DNA of 64,000 nucleotides, taken from positions 434,001 to 498,000 of the forward strand of contig VUYT01000008.1 of assembly GCA_008802785.1 (NCBI GenBank), in the 5' to 3' direction. Below the pieces are notes generated by a model. The model searched no databases, was not told where the DNA came from, and was given only the letters and a program-made list of their open reading frames with translations. This document shows positions 1 through 64,000 of the stretch, piece by piece (positions within the stretch are counted from its first letter, which is position 1; each line of letters begins with the position of its first letter). Origin of the DNA: Symmetrospora coprosmae. Its lineage: Eukaryota > Basidiomycota > Cystobasidiomycetes > Symmetrosporaceae. The translations under genes and the position numbers were made by a program.

Positions 1-368
1 CCCGCCCCTGGGTGGACGTACCCGCCCTGCCCCTGGTTGTGGTCGACGGGAGGGTAGCCCGCAAAGTTCTGCGCGTTGGCAGTGAGAGGCGAGCGCTCTC
101 CGTCGTCGTACATGTCGGCATACGAGCTCGTCACGTCGCCGTGCCCCATGCCCATTGCGTGCCCGTGGCCGTTGCCCCCTCCTCCAGCTGTGTTTACAGA
201 GTACGTCGAGGGGTTCCCGCCCACTGAAGCGTACGGGCCTTGCTGCTGCGGGTAGTACGATCCACCGTCGTCGTAGCCATCATTGACGGGTCCTTGCTGA
301 TGCTGTGGATACTGCTGCTGCTGCTGCTGGTGACCGTAACCATTGCCGTTGCCATTGCGGTAGGCCAT
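1..368 (-). CDS. N-terminal part of a Q/G/Y-rich low-complexity protein (cut by window edge)
   Basis: An open frame starts at the ATG at 368-366 and runs leftward without a stop to the window edge, so only about 122 residues are visible. The visible part is almost entirely low complexity: a six-Gln run after a GNGNGYGH stretch, then Gly, Tyr, Asn and His-rich sequence, then a more ordinary segment with a DDGERSPLT motif. Fungal chitin synthases often carry such Tyr/Gln/Gly-rich cytosolic N-termini with a short RSPLT-like stretch, which makes a chitin synthase possible, but no catalytic domain is in view and I do not assign it. An alternative is any prion-like or coat protein with a disordered head. 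The gene is on the same strand as TFB3, whose stop lies about 430 bp upstream. Confidence 0.5.
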   Translation of the reverse strand, partial: MAYRNGNGNGYGHQQQQQQYPQHQQGPVNDGYDDGGSYYPQQQGPYASVGGNPSTYSVNTAGGGGNGHGHAMGMGHGDVTSSYADMYDDGERSPLTANAQNFAGYPPVDHNQGQGGYVHPGA

Positions 369-800
369 CGAGGCAGGGCGCGCGTTGGTGTATCTGTCCT
401 TGTTGACTGATGTTGACTGATGGATGCTGAGACTGCTGAGACGACGACTGACTGACTGCAACAGATCGTGTGTGACGAGCAGACCTGCTGCAAGGATGGT
501 GCACTGGGTTGGTGTCCAGCCGAAGTCTGTCTCCGTTCAAGAATGGGCGGGCAGCTTTGGGCGAGCGAGGAGGACGCGCTCAGACCCGCTCGCGGCGCCG
601 CCACCAGTAGGGGGAGACAACTCGCAGCACGCACAGCAGCTCTCCACACGCACGCACACACCGCCGTGCATCATCTGGAAGTCTCGCACATTGCAATCTT
701 GCCATCGCCTACCGCGTACAACAACACTGCACCAACTCCATCGCACCCAGCTCGGGCGCCGACCCGCACTGACCTCCTGAGACCCCACTCAGGCCTGCCC
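369..800. other. Intergenic region upstream of the left-edge gene
   Basis: This stretch lies between the start of the left-edge gene and the TFB3 stop codon, so it should contain the left-edge gene's promoter and the TFB3 3' end. It has a short run of GACTGACTGACTG and TGTTGACTGA repeats around 405-455. I see no convincing ORF or RNA gene. Confidence 0.5.
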
Positions 801-2385
801 TCAGGACATGACGGCATCGCCGTCCCTGTCCGTCTTGACGCCCGCATTTGATACACCCACAGGCGGAGTCCACAGCCCCATGACTGCACTGCGGATTGCG
901 CGCTCCCAGACCGACTTCCGCACGTCGAATCCTCCGCCCTGCTTCTTGCCGTCGCGCAGCACCTCGTGTGTGCCTTTGTCGACGTACGGCTGCTCGACGC
1001 TGCGCAGCGTAAACAGGTCTCGGTAGTCGTAGAAGGCCGTATCGTAGTCGGCCATGGGATCCTCCGGCGCAAAAGGGTCCTTCTTGTTCTGTTCCGCCGC
1101 AAAGCTGTTCCTGTTGAAACCAGCATACCGCGACAGCAGCGAGGGCTTCCCTGACCCCGCTCCCGTGTGCGAGCTTTGAGTGGTATCGCTGGCCATGCGC
1201 GCGCTGCTCCGCTTGAGCGCGACCGCCCGGTGCTTCCGGATGACCTTGCTCGCATCCTCACCCTCGCCGCTCGCCTCGAGCAGTTGCAGCAGCTCCTGCT
1301 CCTCCTTCTCGCGCTCGGCCCGCTCCGCCGCGTCCCGTTGCGCAAACTCGGCCGCCTGGTCCTGCTTTCGCCGCCGCTCCTCCTCGTCTTGCGCGCGGAT
1401 CAGCTCGGCGTGCTTGTCCTCGAACGACGACTGCATGTCGATCTGTTCCGCGTTCTCGCGCTGGTACGCCAGGATCTTGCGGTCCGTTTCTTCGACGTCC
1501 ACAGCGTTGATTAGGTTGAAGGCTGTGGGATGAGGAGGCTCAGCAGGCATATACCTTCGATGCAAATAGGTTTCACGCACTCATGTCCTCGACCTCTTCA
1601 AGGTAGTTGTTGAAAGTCTGCAGATCTGGGAAGTCCTCGTGCGTCTTGTTGAAGCTGGAAATCCGACAGTTCAGCTCGGCGCTCGTTGCTGGTGACTAGC
1701 ATGCACACTCACATCTTTGCTATGCGCTTGCGGATGATGACCTCCTTCTCGACCCCGAGGTCCTCGTACGTCTGTGGCGTGAACTGCGTCTTGCGGATGA
1801 TCTGTCCGCAGATGGGACAAGGGCCGGGACCGAGCGTGAATATCCGGTCAATGCACGACTCGCACCTGGCCAAGAGAGCACAATGAAGCGACGCGGATGT
1901 GCGGTCACAGTGATGAGCTGAGTCAGCGGGGAGGTCGTTCGCGAAGGTGAACCATCCACGCGCGCCGGGGACGCGTCAGGCTCCTCCTCACATCTTGTGG
2001 TAGCACTTTGACACGAGGAGGCGCAGAGCTGGATTGAGGTATCTGTCCGAGAAGCAGACGGGGCATTTATCGAGCGGGGACTGCGGGCGTGCCCATACGC
2101 GCGTCAGCAGGCGGCCCTGGGCAGAGAAGACGAGGGAAGCGGCACAGGGAGACGGACAGAGTACTCGACCATCTTGCGGTCCTTGTCGAGTAGGTTCTGC
2201 ACCGCTGGCCCAGGCGGCGGCTTGAGTGCTCCAGCGCCGCTCGTGCTCGTGCTCGTGCTCGTGCTGGAGCTCGCGCTTGGAACAGGCGTCCCTCTCCGTC
2301 CTCCCGAGCTCCCTGCGCCTGTACGCGAGAGATGCGCGCTCGCTGGCAAGGGCCGCGTCGACACTGCTGGCTTGCGCGATGCCAT
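801..2385 (-). CDS. TFB3: TFIIH/CAK assembly subunit MAT1 (Tfb3/Rig2), five exons
   Basis: The RNA polymerase II initiation factor IIH subunit that anchors the CDK-activating kinase; nuclear. Exons in coding order are 2385-about 2170, 2080-1992, 1865-1713, 1654-1581 and 1522-801; phases close to about 417 residues. After a Ser/Thr-repeat head comes a C3HC4 RING that begins DKCPVC, continues through LLVSKCYHKMCESC and ends with the pair CPIC, as in MAT1. A conserved KIFNK..EDFP.L..FNNYLEEVEDM region and a Glu/Arg-rich coiled coil follow, with the C-terminal YRDLFTLR...WERA...GLW block typical of the family. The first donor is ambiguous between two in-frame GT sites 12 nt apart. It is divergent from the glycosyltransferase gene across 518 bp. 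Fungal members have longer N-terminal heads than human MAT1, as here. Confidence 0.9.
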
Positions 2386-2903
2386 GGTGGATGATCGCTG
2401 ATAACGAGAGCTCCTTGAGTGGGTGGACGGAGGAGAGAGACGACCACAAACGGCGCGGTGGAGGAGCAGCCGAGGAGGGTCAGCTCTCTGCGGACTGGTA
2501 CACAAGGCAAGGAAGGCAGCGAACGGTGGAGGCACTGCAGCTTGTACCGTGCTGCAATCAGTTCATGAACAAGCTTTTCCTCCCGCTCGTCAAGCAGACG
2601 TGCTGCAACCGCTCTCTCCCGTGACGTTTGATGCGCGTCACACTCGCCCACGCGCGGCCCTCACAGGACTTGAGCAGCATCACAGCACGAAGGCAACGAT
2701 TGAAGCGTGTCGCCGCAGCCTTCTCGTCTCGCGTTTGCGGACATCCCGGACCAGGCCTGACCCCATTCAGTGGGAGCCGGCTGAGCAACCGGCGGTGCGG
2801 AAGGCTCCCTTCAAGCCGGGCGAGACTGACCAAAGCTCGTGGGCGCCTAAGTGATGGACAGCCATGCAGGCCTCTCTTCTGACCACACTCACTCTTACTT
2901 GTC
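2386..2903. promoter_or_regulatory. Divergent promoter region TFB3 / glycosyltransferase
   Basis: This 518-bp stretch separates two start codons that point away from each other and must hold both promoters. I see no clear TATA box and no additional gene. Confidence 0.5.
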
Positions 2904-4974
2904 ATGCCCCGCAACATATCCACGCCCTCCCTCGGCACAGGCAGCAGCCCTAGCCCCAGCGACAGCCCGCTCGCGTCTGTCCGCCGCTGCGTCATCCGGC
3001 CTCTAACCGCATACTGCACGTCCCCCGAGGCGACCTCGCTCCGGAACGTGTTTGTCACCTCGCTCTCCGGCATCGCAGCGTACTACGCCTGGCGCCTCGG
3101 CTGGTTCCTCGGCCGCCTGTCTCGCACCCCAGAGATCGCCTCGGTTTTCGACGACCGGCGGGTGCTGGGCACTCTCGCGTCGAACGACCTGCGCTACTAC
3201 GTCTGGCTCCTTTTGTGGACCGTAGCGTGCACATCACTCTGGTCCGCCTTCATCATTTTGAAGAGCGCGCAGCTCGACCTCGAACACAATGCTGGGGGCG
3301 CCCTCCATGCCCACCTCGCCGCGGCTGCACCAGGCGCACCTGCGCTCTCGTCCGTATCGCCAAAGTTGGGGCTGCCGATGACATACTCGCATGTATACAT
3401 CAAAGACAGCGAAGCAGGTTTGCCATCCGTGATGTCGCGCAGCGAAAGTCACCGGGAAAACCGCAGTCGGTTCGCTGCCGCTCTGGCCGACCTCGCAGCT
3501 TTCGAGACGACCGACCCGACGTCATTGCGCAGACGGCGTCTGCAAGCCGCCTCGCGCCTCCGTACCTCTCTAATCTTCCTCGCGTTCACCATCTCCTTCG
3601 TCAAGAAGCAGCACGTCGGGTCGACCCTTTACTACCACCCTGTCAACTCCCCTCTGATCACCGGGGAGGATTTGACGCACTTCAAAGACCGACACTATAC
3701 ACCTGACGTGGCCATGCACGGCGGTCGGGGTGGGCTTGGCCTCGTCGAAGAGCCATACTTCGGCGAGGATCTGCCGCATCTGGAGCCGGCTGCCGTAGCA
3801 TCGACTGATGCGCCCTTCCAGTCCGTGGGACGTCTAGAAGATGAAGACGATGGATCCGCACATGTGGTGGCTGCGCAAGGGGCCTCGGTGGTGCCCAACA
3901 TTGTGCACTTTGTTTTCGGAATGGAGGAGGACTTTGGAGGAAAGCCCTTCAATTTCGCTACGTACCTGTCCATGTACTCCGGTGAGCGCGATGATGGTCC
4001 GAGGATCGCATTTCGCAAGAAGTGTATCTGATTAGCCACCCCTCAATGCTGCAGCCATCAAGGAGAACCGCCCGGAGCGTGTCATGTTCTGGTATCACTT
4101 CCTCCCGTCCACTTCACAAAAGCAAAACTGGTGGTTTGAGCGGATACTCAAGGACGCATCTGATCTAGGAGTGACGAGTTCGTTCCTCCAGTCACTCGCG
4201 TTCTTGTAGCCCCCAACGCTGCTGACTTGCGCTCGTCTTGTGCTTTTGCCAGTCGAACTGAAGCGGGCGCGCGACTTTGACGAGATCTTTGGCAACCCGA
4301 TCGTGAAGTTTGCGCACAAGGCCGACATCATCCGCATTGAGGCACTGCTGGAGCACGGCGGGATATACCTCGACCTGGACGTATTCACGATCCGGTCGTT
4401 TGCGCCACTACTCCGCTTCGAGACGGTCATGGGCCTCGAGGGCGGTGTCCCGCCCATGCCGCGGCAGGGCCTCTGTAACGCCATCATCGTCTCGAGCGCG
4501 ACTTCTCCTTACCTCCGCAGGTGGTACGAGGCGTACCGCACGTTCAGGGACTCGGACTGGGCCGGACACTCGGTCAAGCTACCTCTGAAACTTGCGGTCC
4601 GGCATCCGGATGAGATCGTGGTTCTCGATCCCTTCGCCATGTTCTACCCTCTGTGTGAGTACAGGGTGCTCTTCTGCCTGCTCTGGGTTGCGCTGAAGCC
4701 TTATCCGTGCCGTGTGATAGGGAACGACGATGGTCTCCGGATGGTCCACTCGCGCGCAGCAGAGATGGGAGGCGAAGGGTGGGATTTCGACGACTCGCAA
4801 CAGTTCGCATACCACGCCTGGTCGTCCTTTGCAGGCAAGCGTTGGCTGAGCAGGATCAATCCGGATAAGATCTTCGAGATTGAGACGAGCTTCAACGTCC
4901 TGCTGCGGCGGTGGACGTCAGAGCAGCTCAGGAAAGACTGGCGCGCGGCTAGAGAGGCTGGACTGCTGAACTAG
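2904..4974 (+). CDS. DXD-motif glycosyltransferase (GT32 / Gly_transf_sug type), membrane-anchored
   Basis: Exons 2904-3981, 4055-4177, 4253-4654 and 4721-4974 join in frame to about 618 residues. The catalytic part starts with PNIVHFVFGMEE, continues through FAHKADIIRIEALLEHGGIYLDLDV (the DLD is the metal and sugar-nucleotide binding DXD motif) and ends near PLWNDDGLRMVHS. That order matches the GT32 family of Och1-like and inositol-phosphoceramide mannosyltransferases. The N-terminal 230 residues are odd for the family: two hydrophobic segments (near residues 50-70 and 92-118) and a third near 212-225 suggest a multi-pass membrane head rather than a single signal anchor. It probably works in the Golgi on protein or lipid mannosylation (inference). 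It converges on the MBOAT gene with only about 70 bp between stops. The second donor (GTTCGT) is weak and could be misplaced. Confidence 0.8.
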
Positions 4975-5046
4975 CGATAGCCTCTGTCAGTCATGGGCCA
5001 TAGGCAGCCTGTATGCATTGCAAGCTTTCGCAGTTCAAATGCAGCC

Positions 5047-6583
5047 CTACAGCCCCACTGTCTGCCACCACTGCTTCTCTCCGGCAAGATAAGCCACCAG
5101 CGAAATGGGCACCGCTGGCATGCGCCACCAATTCAGCTCACGCCCAACAGGCAGAGCTGTGTAGTAAGCGGCAAGAGCCAGGAATGCCAGTGTCCACGCT
5201 GCCATGCCCAGGCGCGCCATGGCCGAGTATGGCGGTACGGTCTCTGCAGATCCCGTTTGCTTTGTCACTGGCTCTCGCCTCAGTGCTTGACGCGTCCGCC
5301 GCCGGTCAAGTAGGACCTCGATGACCACGCCAACCGGTTGCAGCCAGAAGAACCCCGCTATCCGGAGCCGAAGCTCGGCTGCCGATATGCTGGTGTGCAG
5401 CGGCTCGGGCGGAACCATGCCCATGTGCACGATCCCGCTGAGGAAGAAAGCGATCGTGGAGATGACACTGTATCTCGCGATGCTGCGCTCGCGCAGGCCG
5501 AGCGCGTGCGAAATGGCAAGCCCGGGTGCTGATGTGAGGTAGCGCAGATTCTGGTGCCAGAAGATGCCCCAGAATGCGCGGAGCCCCCATGCTGCTTTGG
5601 TGGGCGTCGGTGACCAAATGGACCCTATTGCGCCGAAATGCGGATTGAGCACGAGCGGCGAGACGAAGGGGTGGTGGTGAAGAGCCGGGAAGGGCCAGAT
5701 GAGGGTGAGGAGCAGGAGCGTGGGCAGATAGGCCGTGTAGAGCGATAGTGCGGCGTAGAGATGCGCGAGCAGGATGATCGATTGCAAGAAGGCGGTGTGC
5801 CACGGCGGGGGTGGATCTCCGCTTTCGGGCGAAGCGAGAATGCAGCGCAGAGCTGGGTACGCCTCACTTCGGATAAGCCAGGACGTGGTGTCGAGCAGGA
5901 GGTACGAGAAGACTGTGTGCAGCAGTGTGCGCAGGAAGAATGTCAAGAACCGGCGCCGGATGGGAGGGCGCTGCTGCTTCTGGTCGTGGGACTTCTCGCC
6001 AATGAGGAAGTCCTTGAGCTGCAGCGAAACCAAAAGCGTCCCTATCCAGCGTAGCTTTGCCCATCCTATGCTAAGAGGGTACGCCTCCCGTTCTGCCTTT
6101 GTGCGGTCAGGCGCGCGCCAGCTGACGCGTAGGAAGCGTTCGCGAACGTCGTACCATCCGAGCAACATGAAGATGGTGAGAAGGCCATCGAAGCTGATGA
6201 CATCGAAGGACTGGTCGCGCTGCCAGATGTACACCTGCAGCGCGCAGATGGCGGGTAGGATAGCGAAGCGGATTGTCCAGAGGGAGAGGCGCGAAGGTGG
6301 GGTGAGGAGGGTGGCGAAAAGCAGAGCGAATGGAAGGAAGTAGAGCCGAGACCGCGGGCCGGGGACAATGTGCAGCGTAAGATGGTCGTAGAAGGCTGGG
6401 AGGTCCTTCGAAACGAAACGCCGCAGCTCGTGTCTGTCGCAACGAAGAAGACCCGTTTCAGCTGGACGGTGACGTATCGGACCACCGCCGAAAAGAGACG
6501 CCCACCTACGTGTCTTTTGGGATCCACGTCAGGCTTGGATTATGCAGGGGTCCGAGGAGACGGAGAAGCATCTCATCTCGCAT
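5047..6583 (-). CDS. Membrane-bound O-acyltransferase, fungal wax-synthase-like (MBOAT_2)
   Basis: Exons 6583-6510 and 6433-5047 (76-nt intron) give about 486 residues. The protein is very hydrophobic, with some eight membrane segments. The family signature is clear: an FWGIFWHQNLRYL stretch, as in the FW(G)xxWHQ block of wax-synthase-like acyltransferases, followed by LSGIVHMGM with the near-invariant MBOAT histidine. These enzymes move an acyl group from acyl-CoA to an alcohol or a terpenoid; in fungi they are often tailoring enzymes, but the substrate cannot be read here. The first exon is short and its ATG choice (6583, or the in-frame ATG at 6571) is tentative; the main exon is firm. It lies head-to-tail with the LYR gene and tail-to-tail with the glycosyltransferase. 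Confidence 0.8.
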
Positions 6584-6776
6584 ATGTGCTGGCTCTCGAA
6601 TGCAGGCTTTGTCGCTGATGGTGCTCGGCAGAGCTCGGGCTCAAATCGCGATCGGCTCAAGCGCGACCGGGTTGGTGGCGTGCAGACCCTGGCGATGGAG
6701 GCCTTTCCTGGTAGAGCAGAGCCTCCCGCTGCACTAGATTCATGGTAGCCCGCACACCCGCACACCCGCTAGACCC

Positions 6777-7431
6777 TCAGTGCTGGCTTGGATTGATTTT
6801 GCGCTTCCTGATCCAGCTGGGCTCTGGCCCTTGGAACATGCGGCCTGTCAACGCATCGCTGACGTTACCCTTGCGCTCCTCTTCGCTCAATCTCCTGCCT
6901 GGAAGCGAGTCGAGGATGACCTTGCGTGCGGGAGCTTCATTGCTGTTTCGTGGGGCATGGTAGAGGTCAACGGGGACGAGGAGCTCCTTTGGGTCGAGCT
7001 GGCGTAGGTGCTCAGCCTGGGACTGGAAGTTGGCGAGATAGACGCGGTCAGATGGACCTATGTGACGACAGGATCCGTCTGAGGAGCGTGTACCCACCTG
7101 TACGTTGTCTAGGTAGAGATCGACCGCGAGGAGATGGGTTTGTAATTTGGCCGGGTCGTTGCGCTCGTGGCTGGCGCGGCTGAGCATGTCCCTGATATCA
7201 ACGAGTGCGCAACGAAGGAGTAGAAGAGGAGCAGGGAAAGGAGAGGAAGAAAACGGAGAAGGTCGTTCGGGTCGTCAGCCAGGCCCCGCAGATATGCCAG
7301 CCAGTCGACGGCGGCTGCGAAGCGCTTGTTGCCCACTTTGTGCGGAATGCGCACAGTCGCCTGCGCCGTTGTCCTTCGAGCAGCTTTGTCAATCGAAGTG
7401 CGCGTCGGTACAGGCTCTTGATGTCGTACAT
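6777..7431 (-). CDS. Small LYR-motif protein (probably mitochondrial)
   Basis: Exons 7431-7337, 7191-7098 and 7022-6777 join with closing phases to 144 residues. The start MYDIKSLYRRALRL places a Leu-Tyr-Arg motif followed by basic residues within the first 15 residues, as in LYR-superfamily proteins that bind the acyl carrier protein and help assemble respiratory complexes, mitoribosomes or Fe-S clusters. The rest is helical and charged (DMLSRASHERNDPAK, HLRQLDPKELLVPVDLY) and ends in a basic tail, KRKINPSQH. Which LYRM member this is I cannot say. The 145-nt first intron holds an open stretch in another frame (around RFAAAVDWLAYLRG) that could be mistaken for coding; only the model given here keeps phase through the next exon. 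It is divergent from the nucleoporin gene. Confidence 0.5.
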
Positions 7432-7967
7432 GCGGCCGGGCGCGAGTGACGTGTTTGGGGTTGCTTCGCGGTCGACGCGCGCCGTGCAGGCAGGGCCGGG
7501 CCTCACTCTATAACTTCAGCTGCAGGAGTTGGTAAAGACAGGCGGTCAGATGCACAATCCGAGCAGGTAGCTGCGATATGTGCCGGCTGTGCGAATTGAG
7601 CTGACCGCGGATGTGTCGAGCTCAGGCTGAAGAAGCCGCTTCCTCCCTTCTAGGGGAGACCGAGATGAGCTCTCCTCCTCTGTCTCCGGCCCAACACCCA
7701 ACAGTTTCATCGAGAAACAGCAGGTCCAATCTCTGCGGCCAGGGAGTGCAGAGCAGGAGGATTGCGGGTGTGCCTACACACTAGTGCCGCCCGCGTGCAT
7801 ATCTCACCCGTCACCGTCGCCAACTGGCTCTCGGGCAAAAAAGTCCAGCACAGGCGGGTTGGGCAAGGAGGACGGAAGGCAGAGGGAGGAACAGCCTTCA
7901 GTAGATTAGAGTGCTGTGACGACGTATCCCACATCAGGGAACGGAGCAGAGGATATACGCGTCTGAA
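7432..7967. promoter_or_regulatory. Divergent promoter region LYR protein / nucleoporin
   Basis: This 536-bp region lies between oppositely directed starts. It contains no ORF I would defend and no obvious repeat. Confidence 0.45.
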
Positions 7968-10900
7968 ATGGACGGCCCGTCGACGCCGTCGCTCGCTGGC
8001 CCCGCGAGGCGGTCCCGCAGACTGCAGTACGGCAACGGCGCAGAGACGCCAGCCCGCAACAGCGTCAATAGCACAGGGACAGCAGGACACTTGACAGGAG
8101 CGACAACTGCAGCTGGATCGCCGTATGCTCGCGATGCTGCTCTGGCGCAGTTCAAGCGGCCCGCCTTGATGCGGGACCCGTCCTCGCAGACCCTGGACGA
8201 TGCGGAAGGAGGAGGAGGGACAGGAGGAGGGCGTGGCAGTACCCGCGACACGGCGTCCACATTCGCATCTGCCAAGAAGGACGTAAATAGGCAGAACAGG
8301 AGGAAGACGATAGGGCCTGAAGGCCTGTTTGGCCGCGTCCGGCGCGGGCTCGGCTGGTTGGTAGGTAGCAGCAGCAGCAGGACCGGCGGAAATGAGGGCC
8401 AGGAGGACGACAACGACGATGAGCAAGAGGAGCTCGACGATGAGACGGGCCGCCACTTTAATGGTTCTGGCAGCGATAGCCGCAGACGCTCCCTCAACGG
8501 CAGCAGCGGCAGGGGTGACGAGGAGAGCGCTCTCGATGGCAACAACTCCGCTGCTTCGAGGGCAATGTCCGGCAGACCCGCTGGGCAGCTCGCTGCAGGC
8601 GTGCCACCTCCACCTGCGAAGCGTGCCTTGCCAGCTGCGTCGGCCTCTGCAGGGACATCATCGGCGACTGCAGCCAGAAGAGTGTATCCTACACCTAGCG
8701 CTCTCGGCGGAGGGACCTCTATCAGAAGCGGCGTCGAAGAAGACGAGGAGGACGACAGCGCAGTCCCAAAACGTCTGCGGACATCGCACTCCACGCTGAA
8801 CCTCCCAAAAACATACTCGGTCCCGACAAACCTCAGTCACGCCTCGTCGGGTCCCAGCTACAACCCCAGAAGCAGGAGTCCCCTCAGGAATCCCTCGCCT
8901 ACCCGACCAAGTACCATATTCCCATCTGGACCGCACGGGCTACCAGCGTCTACCTCTTCAGTGCTGAACGGTGGTCGGGCGCCATCGGCTGCCGGCTCCA
9001 TTCGGCGCTCCGTCTCACCCGGTCTAGCCCCTCAATACGCAGACCATGCCCGGCCAGACTCGGGCACCTCGTCCACTTTTGGCCTGACTTCTCAGTCGCC
9101 CTTCCGGCGGACGGCCTTTGGGGCTGGACCTGGCTCCGCCACCGGGTACGGGTCGGGCAGCTCCGCCCGCTCGCCCGAGTTCAGCCTGACCTCGCTCAAC
9201 ATTGCCAACGGCCTGGCGCGCTCGCCATCCGTGTTGCGCGAGCGGCTGGCCCTACAACAAGGCTCGCGGCTGTATCCGTTCCAGCGCTCTCCGAGCATCA
9301 CAGGCTCTATGTCTGGCGCCGGGCCGCGTTCCAGCAGCGCGCTCGGCCTCCCCAACTCCTTCTCGCTCGGCACGGGGCTCAGTGGCACAAAGCGCGGGCT
9401 GAGCTCGATGCTCTCGCAGGGAGGCTCGCCGCCGCGCATCTCGCCCGTGTACGGGACGTACGCCTGCCAGCCGTCGTATGCGGGCAGCCTCGGTTTCCCC
9501 TCCCCTGCAAGCACGGACTTTGCGGGCGAGATTGCGCACAGAGCAAAGCGGCAGCGCATGTCGGTCGTCTGGGACCCCGAGCGCGGCTTTGTCCCCTCTG
9601 ACGCGGATGGAAAGCCCGTCCCGCTTACCGACGAGGGCGCGGGTCAGGAGGTGCCGAAGAATGAGGCTGAGCGGATACTAGAGCGGCTTGAAGGTCTTCG
9701 CAGACCACAGATCGATGGATTGCGCAATAGGGTATGTCACCGACGTGTCTGTCGTGGATGAAGCTCGGCCGTATCCCACGGAGCTGACTGGTACCTGCTT
9801 CGCTCCTTACAGAGCCCACAGCGCGTCAATGTACCTCTTCCAGCCGCGAGCACCCCCCAGAACGCGGGATCTATCTTTGCCACCCGCATCACGGCATCGC
9901 AGTCGACGCCTTCGCTGGCCAGCCACGCTATCTCGCCGCATGCACGCCGCCAGCGCGCCATGCAAGAAGAAAGCCTGTCCCAGCGAGACCGTGCACGGCA
10001 AGAAGGTGGACTGGGTGAGCGGATGCGGCGCGCGAGGGTAGATCGCGAGCGGCAGGCGCGCAGCTCCAGGACCGACGAGGACGAAGGCCAAGAGGAGGGA
10101 GGGCCCGAGCGCGATGATCAGCACGACACGGAACGAGACGACGAACTCGAGGAGCTGCCTCAGCCCCCTGCTCGCCGTAGAACGCGACAGCGGACTCGGG
10201 AGCTTAGCGTCCTCAGTGACGATGGGAACATGCAGGAGGACCGGGACGAGGAGGAGGGCCGCAGCAATCTACGCAGATCGACTCGGAAGAAGGGCGGCAA
10301 GGGCGGCGTAAGAGACGCGTCTGTCGAGCCAGACAGCCGCGGGCGTGAGCCACCGTCTTCGGCACGAAAGCCGAAGAGCGCAAAGGCACCACCCCGGTCT
10401 GCGCAGAAAGCGCCAGCCACGTCGACGAAGGCGAGGAAGGGCGGCAAGAGCGAGCAGCAGTCCGACAACGAAGATGAGGGGATGGATGAGGATGAGCTGG
10501 AGCAGCCAGCATCGCCCGAGCCGCCGAAAGCGACACGAAACAAGGCATCACCATCGAAGAAAGCGAAGTCGCCTCCGCCAAAAGGGGCAAAGCGAGCTGC
10601 CTCCCCTTCGACGAATAGCAAGGGTGCAACGTCGAGCATCGACCAAATCATGCAGGAAGACGAAAGGCCCGCTCGATCTGGCAGAACAACGACAGCCAAG
10701 AAGGGTGCCAATGGCTTCTCAGCCAAGGACGCAGACGAGGAGGACTCGGACGAAGCTGCTTCGGCATCGACTCAGGTAGCAACGCAGGCAGCGAAACCGC
10801 CGCAGGTCTCGCCCACCGGCAAACAGTTCCCCAGCTCGGGCTCCGCCACGCCTAGGTCTACCAACATCGAGGTGCAGAAGCTCAAGCTGCCTTCGTCGGT

Positions 10901-12894
10901 CTTTGCCAACCGCTTCAGCTTTGGCAAGTCGACGCCCAACTCGCCCTTGCTCGCCGCCGCCTCGAACGAGGTGACCCAATCTGCGGGTGGATCTTTGGCG
11001 CTCGGGTCTGCGCCAGCTACCGCACAGACTGCGGCGCCACCATCGTTCAGCCTGCCGCCAGCTGTATCGGTGGCACCCGCGGCTGCCAACTCTGGCGACG
11101 CACCTGCCAGCAAACCGCCTGCGTTCAGCTTCGGACCGCCGTCGACCGCCGCCGCCTCGCCAGTCGAGCCAGCCCCCGCAGCTGCAGCACCCGCCAAAGC
11201 GGCTCCTACATTCGACTTCAGCAAGCCTGCATCGGCGGAAGTGTCTGCGCCGAAAGCGAGCGGGACTCCTCTGTTTTCCTTCAAGCCGTCCTCGGAAGCC
11301 GCTGCCCCTGCTCCTACCGCTGCCTCAATAAACGCACCTCCGGCCGCAAAGCCGGCCTTCTCCTTTGGCGCACCTGCTGCCTCGACGGCGGGCACAAGCA
11401 AGTCTGCTGCCTCTGGTACACCCACCTTCTCCTTCGGCGCTCCGAAGGATGGTCCGGCCGCACCTAAGGATAAGCCTGTTGCTTCGTCGGCTGCTCCTTC
11501 GTTCACCTTTGGCAAGCCTGCCGAGGCAGAAAAGGTTAGTGATGCTTCCCGCGGTGTGACCTCATACAATCCTGTCTAACGATGCTGACTCGTGCTTATC
11601 GGCTCGGCAGAAGGACGCTCCATCTTCCACACCATCCTTCTCCTTCGGCGCTCCTGTCAAGACCAGCACGCCTGCAGCGCCCGTCACTCCTGCTGCAGAG
11701 GCTGCCTCTAACCCGTTCGCAGCATTCCAGGGAGCAAAACGGTCGGCCGAGGCGTCTGATGCGTCGGCTGCAAAGCCAGCTCCGGCACCAGTCAGCTTTG
11801 GCGCTCCCGCCAGCAGTACGCCCAGTGCTCAAGCGACTCCCTCGTTCTCATTCGGCAAGCCTGTCGAGGCGGCAAAGGAGAGCAGCCTGCCGGCGAAACC
11901 GAGCTTCAGCTTCGGAGGCGCAGGTAGCAGTGCATCCGCGAACGGATTCGGTGGCAGCACGGTCAAGCCTGCTACAACCGGCAGCAATTCGAATGGCCCG
12001 TCGAGCACCCCACCGGCCACTGCGCAGATCGCGTCTGGAGCATTCTCACCGAGCACCCAGCCGGCGAAAGCGCCTTCCTTCTCGTTCGGTCAGCCACAGC
12101 CGCAGCAGGCGGGTGGCACGCCCCCAGCTTCGTCTACGCCGGCTTCAGCTTTTAGCTTCGGAGCACCCGCGTCCGCAGCACCCGCACCGAAAGTGAGCAA
12201 TCCCTTCGGCGGCCCAACCTCTTCTGCAACCACCCCGTCTTTCAGCTTCGGTGCGAGTGCCAAGCCGGCTCAGCCAGCCGCTGCGCCCCCATCGTCCTCT
12301 CCAAGCTTCTCCTTCGGTGGTGGCGGGGCACAAGCAAGCAGCACGCCAGCCCCGGCCTTCAGCTTCGGTCAGCCAGTAGCTAGCCCAGCCGCTTCGCCTG
12401 CGCCAGTGTCAAACCCATTCGGTGCAGCACCAGCAACCAACACGCCCGCTGCTGCACCCGCCTTCAGCTTTGGAGGAGGAAGCAGCGCTACATCGGCACC
12501 TGCCAGCAAGCCCGCCTTTAGCTTTGGTGCCGCTGCGCCAGCGGCCAGTTCGCCTGCGCCAGCATTCTCGTTCGGTGCTGCGGCCTCCCAGCAGCCAGGC
12601 ACAGGCGTGCCCACTCCTCCCGGCTCGTCCGGCGGCTTCGGCAGTACCCCATCGTTCAGCTTCGGTGCTCCCAACCCTGGCCCTGCGCCTGGCTCGTCGT
12701 CTGGCCCATCCTTCAGCTTCGGAAGCGGTGCGCCCACACCCGCTGCGCAGAGCCCTGCTGCTTTCACATTTGGTGCCCAGCCGGCTGGACCTGGCTCGCC
12801 CGGCGGATCCGAGCTGTTTAATCTGGGCGCCGGCGGTGACACTAGCCCGAATAAGGGCCGAGTCATCAAGGGGCTGCGGAGGAAAGGAAGGTGA
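7968..12894 (+). CDS. FSFG-repeat nucleoporin (Nup1/Nup2/Nup153-like)
   Basis: Three exons, 7968-9731, 9813-11534 and 11611-12894, are all in phase 0 and give about 1589 residues. The first third is Ser/Arg/Gly-rich and disordered, with short blocks such as RRLQYGNGAETPARN and YPTPSA. The middle is Lys/Glu-rich with stretches of KS/SP (nuclear-localisation-like). From about position 10900 on, the protein is a field of FSFG and FxFG repeats in Ala/Pro/Ser-rich linkers, with a few NPFG motifs, roughly 20-25 repeats. The protein ends in a basic tail, GRVIKGLRRKGR. FSFG type, a basic head and no structured scaffold domain fit a nuclear-basket nucleoporin of the Nup1/Nup153 group that binds karyopherins. 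Fungal lineages differ in naming, so I give no symbol. Antisense ORFs of more than 200 codons across this gene are composition artefacts. Confidence 0.85.
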
Positions 12895-14694
12895 TACAGC
12901 TGGGAGTCAGACTGTACTCGACTCTTATACTCTGTCCAGTCGAGTGCGCTCGTCGCCATGCAAGGTGAGACTGCCATCAAGCTTACTTGAGTATGCGGCT
13001 CTTACTGACTATGTCCTCTGCCTCACGGGTAGCTAGTTCTCCGCGCATTCTCCGCAGACAGGTCCATCGACCATAACGAAACAACTGTCAGATTCGAACA
13101 GCACGTCACGACCAGTTATCGTCCGCTCCTATGGCAGCGCAAGAGCATAATATAAATATGGCCCTCTCAAGGAGGTTGCCCAGTCCTTGGTGTCGAGAAG
13201 GCGTCCAGGCCCTTGCGGCCTGGTCTCAAGAGTAGTCTTCCAAACCCTCCGGATATCAGATCCGACGCTATCGCTCCGCAGAGTCATAATCATATCACAG
13301 TGTTGTCTATCGTAGCTGCATGAAGGGATAGTGACCCGCGACGTCCTCGGCACTCTCCCTTGCCTCTCCGCGTCGGGATGAAGCTTTGGTCGCGGTTGCG
13401 CGACGGAGATGTGCACATCGAGTGCCCGTCTCTCATATGCCTGGCATCCGCTTGGACAGCATATCGTTGCGTTCAGCTTGCGCGAGGTCAGACTCCATTG
13501 CGTTCCTGCACTGACGAGTGCAGCTCTTATTAGGCAGGCACATCCGCGCACGCGACCGCCCTGAACTGAAAGACTGACGAGGAGCTGCACTGACCAACGG
13601 CAGCACCACAGCAAGCCTACTGTACAACAAGATCTGGCACGCCATGAGAAGACGATGCGATACGTGGAGAGCTGCTGCTGCTGCACCGTCACCACTGACG
13701 ACGCCCAGTGCTCCTGCTGTTTTTGGGCATGAAGCGCGTCAACGCCTCGAGCTCGATTGGGAACAGGCGCCGAGCGTGCCTGCCGCGACCTGCAGCCCAC
13801 AGGCATGAAGCAACGGCAGCAGCAAGGGCAGCAGGGCATCGATGGCCCAGACGATGCTGGCCCACTCGGATTCTCCGCGCTGTCGCTGTTCCCACTGAGG
13901 ATGTCTTGTGTTTTGGCTCGCTGATGACAGTTTTCGCCACTCGCTTGTGGGTCCCGAGGGTCGAGGGTCGCCTGGCCATGCCCAAATGCAGCAGCAGCCA
14001 GCAGTCAGAAAGCCTGACCTGACTGCATGCCTGTACTGACAGCGTCTCTGCTGTTGACAGCTAGCACTGCTTTTATCCTTCTCACAACACGACTCATCAT
14101 TTAACCTCAGCTCCCTCTGCCAAACGACCTCAAGCGCGCGGAGTCGGGCGTCATCCCCCCAGGCTTGCGGGTCCTGCACACTCTTGATCGTTCCCGTGTC
14201 CTGCAGTGGGCCACCGAGCAACCTACTCTTACTCTGGCTATCAGGCTGTAGCGGCAGGCAAAGGAGGCGGCTGCTGCACATACACGCCAACAAGAGCGTC
14301 TGCCTATATATCCATCTTCCTGCCTGAACGGCTTTCAGAGCAGGATCAGTGCTCCTGCCAAGAAGGGACCGCCAAAAGACGTGAGTTTCGCCTCGCCAGC
14401 TTTGTTCGCAGCAGATACGAGGCATTGGCCGGGGGATCTGCACCGTTGCAGCAACGCATGCTTTCATGATAGTGTGGCGTGCTGCCGCGCCGTGTTGGAG
14501 ATGCAAAAGCGCTTGGAAATGGGGCAAATGGCAGCGATACGGGCGTTACCACACCGGGGGCCATGGCCCCCACGCCGCACACAACAATCGATGTCCTGCA
14601 GGAACGCTGAAGCCTGAACTTCTTGGCCTCTTCACCACCATCAACAGGAGGACAGCACGAAAACAGCGGCAACACACAGTGTGCTGTAACGGCC
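12895..14694. other. 1.8-kb region without a convincing gene
   Basis: This region separates the nucleoporin stop from the OPT1 start. It has ORFs of up to 262 codons on the minus strand (13739-14527), but their translations are Cys/Trp/Ser-rich, lack any family signature and carry no consistent splice framework. The last few hundred bases are probably the OPT1 promoter and 5' leader. A single TATAAATA sits near 13150, just downstream (on the minus strand) of these ORFs. I see no tRNA. Confidence 0.4.
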
Positions 14695-17600
14695 ATGGCG
14701 GGCGACGACTCCTCGTCCGCGTTGCCCATGCAGGAGAGATCCGCGAGCATTGCGCCGTCGGTATCGGTTTCAGGGTTCAAGCTGCCGATGCCGTCGCCCA
14801 ACTCCTCGCCAGCCATCGCGCAGACGGGGTCTGAGGAGAAGGGCGCTGATGCAGCGGATCAGAGCAATGTGGAAGGACAAGGACAGGTTGCCATCCCGCC
14901 CTCGACCGCGGGCGGGATGAGCCAGCAATCCGGAAGTGTCATGGATGAGCGCGACTCGGGCATGTTCACGTTCAACCGGCCGGGAAGTCGAGGCGGGAGC
15001 GACTCGCGTGCGTACACATCGAGCTATTATGCCGGTGGATCGCGCATGAATACCGGGATAGGGATTTCGTATGGCTCGCCATCTACCGACGCCCACGGAC
15101 GGCCATACACAGGACGCCCGCTCACGGCCTTCACGATACCAGAGGAGTTCGGATACTCGGCAGAGCCAGAGACCATGTCGCCTGCAGCGGCAGTCGCGGC
15201 CGCATATCGCGAAGGAAGACCGCCGCCGCCGACGCGAGGTAACCTAGCCACGCCTGTCATCGAGTTGGACGAGCGCATGCGCACAGCGGCTACGATGGAG
15301 ACCGCTATGTACAGTGAAGGAACAAGTACGCCTAATCAGGGCTCGATGAAGACGGAGGACTTGGAGTACGTCATCTTCAAGCAGTGTGGGTCATTTAGCA
15401 TAGCTGACCCATATGTTCAGCAGCGGTTACTCGAAGGTCAACCCAATCGAGGACATGATGGATGGTCTAGACCCAGAAGATCTCATGAAACTTGGTGCCG
15501 AAACAGAATATGCACAAGGGAGCGACCCAGCCGGCGTTTTCGAAGAAGAGGAAGACTCGCCGTTTCCAGAAGTTCGAGCATCTGTCTCGAATTACGATGA
15601 CCCCGACATGCCGTGCCTCACCTTCAGGGCGCTCTTCCTGGGCACTACGTTCACTATGCTCGGAGCCGCCCTCAACACATACTTCCAGATGCGATACCCA
15701 TCGCCTTTCGTTACCCCATACGTCATTCAGGTCATAACGTATCCATTTGGCGCCGCGATGGCACGCTTCCTGCCTGTACACATCTATCGGACACCGCCTT
15801 GGCTGGTACGAAGCGGCTGCCCCGACGAATGGTCGCTAAACCCGGGGCCTTTCAACATAAAAGAGCACGCCATCATTGTCATCATGGCAAATGTGGGCAT
15901 CGTGCCCGCCTTCGGCATCCATGTCCTCCTGGCCCTCGACAAATATTATGGCATCAAGACCGGGTTCGGTTTCGACATACTGCTGCTGCTTTCCAGCCAG
16001 ATGATCGCATTTGTCTTCGCAGGCTTGACGCGGCGCTTCCTTATTTGGCCAGCATCCCTCATTTGGCCACAAAGTCTCGTCACCTGCACTCTGCTCAACA
16101 CCTTCCACGCCGAAGACGACGATGGAACGGACGGATCGCTCAGCCGTTATCGCTACTTCGTTTACATTTTCGCGGGTGCCGCATTGTGGTACTTCATCCC
16201 AGGTGAGCTGACTGATATGTGATGCAAACCAGCGAAACTTGGTGTCGTGACATACTGAAGTGCTCGGTCTCAGGCTTCCTATTTGTAGCCCTGTCCGCTT
16301 TCTCCTGGGTCTGCTGGATCGCACCTCGTGAGATCAGCAATGATGAATTAAAAGTCCTGCTACGACTCGCCTGCTGACCGTACTTCTGGGCAATACGCAG
16401 AAAACCCCATCGTGAATCAGCTTTTTGGGGTCTCTACTGGACTGGGTATGAGCAGTCTCACCTTCGACTGGTCGCAAATAGCATACATTGGCTCGCCTCT
16501 CATTGCACCTTGGTGGGCTGTCGTGAATGTATTCGCTGGCTTTCTGGTCTTCTACTGGCTCCTCTCTCCCATCCTCTACTATACGAATGCAAGTAAAGGT
16601 AGAACTCGGACACACCCTGCTTCAACAGGCTAACTTTCCTTGCCTCTGCCAGACGTGGAATACGGGCTATCTTCCCCTCTCTGTCAATGCCGTATTCGAT
16701 CGATTTGGGAGCGAGTATAACATTACAGCTGTTCTCACTCCGGAACTCAGCTTGGATTTCGAGGCCTACCACGCGTACTCTCCGGTCTACCTCCCGACTA
16801 CTTATGCCACAGTATACTTCATTGCCTTTGCGCTGGCTTCGGCTTCACTCGTTCATACTGCCATCTATCACGGGCCGGCCATGGTCGCCACACTCAAGGA
16901 CATCAGGAAGGCACAGACGGACATTCACGCCAAGCTCATGCTTAAATACAAGGCGGTACCAGTCTGGTGGTTCCTGATCATCTTCGTCGCGTCCATAGCG
17001 ATGGCTATCGGTTTGATAGAAGTGAGTACGGTTAGACACGTTCGCCACAGCCCTCCTCAGATACTCATCGCAGCCTACTGCAACAGGGCTTCAACACAGG
17101 ACTCCCGATCTGGGGACTCTTGGTGTCGATAATCATAGTCGGGATATACATAATACCGGGAGGTTTCATCTTCGCTCTTTCGTCCCAATTGGTGAGTCAT
17201 GTTGGGTGGACCGGGTCACCTTCAGAAAATCCGCCCGGCGGAGTATTCCCCGCCGCCTAGTCCCCGCACGGAGCCTAACGAGCAATCACGTTCCAGATTA
17301 CGGTCAACATACTCGCAGAGAGTATTCCTGGTGTGCTTTTCGCGGCGAAGCCTATAGTCAACATGGTAAGCAAAGTCGAGCGCTGTTCACACGAAGCTTT
17401 GTTAATGCTATGGCAATGCCATCGTGCGACAGATCTTCAAGACGTACAGCGTGCAGGCCATCTCTGCCGGGTTATTTTTCATTCAGGACCTCAAACTCGG
17501 CCACTACATGAAGATCCCTCCAAGAACAACGTTTCTTGGTAAGCTACCGATGTCTCGCGCCTCAATAACTTGGGCTCATCACGCGCCTTGTGGTCCCGCA

Positions 17601-18433
17601 GTACAAATCCTGGCCAGCGTCGTGGCAGCCCTAGCGCAGGCCGGCATGAAGGAAGGCCTCCTGCACGCTGTGCCCGACTTGTGTTCCGAGAATCAACAAG
17701 CTCGTCTAATATGCCCAACGGCCAAATCGGTCTTCAATGCTTCGATCATCTGGTAGGCGACTCTTTCAGGGAGCACCGTAGCACTTCGACTAACGCATTA
17801 TATCGCACTAGGGGGCTCATTGGACCTAGGCGTATCTTCGGGACGGGTTCACCATACGCGTCCATTCTGTGGGCCTTATTGGCCGGAGCCTTAGCACCGT
17901 TGCCGGCCTGGCTCCTGGCGAAGCGTTTTCCCCGCCAGACTTGGCTCCATCATGTCAACTTTCCCGTCATGCTTTCAGGAGCGTCTTACATCCCTCCGGC
18001 CAACGGGATTAATTACACTTCCTGGTTTCTCGGCGCGTTCATCTTCCGTACGTGACTATCACTTTGAACTCTTCGTCTATGCAATTAGACAGCCTAACCA
18101 GGCAGCCTGCATTCACAGAATACATGTTGCGTCGCTATCGATTTCGGTGGTGGTCAAGATATAACTTCGTCACATCGGCGGCCCTGGACAGTGGTACCGC
18201 TACTGGCGCTATCATCATCTTCCTGCTTCTCCAGTTGCCCAAGAACGGAACGCTTCGTCCTGTCTGGTGGGGGAACACCGTGTACAGGGAGACAATGGAT
18301 TGGATAGGCTATCCCAGCAGGATACCGTAAGTGCAAATTTCGCTCGGGTGAAGCAGCAACGGCCCTCCGTTCATACTAACACGATGTGCCGCACAGACCC
18401 GAAAGTGGCTTCGGTCCAACACAGTGGCCGTGA
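14695..18433 (+). CDS. Oligopeptide transporter OPT family, copy 1 (12 exons)
   Basis: Proton-coupled oligopeptide or glutathione importer of the Isp4/Opt type, in the plasma membrane. Exons are 14695-15365, 15421-16202, 16274-16327, 16401-16588, 16653-17021, 17087-17191, 17297-17365, 17433-17538, 17602-17752, 17812-18047, 18119-18326 and 18397-18433; phases close to 991 residues. A disordered cytosolic head of about 240 residues precedes an acidic SPFPEVRASVSNYDDPDMP motif and the multi-pass domain. Typical OPT blocks are NPGPFNIKEHAIIVIMAN, NQLFGVSTGLG, the WNTGYLP loop, LGHYMKIPPR, GASYIPPANGINYTSW and the C-terminal FGPTQWP. The fourth intron (16589-16652) starts GCAAGT, a classic GC-AG donor. 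The start is set by the first ATG in a long open frame. It is the nearest paralog of the gene at 21260-25112 and converges on the repeat-peptide gene with 235 bp between stops. Confidence 0.92.
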
Positions 18434-18668
18434 TGCTCGTCAGTTTGTACAAGGGCGTCAGGATATTCCAAATTGTTGTTGCTTAGACATTAAGGGCGTA
18501 TACATACGTCATAGACTGAGGCAACGTTGGAAAGACGTGCAGAACGTAACAACGTGTGGGTAACAAGGCATTGATGGGGCGTCTAGAGAGAGCGTGAATC
18601 ATGCTACGTGATCGCGTGAAGATGCCGCATGGCCATGACGAGCGTTGAGGCGTGGTTCGTCCGTTTGT

Positions 18669-19423
18669 TTACCAGCCGCGGCCGCCGAATCTATTCAGGG
18701 AAGCAGTGTGAGTATCGGCTGGCAGGTATGAGCTGTGAACCATGAAAGTGCACTGACCCGTAACCCGCGCGAACAGAAGCAGTGGTGCTCGGCTCCTGGG
18801 CCTCCGCCTCCGCCTCACGCTTCCATCCTCGTCCACCGAAGCCGTAGCCAGCGCGGACAGTGGCAGTCTCCTGAGGTGCGGCCTCCGCCTCAGCCTCGCG
18901 CTTCCATCCTCGTCCACCGAAGCCGTAGCCAGCGCGGACAGTGGCAGTCTCCTGAGGTGCGGCCTCCGCCTCAGCCTCGCGCTTCCATCCNNNNNNNNNN
19001 CCACCGAAGCCGTAGCCAGCGCGGACAGTGGCAGTCTCCTGAGGTGCGGCCTCCGCCTCAGCCTCGCGCTTCCATCCGCGACCGCCGAACCTGTTATGAC
19101 AAGTAAAGTCAGCAGGTGTCACTCGGCCCCTGAACTGGACGGGCTGAGCGTCACGCACCCGTAACCAGCCCGGACCGAGACGGTGGAATCCTGCGGGGCG
19201 CGCTCCTGTAGAACGGAGTAGTGGAGAGGACAGCACAGATGGCCGGATTTGTATAACATCAGCGGCCTGGACTCGTCTGTGTTTCTGGGCGGTCGGCCCC
19301 ATCTGGCCAATTGGACCGTCGGAGCCGGCCGCATTAGGAAGGCGAGCTGCGCCTCACCTCAATGACGGGGGCGGCGATAACGGAGGCGGCAAGCGCCGCG
19401 ACGGTGAGCAGAGTGAACTTCAT
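18669..19423 (-). CDS. Secreted Kex2-type repeat peptide precursor, alpha-factor-like architecture
   Basis: Four exons, 19423-19358, 19205-19159, 19090-18758 and 18690-18669, join in frame to about 155 residues (10 are affected by a 10-N gap). Residues 1-18 are a textbook signal peptide (MKFTLLTVAALAASVIAA). After a short IEER linker come five units. Each ends in VRAGYGFGGRGW; units 1-4 are followed by Lys-Arg, units 2-5 start with EAEAEA, and the last unit ends directly in the stop codon. The three middle units are APQETATVRAGYGFGGRGW on an 81-bp DNA repeat; unit 1 has APQDSTVS and unit 5 QEPSTTAS in the variable part. KR is the Kex2 site and EA dipeptides are removed by Ste13-type dipeptidyl aminopeptidases in yeast alpha-factor. 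Basidiomycete mating pheromones are instead CaaX lipopeptides, so the role is open: signal, surface or repellent peptide. The ATG follows TATA-like sequences near 19460 and 19545. Confidence 0.85.
18819..19080. repeat. 81-bp in-frame tandem repeat of the secreted peptide gene
   Basis: About three copies of an 81-bp unit encode EAEAEA, a 19-residue peptide and KR. The readable parts of the central copies are the same base for base, while the flanking first and last units of the gene differ at many third positions. The array is interrupted by the N run at 18991-19000, so the true number of copies is not known from this assembly. Confidence 0.85.
18991..19000. other. Assembly gap (10 N) inside the tandem repeat
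   Basis: Ten Ns replace the four bases expected between two neighbouring repeat segments. The frame reads through because 10 and 4 differ by 6. The gap sits exactly where short-read assembly of identical 81-bp copies would fail, so whole extra units may be missing. Confidence 0.95.
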
Positions 19424-21259
19424 TCTTGCTGGTTTGCTTCGCTTTGCACACGAAGTATCGATATATCGTATCAAGTGGGTTGAGGGAGAGTGGGAGATGG
19501 GAGAAGCAGGACCAAGGAGCGAGCCAGTGCGCCGGCGCAAGTCTCTTTAATACGTCGGCGGCGGGAAAATTGCGCTAGTTTTCCAGCGCGCTGGGCCCAG
19601 CAACGGCAGCAGCAGCGGCAGCAGGCCCGCTCTGGCCCTCATTCAGCGGGCCAAGGAGGGGTGCGTGCGTGCAGGCCAGCAGCCAGCCGGGCCGCCCTTG
19701 TTCTTGCTGGGCAATTAAGGTCGTGAAAGCCTGCGTGGGTGGTTCTGCTTCATTCAAGGTGATGCTCCCCGCGCCGACGCTGCCGGAGCGCTGCGCCATG
19801 ATTGTTGGCTCGATCGCCCCGTGCGGCGTGCCGGACGCTTTGAGTTCACGTGGCCGACAGCCTCTTCGAACGCAAAAACGACGCGTCCTTCAGCAGACTT
19901 GGTCGTCCACAGAAGCCAGGACAGCAAGCCTGTCGAGGGGTCTGCGAGTTGTGAGAGACGTCGATGTTGGAACAGATCCGTTGTGCATCAGCCAGCAATG
20001 CAGCTCTCAGCTCTTCCTGCAGCCGCTAGACCTCGCGCTGCTCGAATTGCAGCACTTCGTCAGACCGTACAGTCAGTGCAGGTGTCCAGATGATGCTGCG
20101 ATTTCTCCAACTTTTACGCGTCTCTGTCAGCGCACAGCGTTGCACTCGAAGCACGGGCCTGGTTCCGAGAGCTCAGACTTCTGCAGAAAGCCGAGCTGCA
20201 TCTCCGAGGCGGGTTGAAGGTTCAACAAGCTTCACTTTAGCATCATTGTACGGGGTGCACACATTGTTCAGATGCGCGAACAGCATCCATGTTCGTCCTT
20301 CGGTGCAGACACAGGATCATAAGGGCCTGTGCGAAGTGGGGAAGAGGGATGACGTGCGAACGCGAAGACGCGTCGCGGTCCAAGGCGGCGCACGTGTGCT
20401 TGGGCCCTCCGCCATGCGAAAGGCATCGGGACCCACAATGAAGCAGATTGGATGCCATTTGACGGCATCATTGTCAAATCATCGTGATGTTATGGCATCA
20501 GATAGGCGAGTCAGAGATGGATCACTTTGCAGAGGTAATCCCGCTTGCTCCTGTGCCTGGTGAGGATGGCCCGACGCAGAATTTGGGCGTCCCTCTTGTG
20601 GGGTGCTGACCCGCAGCGACAAGCTCGAAGCGGTGGCAGCTTCACAGGCCGCTTTGCTTCGTCGATCGGCTCATTCGAAGGCTCATCGACCATGGTTTTC
20701 GTCCCTTTGCTTAGTCGCAATCTCATCAGGTCAGACTTCGGAGTTTAGGGTTGCGGACGTCGGGCTGGACTCAGAGCCCGCAGCGCCTGGAGGACGACCG
20801 GGTCGAGAGCATTGATGAAGATTGTGGAGACTGATGGATGTCCTCGTTGGTGCTGCATGCGCGTGGAGACGTTGTTGGTGGAGGAAACGCGGTGGTAGTC
20901 GCCATCTCAGCGGCCAGGGAAACCGTCGACCTCGCGTTTCCAAAGCGCTTGGGCCGATATGTGCATCACATCAGTGTTAATCGCCCTCTCCTAAGATCGG
21001 TAAATGCGACGCCCCAGCTGTGTGCATCGGGCAGCCGCTGGCGAACGCCTGGGCCTGGTTGGACGGCAGGCAGGGCAAGCTCTGCCGATAATAACAATGA
21101 ATGTTTGGGCACAAGATGATCTGCGACTGATGGACAATGCACAGCAAAACGACAGACGTCTAGAGTACATATGTCGTGAAGGTGATCTTGCTAATACTTC
21201 TCATAGACGTGGATGACGGGGCGCCTTTTCCTTCACTTTGGTACAACAGGACGGATCGG
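19424..21259. promoter_or_regulatory. 1.8-kb region upstream of the repeat-peptide gene
   Basis: Only the peptide gene starts from this region; the other neighbour (OPT2) ends into it. ORFs of up to 180 codons exist on both strands but show no family signature, splice pattern or biased composition. TATA-like sequences on the minus strand lie near 19545 (TATTAAA) and 19460 (GATATATCGATA). The length is large for a genome where most promoters here are 150-600 bp. Confidence 0.4.
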
Positions 21260-24200
21260 TCATGACCAGGTCGTGGGCCCGAAACCGGTCTCGGGTGGGA
21301 CTGCGGATGGATGTGCGGGTCAGCCGCGTACATACGTAAGTGGCGGCCCCACTTGCGCGGAGTTCTCACCCATGAACGGCACTCCGAGCCAGTCCGCGGT
21401 GCGCTTGTACACCTCATTTCCCCACCATTTTCTGCAGGTTGATGAAAGCATCAGCAAGATCTCTCTACCGCTTTTCGAGTGCCACTTGCACCCGACTCAC
21501 GGCGTCAACGCTCCCGACTTTGGCAGCTGGAGGGTGAAGAAGATGACAATGGCCGAGATGACTGTTCCGCACTCGAGCGCTGCAGAAGTGATGAAATTGA
21601 ACTTTGACCACCACCGGAAGCGATGTCTGCGCAGCCAGTATTCTGTCGACCACAAGCAGGTACAGCTTAGCCATGGCGCTGCGTAATCTAGCCTTAACAA
21701 GCAGCCCGGCACCCACGGAAGATGAAACCACAGATGAACCAGGACGAGTAGTTGATGCCTGTTGCAGGCGGGATGTAGGAGGCGCCGTTCAAGATCACCG
21801 GGATGTTGATGAAGCGGGCCCAGGAATTGGGCCACTTCTTGATGGCGAGATAGACCGGTATGGGCAGGAGAGCGCCAAAGAGCAGAAAGTAGAGAAGCGG
21901 CTGGTATACCGAGTCGGGACCCAAGAAACGGCTAGGCCCGATCACACCCCTACAGGCAATTAGACACAGCGCATGCGGTTAGTACCCACAGCCTTGCAGG
22001 ATGACCACTCAAGGCACCTACCAGATGATGGAAGCCTCATAGGTGACGGCCGAGACGGGGCAGGTAAGCAGAGCATGCTGGTCTGGTGCACACAGGTCGG
22101 GCACCAGCGCCTCGAGAGCTTTCTTGACGCCAACTTGCGAGCAAGACGAGACAATCAGAGCGACAAGCTGGACTGTATATGGCCGAAGGTGGGCTCTCAC
22201 GATCAGCGGCGGTCGCATTGAAGCTGATGTCAGAAACACTCACCCATGAAAGTCACGCGAGGCGGTATCTTCATGTAATGTCCGAGCTTTAGATCCTGCA
22301 CGAAGTACAGCGCCGACTGGAGGCACTGGATGCTGAATGTCTTGAAGAGCATGTTGGCGATTGGTTTGCCTTTGAGCAGATAGCCGGGTATCATCTCCGA
22401 GATCAAGTTGATGGTAACAATCTGCGCGGTGAGAGCGTAGATGTAGCCGCTAGGAAGGACGTAGATTGCCGGTACAAGGAGGGCGAGCACCAAGCCCCAG
22501 ACCGGCAGCCCAGTCTCGAAAATCTAGTTCGCTAACATGTCAGCCGTTTGCGCCATCAAGTCTCCGGTATCGAGCGCACGCACCTCGATAGCAATGACGG
22601 CGAGGATGAAGAAGATGAGAAAGGACGACCAGTACCACCAGTCCGGGACCTCTGGGTAGTTCCGCATGAGTTTTGCGTGCACATCCTCGTCCTCCTTCTT
22701 GCTCGTGCGCATGCGTAGGAAAATCTCTTTGCCGTTGTTCAAGACAGTGTGTACGATAGTCGCCGAGGCGAGCGTGAAGGAAAGCCCGTACACGACCGCA
22801 TACGTCGTGCTCATCATGAGCGGCGAATAGGCTCGGTAGGCGTCCTCGTCCAGCGTGATCTCAGGCGTGATGACCTGCGACACGTTGTAGAATGAGCCGA
22901 AGCGGTCGAAGTTGCCAGAGGCTGAAATGGGCATGAAGGCAAAGTTCCAGACCTGCAGCAAATCATCAGCATATGCGCATATGCTCCCGCAGACACAGTC
23001 AAAGACACCCACGTTCTTGTAGTATAGGATAGGCGTAAGGAACCAGTAAAGCACGACAAAGCCGACAAAGATGTTGACCTCGGCCCACCATGGCACGATG
23101 AGCGGCGAGCCCGTGTAGCTGATCTGCGACCAGTCGAACGTAAGGATGGACATGCCTAGGCCGGTAGAGACGCCGAACAGCTGATTGACGACGCGGTTCT
23201 CTGGCGCAGCCCAGCATATGAACGAGAATGCTGAAAGCGCCGTAAAGATGAAGCCCGGCAGGAAGAACCAGCAGAATGCGCCAGCTAGGACGTAAAGGAA
23301 GTAGCGGTATCGGGTCAGCGAGCCATCGGACCCGTCGTCGTCCTCTGCGTGGAACGTGTTGAAGAGCGTGCAGGTAACGAGGTTCTGCGGCCAGACGAGA
23401 CTCGCTGGCCAGACAAGGTAGCGCCTGCATATGCCCGCGAAGGAGAAGCCGATCGCGTTGGTTGCAAGTAGGGTGAGAAAGTCGAATCCGACACCCTGCG
23501 GGATGCGGTAGAATTTGTCGAGGGTGAGCGTGAACATGAGAGCGTACGACGGGCTCATCGATATGGACGCCATGATGACGATGACTGTGTGCTCCTTTAT
23601 GTTGAACGGCCCGGGATTGAGACTGAACTCGGACGGGATGATCCCGAACGAGAGACGCTGTGCGAGCTTGCTCGGCCGGAAGATGGTGACCGGGAGGAGA
23701 TACGCCAGCATCTTACCGATGGGGTACGACACGACCTGCACCGTAATGGGCGTAAAGAGCGGGGCGGGGTAGCGGATGTTGAAGAAGAGGTTGAAGCCGC
23801 TCCCCACAACGACGAGGCTGAGTCCTATCACCCAGGCGCGGAAGGTGAGGCACGGCATCTCTGGGTCGTCGATGTTGGAGACGGACGCCCGGACTTCTGG
23901 GTAAGGCGAGTCCTCCTCGTCCTCGAGCTCGAAGGCAGAGTAGGACGAGAGCTTGTCTGGATCGATGAAGTCGTGTTCATTCCCGTGCCCCTCGTTCATG
24001 ACTGGCCCGCCCATCGGTGAGCGCAAGCCGCTCATTCCCGTACCGAACCTGTTTGTGCTATCTCCAGGTACGTACTCGTCCGACTCGTTGATCCAGTAGT
24101 CGTGCCTACCCTCGGTGAGGTGCTGCTGCGATGACTGGTGGTGTTGGTGCGAGACAAGGAGTCCCACCCTCGAGCGGGACAGCCCGCTCGCCACAGTAGA

Positions 24201-25112
24201 TGCAGTGCTCTTCCTTCTTCCGCCCAGATATCCTTTTCGCTCGTCGTTCTCTCTCCCGCTGCCTGGATGGCGTTTCTTGAGGCCGGTCTCGGCGCCTCCT
24301 GACGGGAAGGCCGCCCCCGACCCGCTTGCCACGCTTCTCCTATCGGCGTCGTGCTTGAAGTCGTACTCGGGAGGGTAGGACATTGTCATGGTGGATGCCT
24401 GGCGCATTCTATCTGCGAGCTCAATGACGGGCGTGTGGAGGCGTGTCGGGCTGATATCGTGAACAGAGTGGCTGGGCACGTAGGCGGATGTGTGGTAGAC
24501 GGGCGAGCCGGGGTAAGCATAGGGTTGCCTGCGTTTCTCAGCTGGTGCGTCGGTGCCCGCATGCTGATCGTACGTGTTGGAGGGAGGCGTCAGGCGCTTG
24601 GAAGAGCCGGCCGCTTCTTCCATGTTCTCCTGCTCCTTCTGCTTTTGGTGGTACTCTCGGACGACACGCTGAGCGTCCGACGTGCCCAAACGCCCTCCTA
24701 TGAGCTGCTTGCCCGATACTGCGGTCTTGATCCTGCTGAGCGCGCTGCTGGGCGGCTTTGTCGAAGCTTCTGCGGTCGCCATTCGCGGAGCCGCAAAGCC
24801 GGGCGAGTGCGACTCGTTGAAATGGACGGGAGGGGAGAATTTGAAGAGGTCGTCGTCGTCGTCTTGGTCGTCGTCGTTGTCGTTACCGTGCTGCTCGGTG
24901 ATGTCGTCGATTTCGTGCATCTGCCCAGGGGTCACGCCTTGCAGGTCCCCATCTTTCGAGTGCGGGTGACGCGCGTGCGACTTCTGCACCATCATGTCGA
25001 CGACAGCGCGCGTTTCGGGAGGAACATGATGCGATGCCTGCGATGGTCCTGGCTGTGATGCCTGCTGGTTTGAGCCCGCTGTGGTGGGCTTCTGCTTCCG
25101 TCGCTGGAACAT
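21260..25112 (-). CDS. Oligopeptide transporter OPT family, copy 2 (8 exons)
   Basis: A second OPT importer, 1125 residues. Exons in coding order are 25112-23013, 22952-22584, 22523-22244, 22172-22022, 21949-21717, 21642-21501, 21431-21370 and 21300-21260, with all phases closing. A long disordered head of about 390 residues (poly-Asp/Glu, His and Ser/Thr patches) is followed by the acidic SPYPEVRASVSNIDDPEMP motif and the transporter domain. Blocks shared with copy 1 are NPGPFNIKEHTVIVIMAS, NQLFGVSTGLGMS, LGHYMKIPPR and GASYIPPATGINYSSW; the C-terminus reads FGPTTWS. Exon lengths of 369 and 151 nt are the same in both copies, so they descend from one gene. Copy 2 has a fused large first exon where copy 1 has several introns, and has one extra intron near the end. 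Substrate specificity cannot be read. Confidence 0.92.
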
Positions 25113-26042
25113 GGTGATGGCTGGCCCTACCCCTGGGCTCCGGATCTGTGGGCCCGCGTGCGTCTGGCCGAGCCTTCAGACAGGGAGAAACGGTGGATGC
25201 CCGCTGCCAGGGAAGGCAAGAGTCGGTCGCTCTAATTCTGCGCTCAGTCGTCGATGGTGCTACGGTGGTCGACGGCCGTGAACGGGGTCAGACGGCGAAC
25301 GCGCACGGCATGGGGCTGCAGCTGAAGGAGGGAGAACGGAGAGGGACAGGGACGAAGAGTGGAAGAGCGAAGAGAGTGAGGACGATGGAAGAGTCTCAGG
25401 CGACTCTGCACTGTGTCCTTGTTTGTCGGCCTCTGCCTCTGCTGGCTGGATTGAGTTGAGGTTCGTCAGGAAAGGTCAGACAGCGCAGATGGCCTCAGCC
25501 CGCAGCACGGCTTCCGTCTTCCCCGTGCCACCCGCGCACCCTGGCCCGTCAACGACGAGAGCGCGGAGCGGGTCTGTGCGCCTGGCCTGCAGCATTCTCC
25601 GTCTCCGTCTCCGTCTCACCACGCCTCCTTTCTTCGGGTCCGATCCGCCAGGGGAGACTCAGGCACACTGGCAGCATTCGCAGAATGGTGGGGCTCTCCC
25701 TCTCTCAGAGAGCGCTGTCAGCGACGTGAGCTGCGTATCATTCTGCAGAGCAGTTGCATGAGGGTGCGTCTGTGCACTACTCTGAAATTCCAGCTTGTCT
25801 GCGTCGATGTGACAGCAAGAGACGGCCGCGCTGATCCGGCCGGTCACGCGTTTCTTATCGCCGGGCAGGGAGGGGCTCTTTCTCGACAAGCGTCTCCTCC
25901 AAGCTCCAAGCACTGTCCATTCCCTTAAGCACACTTCACCAGGTACCATCTCTCTCTCTATCTGCTCTCGCTTCCGCCATACGCCATCCCGCTGACTGGC
26001 TGTGTGCCCGCTTCTCCACCCCCGTACTCTCGCACTGGCAGA
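25113..26042. other. Intergenic, divergent promoters OPT2 / alpha-beta hydrolase
   Basis: This 930-bp region lies between divergent starts. It is rich in CT/AG tracts near 25590-25620 and 25945-25975, which are typical of fungal promoters and leaders. I see no gene in it. Confidence 0.45.
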
Positions 26043-27591
26043 ATGACGACCTCGCCGACGACGACAAAGAGCCAGTCGCTCAAGTACGCCTCCTACCCGG
26101 ATGGCCTGGACATGTACCTCGAGTACATTGTACCCGAGAAGGCAACGCCTGAGAACAAGGCACCCATCTACCTCTGGTTTGTGAGCCTGCAAAAGCCCTC
26201 CCTCATCAGCCAGACAAGTCGCCGTGTCCGTGTCAGGCACGGCGGCTGCGCGCACTTGCAATCCTCGACAAGCCTGGCTGACTGCTGCATCCGCCTGCCT
26301 CTGCCGCTCCCATGCTATACATCTCACTCAGCACGGTGGTGGCCTGCTCCAGGTAGATTGATTGTCTTGCGCCGCAAGGACCCGATTTAGCGACCCGGGC
26401 TCGACTGACTGCTTGTTGCCATCTTTGCAGGGAACACGCTACGGTGAGCTGAACCTGGCTAAACATCAGCTGCATGACATGACAAACGTACTCAAGGCGT
26501 TCGCCCACAGGCCACCCGCACCACTGGGCGTCCGCGCCGGAGAAGCACGGTCTCTGTGTCATCTCGCCCGACTACCGGCTGGCCCCGCAGGCGCGCCTCC
26601 CGTCCATCCTCGAGGACTGCGCCAATGTCATGACGTACCTGCGTAGCGAGGAGTTCGACAAAGCGACGGGAGGGAGGGTCGACCAGTCCCGGATCTGCAT
26701 CTCGGGCGGATCAGCGGGTGTGTGCGGCTCCTCGACGGATAACACAGGTACAGGGCTGAACCGTGCGACACCTTCACAGGCGGCTGGCTGGCTCTTCTAA
26801 CTGGCATGGGCATTGGCTTCGAAGCGAGCGGGCTGAAGGCTCCGGCGCCGCCGACGAGCATTGCCGCCATCTATCCCATCTCGGACCTGAATGACCCGTG
26901 GGTTTACCTCTCTCAAGACAAACACAGGGCGACCAGATCTGAGCCTAGATGCCTGTAATTTGATCTTCTAACAGATTCTGGCACACGAAGCAGCACCCCG
27001 TGTCGTACATGCCGCGCATCATCAAGGAGGAGGAGCTGACCGAATACCTGGATGCGTCCAAGCCTGTCTCGGCCTTTTCGATGCTCGACAGCCCGCGCTC
27101 CATGTTCTATCATTACATGATTCAGGAGTGCGTCCACATCCCTTTTCAATTCTTCACAAGTCCTGGCAGCTGATCGCACCTTTCCTGCGTGGCATCACCA
27201 CAGAGCCCTCCTCGAAGGCCTCCTCCTTGACGGAACAGGCATCGACCCGTCCGCGTACAGCGTCGCGCCTGCGATCAAGAATGGCACAGCACCGCACCCC
27301 AACGTGCCTACTTTCGTTGTGCACGGCACCATCGACGACAAGGTCAACATCGAGCAGGCGGACGATGTCGTGAATGCGATGAAGGCGAAGAGTCTGCCGG
27401 TTGGTACGTGCCCTCGTAGTCTTCTTCTGAATGGTGCAGATCTTCATGCGTAGCCAAAACTGACGAGTGCGGTGTGTATGTCAGAGTACGAGCGCATCGA
27501 GGGCGCCGACCATCTTTTCGACCGGGATGAGAAGGTAGACATGGCGCAGATGTACGCCTTCGTCAAGAAGACGCTGGGCGTGTCGGCGTGA
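26043..27591 (+). CDS. Alpha/beta hydrolase fold-3 type esterase/lipase
   Basis: Eight exons, 26043-26180, 26332-26352, 26431-26443, 26511-26717, 26780-26897, 26975-27127, 27204-27403 and 27485-27591, close in phase to 318 residues. The oxyanion-hole motif HGGG is followed by DYRLAPQARLPSILEDC, the nucleophile elbow GGSAGG, the acid loop HGTIDDKV and the histidine in GADHLFD, giving a complete Ser-Asp-His triad. This order fits the hormone-sensitive-lipase-like (abhydrolase_3) group. No signal peptide is seen, so it is probably intracellular, acting on a small ester. Two successive micro-exons (21 and 13 nt) carry the HGGG motif; they are needed to keep the family sequence but are unusual. 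It lies head-to-tail with MTD1, 158 bp downstream. Confidence 0.85.
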
Positions 27592-27749
27592 GAGCAGCCT
27601 GTATGTTCGCATGACTTCATAGCCGCAATGCACAGAGCTTGTCACCCTGCCCCTATTTTCGAGGCTGCTCGGGGGGGTGTGCGCGCTCTCCAAGCTTCTT
27701 GTCTTTGTCTTTGGAAGCCACCGCGCTCGCCCACAGTCAGACCCGTTTG

Positions 27750-29868
27750 ATGCGCAACCTTGGCAGCAGCGTCAGTGTCGCCCGCCGCAGCTTGCTCTCT
27801 TTCTCAGCCTCTCCTTCGACCGTACCACACGCCCGGATGTCGTCTTCCATGTGCCGCGTCGTGAAAGCGTCGGACATTGCCAACTCGTACAGCGACGAGG
27901 TGAAGGGGGCCATTGCCTCGCTGCCCGCTGGAACCGCGCGGCCCAAGCTCGTGGGCTACCTGTGCGGCGGGGCCGACTCGCCCAGCGCGACGTACGCCGA
28001 GTGGACGCGGAAAGCGTGCGAGAGCGTGGGCATCGAGTACGAGCTGCGGCGTATCGGAGCGGGTGCTCGTGACGGGGAGGAGGGGGACAGCGGGCTCGGA
28101 GGCGCGAGCGATGCTGCGGAGCTCGAGACGGCTATCCTCGAGGCCAACAGTGACCCGTGCGTGTGTGCTCAACGCTGCTGCTGCGAATTTTCAGCAGACG
28201 TTGCATGTCGACGAAGGTGTCACCTCGCGAAAGCTGATCACGTTTTTTGTCCCACGATGGCGGTTCGGTCGGACGCAGTTCGGTCAATGGCATCATGGTG
28301 AGTCAGGGCTGCTGCTTCGGCTCACTCTCTACACGGACTCTCTAACGACGGAGCTTCCTACAGGTCTACTACCCGACCGGCGCAGGCGGCCGCCAAGATT
28401 CCGTGAATGGAGCTTCTCGCCTTCATCGACATACATCAGCCGCAATCTAACGTATTGCCTCTCTCACACATCTACATCCTCTCCTGCTGCCATCTGCCCG
28501 CAGTACATCCAGCAGGTCGTGACCCGGGAAAAGGACGTCGAGGGCCTGAACTTCAGCTACCTTGTGCGCGTTCCGCTTCACCCTCAGCGCTCTACGCTTC
28601 ACGCTAGGCATGCTGATCTGCTCATACCCTTATCGTCCCACTCGCGCGTGGACGGCAGTTCAACCTGTACCACAACATCCGGCAGATCGACCCGCGCACC
28701 CTCTCCCTGTCCCTGGCGCATTCGGCACAGCTATCGGCCAAGCAGAGTGCAGGCGTCGAGTCGAGCGGAAGCGATGGGCAGCTGGTGAAGTGTGAGCCAT
28801 TCCTTCACTGTCTGGTGACTGCGCAAGATGTACGTGGACTGACCGTTGCGGTCCGCGATACGTACGACAGCCATCCTGCCGTGTACCCCTCTGGCTCTCG
28901 TCAAGACAATGGAGTACCTCGGCGTCTACAACAGCCTGCTTCCGTACGGGCAGCGCGCGTACGGACGAGTCATCACCGTCGTGAACCGGTGCGTTCCTGT
29001 GTTCACGCCGTAACGGACGATATACGAGACTGCCAGCAAGGTGTCCTGACCTTTGACGATCCGCGCTGTATGATGCACTGCTCCCAGCTCCGAAGTCGTC
29101 GGCCGCCCGCTCGCCGCGCTCCTCGCTAACGACGGGGCGCGCGTCTTCTCCGTGGATGTCGACGGCGTGCAGGAGTTCAACAAGCGCAAGCCGGCGTCTG
29201 CCTCCTCCTCCTCCGCAGCGGCTCCAAGTACAAATGGGAGCAGCAGCACGAGCACGGCCGCCGCGCAGCTACCGCATCACGTTGTGCGCGCGTCAAAGTA
29301 CTCGCTGGAAGAGTGCTTGAAGCAGTCGGACGTTGTCGTCACGGGCGTGCCGAGCGCGAGCTACAAGATCCCCACAGCTAGCCTGCGGGACGGGGTCATT
29401 GCCGTCAATTTCAGCAGCGAGAAGAACTTTGAGAGCGACATCAAGGAGAAGGTGTGTATCTTCTCTGCTCTGCTCTGTCGTTGATGCGGTCTCGTCCGGC
29501 CTGGCCTGTCTCGCTGGCCCGGCAGTGTCTGCGCATGGGTATCTGGTAAAGTTCGACGGTGCTGATGTCGCTGTGCTCTCATTACAGGCCAGCATCTACG
29601 TGCCGACGATCGGCAAGACTACGATTGCCATGCTGCAGCGGAACCTGTAAGTTCCCTTCCCTTTTGCCTCTGGCGATTCGGGCGGGGACCATCGCAATTG
29701 GTTTGCTCGGATCGCCATCAGCTGACCCTCCTCATGATCTTCACATTTCCCCTTCTCTTCTGCTTACTTGCTCGCTCGCTTCGCAGCCTCCGCCTGACTG
29801 AGTACCAGCGCATCCTGAGGGAGCAGCCTGATCTCGTCCGTTCTGCCGGGAGCACGAGCGAGGCGTAG
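27750..29868 (+). CDS. MTD1: NAD-dependent methylenetetrahydrofolate dehydrogenase (Mtd1)
   Basis: Oxidises 5,10-methylene-THF to methenyl-THF with NAD+ in one-carbon metabolism. Nine exons, 27750-28156, 28279-28297, 28364-28402, 28504-28563, 28659-28791, 28871-28988, 29088-29451, 29588-29646 and 29787-29868, close to 426 residues. Signature blocks are CGGADSPSATYAEWTRKACE, PSVNGIMVYYPT, the loop ILPCTPLALVKTMEYLGVY and SEVVGRPLAALLANDGARVFSVD, which holds the cofactor-binding motif. Two features differ from the 320-residue yeast enzyme. One is an N-terminal extension rich in Ser, Arg and Leu before MSSSMCRVVKASDI (the later ATG at 27837 may be the cytosolic start). The other is a Ser/Ala/Thr-rich insertion of about 25 residues after DVDGVQEFNKRK. 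The second exon is only 19 nt, but it is required for the conserved SVNGIM. Confidence 0.88.
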
Positions 29869-30888
29869 TTCGCTGCCAGTCTTTGACATCAGGATCCTCG
29901 TTGCGCGCATACTAGACGATAGACAGCACTACATAGATGAGGGCTCCCTGTCTCTGCCAGAGAAGAAAATCAGCTTTGTCAGCAGGGCCCGCAGGACGCG
30001 TCTCTGTGCTCGATCAAAGGGTCTGGTGAAGGGTGGAGACGAGCGCGCAACAGAGGTGAGATGGATGGCTGGATAGCACATCAGCAACATGAGTAGATGC
30101 AATAACACTGCTCTGTCCCTGCGCCCTGTGCTTGTGCCTCCTGCTTGTCGTCTGTGCCTGCTCCTTCCGGATGCGGCAGGCTGTGACGCCACCCGCCCTG
30201 CTCGCCCCTAATTCGAGGCCCGGCGTGGCCTGGGCCGTGGACCAGTGCAGCAGCAGCTAGGACGACAGCGGCAGCAGCAGCGCAGCATATCGTGAATGTA
30301 TGCTGGCACATGCTGCTCTACTTTGTACGCACTCGCTCCCTTTGGCTTTGCACAACACCACCGGCGAAGACGCGTTCCGAGCCTGCATACCTCTGCCGTA
30401 AAGGGGGGCGTGTGCGAGAGTGAGCAGCATTCCTCCCCTCTCGAGGCAGGAGGACACGGGGCAATCCCCCTGCCTGGCCGCCATCCAAATCCTTCGGGCT
30501 CTCTCGCACATACATACTCGACTCGGTGCAGAGGACGACTGTGCTGTACTGTACTTGGTCGCTCGACTCTTCCGTCCTTCCCTTTCCCTTTTCTTTCTTC
30601 TGCGAGCCATCGTCGTCGTCGTCACCATCTCCGTCGGTGACCTCCGTGCACGCTCGAGCGCGGTTCTTCTCTCGGATCTCCTCTAGACCAACACAGCGAC
30701 GCGTTCTTCGTTAGGATCAGGATAGATTAGCATCACACTCGCTCAGGCAGCGATCAGCACACACTCTCTCTCTACACACACAACACCGCATTTCGTCGTT
30801 CGTCCCAACTTCAGACGTCGCCTCAGACGCGCAGCATCTCAATCCTCGACACGCGATCAGACCTCCTCTTTCAACCCTCCCACCCACA
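29869..30888. other. 1-kb intergenic and 5' leader of the coiled-coil gene
   Basis: This stretch separates MTD1 from the next start on the same strand. The last 300 bp are strongly pyrimidine-rich (TCTTC, CTCTCT, CACACA), typical of a fungal promoter or leader just before the ATG at 30889. I see no ORF worth calling. Confidence 0.45.
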
Positions 30889-33800
30889 ATGGACGCCATC
30901 CTGCGAGAGAAGGAGCGTGAGGACAAGCTCCAGTCGGCAAAGAAAAAGGTGTGTGCATGTCCTGCATACTCTGACTGGATGTTCTGCAGCCACGTTGTAC
31001 TGACCTCCACCCCTTGTTTGGTCCACTTTCCGTGCCCCCACCCCAGCTAAAGTCGTACCGCGCCCGCCAGCAGTCCAAGAGCAGCAAGGGAATGGTCCCA
31101 TCTTCGCCCTCCAAGAGGAGCTCAGTCGTCGTCGTGTCCTCGTCGTGTCCCTCTTCGTCGGCTCTTCCCCCATCCCCGCTGAGCGCAAACGCCACCCAAA
31201 CGCGAAAAGGGGGTCACGTCCACCGGAGGTCGTCGTCGCGCGCAGGGAGCATCAGCGTCATCATGCCGCACCACCCTGCTGCTGCTGCTGCTGGTCAGCA
31301 CAGCGCGAGCGGTGCGCCATCAGCCATGCACGCACGCCGCAACAGCACACGAAGACATTCACGCAACATCAGCATCTCCGTCTCGGCGGCCGCCGCCCTC
31401 TCCGCGGAGGGCAACACTCCCTCTCCCGCTTCAGCGACGCGCACCTTCCCATCATCCGCCTCGTCGCCTGCTCTGTCGTCGATCGCTGGGTTCGCATCAC
31501 AGCAGCAACCACCCTTCTCCTCAGGCCTCAGCCCCTCGCGCTCCTTCACGACGAGCCTCAACCGGCACACCGGCTCGCATCCGTTCACAGCATCGGCCGC
31601 ACCCAATGGCCGGATCCTCTCCCCGCAGACGTCCCCCGTCCTGCAGCAGGGCGTCCAGCAGCAGCAACAGCAACCTGTGGCATCTACGTCGAGCCTGGCC
31701 GCCTACCGCCGCGCCTCGCTTCAGATGCCACCCAAGTCGCCCTCGTCGCTCTTTGACGCTCAACCGCTTCCTCCACCAAGCACGCACGCCCGCCGGCCAA
31801 GCAGGCACTCTCGCCAAGGATCGGTCGCAACCCGCCGCGAGTCGATGGAAATCATGTCGGGCTTGTCCATCTCGTCGTTCAGCTTCCCTGGAGATTCGTC
31901 ACCTAACCCGAATCACTCGGCGACGGGCGCGTTTCTCGCGTCTAGCGATATGAGCAGGGGCAACACGGCTGCGTCCGATGCTTCTGCCGCTACTGCCACA
32001 ATTGGCGGTAGCAGCTGGGCCATGGAGGAGCGCCAGCTGTCCGAGCAGGACGAGCGCACAATGGCCCTGCGTGCGCTCGAGGGGACGCTGAGCACGCCGG
32101 CAGAGACAATAGAGCTCCCTGGCGATGCTGATGTCGCAATTGTCCAGTCTTCTGCCACTGGCTCGAGCCGCGAGTCGAAGCGAGCCAGCTGGAATGGCAA
32201 TTCAGCGCCTTTGACCAATTTCGGTGGCAAGGGTGCAACGAACCTTGGGATGCTCGTCGAGGAAGAGGAAGAAGAAGAGGAGGAGGAGGCTACTGCCGAA
32301 GCGAGCAAGGATGCGCAGGATGAGGTCATCCCACTCGCGGCGTCATCTGCCAGTACCTTCGCCTCTGCCAGTGCAAAGCGCCAGCGACCTTCTTCGCTCA
32401 TCTTCCCCCCTTCGCGCGCCCTACCTTTCTCCGGCAACTCCCCGTACAGCTTCTCGCCTTCACCTTCTTCCGCACTGCCTTCGACTGCCGAGCACCCTGT
32501 CTCGCCGACCGAACGCATCCCTCCACCCGCAGCCGCTGGACGTTCCGGCCCGCGGCCGCTCTCACTCTCCTCATCCGCCTCGCCCTCCACGTCGGATGCA
32601 GCGCTCAAGTCCGCCCGGCGCCAGTCTGGCCTCCGCAGCCTGACGCTCACGTCCCCTGAGCACGCCTTTGGCGGCGCAGGTACATCGTCGTCATCCTTAT
32701 CGCCCGCAGGCAGCCCCGCAGCACCCCTCTCTGCTACGTCCCGAGCCAACAAGCGCCAGTCCCTTACGCTGCACAGCGGCAATGGCAACACGACATCCTT
32801 CTCGCCCAGTACCTCGGCCAACACGCGCCCATTCAGCATCTCGAGCAGCAGTGCCATCTCGCCCGACGCGTCGGCCCGCAGTGCGTCTGCGTTCCAGTTC
32901 GGCCGGGTCCGTCGGATCTCCAGCACGAGCAATGGATCGTCCGCCCTGTCGAATAGCCAGGGCCCGTCAGCATCGCCAGCGACGTCGGCGACGACGCCCG
33001 CGAAGCGTCAGAGCCTCTCGTACAATGCCGCGGGACCAGGACCAAAGACGGCTCCCATCCTTCCTTCCCCTGCATCGACGGCTTCTTTTGCCTCGCCGAG
33101 CAACAACACGTCGTTCCCGCGCAGATACTCGGACATGTCTTTCGCGTCAAGCAGCCAGGCGTTCGGATTCGGTGAGCTCGTCATGGAGCAGTCAGTGGCG
33201 GAGGAGAACGAGGACGAGGAGGCGGAGGCGGACGTCAGTGGACTTGGAGGGCAGGAGAGCATTCTGTCCGAGATGGACCGGGCCGACAAGTCGGATCTGC
33301 TTACTGTGAGTGTCGTATGCTGCTCTCCGCCGATGCATCGCGACGGCTGCTGATGTAGTTCATCTCGCCAGGTCGAGCGCCCTGCCCTTTCCCGCAGCGC
33401 TTCGTCCAGCAGCAACTCGGAAGACCCTGTCATTCTATCCATGCAGGTCCAGGCGCTCCGCTCGCAGGTTGAGCACCTCCGCGGCGAGAACTCTTCGCTG
33501 GCCGAGCAGCTCGCTCAGGCCAACGCGAGTCGGCGTGTCGAGGTCGATGCGCTGCGCACGGAGATGGCCGAGCTGCGAGACGAGTCAAGCGGCGTCGAGG
33601 AGGAGCGCGACATGCTCCGCGAGGACATTGACGGATGGCGCACGCGCTGCGCTGACCTCGAGCGCACGCTGCGGGACGACCGAGTCCGCGCCGAGGACGA
33701 GCGCAAGGAGGGCATGCTCCTCCGCGAAAAAGTCCGAAAGCTGGGCGACCGCCTCGCTGCCGCGCAGACTGCGGGCCCGCACGGCGGCCAGCAGAACGAG

Positions 33801-35300
33801 GACCAGGCGCTCGCCGCAGCGCAGGCCAAGCTCATCGCCGAGATGCGCGACCAGATCTTTGCGCTCGCGGCTGCGCTCGAGCGGGAGCGACTCAAGGCTG
33901 GCAATGCGAATGGCGAGGCGGGCTCGAGATCCACTAGCCCGCTTCTCAAGGCGCTGGCGAGCCAGGATGCCAACATTGCAGCTTCGATGCTTGATGAGCA
34001 GCTCCGACCGGCAAATGTCGGTCCTTCTACCTCGCCCCGCCCTGTTGCGCCTTCTGCTTTTGTCGGTCGTCACCACAACGAGTCGGCCGCGTCGAGCAAC
34101 GCCTCGAGCTACAACTCTTCGAGCATCTCGTCTGGTCTCGGACACATCACCGAGGACACTTCCGTCGCTGACGATGACTCTGTCTTCGGAGGGTCATACA
34201 AGTCGCCGTCGTCTCCTGCCTTTTCCAACCCGAACAACGCCTACAACTTTACCGCCGTCTCGCAACAGCAGCAGCAGCAGTACGGCAGCGGCAGCGGCAT
34301 TTCGATCCACTCGACCAGCACCCCTCTTCGCCGAGACGACTCGTCGCACAACGTTGGCATCCTGCACACTCTTGCAGAGGAGGACGAGGAGGCCACTGAG
34401 GAGGAGGAGGAAGACGACGACGACTACGAGGACATTGAGCAGCGCGAGTTCAACGACCGTGTGCCCGAGTTGGTACCCGATGAGTTCCGTGGCAGGACGC
34501 AGTCGTCTTCGACGGGCTCTGCGGACACCAACGATCACATGCCCCTGACGCCCGTCAAAGAGTCGTCGCCGGTGCTCAGCCCCGCCCAGCAACAGCAACA
34601 GCAGGCGCAGGCTGGGCACGAGCGCAAATCGTCGCACGAGCGCTCGGACTCGTTCCTTCGCCAGTGGTCTTTCCCCTCCGGCGCTGTCAAGCGCACCAGC
34701 ATGGAGGACGAGACCCGCGAGAGCTTTTGGAACATCTACACCGATCGGACTCTCCCTCCCCTGCCGATTGAGCCAGCCGCGCTCGACCTCCCGCCTTTCT
34801 CTGCAGAGATCTCGCTCGACGAGGACTACTTCTCTGCAGCGTTCGGTAGGCAGATGCAAGGCCAGCAGCGGAGCCGACCCGCAAGCCTCCTCCTCTCGCA
34901 GGGTGGCCCGCCTCCCAGCAGGAGCAGCCTGCAGGCATCGCGTCTGAGCGCAGAGCTCGCCGAGACACCGGCTGCTGCCCCTGCTGCGCCGCTAAGCGCC
35001 GGCTCGCGCCTCTCGCAAGGCTTCTCGAGCTTGTGGGGCTGGAAGTCGGCCGTCCCTGCTGCGCCGGCAACTGCTCCGCTGCCCGAGGCGTCGCCGTACT
35101 CGCCCTTCTCGTCATCAACCGCGGGCTCATCAGCTGCTTCTGCACTGGCCGTTCCGCCGCCTTTGCCGCCCAAGCATGCTGCTACTCGGACCGGTGGAGC
35201 GCGCCGCTTGCTCAAGCTTGAAGCGAGCCCGCTCTCTCAGCTTGACTTCACGCGTAGCTGTGGCTGCGAGGTTTCGGGGACGCGGGTCATCAGGCTTTAG
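30889..35300 (+). CDS. Large Ser-rich coiled-coil protein, possibly golgin/GM130-like
   Basis: Exons 30889-30948, 31047-33305 and 33372-35300 give about 1415 residues. The head, ILREKEREDKLQSAKKKLK, resembles the short basic KLxxAKKKLK head of GM130/Bug1-type golgins, which binds the vesicle tether p115/Uso1. That likeness is the only hint of function. The next 750 residues are Ser/Ala/Pro-rich and disordered, with a run of Glu near 32260-32290. A classical coiled coil of about 150 residues starts at VQALRSQVEHLRGENSSLAEQ. After it come more disordered regions with poly-Gln, acidic and Pro-rich patches (PPPLPPKH). No enzymatic domain, signal peptide or membrane segment is seen. It could equally be another scaffold or polarity protein. 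Confidence 0.65.
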
Positions 35301-35646
35301 GGGACGGCTGTGCTTTCTTAGTTATCCCTTTCTCAGTACGAATCACCAGATATTCCCCCCTACGAGACGAGTGTTGTGCGCTTCGGCCTCTTTAGATTGG
35401 CAGTTCTCATTCTTCTTTCGGTCCAGGCGCTTCAGTCGCTGCCTCTTTGTATCTTAGTAGCAGCAAGACCACCTCTGCCGAGACGAATGCAATCCAGGCA
35501 TGAATACTACTCACTACTCGACTGACTGCATTACATCACGACGATTCTCCTCGGATTCACATGACTGCCATCGCTTGCGGGGCTTGCTGATAAGGCAGAA
35601 GGTGCGGCTAACGACCTCACTCACAGGGGCTGAAGAGTTCTGCTCT
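35301..35646. other. Convergent 3' region between the coiled-coil gene and DUF4246-A
   Basis: This 346-bp stretch lies between two stop codons facing each other and presumably holds both terminators. No gene is seen. Confidence 0.5.
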
Positions 35647-37919
35647 TTAATGCTCACACAGGCTGTCCCGGATAGTTCTCTGTATCAGCACATGCATACC
35701 ATACCTCATCCAGCACGTCTGCATAACCCACCTGAACTCCCTCTCGTAGATCGCCTCGTTCTGGCTCTTGACAAATTTGGACCTCTCCGTCATCAGAGCG
35801 TCGCGGACTTTGTCTGCGCCCTTCTTGTCGAGAAGTATTTCATTAGCGAGCAGAGTGTCGAGGATGCGGTCTTTGATCTCGGGCGGAAGCGAGAGGAAGC
35901 GAGAGGGCGTGACGCTGGTGCTGTAGAAGATGTCGCGCATCCAGTCTACCTGCTGAGACGGGATGTCGCTGGTCGACAGTACACGCATGGTCGGGTCGCA
36001 GAGGAAGAAAGCAACGATGGTGCGCTTGCCTGGCTTGGTGGGATCGGCGAGGGAAAACGGCTCCACCTTGTGCTGGTAGAGGTTCGGGAAAACAATGGCG
36101 CGTCCTTCTCGGGCGACGAAAGAGCCCAGATACTGATTAGCAGAGGCGTCCCGCTCCAAGCCATACGAGCGGAGGAGGAGCTTCTCCGGGTCGTTCTGCA
36201 TGAACCGCAAACATTGATCAGACTGTTACTCGTGGCATCTGGCGTGCCGGGGATTGGCCTACCTGCTCGTACGGGATCTCCATGTCGCCATCTTCAGCAT
36301 CCAGTCCGAGCCTGAAGCTCAGGCGCGACTCCGTGATGTTGTCGGAGTGAAGATAGTACAAGGCTGTTGCAACGATGCGCTCGTTCAGCATGCCCTCGAC
36401 GTGCCATCCGCCGCCTGCATAGTCTGGCTTCTCGGGTGTGAGGTGGCTATCAGGTAGCGGTAAGATCATTGTGTAAGCACACCTCGACGCAATCCTCGTG
36501 CGCAACAATTCGTGTCTCACATTTCGGCAATCTTGGTGATGAGCTGGATATGTCTGCCATTCAAGCTGTACCCAGTGCCGAGCGATCTGTCTGGCTTGAC
36601 ATAAAGTCTAGGTACGGGATCCGTGTAAAGAGTGGCGATGTTGTCGTTCATCCAGCAAGTATACTCTTTCGGGGTCCAGCCATCGTACTCCCAGAAGAAG
36701 CCGTCCGTTCTGCCGTCGGTCACGCGCTGAGCTTCGGCTGCGGCATTCATCGCGTCAACTTCCGCTTGCTCCCAGGTATCGTCGCCACAGTATTCCTCGA
36801 AGGGCTCGCTCGTTTGCGGATTGATAGGCATGCCAGATTTGTCCGTACTGGATTGCGCTTCTCCCAGCACCGAAGTCCTGTGAATATGGCTGCGGAGATC
36901 GCCAAGCGTCTTGCTGAAAAGCGGGATAAACTTTGCCAGGAGACCCGAGAGCGCGTTGTGCAGTGCGCCTTGATGCTCGGGATTGACGTTGTTGATGTAG
37001 CTCTGAGCCATAACGCGCGAGCCAGTCGAATCGACTTCAAAGTCCGTAGGCAGCCAGGCTGATGCCTCGGAATGCTCTCCGACTTGCTCCTCGTAGCTCA
37101 TCGCGCCAACCTTCATGGGGACGGCTGCGGCTCCGCGTTGAGTCTGACTGAGCCCGTATCTGGTGCAGCTGGATACGCAAGCCGGTGCAAAGTGCTCTTC
37201 AGCCCGCGTCACGGAGAACAACGCTTTGTTCTTGCACGTCTGCCCACTTACTACACGGACGGATGTACCAAGTCCAAGACTTGCTGTTCGGATCCTGGGT
37301 GCCAATCTTTGTCGATGTCTGGGACATCGCGCAGCTTGCCGATCTCGATGACCAACTTCTCGTGAAGCGCTTGCGAGCTGAGCTTCTCCGCTTCCCAGAA
37401 TGTTTTCTGGACGGATGGCTGTCGAGCATGAGGAGAGCGGGAATAGTCAATCAGCATGAGGAGGATGAATAGTCAGTCATTGGCATCCCGGCAGGCTCGG
37501 CGAGACACCCGCGGAGACTGAATCTCCCAGACCGACCTGAGAGAGGGTCTCCGGATCCCGCGCCGCATTAAACTCGGCCAGCTCATCGAGGACGTATCGT
37601 ACGTGTTCCTCCTTGAGTCGCATGAAAGGCGCTCGAGCAGGCTGCGCAAGGGCTTCCTTCGTCCACTTCTCGCGCATGGTCGAGTCGCGATACTTTGTCC
37701 ACCATTCAGGCTTTGAGCTGGATGAGCCGTGAGTAGTGGAAGTGAAGAGCAGGTCTTAGTGACGGCCGGCCAGAGGAAGGCGAGAACGGCAGAGGCCACT
37801 GACCGGATGGCGTAGCTGAGATCGCGCATCGACAGCTCGATGAGGTGGATGGGCTTCTGCCTGAAAGCATAAGCAAGAGCTGAGTCGAAGGGCTCCTCCT
37901 TCACTTGCGTTGCTGACAT
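35647..37919 (-). CDS. DUF4246 protein, copy A (likely 2-oxoglutarate/Fe(II)-type fold)
   Basis: A multi-exon gene starting MSATQVKEEPF at 37919. It runs through IELSMRDLSYAIR, RAPFMRLKEEHVRYVLDELAEF, RYGLSQT and NDNIATLYTDPVP to a block with GGGWHVEGMLNE, then VFPNLYQHKVEPFSLAD and PTKPGKRTIVAFFLCDP. This is the order of fungal DUF4246 proteins. The HxE, the later YQH and the Arg of PGKRT look like the metal and cosubstrate ligands of a double-stranded beta-helix dioxygenase; that reading is inference. With a last intron (donor GTGGGT after EREF, acceptor GGACAG) the C-terminus becomes IYEREFSLCEH, matching the family's usual end, so I prefer it to the unspliced tail. Internal exon ends were not all resolved. 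It is a tandem paralog of the gene at 39198-41326. Confidence 0.8.
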
Positions 37920-38548
37920 TGTCGTTCGTTGGGTGGGATCCGAACGGTCGGACCTCTTCAAGATGGCTTCAGGTTCGCTCTGCCGACTCAGGAGCCTGTC
38001 TTCAATCAGAGTAATTCGCCCGAGGTTTGGTGCATGTCAGTATGGAGCGAAGACAAGCCATGGAATGCTGCGTCGTCAACGTTACAGCGACCGTTGCTCT
38101 CGGAGGGACCGCCCAAATAGACAGGTGCGCAACCGCCGGCGCGGGGTGGGGGGATGGACTCGAGCGGGTTATAGTATATTGCCCTCGTCGAGCACACCAA
38201 GCCAGTGGCTGCGTTGCCGGATGCATGACCATATGCATCTCGTCGCAATTAACGTCAACGCATATCGAGCAGAGCAGTGGTTGGAAGAGACAAGCAGTCT
38301 AGAGAGGGCCTCGCGGAAATAGGGTTACGGTCACACAAAGCAGCACACATAGGAGGCACATCAGACGAATGCTGGCCTGATTCGCAATACACACATCGGG
38401 CTCTAATGCTTTCGCAAGGCTGTCTGGCGATCAGCGGTCTTCTACATCGCCATGACGCGCACGCGCCTGTTGCATGCGAGCAACGCCATCTCGCGCTTGG
38501 TGTTTCTAGGCGCTTGCTGTTGAAGAGCAGATCGTCCGTCTGGACATC
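37920..38548. other. Spacer between DUF4246-A and MFS fragment
   Basis: This region lies upstream of DUF4246-A. Part of it, near 38320-38370 (a GGTTACGGT...AGCAGCACA stretch), resembles 41660-41700 in the second unit, as expected if both are copies of one spacer. No gene is seen. Confidence 0.5.
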
Positions 38549-39002
38549 TGCTTCCTGTTGACGGATCCAGGCAGATGGTGCTGCTGGATGAAGCAGACCG
38601 CGACAAACTGCGAGCGGCGGAAAGAAGGTCACATCAGCTACCGCAATGCGTTGCCTGACGTGCTGACAACTCGCAGCACAGATCGCAGCGACGAGGATGG
38701 AGATATAGACGTTGTGCATGACAGCTGCGTACGCCTCGATGGCGGCTGCGCGCTGCGGGCCCTTGAGCTCCTTGATGTAGTCGACGTTCCTTCGGATGTT
38801 CTCGACAATCTCGGCGCCGTGTTTGCCCGTGAAGTGGCGCTCGAGGTTTGAGGCTCTGCTGCAGGATGGACGTTGAGTTGACGCTGCCAAGACGGAGCTG
38901 TTGGCTCGGAAAAGGTAGGAGACGCTGGTTCTGCGCTGCCCACACCGGTCAGCAAGGACGCTCAAGCTTGCCCACGACTCAATAGCTTATCTTATCTTAC
39001 CC
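38549..39002 (-). pseudogene. Decayed 3' fragment of the neighbouring MFS transporter gene
   Basis: About 450 bp match the 3' end of the intact MFS gene (41826-42292) closely, including its last introns and the stretch coding for HFTGKHGAEIVENIRRNVDY and LKGPQRAAAIEAYA. The fragment has small insertions and deletions relative to the intact gene (for example between RAN and the ERHF stretch), the stop codon TGA is replaced by CAG, and homology stops abruptly near 39002, so the membrane domain is missing. It sits upstream of DUF4246-A just as the intact gene sits upstream of DUF4246-B, so it is a leftover of a tandem duplication whose breakpoint fell inside the transporter gene. Confidence 0.85.
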
Positions 39003-39197
39003 TACTGCATCGACTGCCCTTCCCCTAATTCCAAGGTCTTGCAGGTTACCCCAAAGTCGACGGAGAAAGCGCATGCGATAGTCCAGCGAGAAGGGAGCAC
39101 AATTCTCGCCTTCAATGATTACCCAGAAAAACTGGAATGCGATAGGACTGGCAGTCAGCGACTGCATTTCCTTCCTGGCCGCGTGTCTGGATACGCA

Positions 39198-41326
39198 CTA
39201 GCATTGCCTCTCGTAAATCTCCTCGTTCTGACTTGTCACAAAGCTGGACCTTTCTGTTAAGAGGGCTTCACGGACAATGCCTGCACCCGTTTCGTCGAGA
39301 AGTGTTTCATCGGCGAGAAGGAATTCGAGGATGCGGTCCTTTATCTTGGGCGGGAGCAAGAGGAGGTTGGACGGCGTGACGCTAGTGCTATAGAGGAGAT
39401 CGCGCATCCACTCAACCTGCTGAGGCGGAATATCGCTGGTCGAGAGCACATCTATCGTTGGGTCGCAGAGGAGAAAGGCGATAGTGGTTTGCTTCCCCGG
39501 CTTGGTGGGGTCTGCGAGCGAGAATGGCTCCACCTTGTACTGGTAAATATTGGGAAAGACGATGGACCGTCCTTCTCGCGTATCAATAGCACCGAGATAT
39601 TGATTGGCTGGCGAGTCATGGTGTAAGCCATACGAGCGGAGCATTATCTTCAGGTAGTCATTCTGGCAGCACTCTCGGGTCAGCGATGAACGGAGCTGCT
39701 CAAGCTGCGGTACATGAAGGCCACGCGCACCTGGACAGCGATGTCTCGGTCGGCATCGGGCTCAACTCCGCGTCTGAAGCTCAAACGCGCTTCCGTGAGA
39801 TTCTCAGAATGCAGATAATGAAGTCCAGTAGCAATGATGCGCTCGTTATCCATGCCTTCGATATGCCAGCTGCCGCCTTCGTAGTCCGGCTGGTCGGGGG
39901 TAAGATGACTTCAACAGGTCCGTCCAGGAGAGCGCTCATCAACTCTCGGCGTCTTATCTCAGTGGACAGTGACGACCCTTACACCTCTGTAATTTTGGTG
40001 ATAACCTGTATGACCTTGCCTTCCATGTTGTAGCCGCTTCCGAGCTCTCTGTCAGTCTTGACGTAATCTTCTGGCAAAGGGTCGGTGTATAGGCTCGCGA
40101 CGTTGTCGTTCATCCATTGAGTATATGCCTTTGGGCACCAACGATCATATTTCCAGAAGAACTTGTCCGTCCTGCCATCCGCTAGTCGCTGATAGGCGGC
40201 AGCCTCGTTTAACGCTTCTGCTATCGCCTCCTCGTAGGGAGATTTGGAAAACTCCTTGACTGGCTCTCCCGTCTCTGCATCGATAGGCAGATCGGATGTA
40301 TCAATGCTGGACCGTTGGCTTCCTAGCAATGAGCTCCGGTGAACATGGCTGTGCAGATCGCCAAGCGTCTTGCTGAATAGCGGAAGGAAACCCGCTAGGA
40401 TTGCGCACAGGCCGTTGTGCAATGAACCTTGACTCTCCGGGTTCACGTTGTTGATATAACCTAGCGCTACCACGTGCGAGCTGTTCGAAGTAACCTTGAA
40501 GTTTGTCGGCATCCAGGCGGAGACTCGAGAGTGCTCTCCCATGTCCCCCACCCAACTCATAGCGCCGAGCTTCACGGGAATGGCTGCGGCGCCGGTACGG
40601 GTTTGACTGAGACCGTATCTGGTGCAGCTAGCAAGGTGAACGCCGTCAAGCATGTCCCGCATAGCAATGTGACCACGCGCTAGGAGTCGCCGCGACTCAC
40701 TACATGGAAGGATGGACCAAGTGCAGGACTTGCTGGTCAGAAGCCGATGACCAATTTTTATTGACGTCCGGAATATCGCGCAATTTCCCGACCTCCTTGA
40801 CCAGCTTGTCTCGAAGCAACTCCGGCACCAGATTGTCTGCTTCCCAGCACGCCTTATGGAAGGAAGGCTATCATGACAGCGTAAATAATCAGCTAGCTGA
40901 CCCTACGTGCCCTGCGAAGGCTCAGCGCGATACGAGTCGCACAGACCCGCCTGCGAAAGACTTCCAGAGTTCCGGGCAGCATCGAACTCGGTAAGCTCAT
41001 CCAGTACATGTCGGACGTGCTTTTCGTGTAGCCGCATGAAGGGCGCGCGAGCGGGCTGAGCGAGCCCCTCTTGGAACCACCTGTCGCGGATGATCGGATC
41101 GCGATACTTGTCCCACCATTCGGGCTTCGAGCTATGCAAGGATGTCACAATAGGTTTCAAGCGTGATCAGTGCGGGTCGCGGGCAAGTCTGGAATGATCA
41201 AGCGGCTGACCGAATCGCGTAGCTTAGGTCGCGCATTGATAGCTCAACCAGGTGGATGGGCTGCTGGCCGAAACCAAAGTCGTCCGAGAGGGCGGAGTCA
41301 AACGGCTGATCTTCCGCCTGCGGCAT
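39198..41326 (-). CDS. DUF4246 protein, copy B (diverged paralog)
   Basis: A multi-exon gene starting MPQAEDQPFDSALSDD at 41326, with the same exon plan as copy A: IHLVELSMRDLSYAIR, RAPFMRLHEKHVRHVLDELTEF, RYGLSQTRTGAAAIPVK, GGSWHIEGMDNE, NIYQYKVEPFSLAD and PTKPGKQTTIAFLLCDP. Three differences matter. The histidine of the YQH block is Tyr (codon TAC), the Arg of PGKR is Gln, and the frame ends IYERQC, without the EFSLCEH tail seen in copy A. The rest is well kept and open, so the protein may still be made. If the DUF4246 fold is an Fe(II)/2-oxoglutarate oxygenase, copy B would have lost ligands and be a pseudoenzyme (inference). Internal splice sites are approximate. Confidence 0.7.
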
Positions 41327-41825
41327 GGTTCGGATGGCAGCAAGTCGATGGAATGTGTCGTGGGGTGCAAATGGTTGCTATGTGAAGTATGAAGTATAAG
41401 CATAAGCATAAGCAAGCCTCAAAACGGAGCCGAGCAGAAGGCCGGTCGTGCGCAACAGCAACGTCGAGGCGCCTTGGGCGCGTGACTCGACAGGCGGGCC
41501 ACGCGGTGGCGCTGGAGAACTCGGCTGCATGCTGGTCATTGTCGGCAAAAGTACAAGAAGCATACGATCCTGCATGACCCTCTCCTCCCAGCCGGCGACA
41601 TCACAGAGTGTCAGATTGCGATCCCGCGAGAGCATTCAACGGCGAGAGCGCACAAATTAAGGTTACGGTGCCATGTAGCAGCACATACGACAGGCGCAAT
41701 AGGGCGATCCTGTTCTATGGCGAAGAAGAGACTCTCACGCGCTCGAGACGGTACTCACAGCCAGGTCCCATCTTCCACTACCGGCCCTTGTATCGTATGG
41801 TTGGCTGGAACGCTCGGTCTTGCCT
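41327..41825. other. Spacer between DUF4246-B and the MFS gene
   Basis: This region is upstream of DUF4246-B and downstream of the MFS stop. It includes an (AAGCAT)n-like short repeat near 41395-41415. No gene is seen. Confidence 0.45.
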
Positions 41826-44154
41826 TCACTTCCTGTTGACCGATCCGGGCAGGTGGTGCTGCTGAATAAAGCAGACGGCCACGAACTGCGAGCGGCGGAA
41901 AGAAGGTTACATCAGCTAATGCAAATGCGTAGCCTGTGTGGCCACAACTCACAGCACAGAGCGCAGCGACGAGGATAAACATGTAGACGTTGTGCATGGC
42001 AGCAGCGTACGCCTCGATGGCGGCTGCGCGCTGTGGGCCCTTGAGCTCCTTGATATAATCGACGTTCCTTCGAATGTTCTCGACAATCTCGGCGCCGTGC
42101 TTGCCCGTGAAGTGACGCTCGAGGTACTTCTTGAGGCTCTGCTGCAGGATGGACGTCGAGATTGCAATGCCAAGAACGGAGCCATTGGCTCGGAAGAGGT
42201 AAGAGACGCCAGTTCTGCGTCGCCCGTACACCAGTCAGCAAGGACGTCCGAACTTGCCCACGATTCAATAGCTTCTCTTGACTCACCCTGCGGCCATGTC
42301 CTTAGGGTCAAGAGCGGAGACTGCAGTGAACGAGCACGATTCAAGGATCAGCCATCTCTTCACGCCCGCTCGCGTGACGATGTCAATGCTCGGTCATCAC
42401 GCACTGAGAGCGATGAGCGTGATCGTCAGGATGGCACCGTAGCCGACACCACCTGGGATCATCGAGAGCCAGTAGAACCACTGGTGCGTCGTTCGGTAGT
42501 CCCAGAAATACATCATTGCGGGACCGAGGACGGCCGAGAGTCCAGAGAGGATGAGGAGGTTCTTGTAGACGCCGGTGCGGCTCATGTAGATGCCTGCAAG
42601 GAGCGAGGCGGTCGACGCAAAGATGGCGTTGGGAATGAGGCGCAGGCCCGCAGCGGACGTGGTGGTCTGCTCGACCGCGGAGAAGTACGTGGGGACGTTG
42701 TAGAGGATGCCAAACTGCGAGATGGTGACGCAGAAGTTGCCGAGCGAGACAAAGAGCGGGGTGCGGTTGAAGAGGACGCGCAGGGGCAGGAGCGGCTCGC
42801 GCGCAACGTACTGCTCGACGAGAAGGAAGACGACGACAAGCACAGCACCCGCGATCAGGGAGCCGTACACGAGCGGCGCACCCCAGGGCAGCTGGTTGCC
42901 GCCCAGCGAGAGGCCGAGCAGGATGAGCGAGATGGCCGAGACGAGAGTCAGGGCGCCGAGGAAGTCGATCCGCTTGATCTTCTCCTTCATGCTGCCCGGG
43001 CCGCTGGGGATGTTGACCTTCCAAGCGACGATGGCGAAGTGGAGGACGCAGATGGGAACCTACAGCAACGTACATCCTTATCAGCAGCAATCAATCAATC
43101 TCGAGGGCCCGCGGCGATGCTCACCTGAATCAGGAAAGCCCATCGCCATCCGATGCCATCACCGAGGTACCCGCCGAGCGGGCCCCCGATGGCTGCTCCA
43201 GCAGCGTAGACGACGTTTCCGAGACCCTGGTAGGTGCCTCGTTGACGAAGCGAGACGAGGTCCGAGGTGACGATGGAGCTCATGGTGGTGAGACCTCCTC
43301 CGCCGATACCAGCGAACGCACGGGCGGCGATGAGCTGCGGGAACGTCTTGGAGAGGCCGCAGGCGAGCGAGCCGAGGAGGAAGATGGCGGACGCGAAGAG
43401 TGTGGCGGCCTTGCGACCGAAAATGTCGGAGAATCGGCCGTAGAGAGGCTGGAATGCCGTCTGGGTGAGCAGGTACGATGTGCCCAGCCAGGCGATGGAG
43501 TTGGATTTGCCAAACTCGGAGCCAATTGTGCCGAGAATCTGTGCATACAATACCGCGACGGTCAGCTAGGAATGCGAGGTAGCTGACATACAGAGGAATG
43601 AGACGGACGGTAGCGACAATGGTACCATCGAGAGCTGCAGTCAATCTGGTCTCATCAGCGTTCTGAGGGTACCCCGTGAGAACGCTTCTGCAGGTCATAA
43701 CGCACCGGCAATGAAGGTTCCGACCCATAGGCCTCCGAGGATGATGACTGTGTAGCAACAAGCAGGCAGCACATCAGCTTGGTTGTACTGCGACCGGCCA
43801 TTCCGCGGACAAGCTGACAGAGGTCGGCTCGCTGAGCAGGCTCTGCGGCATCAGCGCCGGCACTGGGTACGGCGGCCGTCCCAGAGACCTGCTCCTCCTC
43901 GTCATCTTCGTCGATATCGCCAACGGCGCCTACGCGACCGAAGGAAGAGGCATTCGGGTCGAGCTAGATGCGGCGCAAGAAGCGTACCGGGTCAGCCCTG
44001 GAAGTTACGACTGGACGACGCGAGAGACTTTTCGATATTCAACACCCACAGCAACACCGCTCTGGAAGGCACTCCCGTAGGCATCAGCGACCTCCTGCTG
44101 CTCGGCCTCTGAGGCCCTGTTCGAGATGAGCGGGGTTCGCTCTGTGCTGGGCAT
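41826..44154 (-). CDS. MFS transporter, DHA2 / vacuolar basic amino acid (Vba/Fnx1-like) type
   Basis: The start is MPSTERTPLISNRASEAEQQ at 44154, and a disordered acidic N-terminal region follows. The membrane part has the family signatures ALDGTIVATVLPRIGSEF, WLGTSYLLTQTAFQPLYGRF, DIFGRKAATLFASAIFLLGS, GGGLTTMSSIVTSDLVSLRQ with RGTYQGLGNV, and PLGGYLGDGIGWRWAFLIQ. These fit 14-helix transporters of the Vba1/Fnx1 vacuolar amino-acid group. The C-terminus, with a small last exon, reads FVAVCFIQQHHLPGSVNRK. Several short introns break the N-terminal third, and some junctions are approximate. A dileucine-like or acidic vacuolar signal is possible in the head (ERTPLI). It is divergent from the DUF1748 gene over 427 bp. 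Its 3' end is the part copied at 38549-39002. Confidence 0.85.
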
Positions 44155-44581
44155 GATGGAAACGCGGTGGACAAGACGGCGCGATGGTATCTATACGACG
44201 CGGTGGAAGGAAGGTAACGGGTGAGGTGCGAGCTGTCTAAAGTCGACAAGCCCCTGCGGCAAAGTTTTTCTTTCTTCTGACGTGCGAAGACTGCGGGGTT
44301 GAAGGGAGCAGGGCAGGTGAAGAGATAAGGGCGAGACGGGCCAGCAGCAGGAGAAGGATGGAGAAGGATCAGCGTCTGCAATAGCGGGAGACTCGCACTT
44401 GATGCTGCTGCCTACCTGGTTGCCCTACAGACCTCTTCGCCTGCTGGATGAGCTTTTGACAAGAGTGAGGAGGAGCAGGAGGAGCCCAGACTCCGGCGCG
44501 GAGGGGAGGCGGCATCTCGTCAGCACGTGACCGACGGTCGCACCTCTGCCAGAGGACAGCAGAGCGACGTCGACGGCCACT
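44155..44581. promoter_or_regulatory. Divergent promoter region MFS transporter / DUF1748
   Basis: This 427-bp region separates two start codons pointing away from each other and must hold both promoters. No gene is seen in it. Confidence 0.5.
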
Positions 44582-45023
44582 ATGCTGGGGAAGGTGAGCA
44601 GAGCCCATGAGCTAATGCAAGGCAATGCATGGCCTGACCGCGTCATCGACGTGGCACCGCAGGTGGTGCACTACACATTCGACGCCATTCTGATCTCAAC
44701 AGTGCTGGCCGGGATCAGGCGGAGCACCGGTCTGGGGTGGGCATACATGTCCTGGTGTCAAGTAGCCAGCCAGCAAAGACTCTGGCTGATGCGTGGCCAA
44801 TTCTCTGAATCTCGCAGTGTCAAGGTCGACAAGGCCGGTCAGGGCGAAGTCCGCTCGTTCCTGATGTCCTACCTCGGGTGAGTCCGAGCAGCCTCATCCA
44901 AGCTGTGCATCGATACAAGCTGACGCGAATCTCTACTCGCAATGGTTCAGCATCGGAGAATACGTATTCGACGCCGCGATTGTCATCCTATCGCGCTCGA
45001 GCTACTTTGAACGCAAGCGATGA
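44582..45023 (+). CDS. DUF1748 small membrane protein (mitochondrial, Mco6-like)
   Basis: Four exons, 44582-44593, 44663-44736, 44818-44877 and 44951-45023, join to only 72 residues. The sequence starts MLGK, continues VVHYTFDAILISTVLAGIRR, then GEVRSFLMSYLGIGEYVFD, and ends SRSSYFERKR. That matches the DUF1748 family, tiny proteins with one hydrophobic helix conserved across fungi; the budding-yeast member is a mitochondrial protein of unknown role. The length (about 75 residues) and the GEYVFD...SYFERK end are as expected. The first exon holds just four codons, so standard gene finders would easily miss this gene. Confidence 0.85.
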
Positions 45024-45197
45024 ACACCGCTCGAGCTCGAAGCAGGACCCGGCACTCTGGGCATCAGCTCGTCGCAGACTTATCCACAGACATACACGGC
45101 ACTCATGCTTCTGTTGTTGCCATTGCCCTCTGAAAGCGAATACTGCTATGCTACAACAGGGCGGGGTTGCGCACGCCCCGCCTGGCGCCGGCGCCGT

Positions 45198-45826
45198 CTA
45201 TCCGAGGAAGTTGAACGAGAAGAAGTGCAGCAGCAGGCTCGCGAAGGTAAAGTCGGCAAAGGCTCTACATGAGACACAGAGTTGAGGGTCAGTATGGCAG
45301 TGGCATCTGACCTCACCGGCGAGTCGCCCACACGCGCGCGCACCTTTCTGGAGAGACGCTTGGGAAATCGACCTTGTTCTCCGGGTTGACCTGGGAGCGG
45401 AGCGAAGCGAGGAGGACGAACTGGCCGACGCAGGAGGAGAAGCTGCATGCGAGAGGGCGCGGAACGCATCAGCCAAGTCTCAGTCAATCGCGCAACAGTC
45501 GCTGGCACGCACGCTCCGAGAAAGGCGTTGAAGGGAAAGTCCGTGATGAGAACGCAGTAGGCAAAGCACGCGACGCCGCTGAGCATGATAAAGACGAGGA
45601 ACGCGTCAATGAGCTTGAGGCGCGCGGGCGTCGAGGCCGTGTAGGCGTCCCAGAGCTGCGTGATGGCGTTGCCGCTGGATGCGGAGGACGGTGATGACGG
45701 TGACGGACCCGCGTTTGGCCGCTGGGACGCTGCAGCGGAAGGGGTGGTGGGCATCGTCGATGTCGCTGCTGTTGTCGAGGCCGGCACTGCGTGCGATGGC
45801 TTGCGGGGTGTGCTCTTGGGTGCCAT
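45198..45826 (-). CDS. OST2: Oligosaccharyltransferase subunit OST2 / DAD1
   Basis: A subunit of the ER complex that transfers the lipid-linked glycan to Asn in nascent proteins. Exons 45826-45513, 45442-45344 and 45264-45198 give 159 residues. After a Ser/Thr/Pro-rich head of about 50 residues comes the core [20 protein letters not shown], then [31 protein letters not shown], and the invariant end [20 protein letters not shown] plus FLG. All three membrane helices are present. The cytosolic head is longer than in animal DAD1 (113 residues), as usual for fungi. It is divergent from the mitoribosomal gene, with only 157 bp between start codons. Confidence 0.95.
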
Positions 45827-45983
45827 GCTGTGTATGCAGTATGTCGTCGTCTTAAGGCAGCGTCGTGGAGAGCCCTGGCCACAGAGGGAGAACGAGGCGA
45901 CCCGACCCCGGGGCTGGTTTGCTCTTTCCTCGTTCTCTCGGGGTCTTGCTCTCACCGGCAGCATCAAGCTACACCATTCAAAC

Positions 45984-47397
45984 ATGCTCAGCGTCGCAAG
46001 CACATCAGCACCGCGAACTGCACTGTGCAGCTGCCTGCGCCGCCCGTCCGCGACGGCTGGGCTGGCTCGGGCAGTCCACACACGGCCCAACCTACCATAC
46101 GACATCCGCCAAGGATGCAGGCCGTTCCTCTCGGAGAAGGCAATCAAGGGCACAGCGATAGAATGGCATCAGGGCAATCTCGACAGGCTCAATGATCTTA
46201 CTCGAGGTGAGGGCCAGCAGGCGAGGCCGGCCGTGTGCGCACGAGTGCACACCGGAAATTTTGGCCTTGCTATGCGTGCATCGCGGGACAGGGTCGATAG
46301 GCGCAGCACAATTGACGCGTGCTTCTGCTATATCTCGCGCGCCTCGTGCCCACCCGGTGCTTCCTCCTGGCGCTCCCTTGCTCTTGCGCCGGATCCGCTG
46401 TCGCCCACCCGCAGGGACACGTTATGAGAACCAGAGCGTAGCGCAAACCGTCATCGGCTCGGCAAAGTCGAGGGAAGACGCGCTCATCTTTGGCCACGCC
46501 TCTGAGGCCCTCAACAACGGCTTCTTTCTCTCCTGCTTGGTGCGTGGCGGGACGAGCCAGCGCGCACATCAATCGCTAGCTAATACCCTCCTGCTTCATG
46601 CCCTTCAGAAACCCTCACCATCCTCTGTATCGCCATCGAGTCCCAACACGCCGCCCAAGGATATCCAGGAGATGCTCTCAAACAGCTTTGGCTCGCTCTC
46701 GTCCTTCATCAATTACTTCTCGTCGTACGCGTCGGGCCAGTTCGGCTCGGGCTACGTCTGGCTCGTCATGGACGGTGTGGACAACCTGGCCGTCGTGTCG
46801 ACATACGGCGCAGGGACGGTGCTCGTGCAGGGCACCGAGGTGCGCGCGCCCGAGATTGCGCAGTTTGTCCCTGTCGAGGCGGAGGAGACGCCTGCATCGG
46901 CAAGCGAGGCAGCGCACGAGGGCAAGACAGGAAGCCAGACGGCGGCAGCGGAGCAAGCGGCCAGCGACACTATTGGGCACGAGCTGGAGCGGGAGCCGAC
47001 GCGGCCATACGAGAACAGCGCGTCGGCGTCCCCGGTAATGACGCGCGCGGGGCCAGCAGAGTCTGCCAGTACGTGGGGTTTCCTGTCGGGCATGGGCACG
47101 AGCGGCTCTGCGTCCGTAAACCCGCCGCGAAAGGATCCGGGCCGCTTCGTGAGCATGACACCCCTGCTCGCGCTCAGCCTGCACCCGCACGTCTACATCC
47201 CAGACTACGGCGTGTGGGGCAAGGAGAAGTACATCCAGAGCTTCTGGAAGAATGTCGACTGGACGCGGTTCAGGGAACGGTGGTACGCGGCGAGCCCCAA
47301 TGGCCGGAGAACAGACGGTGCGGAAGGGCAAGCCGGACCGCGCTTTGGGACACAGTTTGGCAACATGCCTGCAAACTCGGTCTTCGAGCCACGATGA
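45984..47397 (+). CDS. Mitochondrial ribosomal small-subunit protein, Fe/Mn-SOD-like (mS42/mS43 type)
   Basis: Exons 45984-46206, 46415-46539 and 46609-47397 give 378 residues. The N-terminus is Ser/Arg-rich and suits mitochondrial import. The middle has HASEALNNGFFLSCL, where true superoxide dismutases carry the metal-binding HHAxH region, and SFGSLSSFINYFSSYASGQF followed by GYVWLVMD. The C-terminal block DYGVWGKEKYIQSFWKNVDW corresponds to the DVWEHAYYLDYGxxRxxYI part of SOD. The metal ligands are not kept, so this is the dismutase-derived ribosomal protein (Mrp1/Rsm26 group) and not an enzyme. A poorly conserved Ala/Glu/Ser-rich insertion splits the two blocks. I cannot separate mS42 from mS43 by eye. 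Confidence 0.8.
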
Positions 47398-47602
47398 GGG
47401 GGGTAGCGTGCGCGCCGAATGGATGGCAGCTGCAGGTCTGTCTGTCCCCGAGTTTTGTCGATGGAAGGCAGAAGCGTGCAAAGTCGCGACGTGTACACTA
47501 GTGTTCGGAGCCAAGCAGGAAATGCAAGTGCGCAACATGCGAATGCTTTTACTGTAACAATGTCCTGTGTTGGGTTGGCCTTCTTCTTTTGCCGCCGCGC
47601 AA

Positions 47603-48303
47603 TCACCGACCATCGCCCTCACTGGATCCCGCTTCTGGTGCTGCGCCCTCAGCTGAAGCCCCGCCAGCACCGGCAGCGACCGCGGGCGCGGTCTTCGACG
47701 CCCCTCTCGCCTTTGCATAGTCGGCCTGGAAGTCCTGCACTTGGCGTTCGCGGTTGTCGCGCAGCCATGACTTGATGTTGGACTCGGAGGCGATCTTGCC
47801 GCTGCTCGCGAGCGAATGCTGCGCCGCGCGGCGGAGGAGCTCGTTTGCCTGGCGCTCTTCCTGCCCGCGGGTACTCTCGCGACTCAGTATTGGACATCTG
47901 AGCGCCTGCGCTCAACGAAGGGGCCCACCTTTTCGTACGATATCAGGTAGTGGTCGGCCCATGTTACGAGCTGGAAGGCAAGGCAGAGCAGGATGTCGAG
48001 TTGTATAGAACGCAGGCGATCAGCGCACGCACATCTTCCGCGAGCTCGTCTGATGTCAACGCGCGGGCACCTACACCAAAGATGGTAAAGCTCGAGACGA
48101 TGAATCCCTTCCCTGCCAGTCCGAGACGCGGATTATGGGAGGCGTGTAGGCGTTGGGATCAGCCGGTGGTCAGCGACGGCATGGACGAAGCAGGATAGCA
48201 AAGGAGAGTGGTTAGGGAAACGGTGGATGGCGCACCCGCTAGCGTCTGTTTACGGAACCATGGCCAGGTGAAGTGCATGGTCGTGCAGGTCAGGAGCCCG
48301 TAT
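47603..48303 (-). CDS. Small hydrophobic protein, unknown, probably mitochondrial (5' end unresolved)
   Basis: Five pieces join in phase: 48303-48254, 48112-48033, 47970-47929 and 47860-47603, plus a missing first exon upstream. The readable protein runs YGLLTCTTMHFTWPWF, then RKGFIVSSFTIFGVGARA, LTSDELAEDLVTWADHYLIS, and EERQANELLRRAAQHSLASS. It ends in an Ala/Gly-rich tail before the stop at 47603. There is one hydrophobic helix followed by a helical charged domain. I do not recognise the family; a respiratory-complex accessory subunit or assembly factor would fit the neighbours. Candidate first exons begin at ATG 48399 or further upstream, but none closes the required phase convincingly. 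Confidence 0.5.
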
Positions 48304-48589
48304 CTGCGGGGCGTGCCGAAGGCAGTATGCGTTGCGGGCGTCAGTCGCAAAGCCTTTTGCGGGATAGAGCGCGGGTTCGCGGGATAGGTAGACCGACATT
48401 GTCCACCGGACGGCGCCCTGTCATCGTCGTCGAGTCCGAGGTAACGTCGGGATCAGCGAGAGTGGGAAAGGGAGAATGGTCAGGCAGGCGCGTCTATGGG
48501 CGTATACGGGCACCACAGGCCACCAGGAAGCGAGCAATGCGCACCTCGGCCGCGCCTGCAAGCATGCACAGGGAGCGTTGAGCCGCTGA

Positions 48590-48832
48590 TCAGCAAATGT
48601 TCGACATCATGTCCTCGGTCGACGGCACGTCCACCTCGGAGGTGTCCCGCAGTGTCGAGGCATCTAGATCTGACTGACCAGCGCGCTGCAGAAGGTAGGC
48701 CTCATGCTGCCTGCGCTTGCGTTCAGGATCCATGCGTGGGAGTTTTGCGAGCTCAGGCCCAGGCGAAAGCGAAGAGACGTGTCGAGGCGCGTGCAAGCAG
48801 TACGGAAGCTGGAGGCTCAAGTGGCGACCCAT
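48590..48832 (-). CDS. Hypothetical 80-residue protein
   Basis: An unspliced frame from ATG 48832 to the stop at 48590. The C-terminal half (DPERKRRQHEAYLLQRAGQS then DLDASTLRDTSEVDVPSTED) has the charge balance of a real protein. The N-terminal half is less convincing, and further exons upstream are possible. It lies between QCR10 and the small hydrophobic gene, all on the same strand. It could instead be QCR10 3' sequence. Confidence 0.3.
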   Translation of the reverse strand: MGRHLSLQLPYCLHAPRHVSSLSPGPELAKLPRMDPERKRRQHEAYLLQRAGQSDLDASTLRDTSEVDVPSTEDMMSNIC

Positions 48833-49174
48833 CTCGGGCGGACATGCACAACTGCCGCCAGCCACGGGCAAGGACTCGGGGCCAGCAGAACGGCATTCAA
48901 GTGAAGACGAGTTGTCCGGCCACTCGGCTGACTTGGTAAGTCTGAAGCAGGGTCCGATGAACGGAAGATGTGGTGCGTTGCGTTGCGAGAACCGGATCCG
49001 TACAAGAAGGGCCCGCGCACACCCATGAAAGGACTCGCAAGGCATAAGCCTACACGTAGCTAGTCGACTGCTGTACAATGGTCTGACAGCCCTGTCCCGC
49101 TCCCCCCTTCACCAACCGTGAGAAGCCGGTCTGGCCGATGGAAGGGCCCAGGCAGGGGCCCAGCTGGGTTTCGC

Positions 49175-49631
49175 TCAGAACGGCTTGTCGCTGTCGGGAG
49201 TGCGGTCGACGTCTGCGGAGCGGGCGAGCGGGAGTCAGTACTTGTGCTGCAATGTGCACCTAGCTTTCGGTCGCTATCGACAGGGGGTTCCGCTGCTCAC
49301 AGTACTCTCGGAGGACTGGGATTTTGAGGAGGACATCGTTCTTGAACTTGGGGCTGCGAAGGGTGGAATATCACGCGATAGTGGGCGTCAGCGGTCACTG
49401 CTGCTGACAATGCGAGACAGTGGGCATGCAGTCGGCCTCACATATCAGAGAGGTAGAGTGTCGCGAGTGCGCCGACACCGACGCCCCATACGCCGAGGAT
49501 TGGGACCCATCCCATTGCCTGCTGGCCCGTCATGCCCATGAAGCTGAGCTTTGGGTGCTTGAGCGTGGGTGCGAAGCGTGCCTGACTGTGATTGTGGGAT
49601 GAATGAATGGATGCGTTAGCTTGTCCTGTCT

Positions 49632-49664
<33 letters not shown>

Positions 49665-49680
49665 GCCCAATCTGGTCCAT
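49175..49680 (-). CDS. QCR10: Cytochrome bc1 complex subunit QCR10
   Basis: A small accessory subunit of mitochondrial complex III. Recognisable parts in order are RFAPTLKHPKLSFMGMTGQ, a single membrane helix MGWVPILGVWGVGVGALATL, then SDIPKFKNDVLLKIPVLREY and the family's invariant end TPDSDKPF. Three exons are linked by GTGAGG and GTGAGC donors with phases 2 and 1. The 5' end is uncertain. The first ATG (49680) would put a run of ten Ser codons (an AGC repeat) in front of the conserved part, unlike any QCR10 I know. Just before RFAPT there is a CTAAC branch-like site and a CAG acceptor, so that stretch may be intronic with the true first exon further upstream. It is divergent from VPS11. 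Confidence 0.8.
49634..49664. repeat. CTG/CAG trinucleotide repeat
   Basis: About ten perfect copies of the triplet lie at the 5' end of QCR10. They are read as AGC (Ser) on the minus strand if translated. Confidence 0.85.
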
Positions 49681-49928
49681 CCCATAGCCGCTGCAGCCGC
49701 TGCACTTCTACTCTGGAGGACACTGCACGCACGGCCTGGATGTTGCTGGCTGGCGGACAGAGTGGCCCTGCATGGTGGCTGGCTGACTGGTGGTGTGTTG
49801 ATATGCTCTGGACGTGTTGCCGGTGCTGCTGCTTGGGCGAGAAGAAGAGAGAGATGTGAGATGCTCGTGCTCGCCGTCGTTCTCTCTCCCTGGATCCCAC
49901 CGCCTCGCAGAGGGACGGACCAGCACGG

Positions 49929-52900
49929 ATGAGCAGCTCGAATGGAGGAACGGCAGCAGCAGCAGCAGCAGGACTGACAGCAGCGGCAACGCCATCAGTG
50001 TGTGGAGATCGCGATTGACGACGTGTGCATCCTCAGACTGATTGAGACCTCGTCCGCTCCTGTGCGCACACGTTCGCACGCATGGCAGTGGCGCACCTTC
50101 AGCTTCTTCAACGCGCAATCCGTCTCGGACAGGCTCGAGCCAGGCAAGACTCCAGAGGTGTTTAGGGTGCGGGGGGATCGCCATATATCGTCGCGCTCTC
50201 CCCCAGGCAGCAGCTGAGTTGATTGCGGACGCTCACCCTCCTCCTCGCCCGCCCAGTCCAGCCCAGAGGTCTCCACCATAGCGGCCGGACAGGGACATGT
50301 CGCCGTCGCAGACATCCACGGCTCGCTCCACCTCTGCAACCCTGACCTCGATGCGACAAAGACCTGGCTCGCTCATCCGGACGGCAGGGTCACCCACATG
50401 AAGTGGGCAGGCACAAAAGGCCTGCTCGTCACGATAGGGGTGTGTGCGCAACGCTCCCACAGTGTGCACAGTGGCAGTCCAGTCCGGCGAAGTAGCTTAC
50501 GCAATGCATCCACACTCTCAGGAAGAAGAAAGCAGTCCCCACCCAGTCCTCAAGATCTGGAACGTCCGGCATGACGACAAGCGGACGGGCGCGCCCCGCC
50601 TGCTCGTGTCTGGGCGGATACAGCACGGCTCGGCAAGCCGCTCCCACCCTGTCTCAACCTTTGCCATCACCGCTTCGCTGTCGCTCGTTGCTGTAGGGTA
50701 TGCCGACGGCTCGGTCCTCCTCCTGCGCCAGGTGGACCAGTACGTCCAGGCCGGCTCGACAAGCGCAGCCGCTGCATCCGCAGGTCTGCCCAAATCAAAG
50801 CTCGTCCACTCGAGCCCCGCCGATCCCATCACGGGCCTAGGCTTCCGGATAGCGTCCACGTACGCTGCAGCCACGTCCAACTTTACCAACACCATTACAG
50901 CCGCCATGCTGGGGAATGGCGGGCGGAGCGCTCCCATTCCTGCAGCTGCCCAATCGGCCGCAGACGGCAGCAGCAAGGGAGGGGAGAGCAACGTCACACT
51001 CTTCATCGTAACGACGCATCAGATTCTCACGCACACGACAACTTCAAGCGGCAAAGCGCTCAGCGGAGGGAGCGCTCACGCAACCGTCATGGACGACGTG
51101 GGCGCGGCACTCGGATGCAGCACAATGCTACCGAGCGGCGAGATGGTACTAGCAAAGGACGAGGCCATCTTCGTGTACGGTCCGGAGGGGCGAGGGCAAT
51201 CGTACTTCTACGAAGGTGAGCGGTGACCTTGACCGGCAGATGGCCCTTCTCTGCGGAATTTGCGCTGATGTCGCCGGGGAGACGCCATGCAGGCGCGAAG
51301 TCGGCCATCGCGACCTACCTCAACTACATCATCATCACCTCGCCGCCTTTCTTGCCGAGCGCTTCGTCCCAGTCTGCGACTGTGCGTAACTTTGTGCGGG
51401 ACCAGCGGAGCGGGACGGCCGGTGCCGGCAGCACCAGTAGCAGCAGCGGCGCCAATGCTTCGGGAAGCAGCCTTGACGCGTCAACCGACATCTCGAAGGT
51501 CGCCATCTTCGATCCCGAGAACAAGTTTGTAGCATATTCGGGCGCTTTCCCAGAAGGCGTCCGCGAGGTGTTCGCCGAGTGGGGCGAGGTCTACGTCCTC
51601 ACGAACGACAGCAAGCTGAGTAGATTGGTGGAGCGACCGACGATGGAGAAGCTGGGCGTCCTCTTCAGCAAAAACCTCTGTAGGTGCTCCTTTCACCTCC
51701 CGTCATTCTCGGCATTGTACCCCGCTGACTTTGGCAATGCAGACCTGCTCGCCGTCAGTTTGGCAAGAACGAGCGGGCTAGAGGAGGGCGAGGTTGCAGA
51801 AATCTACCGCAAGTATGGAGATCACCTGTACGACAAGGGCGACTTTGACGGCGCCATGCAGCAATTCATCAAGACTGTCGGCAAGGTCCAGCCGAGCTAT
51901 GTTATTCGCAAGGTAAGTGCAATCCTTACAGTGCCATGCAGGCACGTCCAGTCATCCGGGACCGGCCTGCGAGCTCAGAGCGGCTCTGACACCCTCTTCT
52001 GACCTGGATGCCGCAGTTCCTCGACGGACAGCGGATAGCGAACCTGACCTCGTACCTGCAGGAGCTGCATTCGCAGAATCTGGCAAATTCCGACATTACA
52101 ACGCTCCTGCTGAACTGCTATGCCAAGCTGAAGGACACAGCCCGCTTGGACGGATTCATCAAGCGCTCCTCGGTATCTGCGACCGGCGCGCTGCCATTCG
52201 ACCTCGACACCGCCATCCGGGTGTGCCGGCAATCGGGCTACTTTGACCACGCCGTGTACCTCGCGGAAAAGTACGACCAGCCGGAAGAGTACCTCCGGAT
52301 CCAGATTGAGGACCGCGATGAATGGCGAGACGCAGTCCGGTACATCCGCGCGCTGCCCCAGGAAGCTGCCGTCGCTAATCTTCGGAGGTATGGCAAGACG
52401 CTGCTTGCCAACTTGCCGGGAGAGACGACGGAGCTGTTCATCGACCTGTGTTGCGGGACCGCCGACAGGCCATCTTCTTCTGCACTCGAAACGGCCCCGC
52501 AAGCGAATGGCGCGCAGGATGTGAGCAGCAAAGACACGGCGGGTCGGAGCTCGTATCTCTCCTACCTCGCTCTCGGTGGCAAGTCCTCCTCACCGGCAAA
52601 TGTCAGTCCAGCAGCGGCCGGCTCTGCCGTCCGCGCCTCAGGCTCCGCTGGCGTGCCTCCTGCCCGGCGAGCGCCACCAGAGCTGGTTGTCTCGGATGGC
52701 AACCCTGCCCGAGGCAATAGCGGTGACAGTACAGGCGCAATGATGGCATCTCCTCTACCTCTCACGGAACCACTGCCGGAAATCCGGCAATTCTTCGCCC
52801 ACTTTGTCGACCAGCCCGCTTACTTTATACGGTTTTTGGAGACCATCGCTGCGCGCCGATGGGGCCAGAGCCTGGACGGCGAGCGTACGTCTTCGACCTC

Positions 52901-54117
52901 GACTTCGCTTGGACAGGGCGTTGCGGCGCGGGCAGGGCCGAGCGATCAGGAACATGTGCATACGGACGAGGCGGAACAGAGGGAGCAGGAGGCTGTCTGG
53001 AACACGCTCGTCGAGCTGTACCTCCTGCAGGCGCTGGGCTCTGGGTCCGGGCCATCCGAGGCGGCTGGAAAACCTGGGCAGAACAGCCGGTCGCAGCTCG
53101 AGGACAAGGCGCTTCGAGTGATTCGGCAGGCTCAGCTTCAGGAGAACGGTGACAGCGGCGGCGGCGGCAATGGCACAGCTTCGCCAATACCACTTGACGT
53201 AACGCAGGCGCTTCTCGTCTGCACGACGGCCGAGTTTGTCCCTGGCATCCTGGCCATCTACGAGCAGCTCGGCATGTACGAGAGCATCGTCCGATTCTGG
53301 ATGGATCAACCCGAGCCCGTACCTGTGCCGACAACGCCATCCCAGCCGGACTCCAGGGCGAGCGCGACCGTGACACCTTCAGAGGAGGTTGTCGCGACGC
53401 TCAACAGGTACGGTCCGGAAGGGCACCTGGAGCTGTACCCCCTCGTCCTTCGGTATCTCACGTCGTCAGCGACGCTCTACCAGCGGCACCAGGCGGACCT
53501 GCTCAACGTGCTCGAGTACATTCATACGGAGCGCATCATGCCGCCCATTGCGGTCGTTCAGGCGCTCAGCAAGACGGGCATCGCGACTGTCGGGCTCGTC
53601 AAGGAATACCTGCGGAAGCAGATTGTCAATGAGCAGGAGGATGTCGATGCCGTGAGTACTGTCCCCTTGATCTATCCTGCCGTCGAGCGGCCATTCCGCT
53701 CGCGCACTGCTGACGTATCGTGTCGATCCGCAAATGCATGTGCAGGACCGCGCTCTCACCGAGTCGTACCGCGCCGACCTGGTGCGCAAGGAACGCGAGA
53801 TCAAGGAGCTCTCGGACCCGCGTGCGCCGCGTGTGTTCCAGGTGACGCGGTGCAGCGGGTGCGGAGGGTCGCTGGACCTGCCCGCGGTGCACTTTATGTG
53901 CCGGCACTCGTATCACCAGCGCTGCCTCGCCGACAACGAGGGCTCGTGCCCTGCGTGCGCGGCGCACCAGGGCGTCGTGCTCGAGATCCGGCAGGCGAAC
54001 GAGAACCTCCGCGGACGGCACGACGTGTTCCTGGAGGAGCTCGACGAGGCCGAGGATCGGTTTGGGAGCATCATTGATGCGTTTGGGAGGGGCATTGCGC
54101 GGCCATCGGAGGAGTAG
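49929..54117 (+). CDS. VPS11: HOPS/CORVET tethering subunit Vps11 (Pep5)
   Basis: A core subunit of the HOPS and CORVET complexes that tether membranes at endosome and vacuole. Exons 49929-49997, 50089-50157, 50269-50439, 50522-51215, 51293-51679, 51743-51912, 52017-53651 and 53746-54117 close to 1188 residues. The start after a poly-Ala head is [12 protein letters not shown], the usual WRxFxFF opening. A WD-like beta-propeller follows ([36 protein letters not shown]), then the clathrin-repeat solenoid ([39 protein letters not shown]). The C-terminal zinc finger is [20 protein letters not shown]...CPAC. Poorly conserved Ser/Ala/Gly-rich insertions between 52480 and 52760 and near 53140 lengthen it beyond the yeast protein (1029 residues). 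Confidence 0.93.
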
Positions 54118-54452
54118 CACAGAGTCGAGTAGAGTACTAGGTGCTGCTGCCAGTGCGTGCGTGTTGTCGATGCCTTGCTCAGGCAGGAGGTACGCTTCTG
54201 CCGCAAAGTAATGTCAGAATGGCACTCATGGCGCAAATTCGCATTTGCGGAGTCGGTCGCAGGTGGAAGACGCCAACGTGATGTTCTGAGGCTAATGAGC
54301 TCTATCGTCCATTACGGTAGCACGAAAGTGGTGCACAAGACGAGGTGCGGCTGCTGATACAGGTACGCGGGCAGGGAGATGGCATAGCAGGGCAGAAGGG
54401 CCATATCTAGAGATCACGGCGGGTAAAAAGGGAGGGAACGGCGCGAGCAACG
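54118..54452. other. Convergent 3' region VPS11 / Rheb
   Basis: This 335-bp stretch lies between facing stop codons. No gene is seen. Confidence 0.5.
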
Positions 54453-55422
54453 TTATGATACACGACAAGTTGCACGAAAGACGGAGGAGGGGAAAGCCGG
54501 ACGACGGCCTCGAGTGCGGAGGACGCTGGAAGGCACAAGGAAGCAGCTCGTCAAGCATCTACCGCCCGCCGCTGCTATCGCCTCCCTGAGTATTGGGATT
54601 ATTCCCAAGGATGCCCTTGAACCAAGATCCCCAGCTCTGCCCTGACCCCTGCGTCTGGCTCGTGGTGGTCTTTGCGCTGTCTGGGTTGAGCTCGCGCTCA
54701 ATCTCCGCGACGAGCATCTGGAAGGCGCTGATGACGTTGTCGTTGTGCTTTGCGGACGCCTCGGTGAAGGCGCTCCCGAGGCGCTTTGCGAGCTCCTTGC
54801 CCTGCTCGGTCGACACGGTGCGCTGCTGCTCGAGGTCCGACTTGTTGCCGACAATGCACAAGGGCACCTTGTCGACTCCGCTGTAGGACAGGATCTTGTC
54901 GCGGATGATGGGGACCATCTCGAACGATGCTTTGCTGGCGACAGAGTAGACAATCACGTAGCCGTGCCTGTGGGGAGCCGTGTACCATCAGCTCCTGGAC
55001 ACTGCGACAGCAGCAGGTCGGCCATCCGGGGTCAGGGATCGATCGCACGTACCATCCCACGGCATACTTTGCATTGAGCAAGCTGAACTCGTCGTGCCCC
55101 GCCGTGTCCTGGATCTCTAGCTGGTATTCTTTGCCCCTGTACTTGAACTCCTTGCTGAAGCTCTCCTCGATGGTGGGGTAGTACGAATCGACAAAGTGGT
55201 TGTCGCAGAACTGGACCGCGAGGGACGACTTGCCTACGCTCCTCGACCCGAGCAAGGCAATTTTGCGCTGGCGCGGTGGGACGGGCTTGCCGGATGGTGT
55301 CGTGGCTGCCGTGGCTGCCAGCGGTGCGGGTCTGCGCGGTGCGACGTGTCACGATGAGAGCTCTGGAGGCGGAGCGGCAGGTTTGACATATGTGCGACCA
55401 CCTACCTATCCTTTGGGGCCAT
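54453..55422 (-). CDS. RHB1: Ras-family GTPase Rheb (TOR activator)
   Basis: A Rheb-type small GTPase, upstream of TORC1. The start is MAPKD at 55422 (17-nt first exon). G1 is GSRSVGKSS, with the Arg and Ser typical of Rheb; the switch I region is YYPTIEESFSKEF; G3 is DTAGHDEFSLLN; G4 is NKSDL; G5 is SAKHN. The effector region and the HDE in place of QEE after DTAG mark it as Rheb and not Ras. The long exon would end GGDSSGGR followed by TAG at 54561-54559, without a lipid anchor. A 37-nt intron (54562-54526, GTAGAT to CCAG) restores frame into an exon ending CRVS before the stop at 54453, which is an acceptable CaaX box. I take that spliced end as likelier. It is divergent from the kinase gene. 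Confidence 0.88.
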
Positions 55423-56086
55423 TGCGGTTTCCGTTGCTGCTGTGGAGGTGAAGCGGGCAGAGAGAGGGAGAAATGACGCGGGAGGGAGGAGGAGGAGGAG
55501 TCCAACCAGGGTGGAGGTGAATGCGCGTCAGATGACTGAAGGATACAGCACAGCACAGAGATGGGAGGAGGGCAGGAGAGAGATGTCGCACCCACACTGT
55601 ATGGATTACTGCTATGCCTGTGTTGCCTTTCCCCTTTGAATGAGATCTGCTCAAGGGGAGATGGGGCAGCAGCAGCAGCTACGAGTACCGGTACCGCCGT
55701 GCTCGCCCAAGCTGAGAGCACCGTCATGCAGAGGAGGGAGGAGGGGGATCCAGCCCGGATGGAGGGACGGGACAACCACAAACAAGCGGAGAGGGGTGAA
55801 AGCAGTGACTGCAGGGACATCGCACAGGCGTGTATGCATGCTACAGCATATCCCTGTCCAGCCGCGTCCGTCTACTCCATACGCGTATCCTGTCGTGCCT
55901 CGCCACCGCCAGCAGCCAGCCCCTATCCTCAGGGCAGGCGGTAAGTAGTCGCAGCGAAGGCACACGCACACACACGCACATACATCAAGCGGCTCAGCTT
56001 CCTCCCCACCGCTACAAGGGAACAGCTCGCAAGCATAGCGCAAAGCAGAAGGCAAAGAGACGCCGTGTGAGATCTCACTCCCATCC
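55423..56086. promoter_or_regulatory. Divergent promoter region Rheb / APH-like kinase
   Basis: This 664-bp region lies between divergent start codons. It has AG-rich tracts (GGAGGGAGGAGGAGGAG near 55480-55500) and a (CACACA)-rich stretch near 55960-55985. No gene is seen. Confidence 0.45.
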
Positions 56087-57834
56087 ATGTCCTTCAAGCA
56101 AGAGCCAGGCGTGGCCACCTCGACCTCGGCAATCCGGTCCGTCCGAGTTGCCCGGTGGAGAAAGGTGTAGGCAAAATGTCGATAGACTGACACACTGAGC
56201 GCTCCACAGCCAGGGCATTGACGAGAAGAAGCTGGTGCGTGCGGGCCAGCTCCCCTTGACTTGCTGCCGCATACTGTCAGAGGCTCATCCAGCTGTCTCT
56301 CTCCGCATCTCGGCACCTACGTTCTGTACCGGCACATCCCAAAGAGCGACTACATCAAGGCAAACGTACCCGCCATCCGCCTTCCCGTCTCCATAAAGCA
56401 GTTCCGCTTCGGCCAGTCCAATCCTACCTACTTCCTCACGGATGCATCCGGCACGAAATATGTCATGCGAAAGAAGCCCCCGGGCAAGCTACTCTCAAAG
56501 ACGGCGCATGCCGTGGAGCGAGAGTACAAGATCATGAAGGCACTCGAGAAGACGGATGTTCCCGTGCCAAAGATGTACTGTCTGTGAGTGGATCATCCCC
56601 GGTCGGGCGAGCCGAGGTAGCGACCTTGTGAACTAGGTGCGGTTCGCTGACCGAGAAGAACGCTCATCCATGTCGGCTACAGCTGCGAAGACAACGACGT
56701 CTTAGGCTCTCCCTTCTACATCATGGAGTTCGTCGATGGCCGCATTTTCGCCAACGTACATCTCCCAGAGATAAAGACGGACGCAGAACGCCGGCAGATG
56801 TGGGTCGAGCGTGGCGGAACATGCTCTTCATGTGCGAATGCGCACAGGTCTCAGGCGCTAATGCCATGTCTGCGCTCTGCGTGCGTGTGTGGTCCTGCTC
56901 GCAGCTGGCACTCGACCATCGACGTCCTCGGCAAGCTGCACCGCGTCGACTTCCGCGCCGTAGGCCTGAGCGACTACGGCTCGCACAAGGACTTCTACCC
57001 GCGCCAGATAAAGTCGCTCGGGAGCGTGTCGGCCGCACAGGCTGCAGTGCGGGGCAAGGACCCAGAGGACGGCAAAGAGCACGAGGTCGGCAAGATTCCG
57101 GGACAGGATCACCTGCTCAAGTGGTATGCGCAGAAATGCCCCACGGGGGAGCTCACTCTCGTCCATGGGGACTACAAGCTGGACAACTTTGTGCGTTGCC
57201 GCTGTCTATACCGTACCTCTGCACAGCTGGCCAGGGAGCTTTGAAGCTGGATTGACCTTGGTTCAACGCCTCCTTCCATTGTGCGTGTTCCGCGCAGATC
57301 TTTCACCCTACTGAACCTCGCATCGTTGCCGTCCTGGATTGGGAGCTGTCGACGCTCGTACGTCGCGCCTTGCTCGCAGCTCTGTAGGTCTGCGACATCC
57401 GGGCTGACCATGCCGGCATGCTCGCGCGCATACAGGGCCACCCTCTCTCGGACCTTGCGAACCTCCTGCAGCCTTTTGAGATCGACCACCGCGGCCTCGA
57501 GGACAGCGTCGTCAGCGGGCTCGCCAACGCCCCGCGAGCGGCCGGGTCGGAAGGGCCTCCGCCGGCGGAAGAGCTCGTCGCGCTGTACTGCCGGACCGTG
57601 GACCGCGCATACCCGATCCCAGGCTGGCGCGTCGCAGTCTCGTTCTCGGCGTTCCGCCTCGCCGTCATTCTGCAGGGCATCGCCGCGCGCGTCCTCACGG
57701 GCCAGGCGAGCAGCGAGCAGGCGAAACAGGTCGCAAAGGGCTTCCCGCCGCTGGGGAGACTGGCCGACAAGATTGCTCAGGAGACCATCGAGGCGGAGAA
57801 GAAGGAGGAGCTGAGGTCAAAGGCAAAGCTGTGA
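56087..57834 (+). CDS. APH/ACAD10-11-like phosphotransferase, predicted peroxisomal
   Basis: A protein-kinase-fold phosphotransferase of the aminoglycoside phosphotransferase (APH) family, closest to the N-terminal domain of ACAD10/11. The start is [20 protein letters not shown]. Conserved parts are [19 protein letters not shown] (nucleotide-binding lobe), [14 protein letters not shown] with the ATP-site Lys, [12 protein letters not shown], the catalytic loop [11 protein letters not shown] (HGD, Asn) and the metal motif VLDWELSTL. The last helical part ends ELRSKAKL: the tripeptide AKL is a type-1 peroxisomal signal. In animals ACAD10/11 kinases phosphorylate 4-hydroxyacyl-CoA; a role in breaking down hydroxy fatty acids would fit a peroxisomal location (inference). 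There are about six exons. The intron after DEKKL probably ends at CCCAAAG before SDYIKANV, but other acceptors compete. Confidence 0.8.
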
Positions 57835-58075
57835 TCCGTTCAAAGATCAAGCCCGCGGATAGGTGCGTCATTCGCGCTTGAGATGAAACGGTGTCATTGC
57901 GGCTGATTGTCATACGATTTCAGCTTGTCTTGGTGGGCGCACTGTAGCAGTACAGGATCTTCTCGGACCGAAGGGAAAGGAAGGTACAAGGCGACACTGC
58001 TTGATCGTCTACATCACTACCACTGCGTGTCCGTCAGGCTGGCGAGCAGGGGCGCTCTCGGCCGGTCGCACCTGA

Positions 58076-59555
58076 TCAAGCGAGGCGCTCCCCGGCAGTA
58101 AGCCCGTCTCGGTTGCCATCCTTGTGCTTTGACTCTTGCAACGTCATCGTGTCCGGGCTGCCGTGCTCGTGGGCCGTATCGGTCTCTGGCGCATGAGGCA
58201 GGAACTGCCCAGGGTGGATAAAATTGAAGACCGCCGTTCCGAGGAAGACGGTAAGGCTGGGGACACAGTGATGCAGATTGCGGCAGACCGTCAGCAAAGA
58301 TCGCCGATCAGTCGAATGTCGAGACCAGGGCGAACTCACGCATCCATGACACAGAAGAGCGCCTCGTTGCTGATGATCGGGCCGTCCCAGCCGTTGAGGA
58401 GCTCGACCGTGCGGTAGACACTTCGGATGAAGATCATGATGGTGCTGAAGATCATGGCCGCGAGGAGGAGTTCGCACTTGCGGACGTCTGCGCGCGGGCG
58501 CGATCCCTTGGCGACGAAGGGGACGCCATGGTTGTTGCGCGCGCGGCGGAACCCGATCTGGCGCTTGACGGGCGCGTTCTTGAGGTATCGCAGGACGAAC
58601 TCGAGGAAGACGAACGAGTATAAGATCATGATGACCATCTGCACGATGACACCCGCCACCATGATGCGCGCGCCGTTCTCGGCGTCTTCGCTGGTGTCTG
58701 CACTGGCCGCCGAGCCGCCGCCTGCAAGCGCACAGTACGGGGAAAACCCTTCGTCAGCGCCCGATGCCCGCAGAAGAGGCCGGCACTCTCTTTATGGGCA
58801 ACCAAGAACGCACCGATGGCCTGAATGACGAGCGAGGCCACGTCTCCGCCGACGAAGACGATCAGGTACGTCCTGTTTGTCAAGCTGCCGAACTGCGGGC
58901 CGAGGTACTGGATGACGCGCCCGAGCATGACGTACCAGCCGGCGGTCAAGAAGGCCGGCGAGATGATAAGGGACGCGATCTGCATGAGGAAGGCCGTGTC
59001 GTTCGAGGCCCAGTACCCGCCGAAGTTGGGGGACCACTGGGCCGATTCAGCTGACCACAGCCTCCCTCCCCACCTGCATCAAGCAGAGAGACGAAGGCAC
59101 TCTCCATCAGCTCCTCGCATATCTAACGATTGCAGTTTCCTTTGTTTGGACCAAGAAACGCACCCGATGAGCTCGCCGATGGCGCAAAGGAGGACGGTCC
59201 ATAGCATGAACCAGTAGCGGGATCGGATGCCCTGGACGAGGTGCGCGATGGAGCTGAGGGCGAAGAGGACGACAAAGAGGATGGCCGTCCATTTGGTGAC
59301 GTCTGCGCGTGGGTGGGTACCACGCCCACGGCTCCGTCAGCCCGTTGTCAAGCGGGGCGCAAAACCCAACGACGGGTCCGGGCAGGGCCAGCACTCACTG
59401 TAGTTGTATGAGGCGTACTCGAGCTCGCCGGTGCAGGCATTGAGCGAGCCGACGACATTGTTGGGCTCGGTGCCTGCGAGTGACGGGTTCAGCCTGGGTC
59501 AGCCCGTTCGGCACGCCACGTGCAGCGTCCTGGACTCACAGGCTTCGAGGGACAT
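58076..59555 (-). CDS. RTA1-like seven-helix membrane protein, copy A
   Basis: A fungal RTA1-family protein (lipid-translocating exporter / 7-TM group including Rta1, Rsb1). The start is MSLEACTEPNNVVGSLNACT at 59555. Helices are seen at ILFVVLFALSSIAHLVQGIR, YWFMLWTVLLCAIGELIG, FLMQIASLIISPAFLTAGWY (an RTA1 hallmark region with VMLGRVIQ), TYLIVFVGGDVASLVIQAIG, IMVAGVIVQMVIMILYSFVF, LLAAMIFSTIMIFIRSVYRT and LTVFLGTAVFNFIHPGQFLP. FIRSVYRTVELLNGWDGPII and NEALFCVMDA are typical of the family. The end is a hydrophilic tail. Members protect against toxic lipids and azoles or move sphingoid bases. It is a tandem paralog, same strand, of the gene at 60453-61853. Confidence 0.88.
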
Positions 59556-60452
59556 GTTGGTTTCGCTTGACGATCTGGGAGTTAGTTGAGGATGGGAAGG
59601 GAAGGAGAGAAGAAGAGAAGAGGAGAGGAGAGCTCCTACTCATCTGCTGATGCTCTGCGATATCAGCGTCGTCGGTGCGACGTGCAGCACCGAGAGGGTC
59701 GTCGTCGCCGAAGTTGTCGCACCGACGACCTCGACGACCCCTTTTTTCAGACCAGGTAGCGAACGTCGGGGGAGATCCCGCAGCCGCATGCGGGATGCAC
59801 AAACAAGATGGCACCGCTTGGTCGTCCGATGCGCGATGGGGGCGGTGGTGCCTTGCATTGCATAGCATTGCATTGCGTCTGCTTCGGCTTCGGCTTCGGC
59901 GGATAAGGATCTACTCCAAGCGGTGTGGCCGCGTGCGAGGTCCCCTGCGAGTGCGAGTGCGAGTGCGGGGAGGCCCGGCCAGGCCCGCAGCGGACTTGTA
60001 GTGCTGCCTCCATCGACTCGACGGGCAGTCTACACGCAGCGCACTCGCCACATGCTTCCCTTGCTGTGAACGGGAGGGTCGCTGCTGTAGGATTGGCCGC
60101 TATGAACGGCATCTGCGCCTGTGCCTGACCTGTACCTGAGCCCCATGGGCTGCTTAGTAATCAGAGAGCACCGGTGTGCAAGTGACGCAAAGACCCAGGC
60201 TGTGTTTCGATGCTACGAGGACCATGAAGATGCGTGTGCAGGCGGAGATGGAGACTCGCAATAGGTTCCTTGAAAGGCCCGCCCATTGTTTCTAATGCAC
60301 AGCCAAACATGCTCTGTAGAGTCGACTACAACGACGGAGGCATAGGGGACGCCCCTTCGCTTTCTTCTATACTGTACTCATTGTCCATCGCGGGTCCAGT
60401 TCGATGCGATCAGGATCGCAGTCCGTAACTGAGCACAGCTCGCCCGCCAAGG
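59556..60452. other. 897-bp intergenic region between tandem RTA1 paralogs
   Basis: It contains a perfect 14-bp inverted repeat (GTCGTCGGTGCGAC at 59668-59681, its complement at 59716-59729), short direct repeats of GCATT near 59855-59880 and of CGGCTT near 59885-59900, and a GAGTGC triplication near 59945-59960. I see no gene. It should hold the RTA1-A promoter and the RTA1-B 3' end. Confidence 0.5.
59668..59729. repeat. 14-bp perfect inverted repeat, 34-bp spacer
   Basis: GTCGTCGGTGCGAC on the left and its exact reverse complement on the right flank a 34-bp spacer, about 115 bp upstream of the RTA1-A start. It could form a stem or be a paired site for a dimeric regulator, or be chance. Confidence 0.5.
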
Positions 60453-61853
60453 TCAATCCCGGGCGACGAGGTCGGTGCTGCTGCTGTTAGGCTTGTAGTC
60501 CTCCAGGACCATTTCGTCCGGACTACGAAGACAAGCAATGCGATCACCTCCCAAAGTGCGTGGCATGAACGTGCCTGGATGGACGATGTTGAAGACTGCC
60601 AGCGCCAGGAAGACAGTCAGGCTGAAACCAAGATGCGAGAAAGCGAAGCGTTAGCGAGTTCAACCCAGGAGGGAGAGCAAGAACCGGAGCAGGCTCACGC
60701 GTCAAGCGCACAGAAGAGCGCCTCATTGCTGATGATCGGGCCATTCCAGCCGTCGAGCAGCTCAACCGTGCGGTATACGCTCCGGACGAAAATGAGCAGC
60801 GTGCTGAATACCATAGCTGCGAGGAGGATCTCGCATCTGTGGATGGCGGCTCGCGGACGAGAGCCTTTCTCATTGAAAGGTACGCTGCGGATGCTGCCTT
60901 TGCGCCGAAAGCCGAGCTGGCGCTGGACTGGCGCGTTCTTCAGGTACCGGAAACCGAATTCGGCGAAAACGAGCGAATAGAGCACCATGATGACCATCTG
61001 GACGATGACGCCTGCGATCATAATTTGTGCGCCTTTCTCCGCAGCTTCGTCTTTCTGTGCGCCGGCTGCTGTCGCACCACCTGAGAGAGGTGCATCGCGG
61101 GTTTCAGATGGGTGGACTATCATGAAGGGGCTTTCGGTCCAACTCACCGAGGGCCTGGACGACAAGGCAGAGGACGTCCCCTCCAAAAAAAAAGAGTGTC
61201 AGATAGGTGAGGTCCGTGAGGGAGCAGTATTGCGGCCCAATGTATTGGATCACACGCCCGAGGATGACGTACCAGCCGGCCGTTAGGAAAGCCGGCGAGA
61301 TAATGAGGGCCGCGATCTGCATGAGGAATGCAGTACTGCTCGAGGCCCAGTAGCCGCCCCACGCAGGCGACCACTCTGTCGAAATAGCTGACCAGAGCCT
61401 CCCACCCCAGCTACGCAGAGCGATAAACACCATCAGCCTCTACTCAGCTCTGCTTCCATTCATTTGGCCAGGGCACGCACCCGACTAATTCGCCCAGCCC
61501 GCATAGAAGGACAGTCCAAAGCAGGAACCAGCAGTGGGAGCGTATGCCTTGCACGAGGTGTGCCATGGAGGAGAGAGCGAAGAGGGCGACGAAGAGCCAG
61601 GCTGTCCAGGCCGTGACATCTGCGGGGAAGGGTAAGGAAGGCCGCACCACCATCAGCCAACGTCGAGCCGGCTGGATGTCACAGGGAAGAAGACGGACTG
61701 TGGTTGTACGCAGCGTACTCGAGCTCGCCTGTACAGACGTTCAGCGAGCCGGTGACGTTATTGAGCTTGGTGCCTGTAAAGCAAGGGTCAGATCAAAAAT
61801 CAGAAGTTATGGGCAGATTCGTCGGGACACAACGCACAGCCTGCGAAAGACAT
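60453..61853 (-). CDS. RTA1-like seven-helix membrane protein, copy B
   Basis: The start is MSFAGCTKLNNVTGSLNVCT at 61853, with the same small first exon and phase as copy A. Matching blocks are LFVALFALSSMAHLVQGIRS, LWTVLLCGLGELVG, FLMQIAALIISPAFLTAGWY, ILGRVIQYIGPQY, IMIAGVIVQMVIMVLYSLVF, FSTLLIFVRSVYRTVELLDG and ISNEALFCALDA, then a short tail ending in TDLVARD before the stop at 60453. It is clearly a tandem duplicate of the gene at 58076-59555. A run of nine A on the plus strand (61185-61193) codes for FFF, one residue longer than the VFV in copy A; the frame is kept, but a run this long is also where assembly errors happen. Confidence 0.88.
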
Positions 61854-62435
61854 TGTGAGGAGGGAAGTGCTAGTAGTCGCAGATGAAATGGAGAAGAGGA
61901 GCGAGGAGGGTCATATAGCTTGTCAGGCATAGAAGTCAGTTTATTGCGCGACACGCGCTCCCTCCGTGAGCGATGCAGCTCCGGAGCGGGAGCACGCCTG
62001 CGCAAACAATCCAACATGGTGCCCTGTCCTGAGCGGTGCCAATTTGAGGGTCCTCTTTGGGTCAAAGAGGACCCCGTTCGGCATGGCCCATGGGATCCTG
62101 CTCGAGGCGGTGTCTCCTGACAGTCCGCATTGTCCGGATCAACTGTTAGAATGGCGCTCGGGATGGACGGCTCTGCCTTGTTCGCCGTAGGGGTGGAATC
62201 ACAGCGGCAAGCCTATTGACCACTAGTGCACAGCAGCTTCTACTGGACCGTCTTCGCATACAGTTGCCAGTCGTCAAAAGCAAACCTGCTGTGCGTGCCT
62301 ACTCAGCTGCGCATCAGCCCAGTGGCGTGCACGTGCTGGCTCGTTTTGTGAAGCGTCATGGCAAGGCCGTCCCTTATCTGATCCTCACCAGCAGACAGAT
62401 CGCAGCACACTCTGCATCAGCGTTGAGCAGATCAG
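61854..62435. promoter_or_regulatory. Divergent promoter region RTA1-B / Apd1-like
   Basis: This 582-bp region lies between divergent start codons. It includes an imperfect inverted repeat of GGTCCTCTTTG and CAAAGAGGACC near 62049-62074. No gene is seen. Confidence 0.5.
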
Positions 62436-63867
62436 ATGCCTCCTGACCGCCCAATACCGACGGATGCGGAGCTCGCCGCACTGCGGGACGCTCAGGTGCC
62501 CCTGGTGTCCCTGCTCGAAGCGTGTCGGAACTGCGACGATCCATGCGAGGAGAACGGCAGCAACGGCATTAATAGCAGCAGCAGCAGCATTTTTGACACG
62601 CTCGACGTGAGCAGAGCCGACTGTCGCTGAAGCTTCCGCGTTCGAGCCGTTCGAGCCGTTCGAGTCGGAGATGAGCTGATCTCCTCGCCCGTGCAGGTCG
62701 ACCTCGACTCCAACCTGCTCGGATCGGTCAAGACCAACGGACGGACTGTATTGGTCGCGACGGGCAAGAGCGGTGCGTCTCTTCGCGCGAAGAGCCTCTC
62801 GACATGGTGAGCGCTCCGAGCTGACTGCGTCGCGTCACGCAGACTGGGTGCACAGCGTGACGGACGAAGAGGGCCTGTACGCGCACACCATCGCAAAGGC
62901 CTACGAGACCCACCTCAAGATCCTGCCTCCGCCTCCGACGGAAGCTGCAGCGAGCTCTGCAAGTGGTTCCCGCAGCAGATGCGTCAAGGGCATTGAGGGC
63001 CTCGAAGACAGCTGGACGGATGGGAGCGCCACTGAGCGCAAGCGGAACATGACTATTTTGTGCAGCAACTTGCGCAAGTACGAGCCGTATGGCAGTGATG
63101 TATCGGAGGAGGAAGGGACAGAGACGGTCATGATCTTTCCAGATTACAAGGTGGGCCCGCGCTGTTCCGGTGCGCGAATCGGGAACAACTGCTGATCTGG
63201 GAGCTCTCATCAGCTCGTGGCCAACTGTCCGAGCACATCGGCGGACGAGCTCGTCGCTAGTTACCTCTCGCCTCTGCACACCAGTCGCCTATCTCGAGCC
63301 TTCCCGGGATCGGGCGGTTCCAGCACTTCAGCCAGCAGAACGATACCACGCGCCTTCACCTTGCCATACTACGCCGTCATTCTGGTGTGCTCCCACAAGC
63401 GGAGAGACAAGCGCTGCTCCATCACGGCGGACCCATTGATAGACGCGCTGCGCAGTGCGATAGAGCACCAGGGTGGAGCGTGGCATGTCGACACGCACGG
63501 CAACGACGAGGAGCTCTTGTCTCGATACGAGCTTGCGCAGATAGAAACGGGGCACGTTGCGATGGAAGGTCAGGAAGCGCGCGTGGACGCGGAGTTGCGC
63601 AAGCTGAGCTCGACCGAGACGCGCGCCGACGCCAACATCGACAAGCACGTCGGCATCTTCAAGGTCTCGCACGTTGGCGGGCACCGCTACTCTGGGCAGG
63701 TCATGCTGTGGTTCCCAAACGGGGTGAATGTGTGGTACGGCCGTGTGCGGGACGGGGACTGCAAGGCCATCGTGCACGAGACGCTACTTGGAGGGCGCGT
63801 CATCCCAGAGCTGCTGCGCGGTGGGACGGGCCTGGGCGGACGGGGCAAGAGTGTACTTGCGTGGTAG
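62436..63867 (+). CDS. Sucrase/ferredoxin-like protein (Apd1/Aim32 family), [2Fe-2S] thioredoxin-like
   Basis: The start is MPPDRPIPTDAELAALRDAQ; about four exons (62436-62606, then pieces beginning near 62698, 62843 and 63214), last junctions approximate. The C-terminal domain is diagnostic: VILVCSHKRRDKRCSITADP, then ETGHVAMEGQEARV and KHVGIFKVSHVGGHRYSGQV before WFPNGVNVWYGRV. Two Cys in CSHKRRDKRC and two His in HVGGH correspond to the cluster ligands of Apd1/Aim32, which bind a [2Fe-2S] cluster through two Cys and two His. The N-terminal domain has the Cys-containing CRNCDDPCEE region of the family. Yeast Apd1 is cytosolic and helps resist redox-cycling compounds. The end is GKSVLAW at 63867. 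Confidence 0.85.
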
Positions 63868-64000
63868 GGGTCCAAGTTCGTGTGCTATCTGCATGCAAGC
63901 AATGAAAATGCGCACGACGAATACCTTGCCTTTCAAGAGCTGGTGGCACTCTTGTTGACATTGCATGATGACGCGGGGCGAGCTCAAGCACGTACACCTC

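Follow-up and report, generated by a model that had tools for sequence, protein, structure and literature searches.

A tandem-repeat, alpha-factor-like peptide precursor gene between two oligopeptide transporter genes in a basidiomycete genome

Results

Structure of the precursor gene

The window, by which we mean the whole 64,000-nucleotide stretch of DNA analysed here, contains at 18669-19423 a four-exon gene on the minus strand that, according to a splice model, is intact except for one gap. An initial annotation had placed a peptide precursor at exactly these coordinates, and both ends hold, with the ATG at 19423-19421 and the stop codon TAA at 18671-18669. Exon 1 (19358..19423) encodes a predicted signal peptide, MKFTLLTVAALAASVIAAPVIE, residues 3-18 of which have a mean Kyte-Doolittle hydropathy of 2.23; judged by hydropathy and by eye, the hydrophobic run is followed by a small-residue cleavage context. 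Intron 1 (19206..19357, 152 nt, phase 0) separates it from exon 2 (19159..19205), which encodes ERAPQDSTVSVRAGYG and the opening part of unit 1. Intron 2 (19091..19158, 68 nt, phase 2) lies within the last Gly codon of GYG, after which exon 3 (18758..19090) encodes the end of unit 1, units 2-4 (each KR-EAEAEA-APQETATVRAGYGFGGRGW) and the start of unit 5 (QEPSTTASVRAGYG). Finally, intron 3 (18691..18757, 67 nt, phase 2) interrupts the same codon as intron 2, and exon 4 (18669..18690) supplies FGGRGW and the stop; all three introns are of the GT-AG type. The spliced product reads MKFTLLTVAALAASVIAAPVIE-ERAPQDSTVSVRAGYGFGGRGW, three times KR-EAEAEA-APQETATVRAGYGFGGRGW, KR-EAEAEA-QEPSTTASVRAGYGFGGRGW and the stop, and thus includes the signal peptide and the very short linker described earlier, while the closing of the last unit at the stop codon is borne out by exon 4 (FGGRGW-TAA). 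The units end in VRAGYGFGGRGW and are near-identical copies set between dibasic sites, with four KR sites and five assembled units.

The KR sites and EAEAEA spacers of the five units first reported are present, but five is the assembled number only. Unit 2, the first of the three KR-EAEAEA-APQETATVRAGYGFGGRGW units, contains a 10-N assembly gap (18991..19000), as would be expected where near-identical 81-bp units defeat assembly, and the gap makes the number of units uncertain. This run is the sole stretch of N in the window and is located within the repeat array. In P0001, which is the same gene from another assembly, three units are visible, which may reflect either real variation or a collapse of the repeats in a contig of 2.7 kb.

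Pairwise comparison of the cores of units 1, 3 and 5 gives 6, 6 and 8 differing sites, with 0 nonsynonymous differences; across the core, units 3 and 4 share the same DNA sequence, as does unit 2 as far as it can be read, and these were counted once. Under a uniform mutation model a synonymous-only pattern would arise by chance with a probability of 5e-4 to 4e-5 per comparison. Together with the three frame-restoring introns, this pattern identifies the repeat precursor at 18669-19423 as a selected coding gene, and the precursor is well supported. Since introns 2 and 3 fall within a core codon of units 1 and 5, the absence of nonsynonymous differences also supports the splice sites. The codon is the same in both units (the last Gly of GYG), and units 2-4 have no intron; from the intron pattern as compared with that of the homologue described below, the intron-less units are probably a later expansion.

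Predicted processing

The KR sites are followed by EAEAEA in units 2-5 and then by AP in units 2-4 only; in unit 5 the Gln comes straight after EAEAEA, as it does after EAEA in the homologue. The gene is well supported as an alpha-factor-like precursor whose sequence appears built for processing by Kex2 and Ste13. In the secretory pathway, Kex2 would cut after KR, a Kex1-type carboxypeptidase would then strip the KR, and a Ste13-type dipeptidase would strip the EA pairs and then AP. Ste13-type peptidases take off both X-Ala and X-Pro (PMC9769878), so that AP would be trimmed after the EA pairs and leave a Gln start. The products would be linear peptides with a Gln start, probably as pyroglutamate, and a Trp end, namely QETATVRAGYGFGGRGW of 17 residues from the middle units, QEPSTTASVRAGYGFGGRGW of 20 residues and perhaps QDSTVSVRAGYGFGGRGW of 18 residues, and the predicted form with the Gln cyclised would be pyroGlu-ETATVRAGYGFGGRGW. 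The secreted peptide of about 19 residues proposed in the initial annotation thus keeps its ending, GYGFGGRGW, but the predicted length for the middle units is 17 if AP is trimmed. Comparable termini are known from a Coprinopsis precursor expressed in Pichia, for which mass spectrometry revealed a Gln or pyro-Gln start and a Trp end, and Trp-ending peptides have been detected in oyster mushrooms (PMC9769878).

The genome has one P-domain locus, next to which subtilisin-like sequence and a membrane span can be made out by eye, and one DPPIV_N locus, at C15, with a GWSYGG motif likewise seen by eye beside it. From these motifs we take the former to be a candidate Kex2 and the latter a candidate Ste13-like enzyme. 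S10 carboxypeptidases, candidates for the Kex1 role, account for 21 matches at several loci. The precursor carries a Ste13 signature, with XA/XP dipeptides after the dibasic sites and the one DPPIV_N locus in the genome, and the alpha-factor-like plan of Kex2/Ste13 type recognised earlier is well supported.

Relatives of the precursor

A protein search, which scored the 8000 candidates with the most words in common, returned 11 proteins at E up to 1. P0001 (E 1.8e-31) is the same gene from another assembly; its listed identity is just 51% because its translation is unspliced, and the exon parts it has in common with the window are nearly identical by eye. Exons 1 and 3 stand in one frame in unspliced P0001, whereas in the window they are out of frame (introns 1 and 2 total 220 nt), and from the unspliced translation the two assemblies look to differ by about 2 nt in length near the start of intron 1. 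P0003 and P0006 represent one diverged homologue, and repeating the search with masked EA spacers (1070 candidates) returned P0001, P0003 and P0006 and nothing else. A search for KR-EAEAEA together with the core had been put forward for smut and Exobasidium genomes when the gene was first noticed; the protein searches yielded the same gene and a diverged homologue.

P0003 has the same exon-1 plan as the window gene (MKLTILAVVAMAASVMAAPVVE). The unit of the homologue is KR-EAEA (or EAEP)-QETATVRGAGG/YGWRGW, with 17 residues, of which 12 are identical by eye to the QETATVRAGYG/FGGRGW of the window. In the unspliced translations, the intron of the homologue appears to break the unit at the residue that matches the one in the window gene. 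P0003 ends in MAGMEA, which can be explained as the next GWRGWKR in a shifted frame, being 1 of the 436 shifted hexapeptides derivable from GWRGWKR among 64 million; each unit of the homologue thus probably contains an intron. An intron apparently lies in each unit visible in the homologue, and in the window gene in the first and last units only.

The remaining proteins were dropped as relatives: P0002, P0004, P0007, P0008, P0010 and P0011 look like animal proteins by eye, and P0005 and P0009 are ascomycete proteins with KREAEA spacers and different cores. Scans of viral and prokaryote contigs gave 21 and 226 pattern matches, respectively, with 0 confirmed in either. Across the genome there are 12 places of KREAEA type, against 3 for the reversed pattern, and 4 of the 12 are inside the precursor gene. 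The 8 other places yielded no paralogue, 6 having a KREAEA-bearing frame of at least 40 aa with no repeated units and 2 (L006 and L008) lacking such a frame. A weak protein match on C22 (E 0.1) was rejected as a paralogue, being without KR repeats.

Two oligopeptide transporter genes flank the precursor

The picture of the locus given in the initial annotation left out its most informative feature, the two flanking oligopeptide transporter (OPT) genes, which were identified by Pfam and splice models. OPT-A (15521..18433, plus strand) has 9 modelled introns and one near the 3′ end; its N-terminal start is unfixed, homology being seen from 15521. In the spliced model it ends at 18433, 235 bp from the precursor stop and convergent with it. 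OPT-B (21260..25112, minus strand) runs from 25112 to 21260 on the same strand as the precursor and ends 1836 bp upstream of its ATG. The interval from the precursor to the OPT-B end contains three frames of at least 150 aa, none with a Pfam match.

A profile search of the 20 Mb genome found at least 15 stretches matching OPT, at four or more loci, of which those seen are the two precursor flanks and single loci on C76 and C44. Unspliced frames across the window, and across 8-9 kb on either side of the other two OPT loci, were scanned for dibasic sites with repeated flanks, and no repeat precursor was seen near the latter. Four frames came up, namely the precursor, a second frame of its array and, in L053, two Arg-rich frames of low complexity. 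With four OPT genes and an assumed 6000-8000 genes, a random gene would have an OPT neighbour with a probability of about 0.1%, and the precursor is flanked on both sides; this arrangement was spotted post hoc, in one genome.

Further along the window, the DUF4246 frames at 36520-37446 and 39982-40902, both on the minus strand, look like a tandem duplicate, and MFS transporter frames with TRI12/efflux-type matches lie at 42400-43565 on the minus strand. Genes for a VPS11-like protein (51990-54074, plus), a Ras-family GTPase (54701-55348, minus), an APH-family protein (56651-57241, plus) and an RTA1-like protein (58629-59078, minus) make up ordinary fungal surroundings.

History of the transporters and relation to Cryptococcus Opt1

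Among the matches listed, the best named ones to OPT-B are from Cystobasidium and other Pucciniomycotina. Smuts and Exobasidium, which had been suggested as the lineage to search, therefore look wrong, and kinship with them was set aside for a Cystobasidiomycetes-like placement that is based on one gene family. The OPT tree comprises 39 rows, of which 36 were chosen from 120 listed of 1766 matches and the others are OPT-A, OPT-B and OPT-D; OPT-C, too distant, stands outside it, and the midpoint root serves for drawing. OPT-A groups with Cystobasidium P0031 (100/100) and OPT-B lies in a clade with Cystobasidium P0013 (99/95), which implies that the duplication predates the split from Cystobasidium. 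P0013 and P0031, which belong to Cystobasidium minutum and are each from a contig of 3317164 in length, are probably on one contig. A separate clade (100/99) unites 16 rows from Sporobolomyces, Rhodotorula and Leucosporidium, and OPT-D has a very long branch. The OPT genes of S. carnicolor bear the consecutive tags 004946/004947. In Sporobolomyces ruberrimus the OPT genes P0030 and P0036 have the tags 000242/000244, and the gene between them may code for a peptide precursor.

The C. neoformans protein P0060 falls among Agaricomycotina in a 19-row clade (100/100) that also contains OPT-A and OPT-B. Residues P358, M484 and W932 are reported for CNAG_03013 (PMC8092252), and all three are matched by P0060, as the one protein out of 58 long enough to test, so that P0060 is taken to be the Cryptococcus neoformans Opt1. 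OPT-B is 53% identical to it, OPT-A 52% and OPT-D 31%, and OPT-C gives no match. OPT-A and OPT-B are accordingly Opt1 homologues, P0060 being the one Cryptococcus OPT in the sample. Opt1 imports the quorum-sensing peptide Qsp1, which is secreted and matured and needs Opt1 to act; cytosolic mature Qsp1 complements its loss, and intracellular action was inferred by the authors (PMC7537855). Qsp1 has 11 residues and a Trp end (PMC5959062). The precursor core resembles Qsp1 in composition only, with 4590 of 5000 shuffles doing as well, and kinship between the two was rejected, the score not being above that of shuffles.

Discussion

The arrangement of the locus would fit a secreted autocrine peptide linked to its own importers, a reading to which we assign a probability of roughly 0.4, with import and function proposed from one genome. 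Under this model the mature peptide, or a shorter fragment such as the ten residues that follow the first Arg, would be re-imported via one or both of the flanking OPTs and would signal density or self within cells of its own species, like Qsp1 through Opt1. Secretion, import and signalling by the peptide are each steps that we infer from the gene and its neighbourhood. Most OPTs transport nutrients or glutathione, and a peptide of 17 residues would be a long substrate for them, both of which speak against import; the two nearly adjacent OPT genes could also be old duplicates with a peptide gene inside by chance. A precursor between two Opt1 homologues suggests a testable self-signalling unit, in which the peptide would enter through the OPTs and change gene expression. 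A wider and more doubtful proposal is that a multi-copy secreted peptide gene beside its own importer genes constitutes a fungal autocrine cassette, and that those alpha-factor-like peptides of basidiomycetes that end in Trp may serve as signals taken up by cells, not as pheromones sensed by a surface receptor. If true, such a cassette would parallel, in a eukaryote, the export-import quorum sensing of bacteria.

It is also conceivable, though unlikely, that the product is secreted as a hormone or pheromone and sensed by a GPCR at the cell surface, with the OPT neighbours either irrelevant or clearing spent peptide. The precursor shares its plan with the ascomycete alpha-pheromones, and GPCR sensing of such precursors was proposed by Le Marquer and co-authors (PMC6339444); the double OPT flank, however, would be left unexplained. 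The genome gave no match to the STE2 or STE3 families in searches without a working control for either, and these negatives are weak, since STE3, which is expected in a basidiomycete, was missed too. Distinctly unlikely is that OPT-A and OPT-B are a nutrient-uptake pair with the precursor between them by chance and a separate role for the peptide. The pair does have a history of its own, given that the duplicates are old and shared with Cystobasidium, and consecutive or near-consecutive OPT locus tags occur in Sporobolomyces as well, whereas even one OPT neighbour is improbable for a random gene and the precursor has two. Least probable is a surface-active, structural or antimicrobial peptide, resembling Ustilago Rep1 or acting on neighbouring organisms, to which the Gly- and aromatic-rich, slightly basic core, the effect of the Kex2-processed Rep1 repeat peptides on the hyphal wall and the Coprinopsis kep deletions (no detectable phenotype, with a role towards the biotic environment suggested; PMC9769878) would be congenial, but Rep1 is without a Ste13 signature (PMC6339444) and its peptides have 37 residues, against the 17-20 and the fixed Trp end of the window units.

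Returning to the autocrine reading, the precursor itself belongs to a kind already known in Basidiomycota, as Kex2-processed repeat proteins (KEPs) with a Ste13 signature, some of them Trp-ending, have been described there (PMC6339444, PMC7329392, PMC9769878). The earlier statement that the peptide is not recognised from any described family hence stands for the core, which was absent from the literature searched, and fails for the kind. Six Ste13-signature examples of PMC6339444 were re-used by PMC7329392, and one identifier begins with Mixos1. Four pieces of the core gave no match in literature text. The Mixos1 identifier presumably stands for Mixia osmundae, a Pucciniomycotina. Linkage of a precursor to OPT genes is not described in the titles, the beginnings of abstracts and the passages of KEP papers among the matches listed. 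The role of alpha-factor-like peptides in basidiomycetes, which mate by lipopeptides, is a stated open question (PMC6339444, PMC9769878).

Compared with the known systems, the window gene first of all shares with ascomycete alpha-factor the KR-EAEA plan, the tandem units and the closing of the last unit at the stop codon. It differs in its very short pro-region and its peptide, and neither MF_alpha nor MF_alpha_N is among the Pfam matches of the precursor at E up to 1, with filters dropping most weak matches. The C-terminal CaaX of basidiomycete mating pheromones is absent, the precursor ending in GGRGW. Next, Kex2-processed repeats and a Tyr in the core are common to the dikaritins of the ustiloxin type, but the Ste13 spacers of the window gene are lacking in ustiloxin-type precursors (PMC6339444). 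Among KEPs resembling six putative Basidiomycota pheromones, 17 of 76 have a DUF3328 (UstYa) gene nearby (PMC7329392), so that some products of this kind may be cyclised; a genome search for UstYa, without a working control, found no match.

The basidiomycete Ste13-signature KEPs have the same signal peptide, cores between dibasic sites and XA/XP spacers (PMC6339444, PMC9769878), and several of the detected peptides have a Gln start and a Trp end like those predicted for the window. The window gene differs from them in its core sequence, its 17-residue length and the intron inside the unit, and it has two OPT neighbours, which go unmentioned in the relevant passages of three KEP papers. Finally, Qsp1 and Opt1 offer a secreted, processed, Gly-rich and Trp-ending peptide and a transporter 52-53% identical to the flanking OPTs (PMC7537855, PMC5959062), while Qsp1 differs in having 11 residues, in being matured outside the cell by Pqp1 and in a core unlike that of the window beyond composition. 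In its anatomy the window gene resembles a secreted alpha-factor-type precursor, and judged from its neighbourhood it may act like Qsp1.
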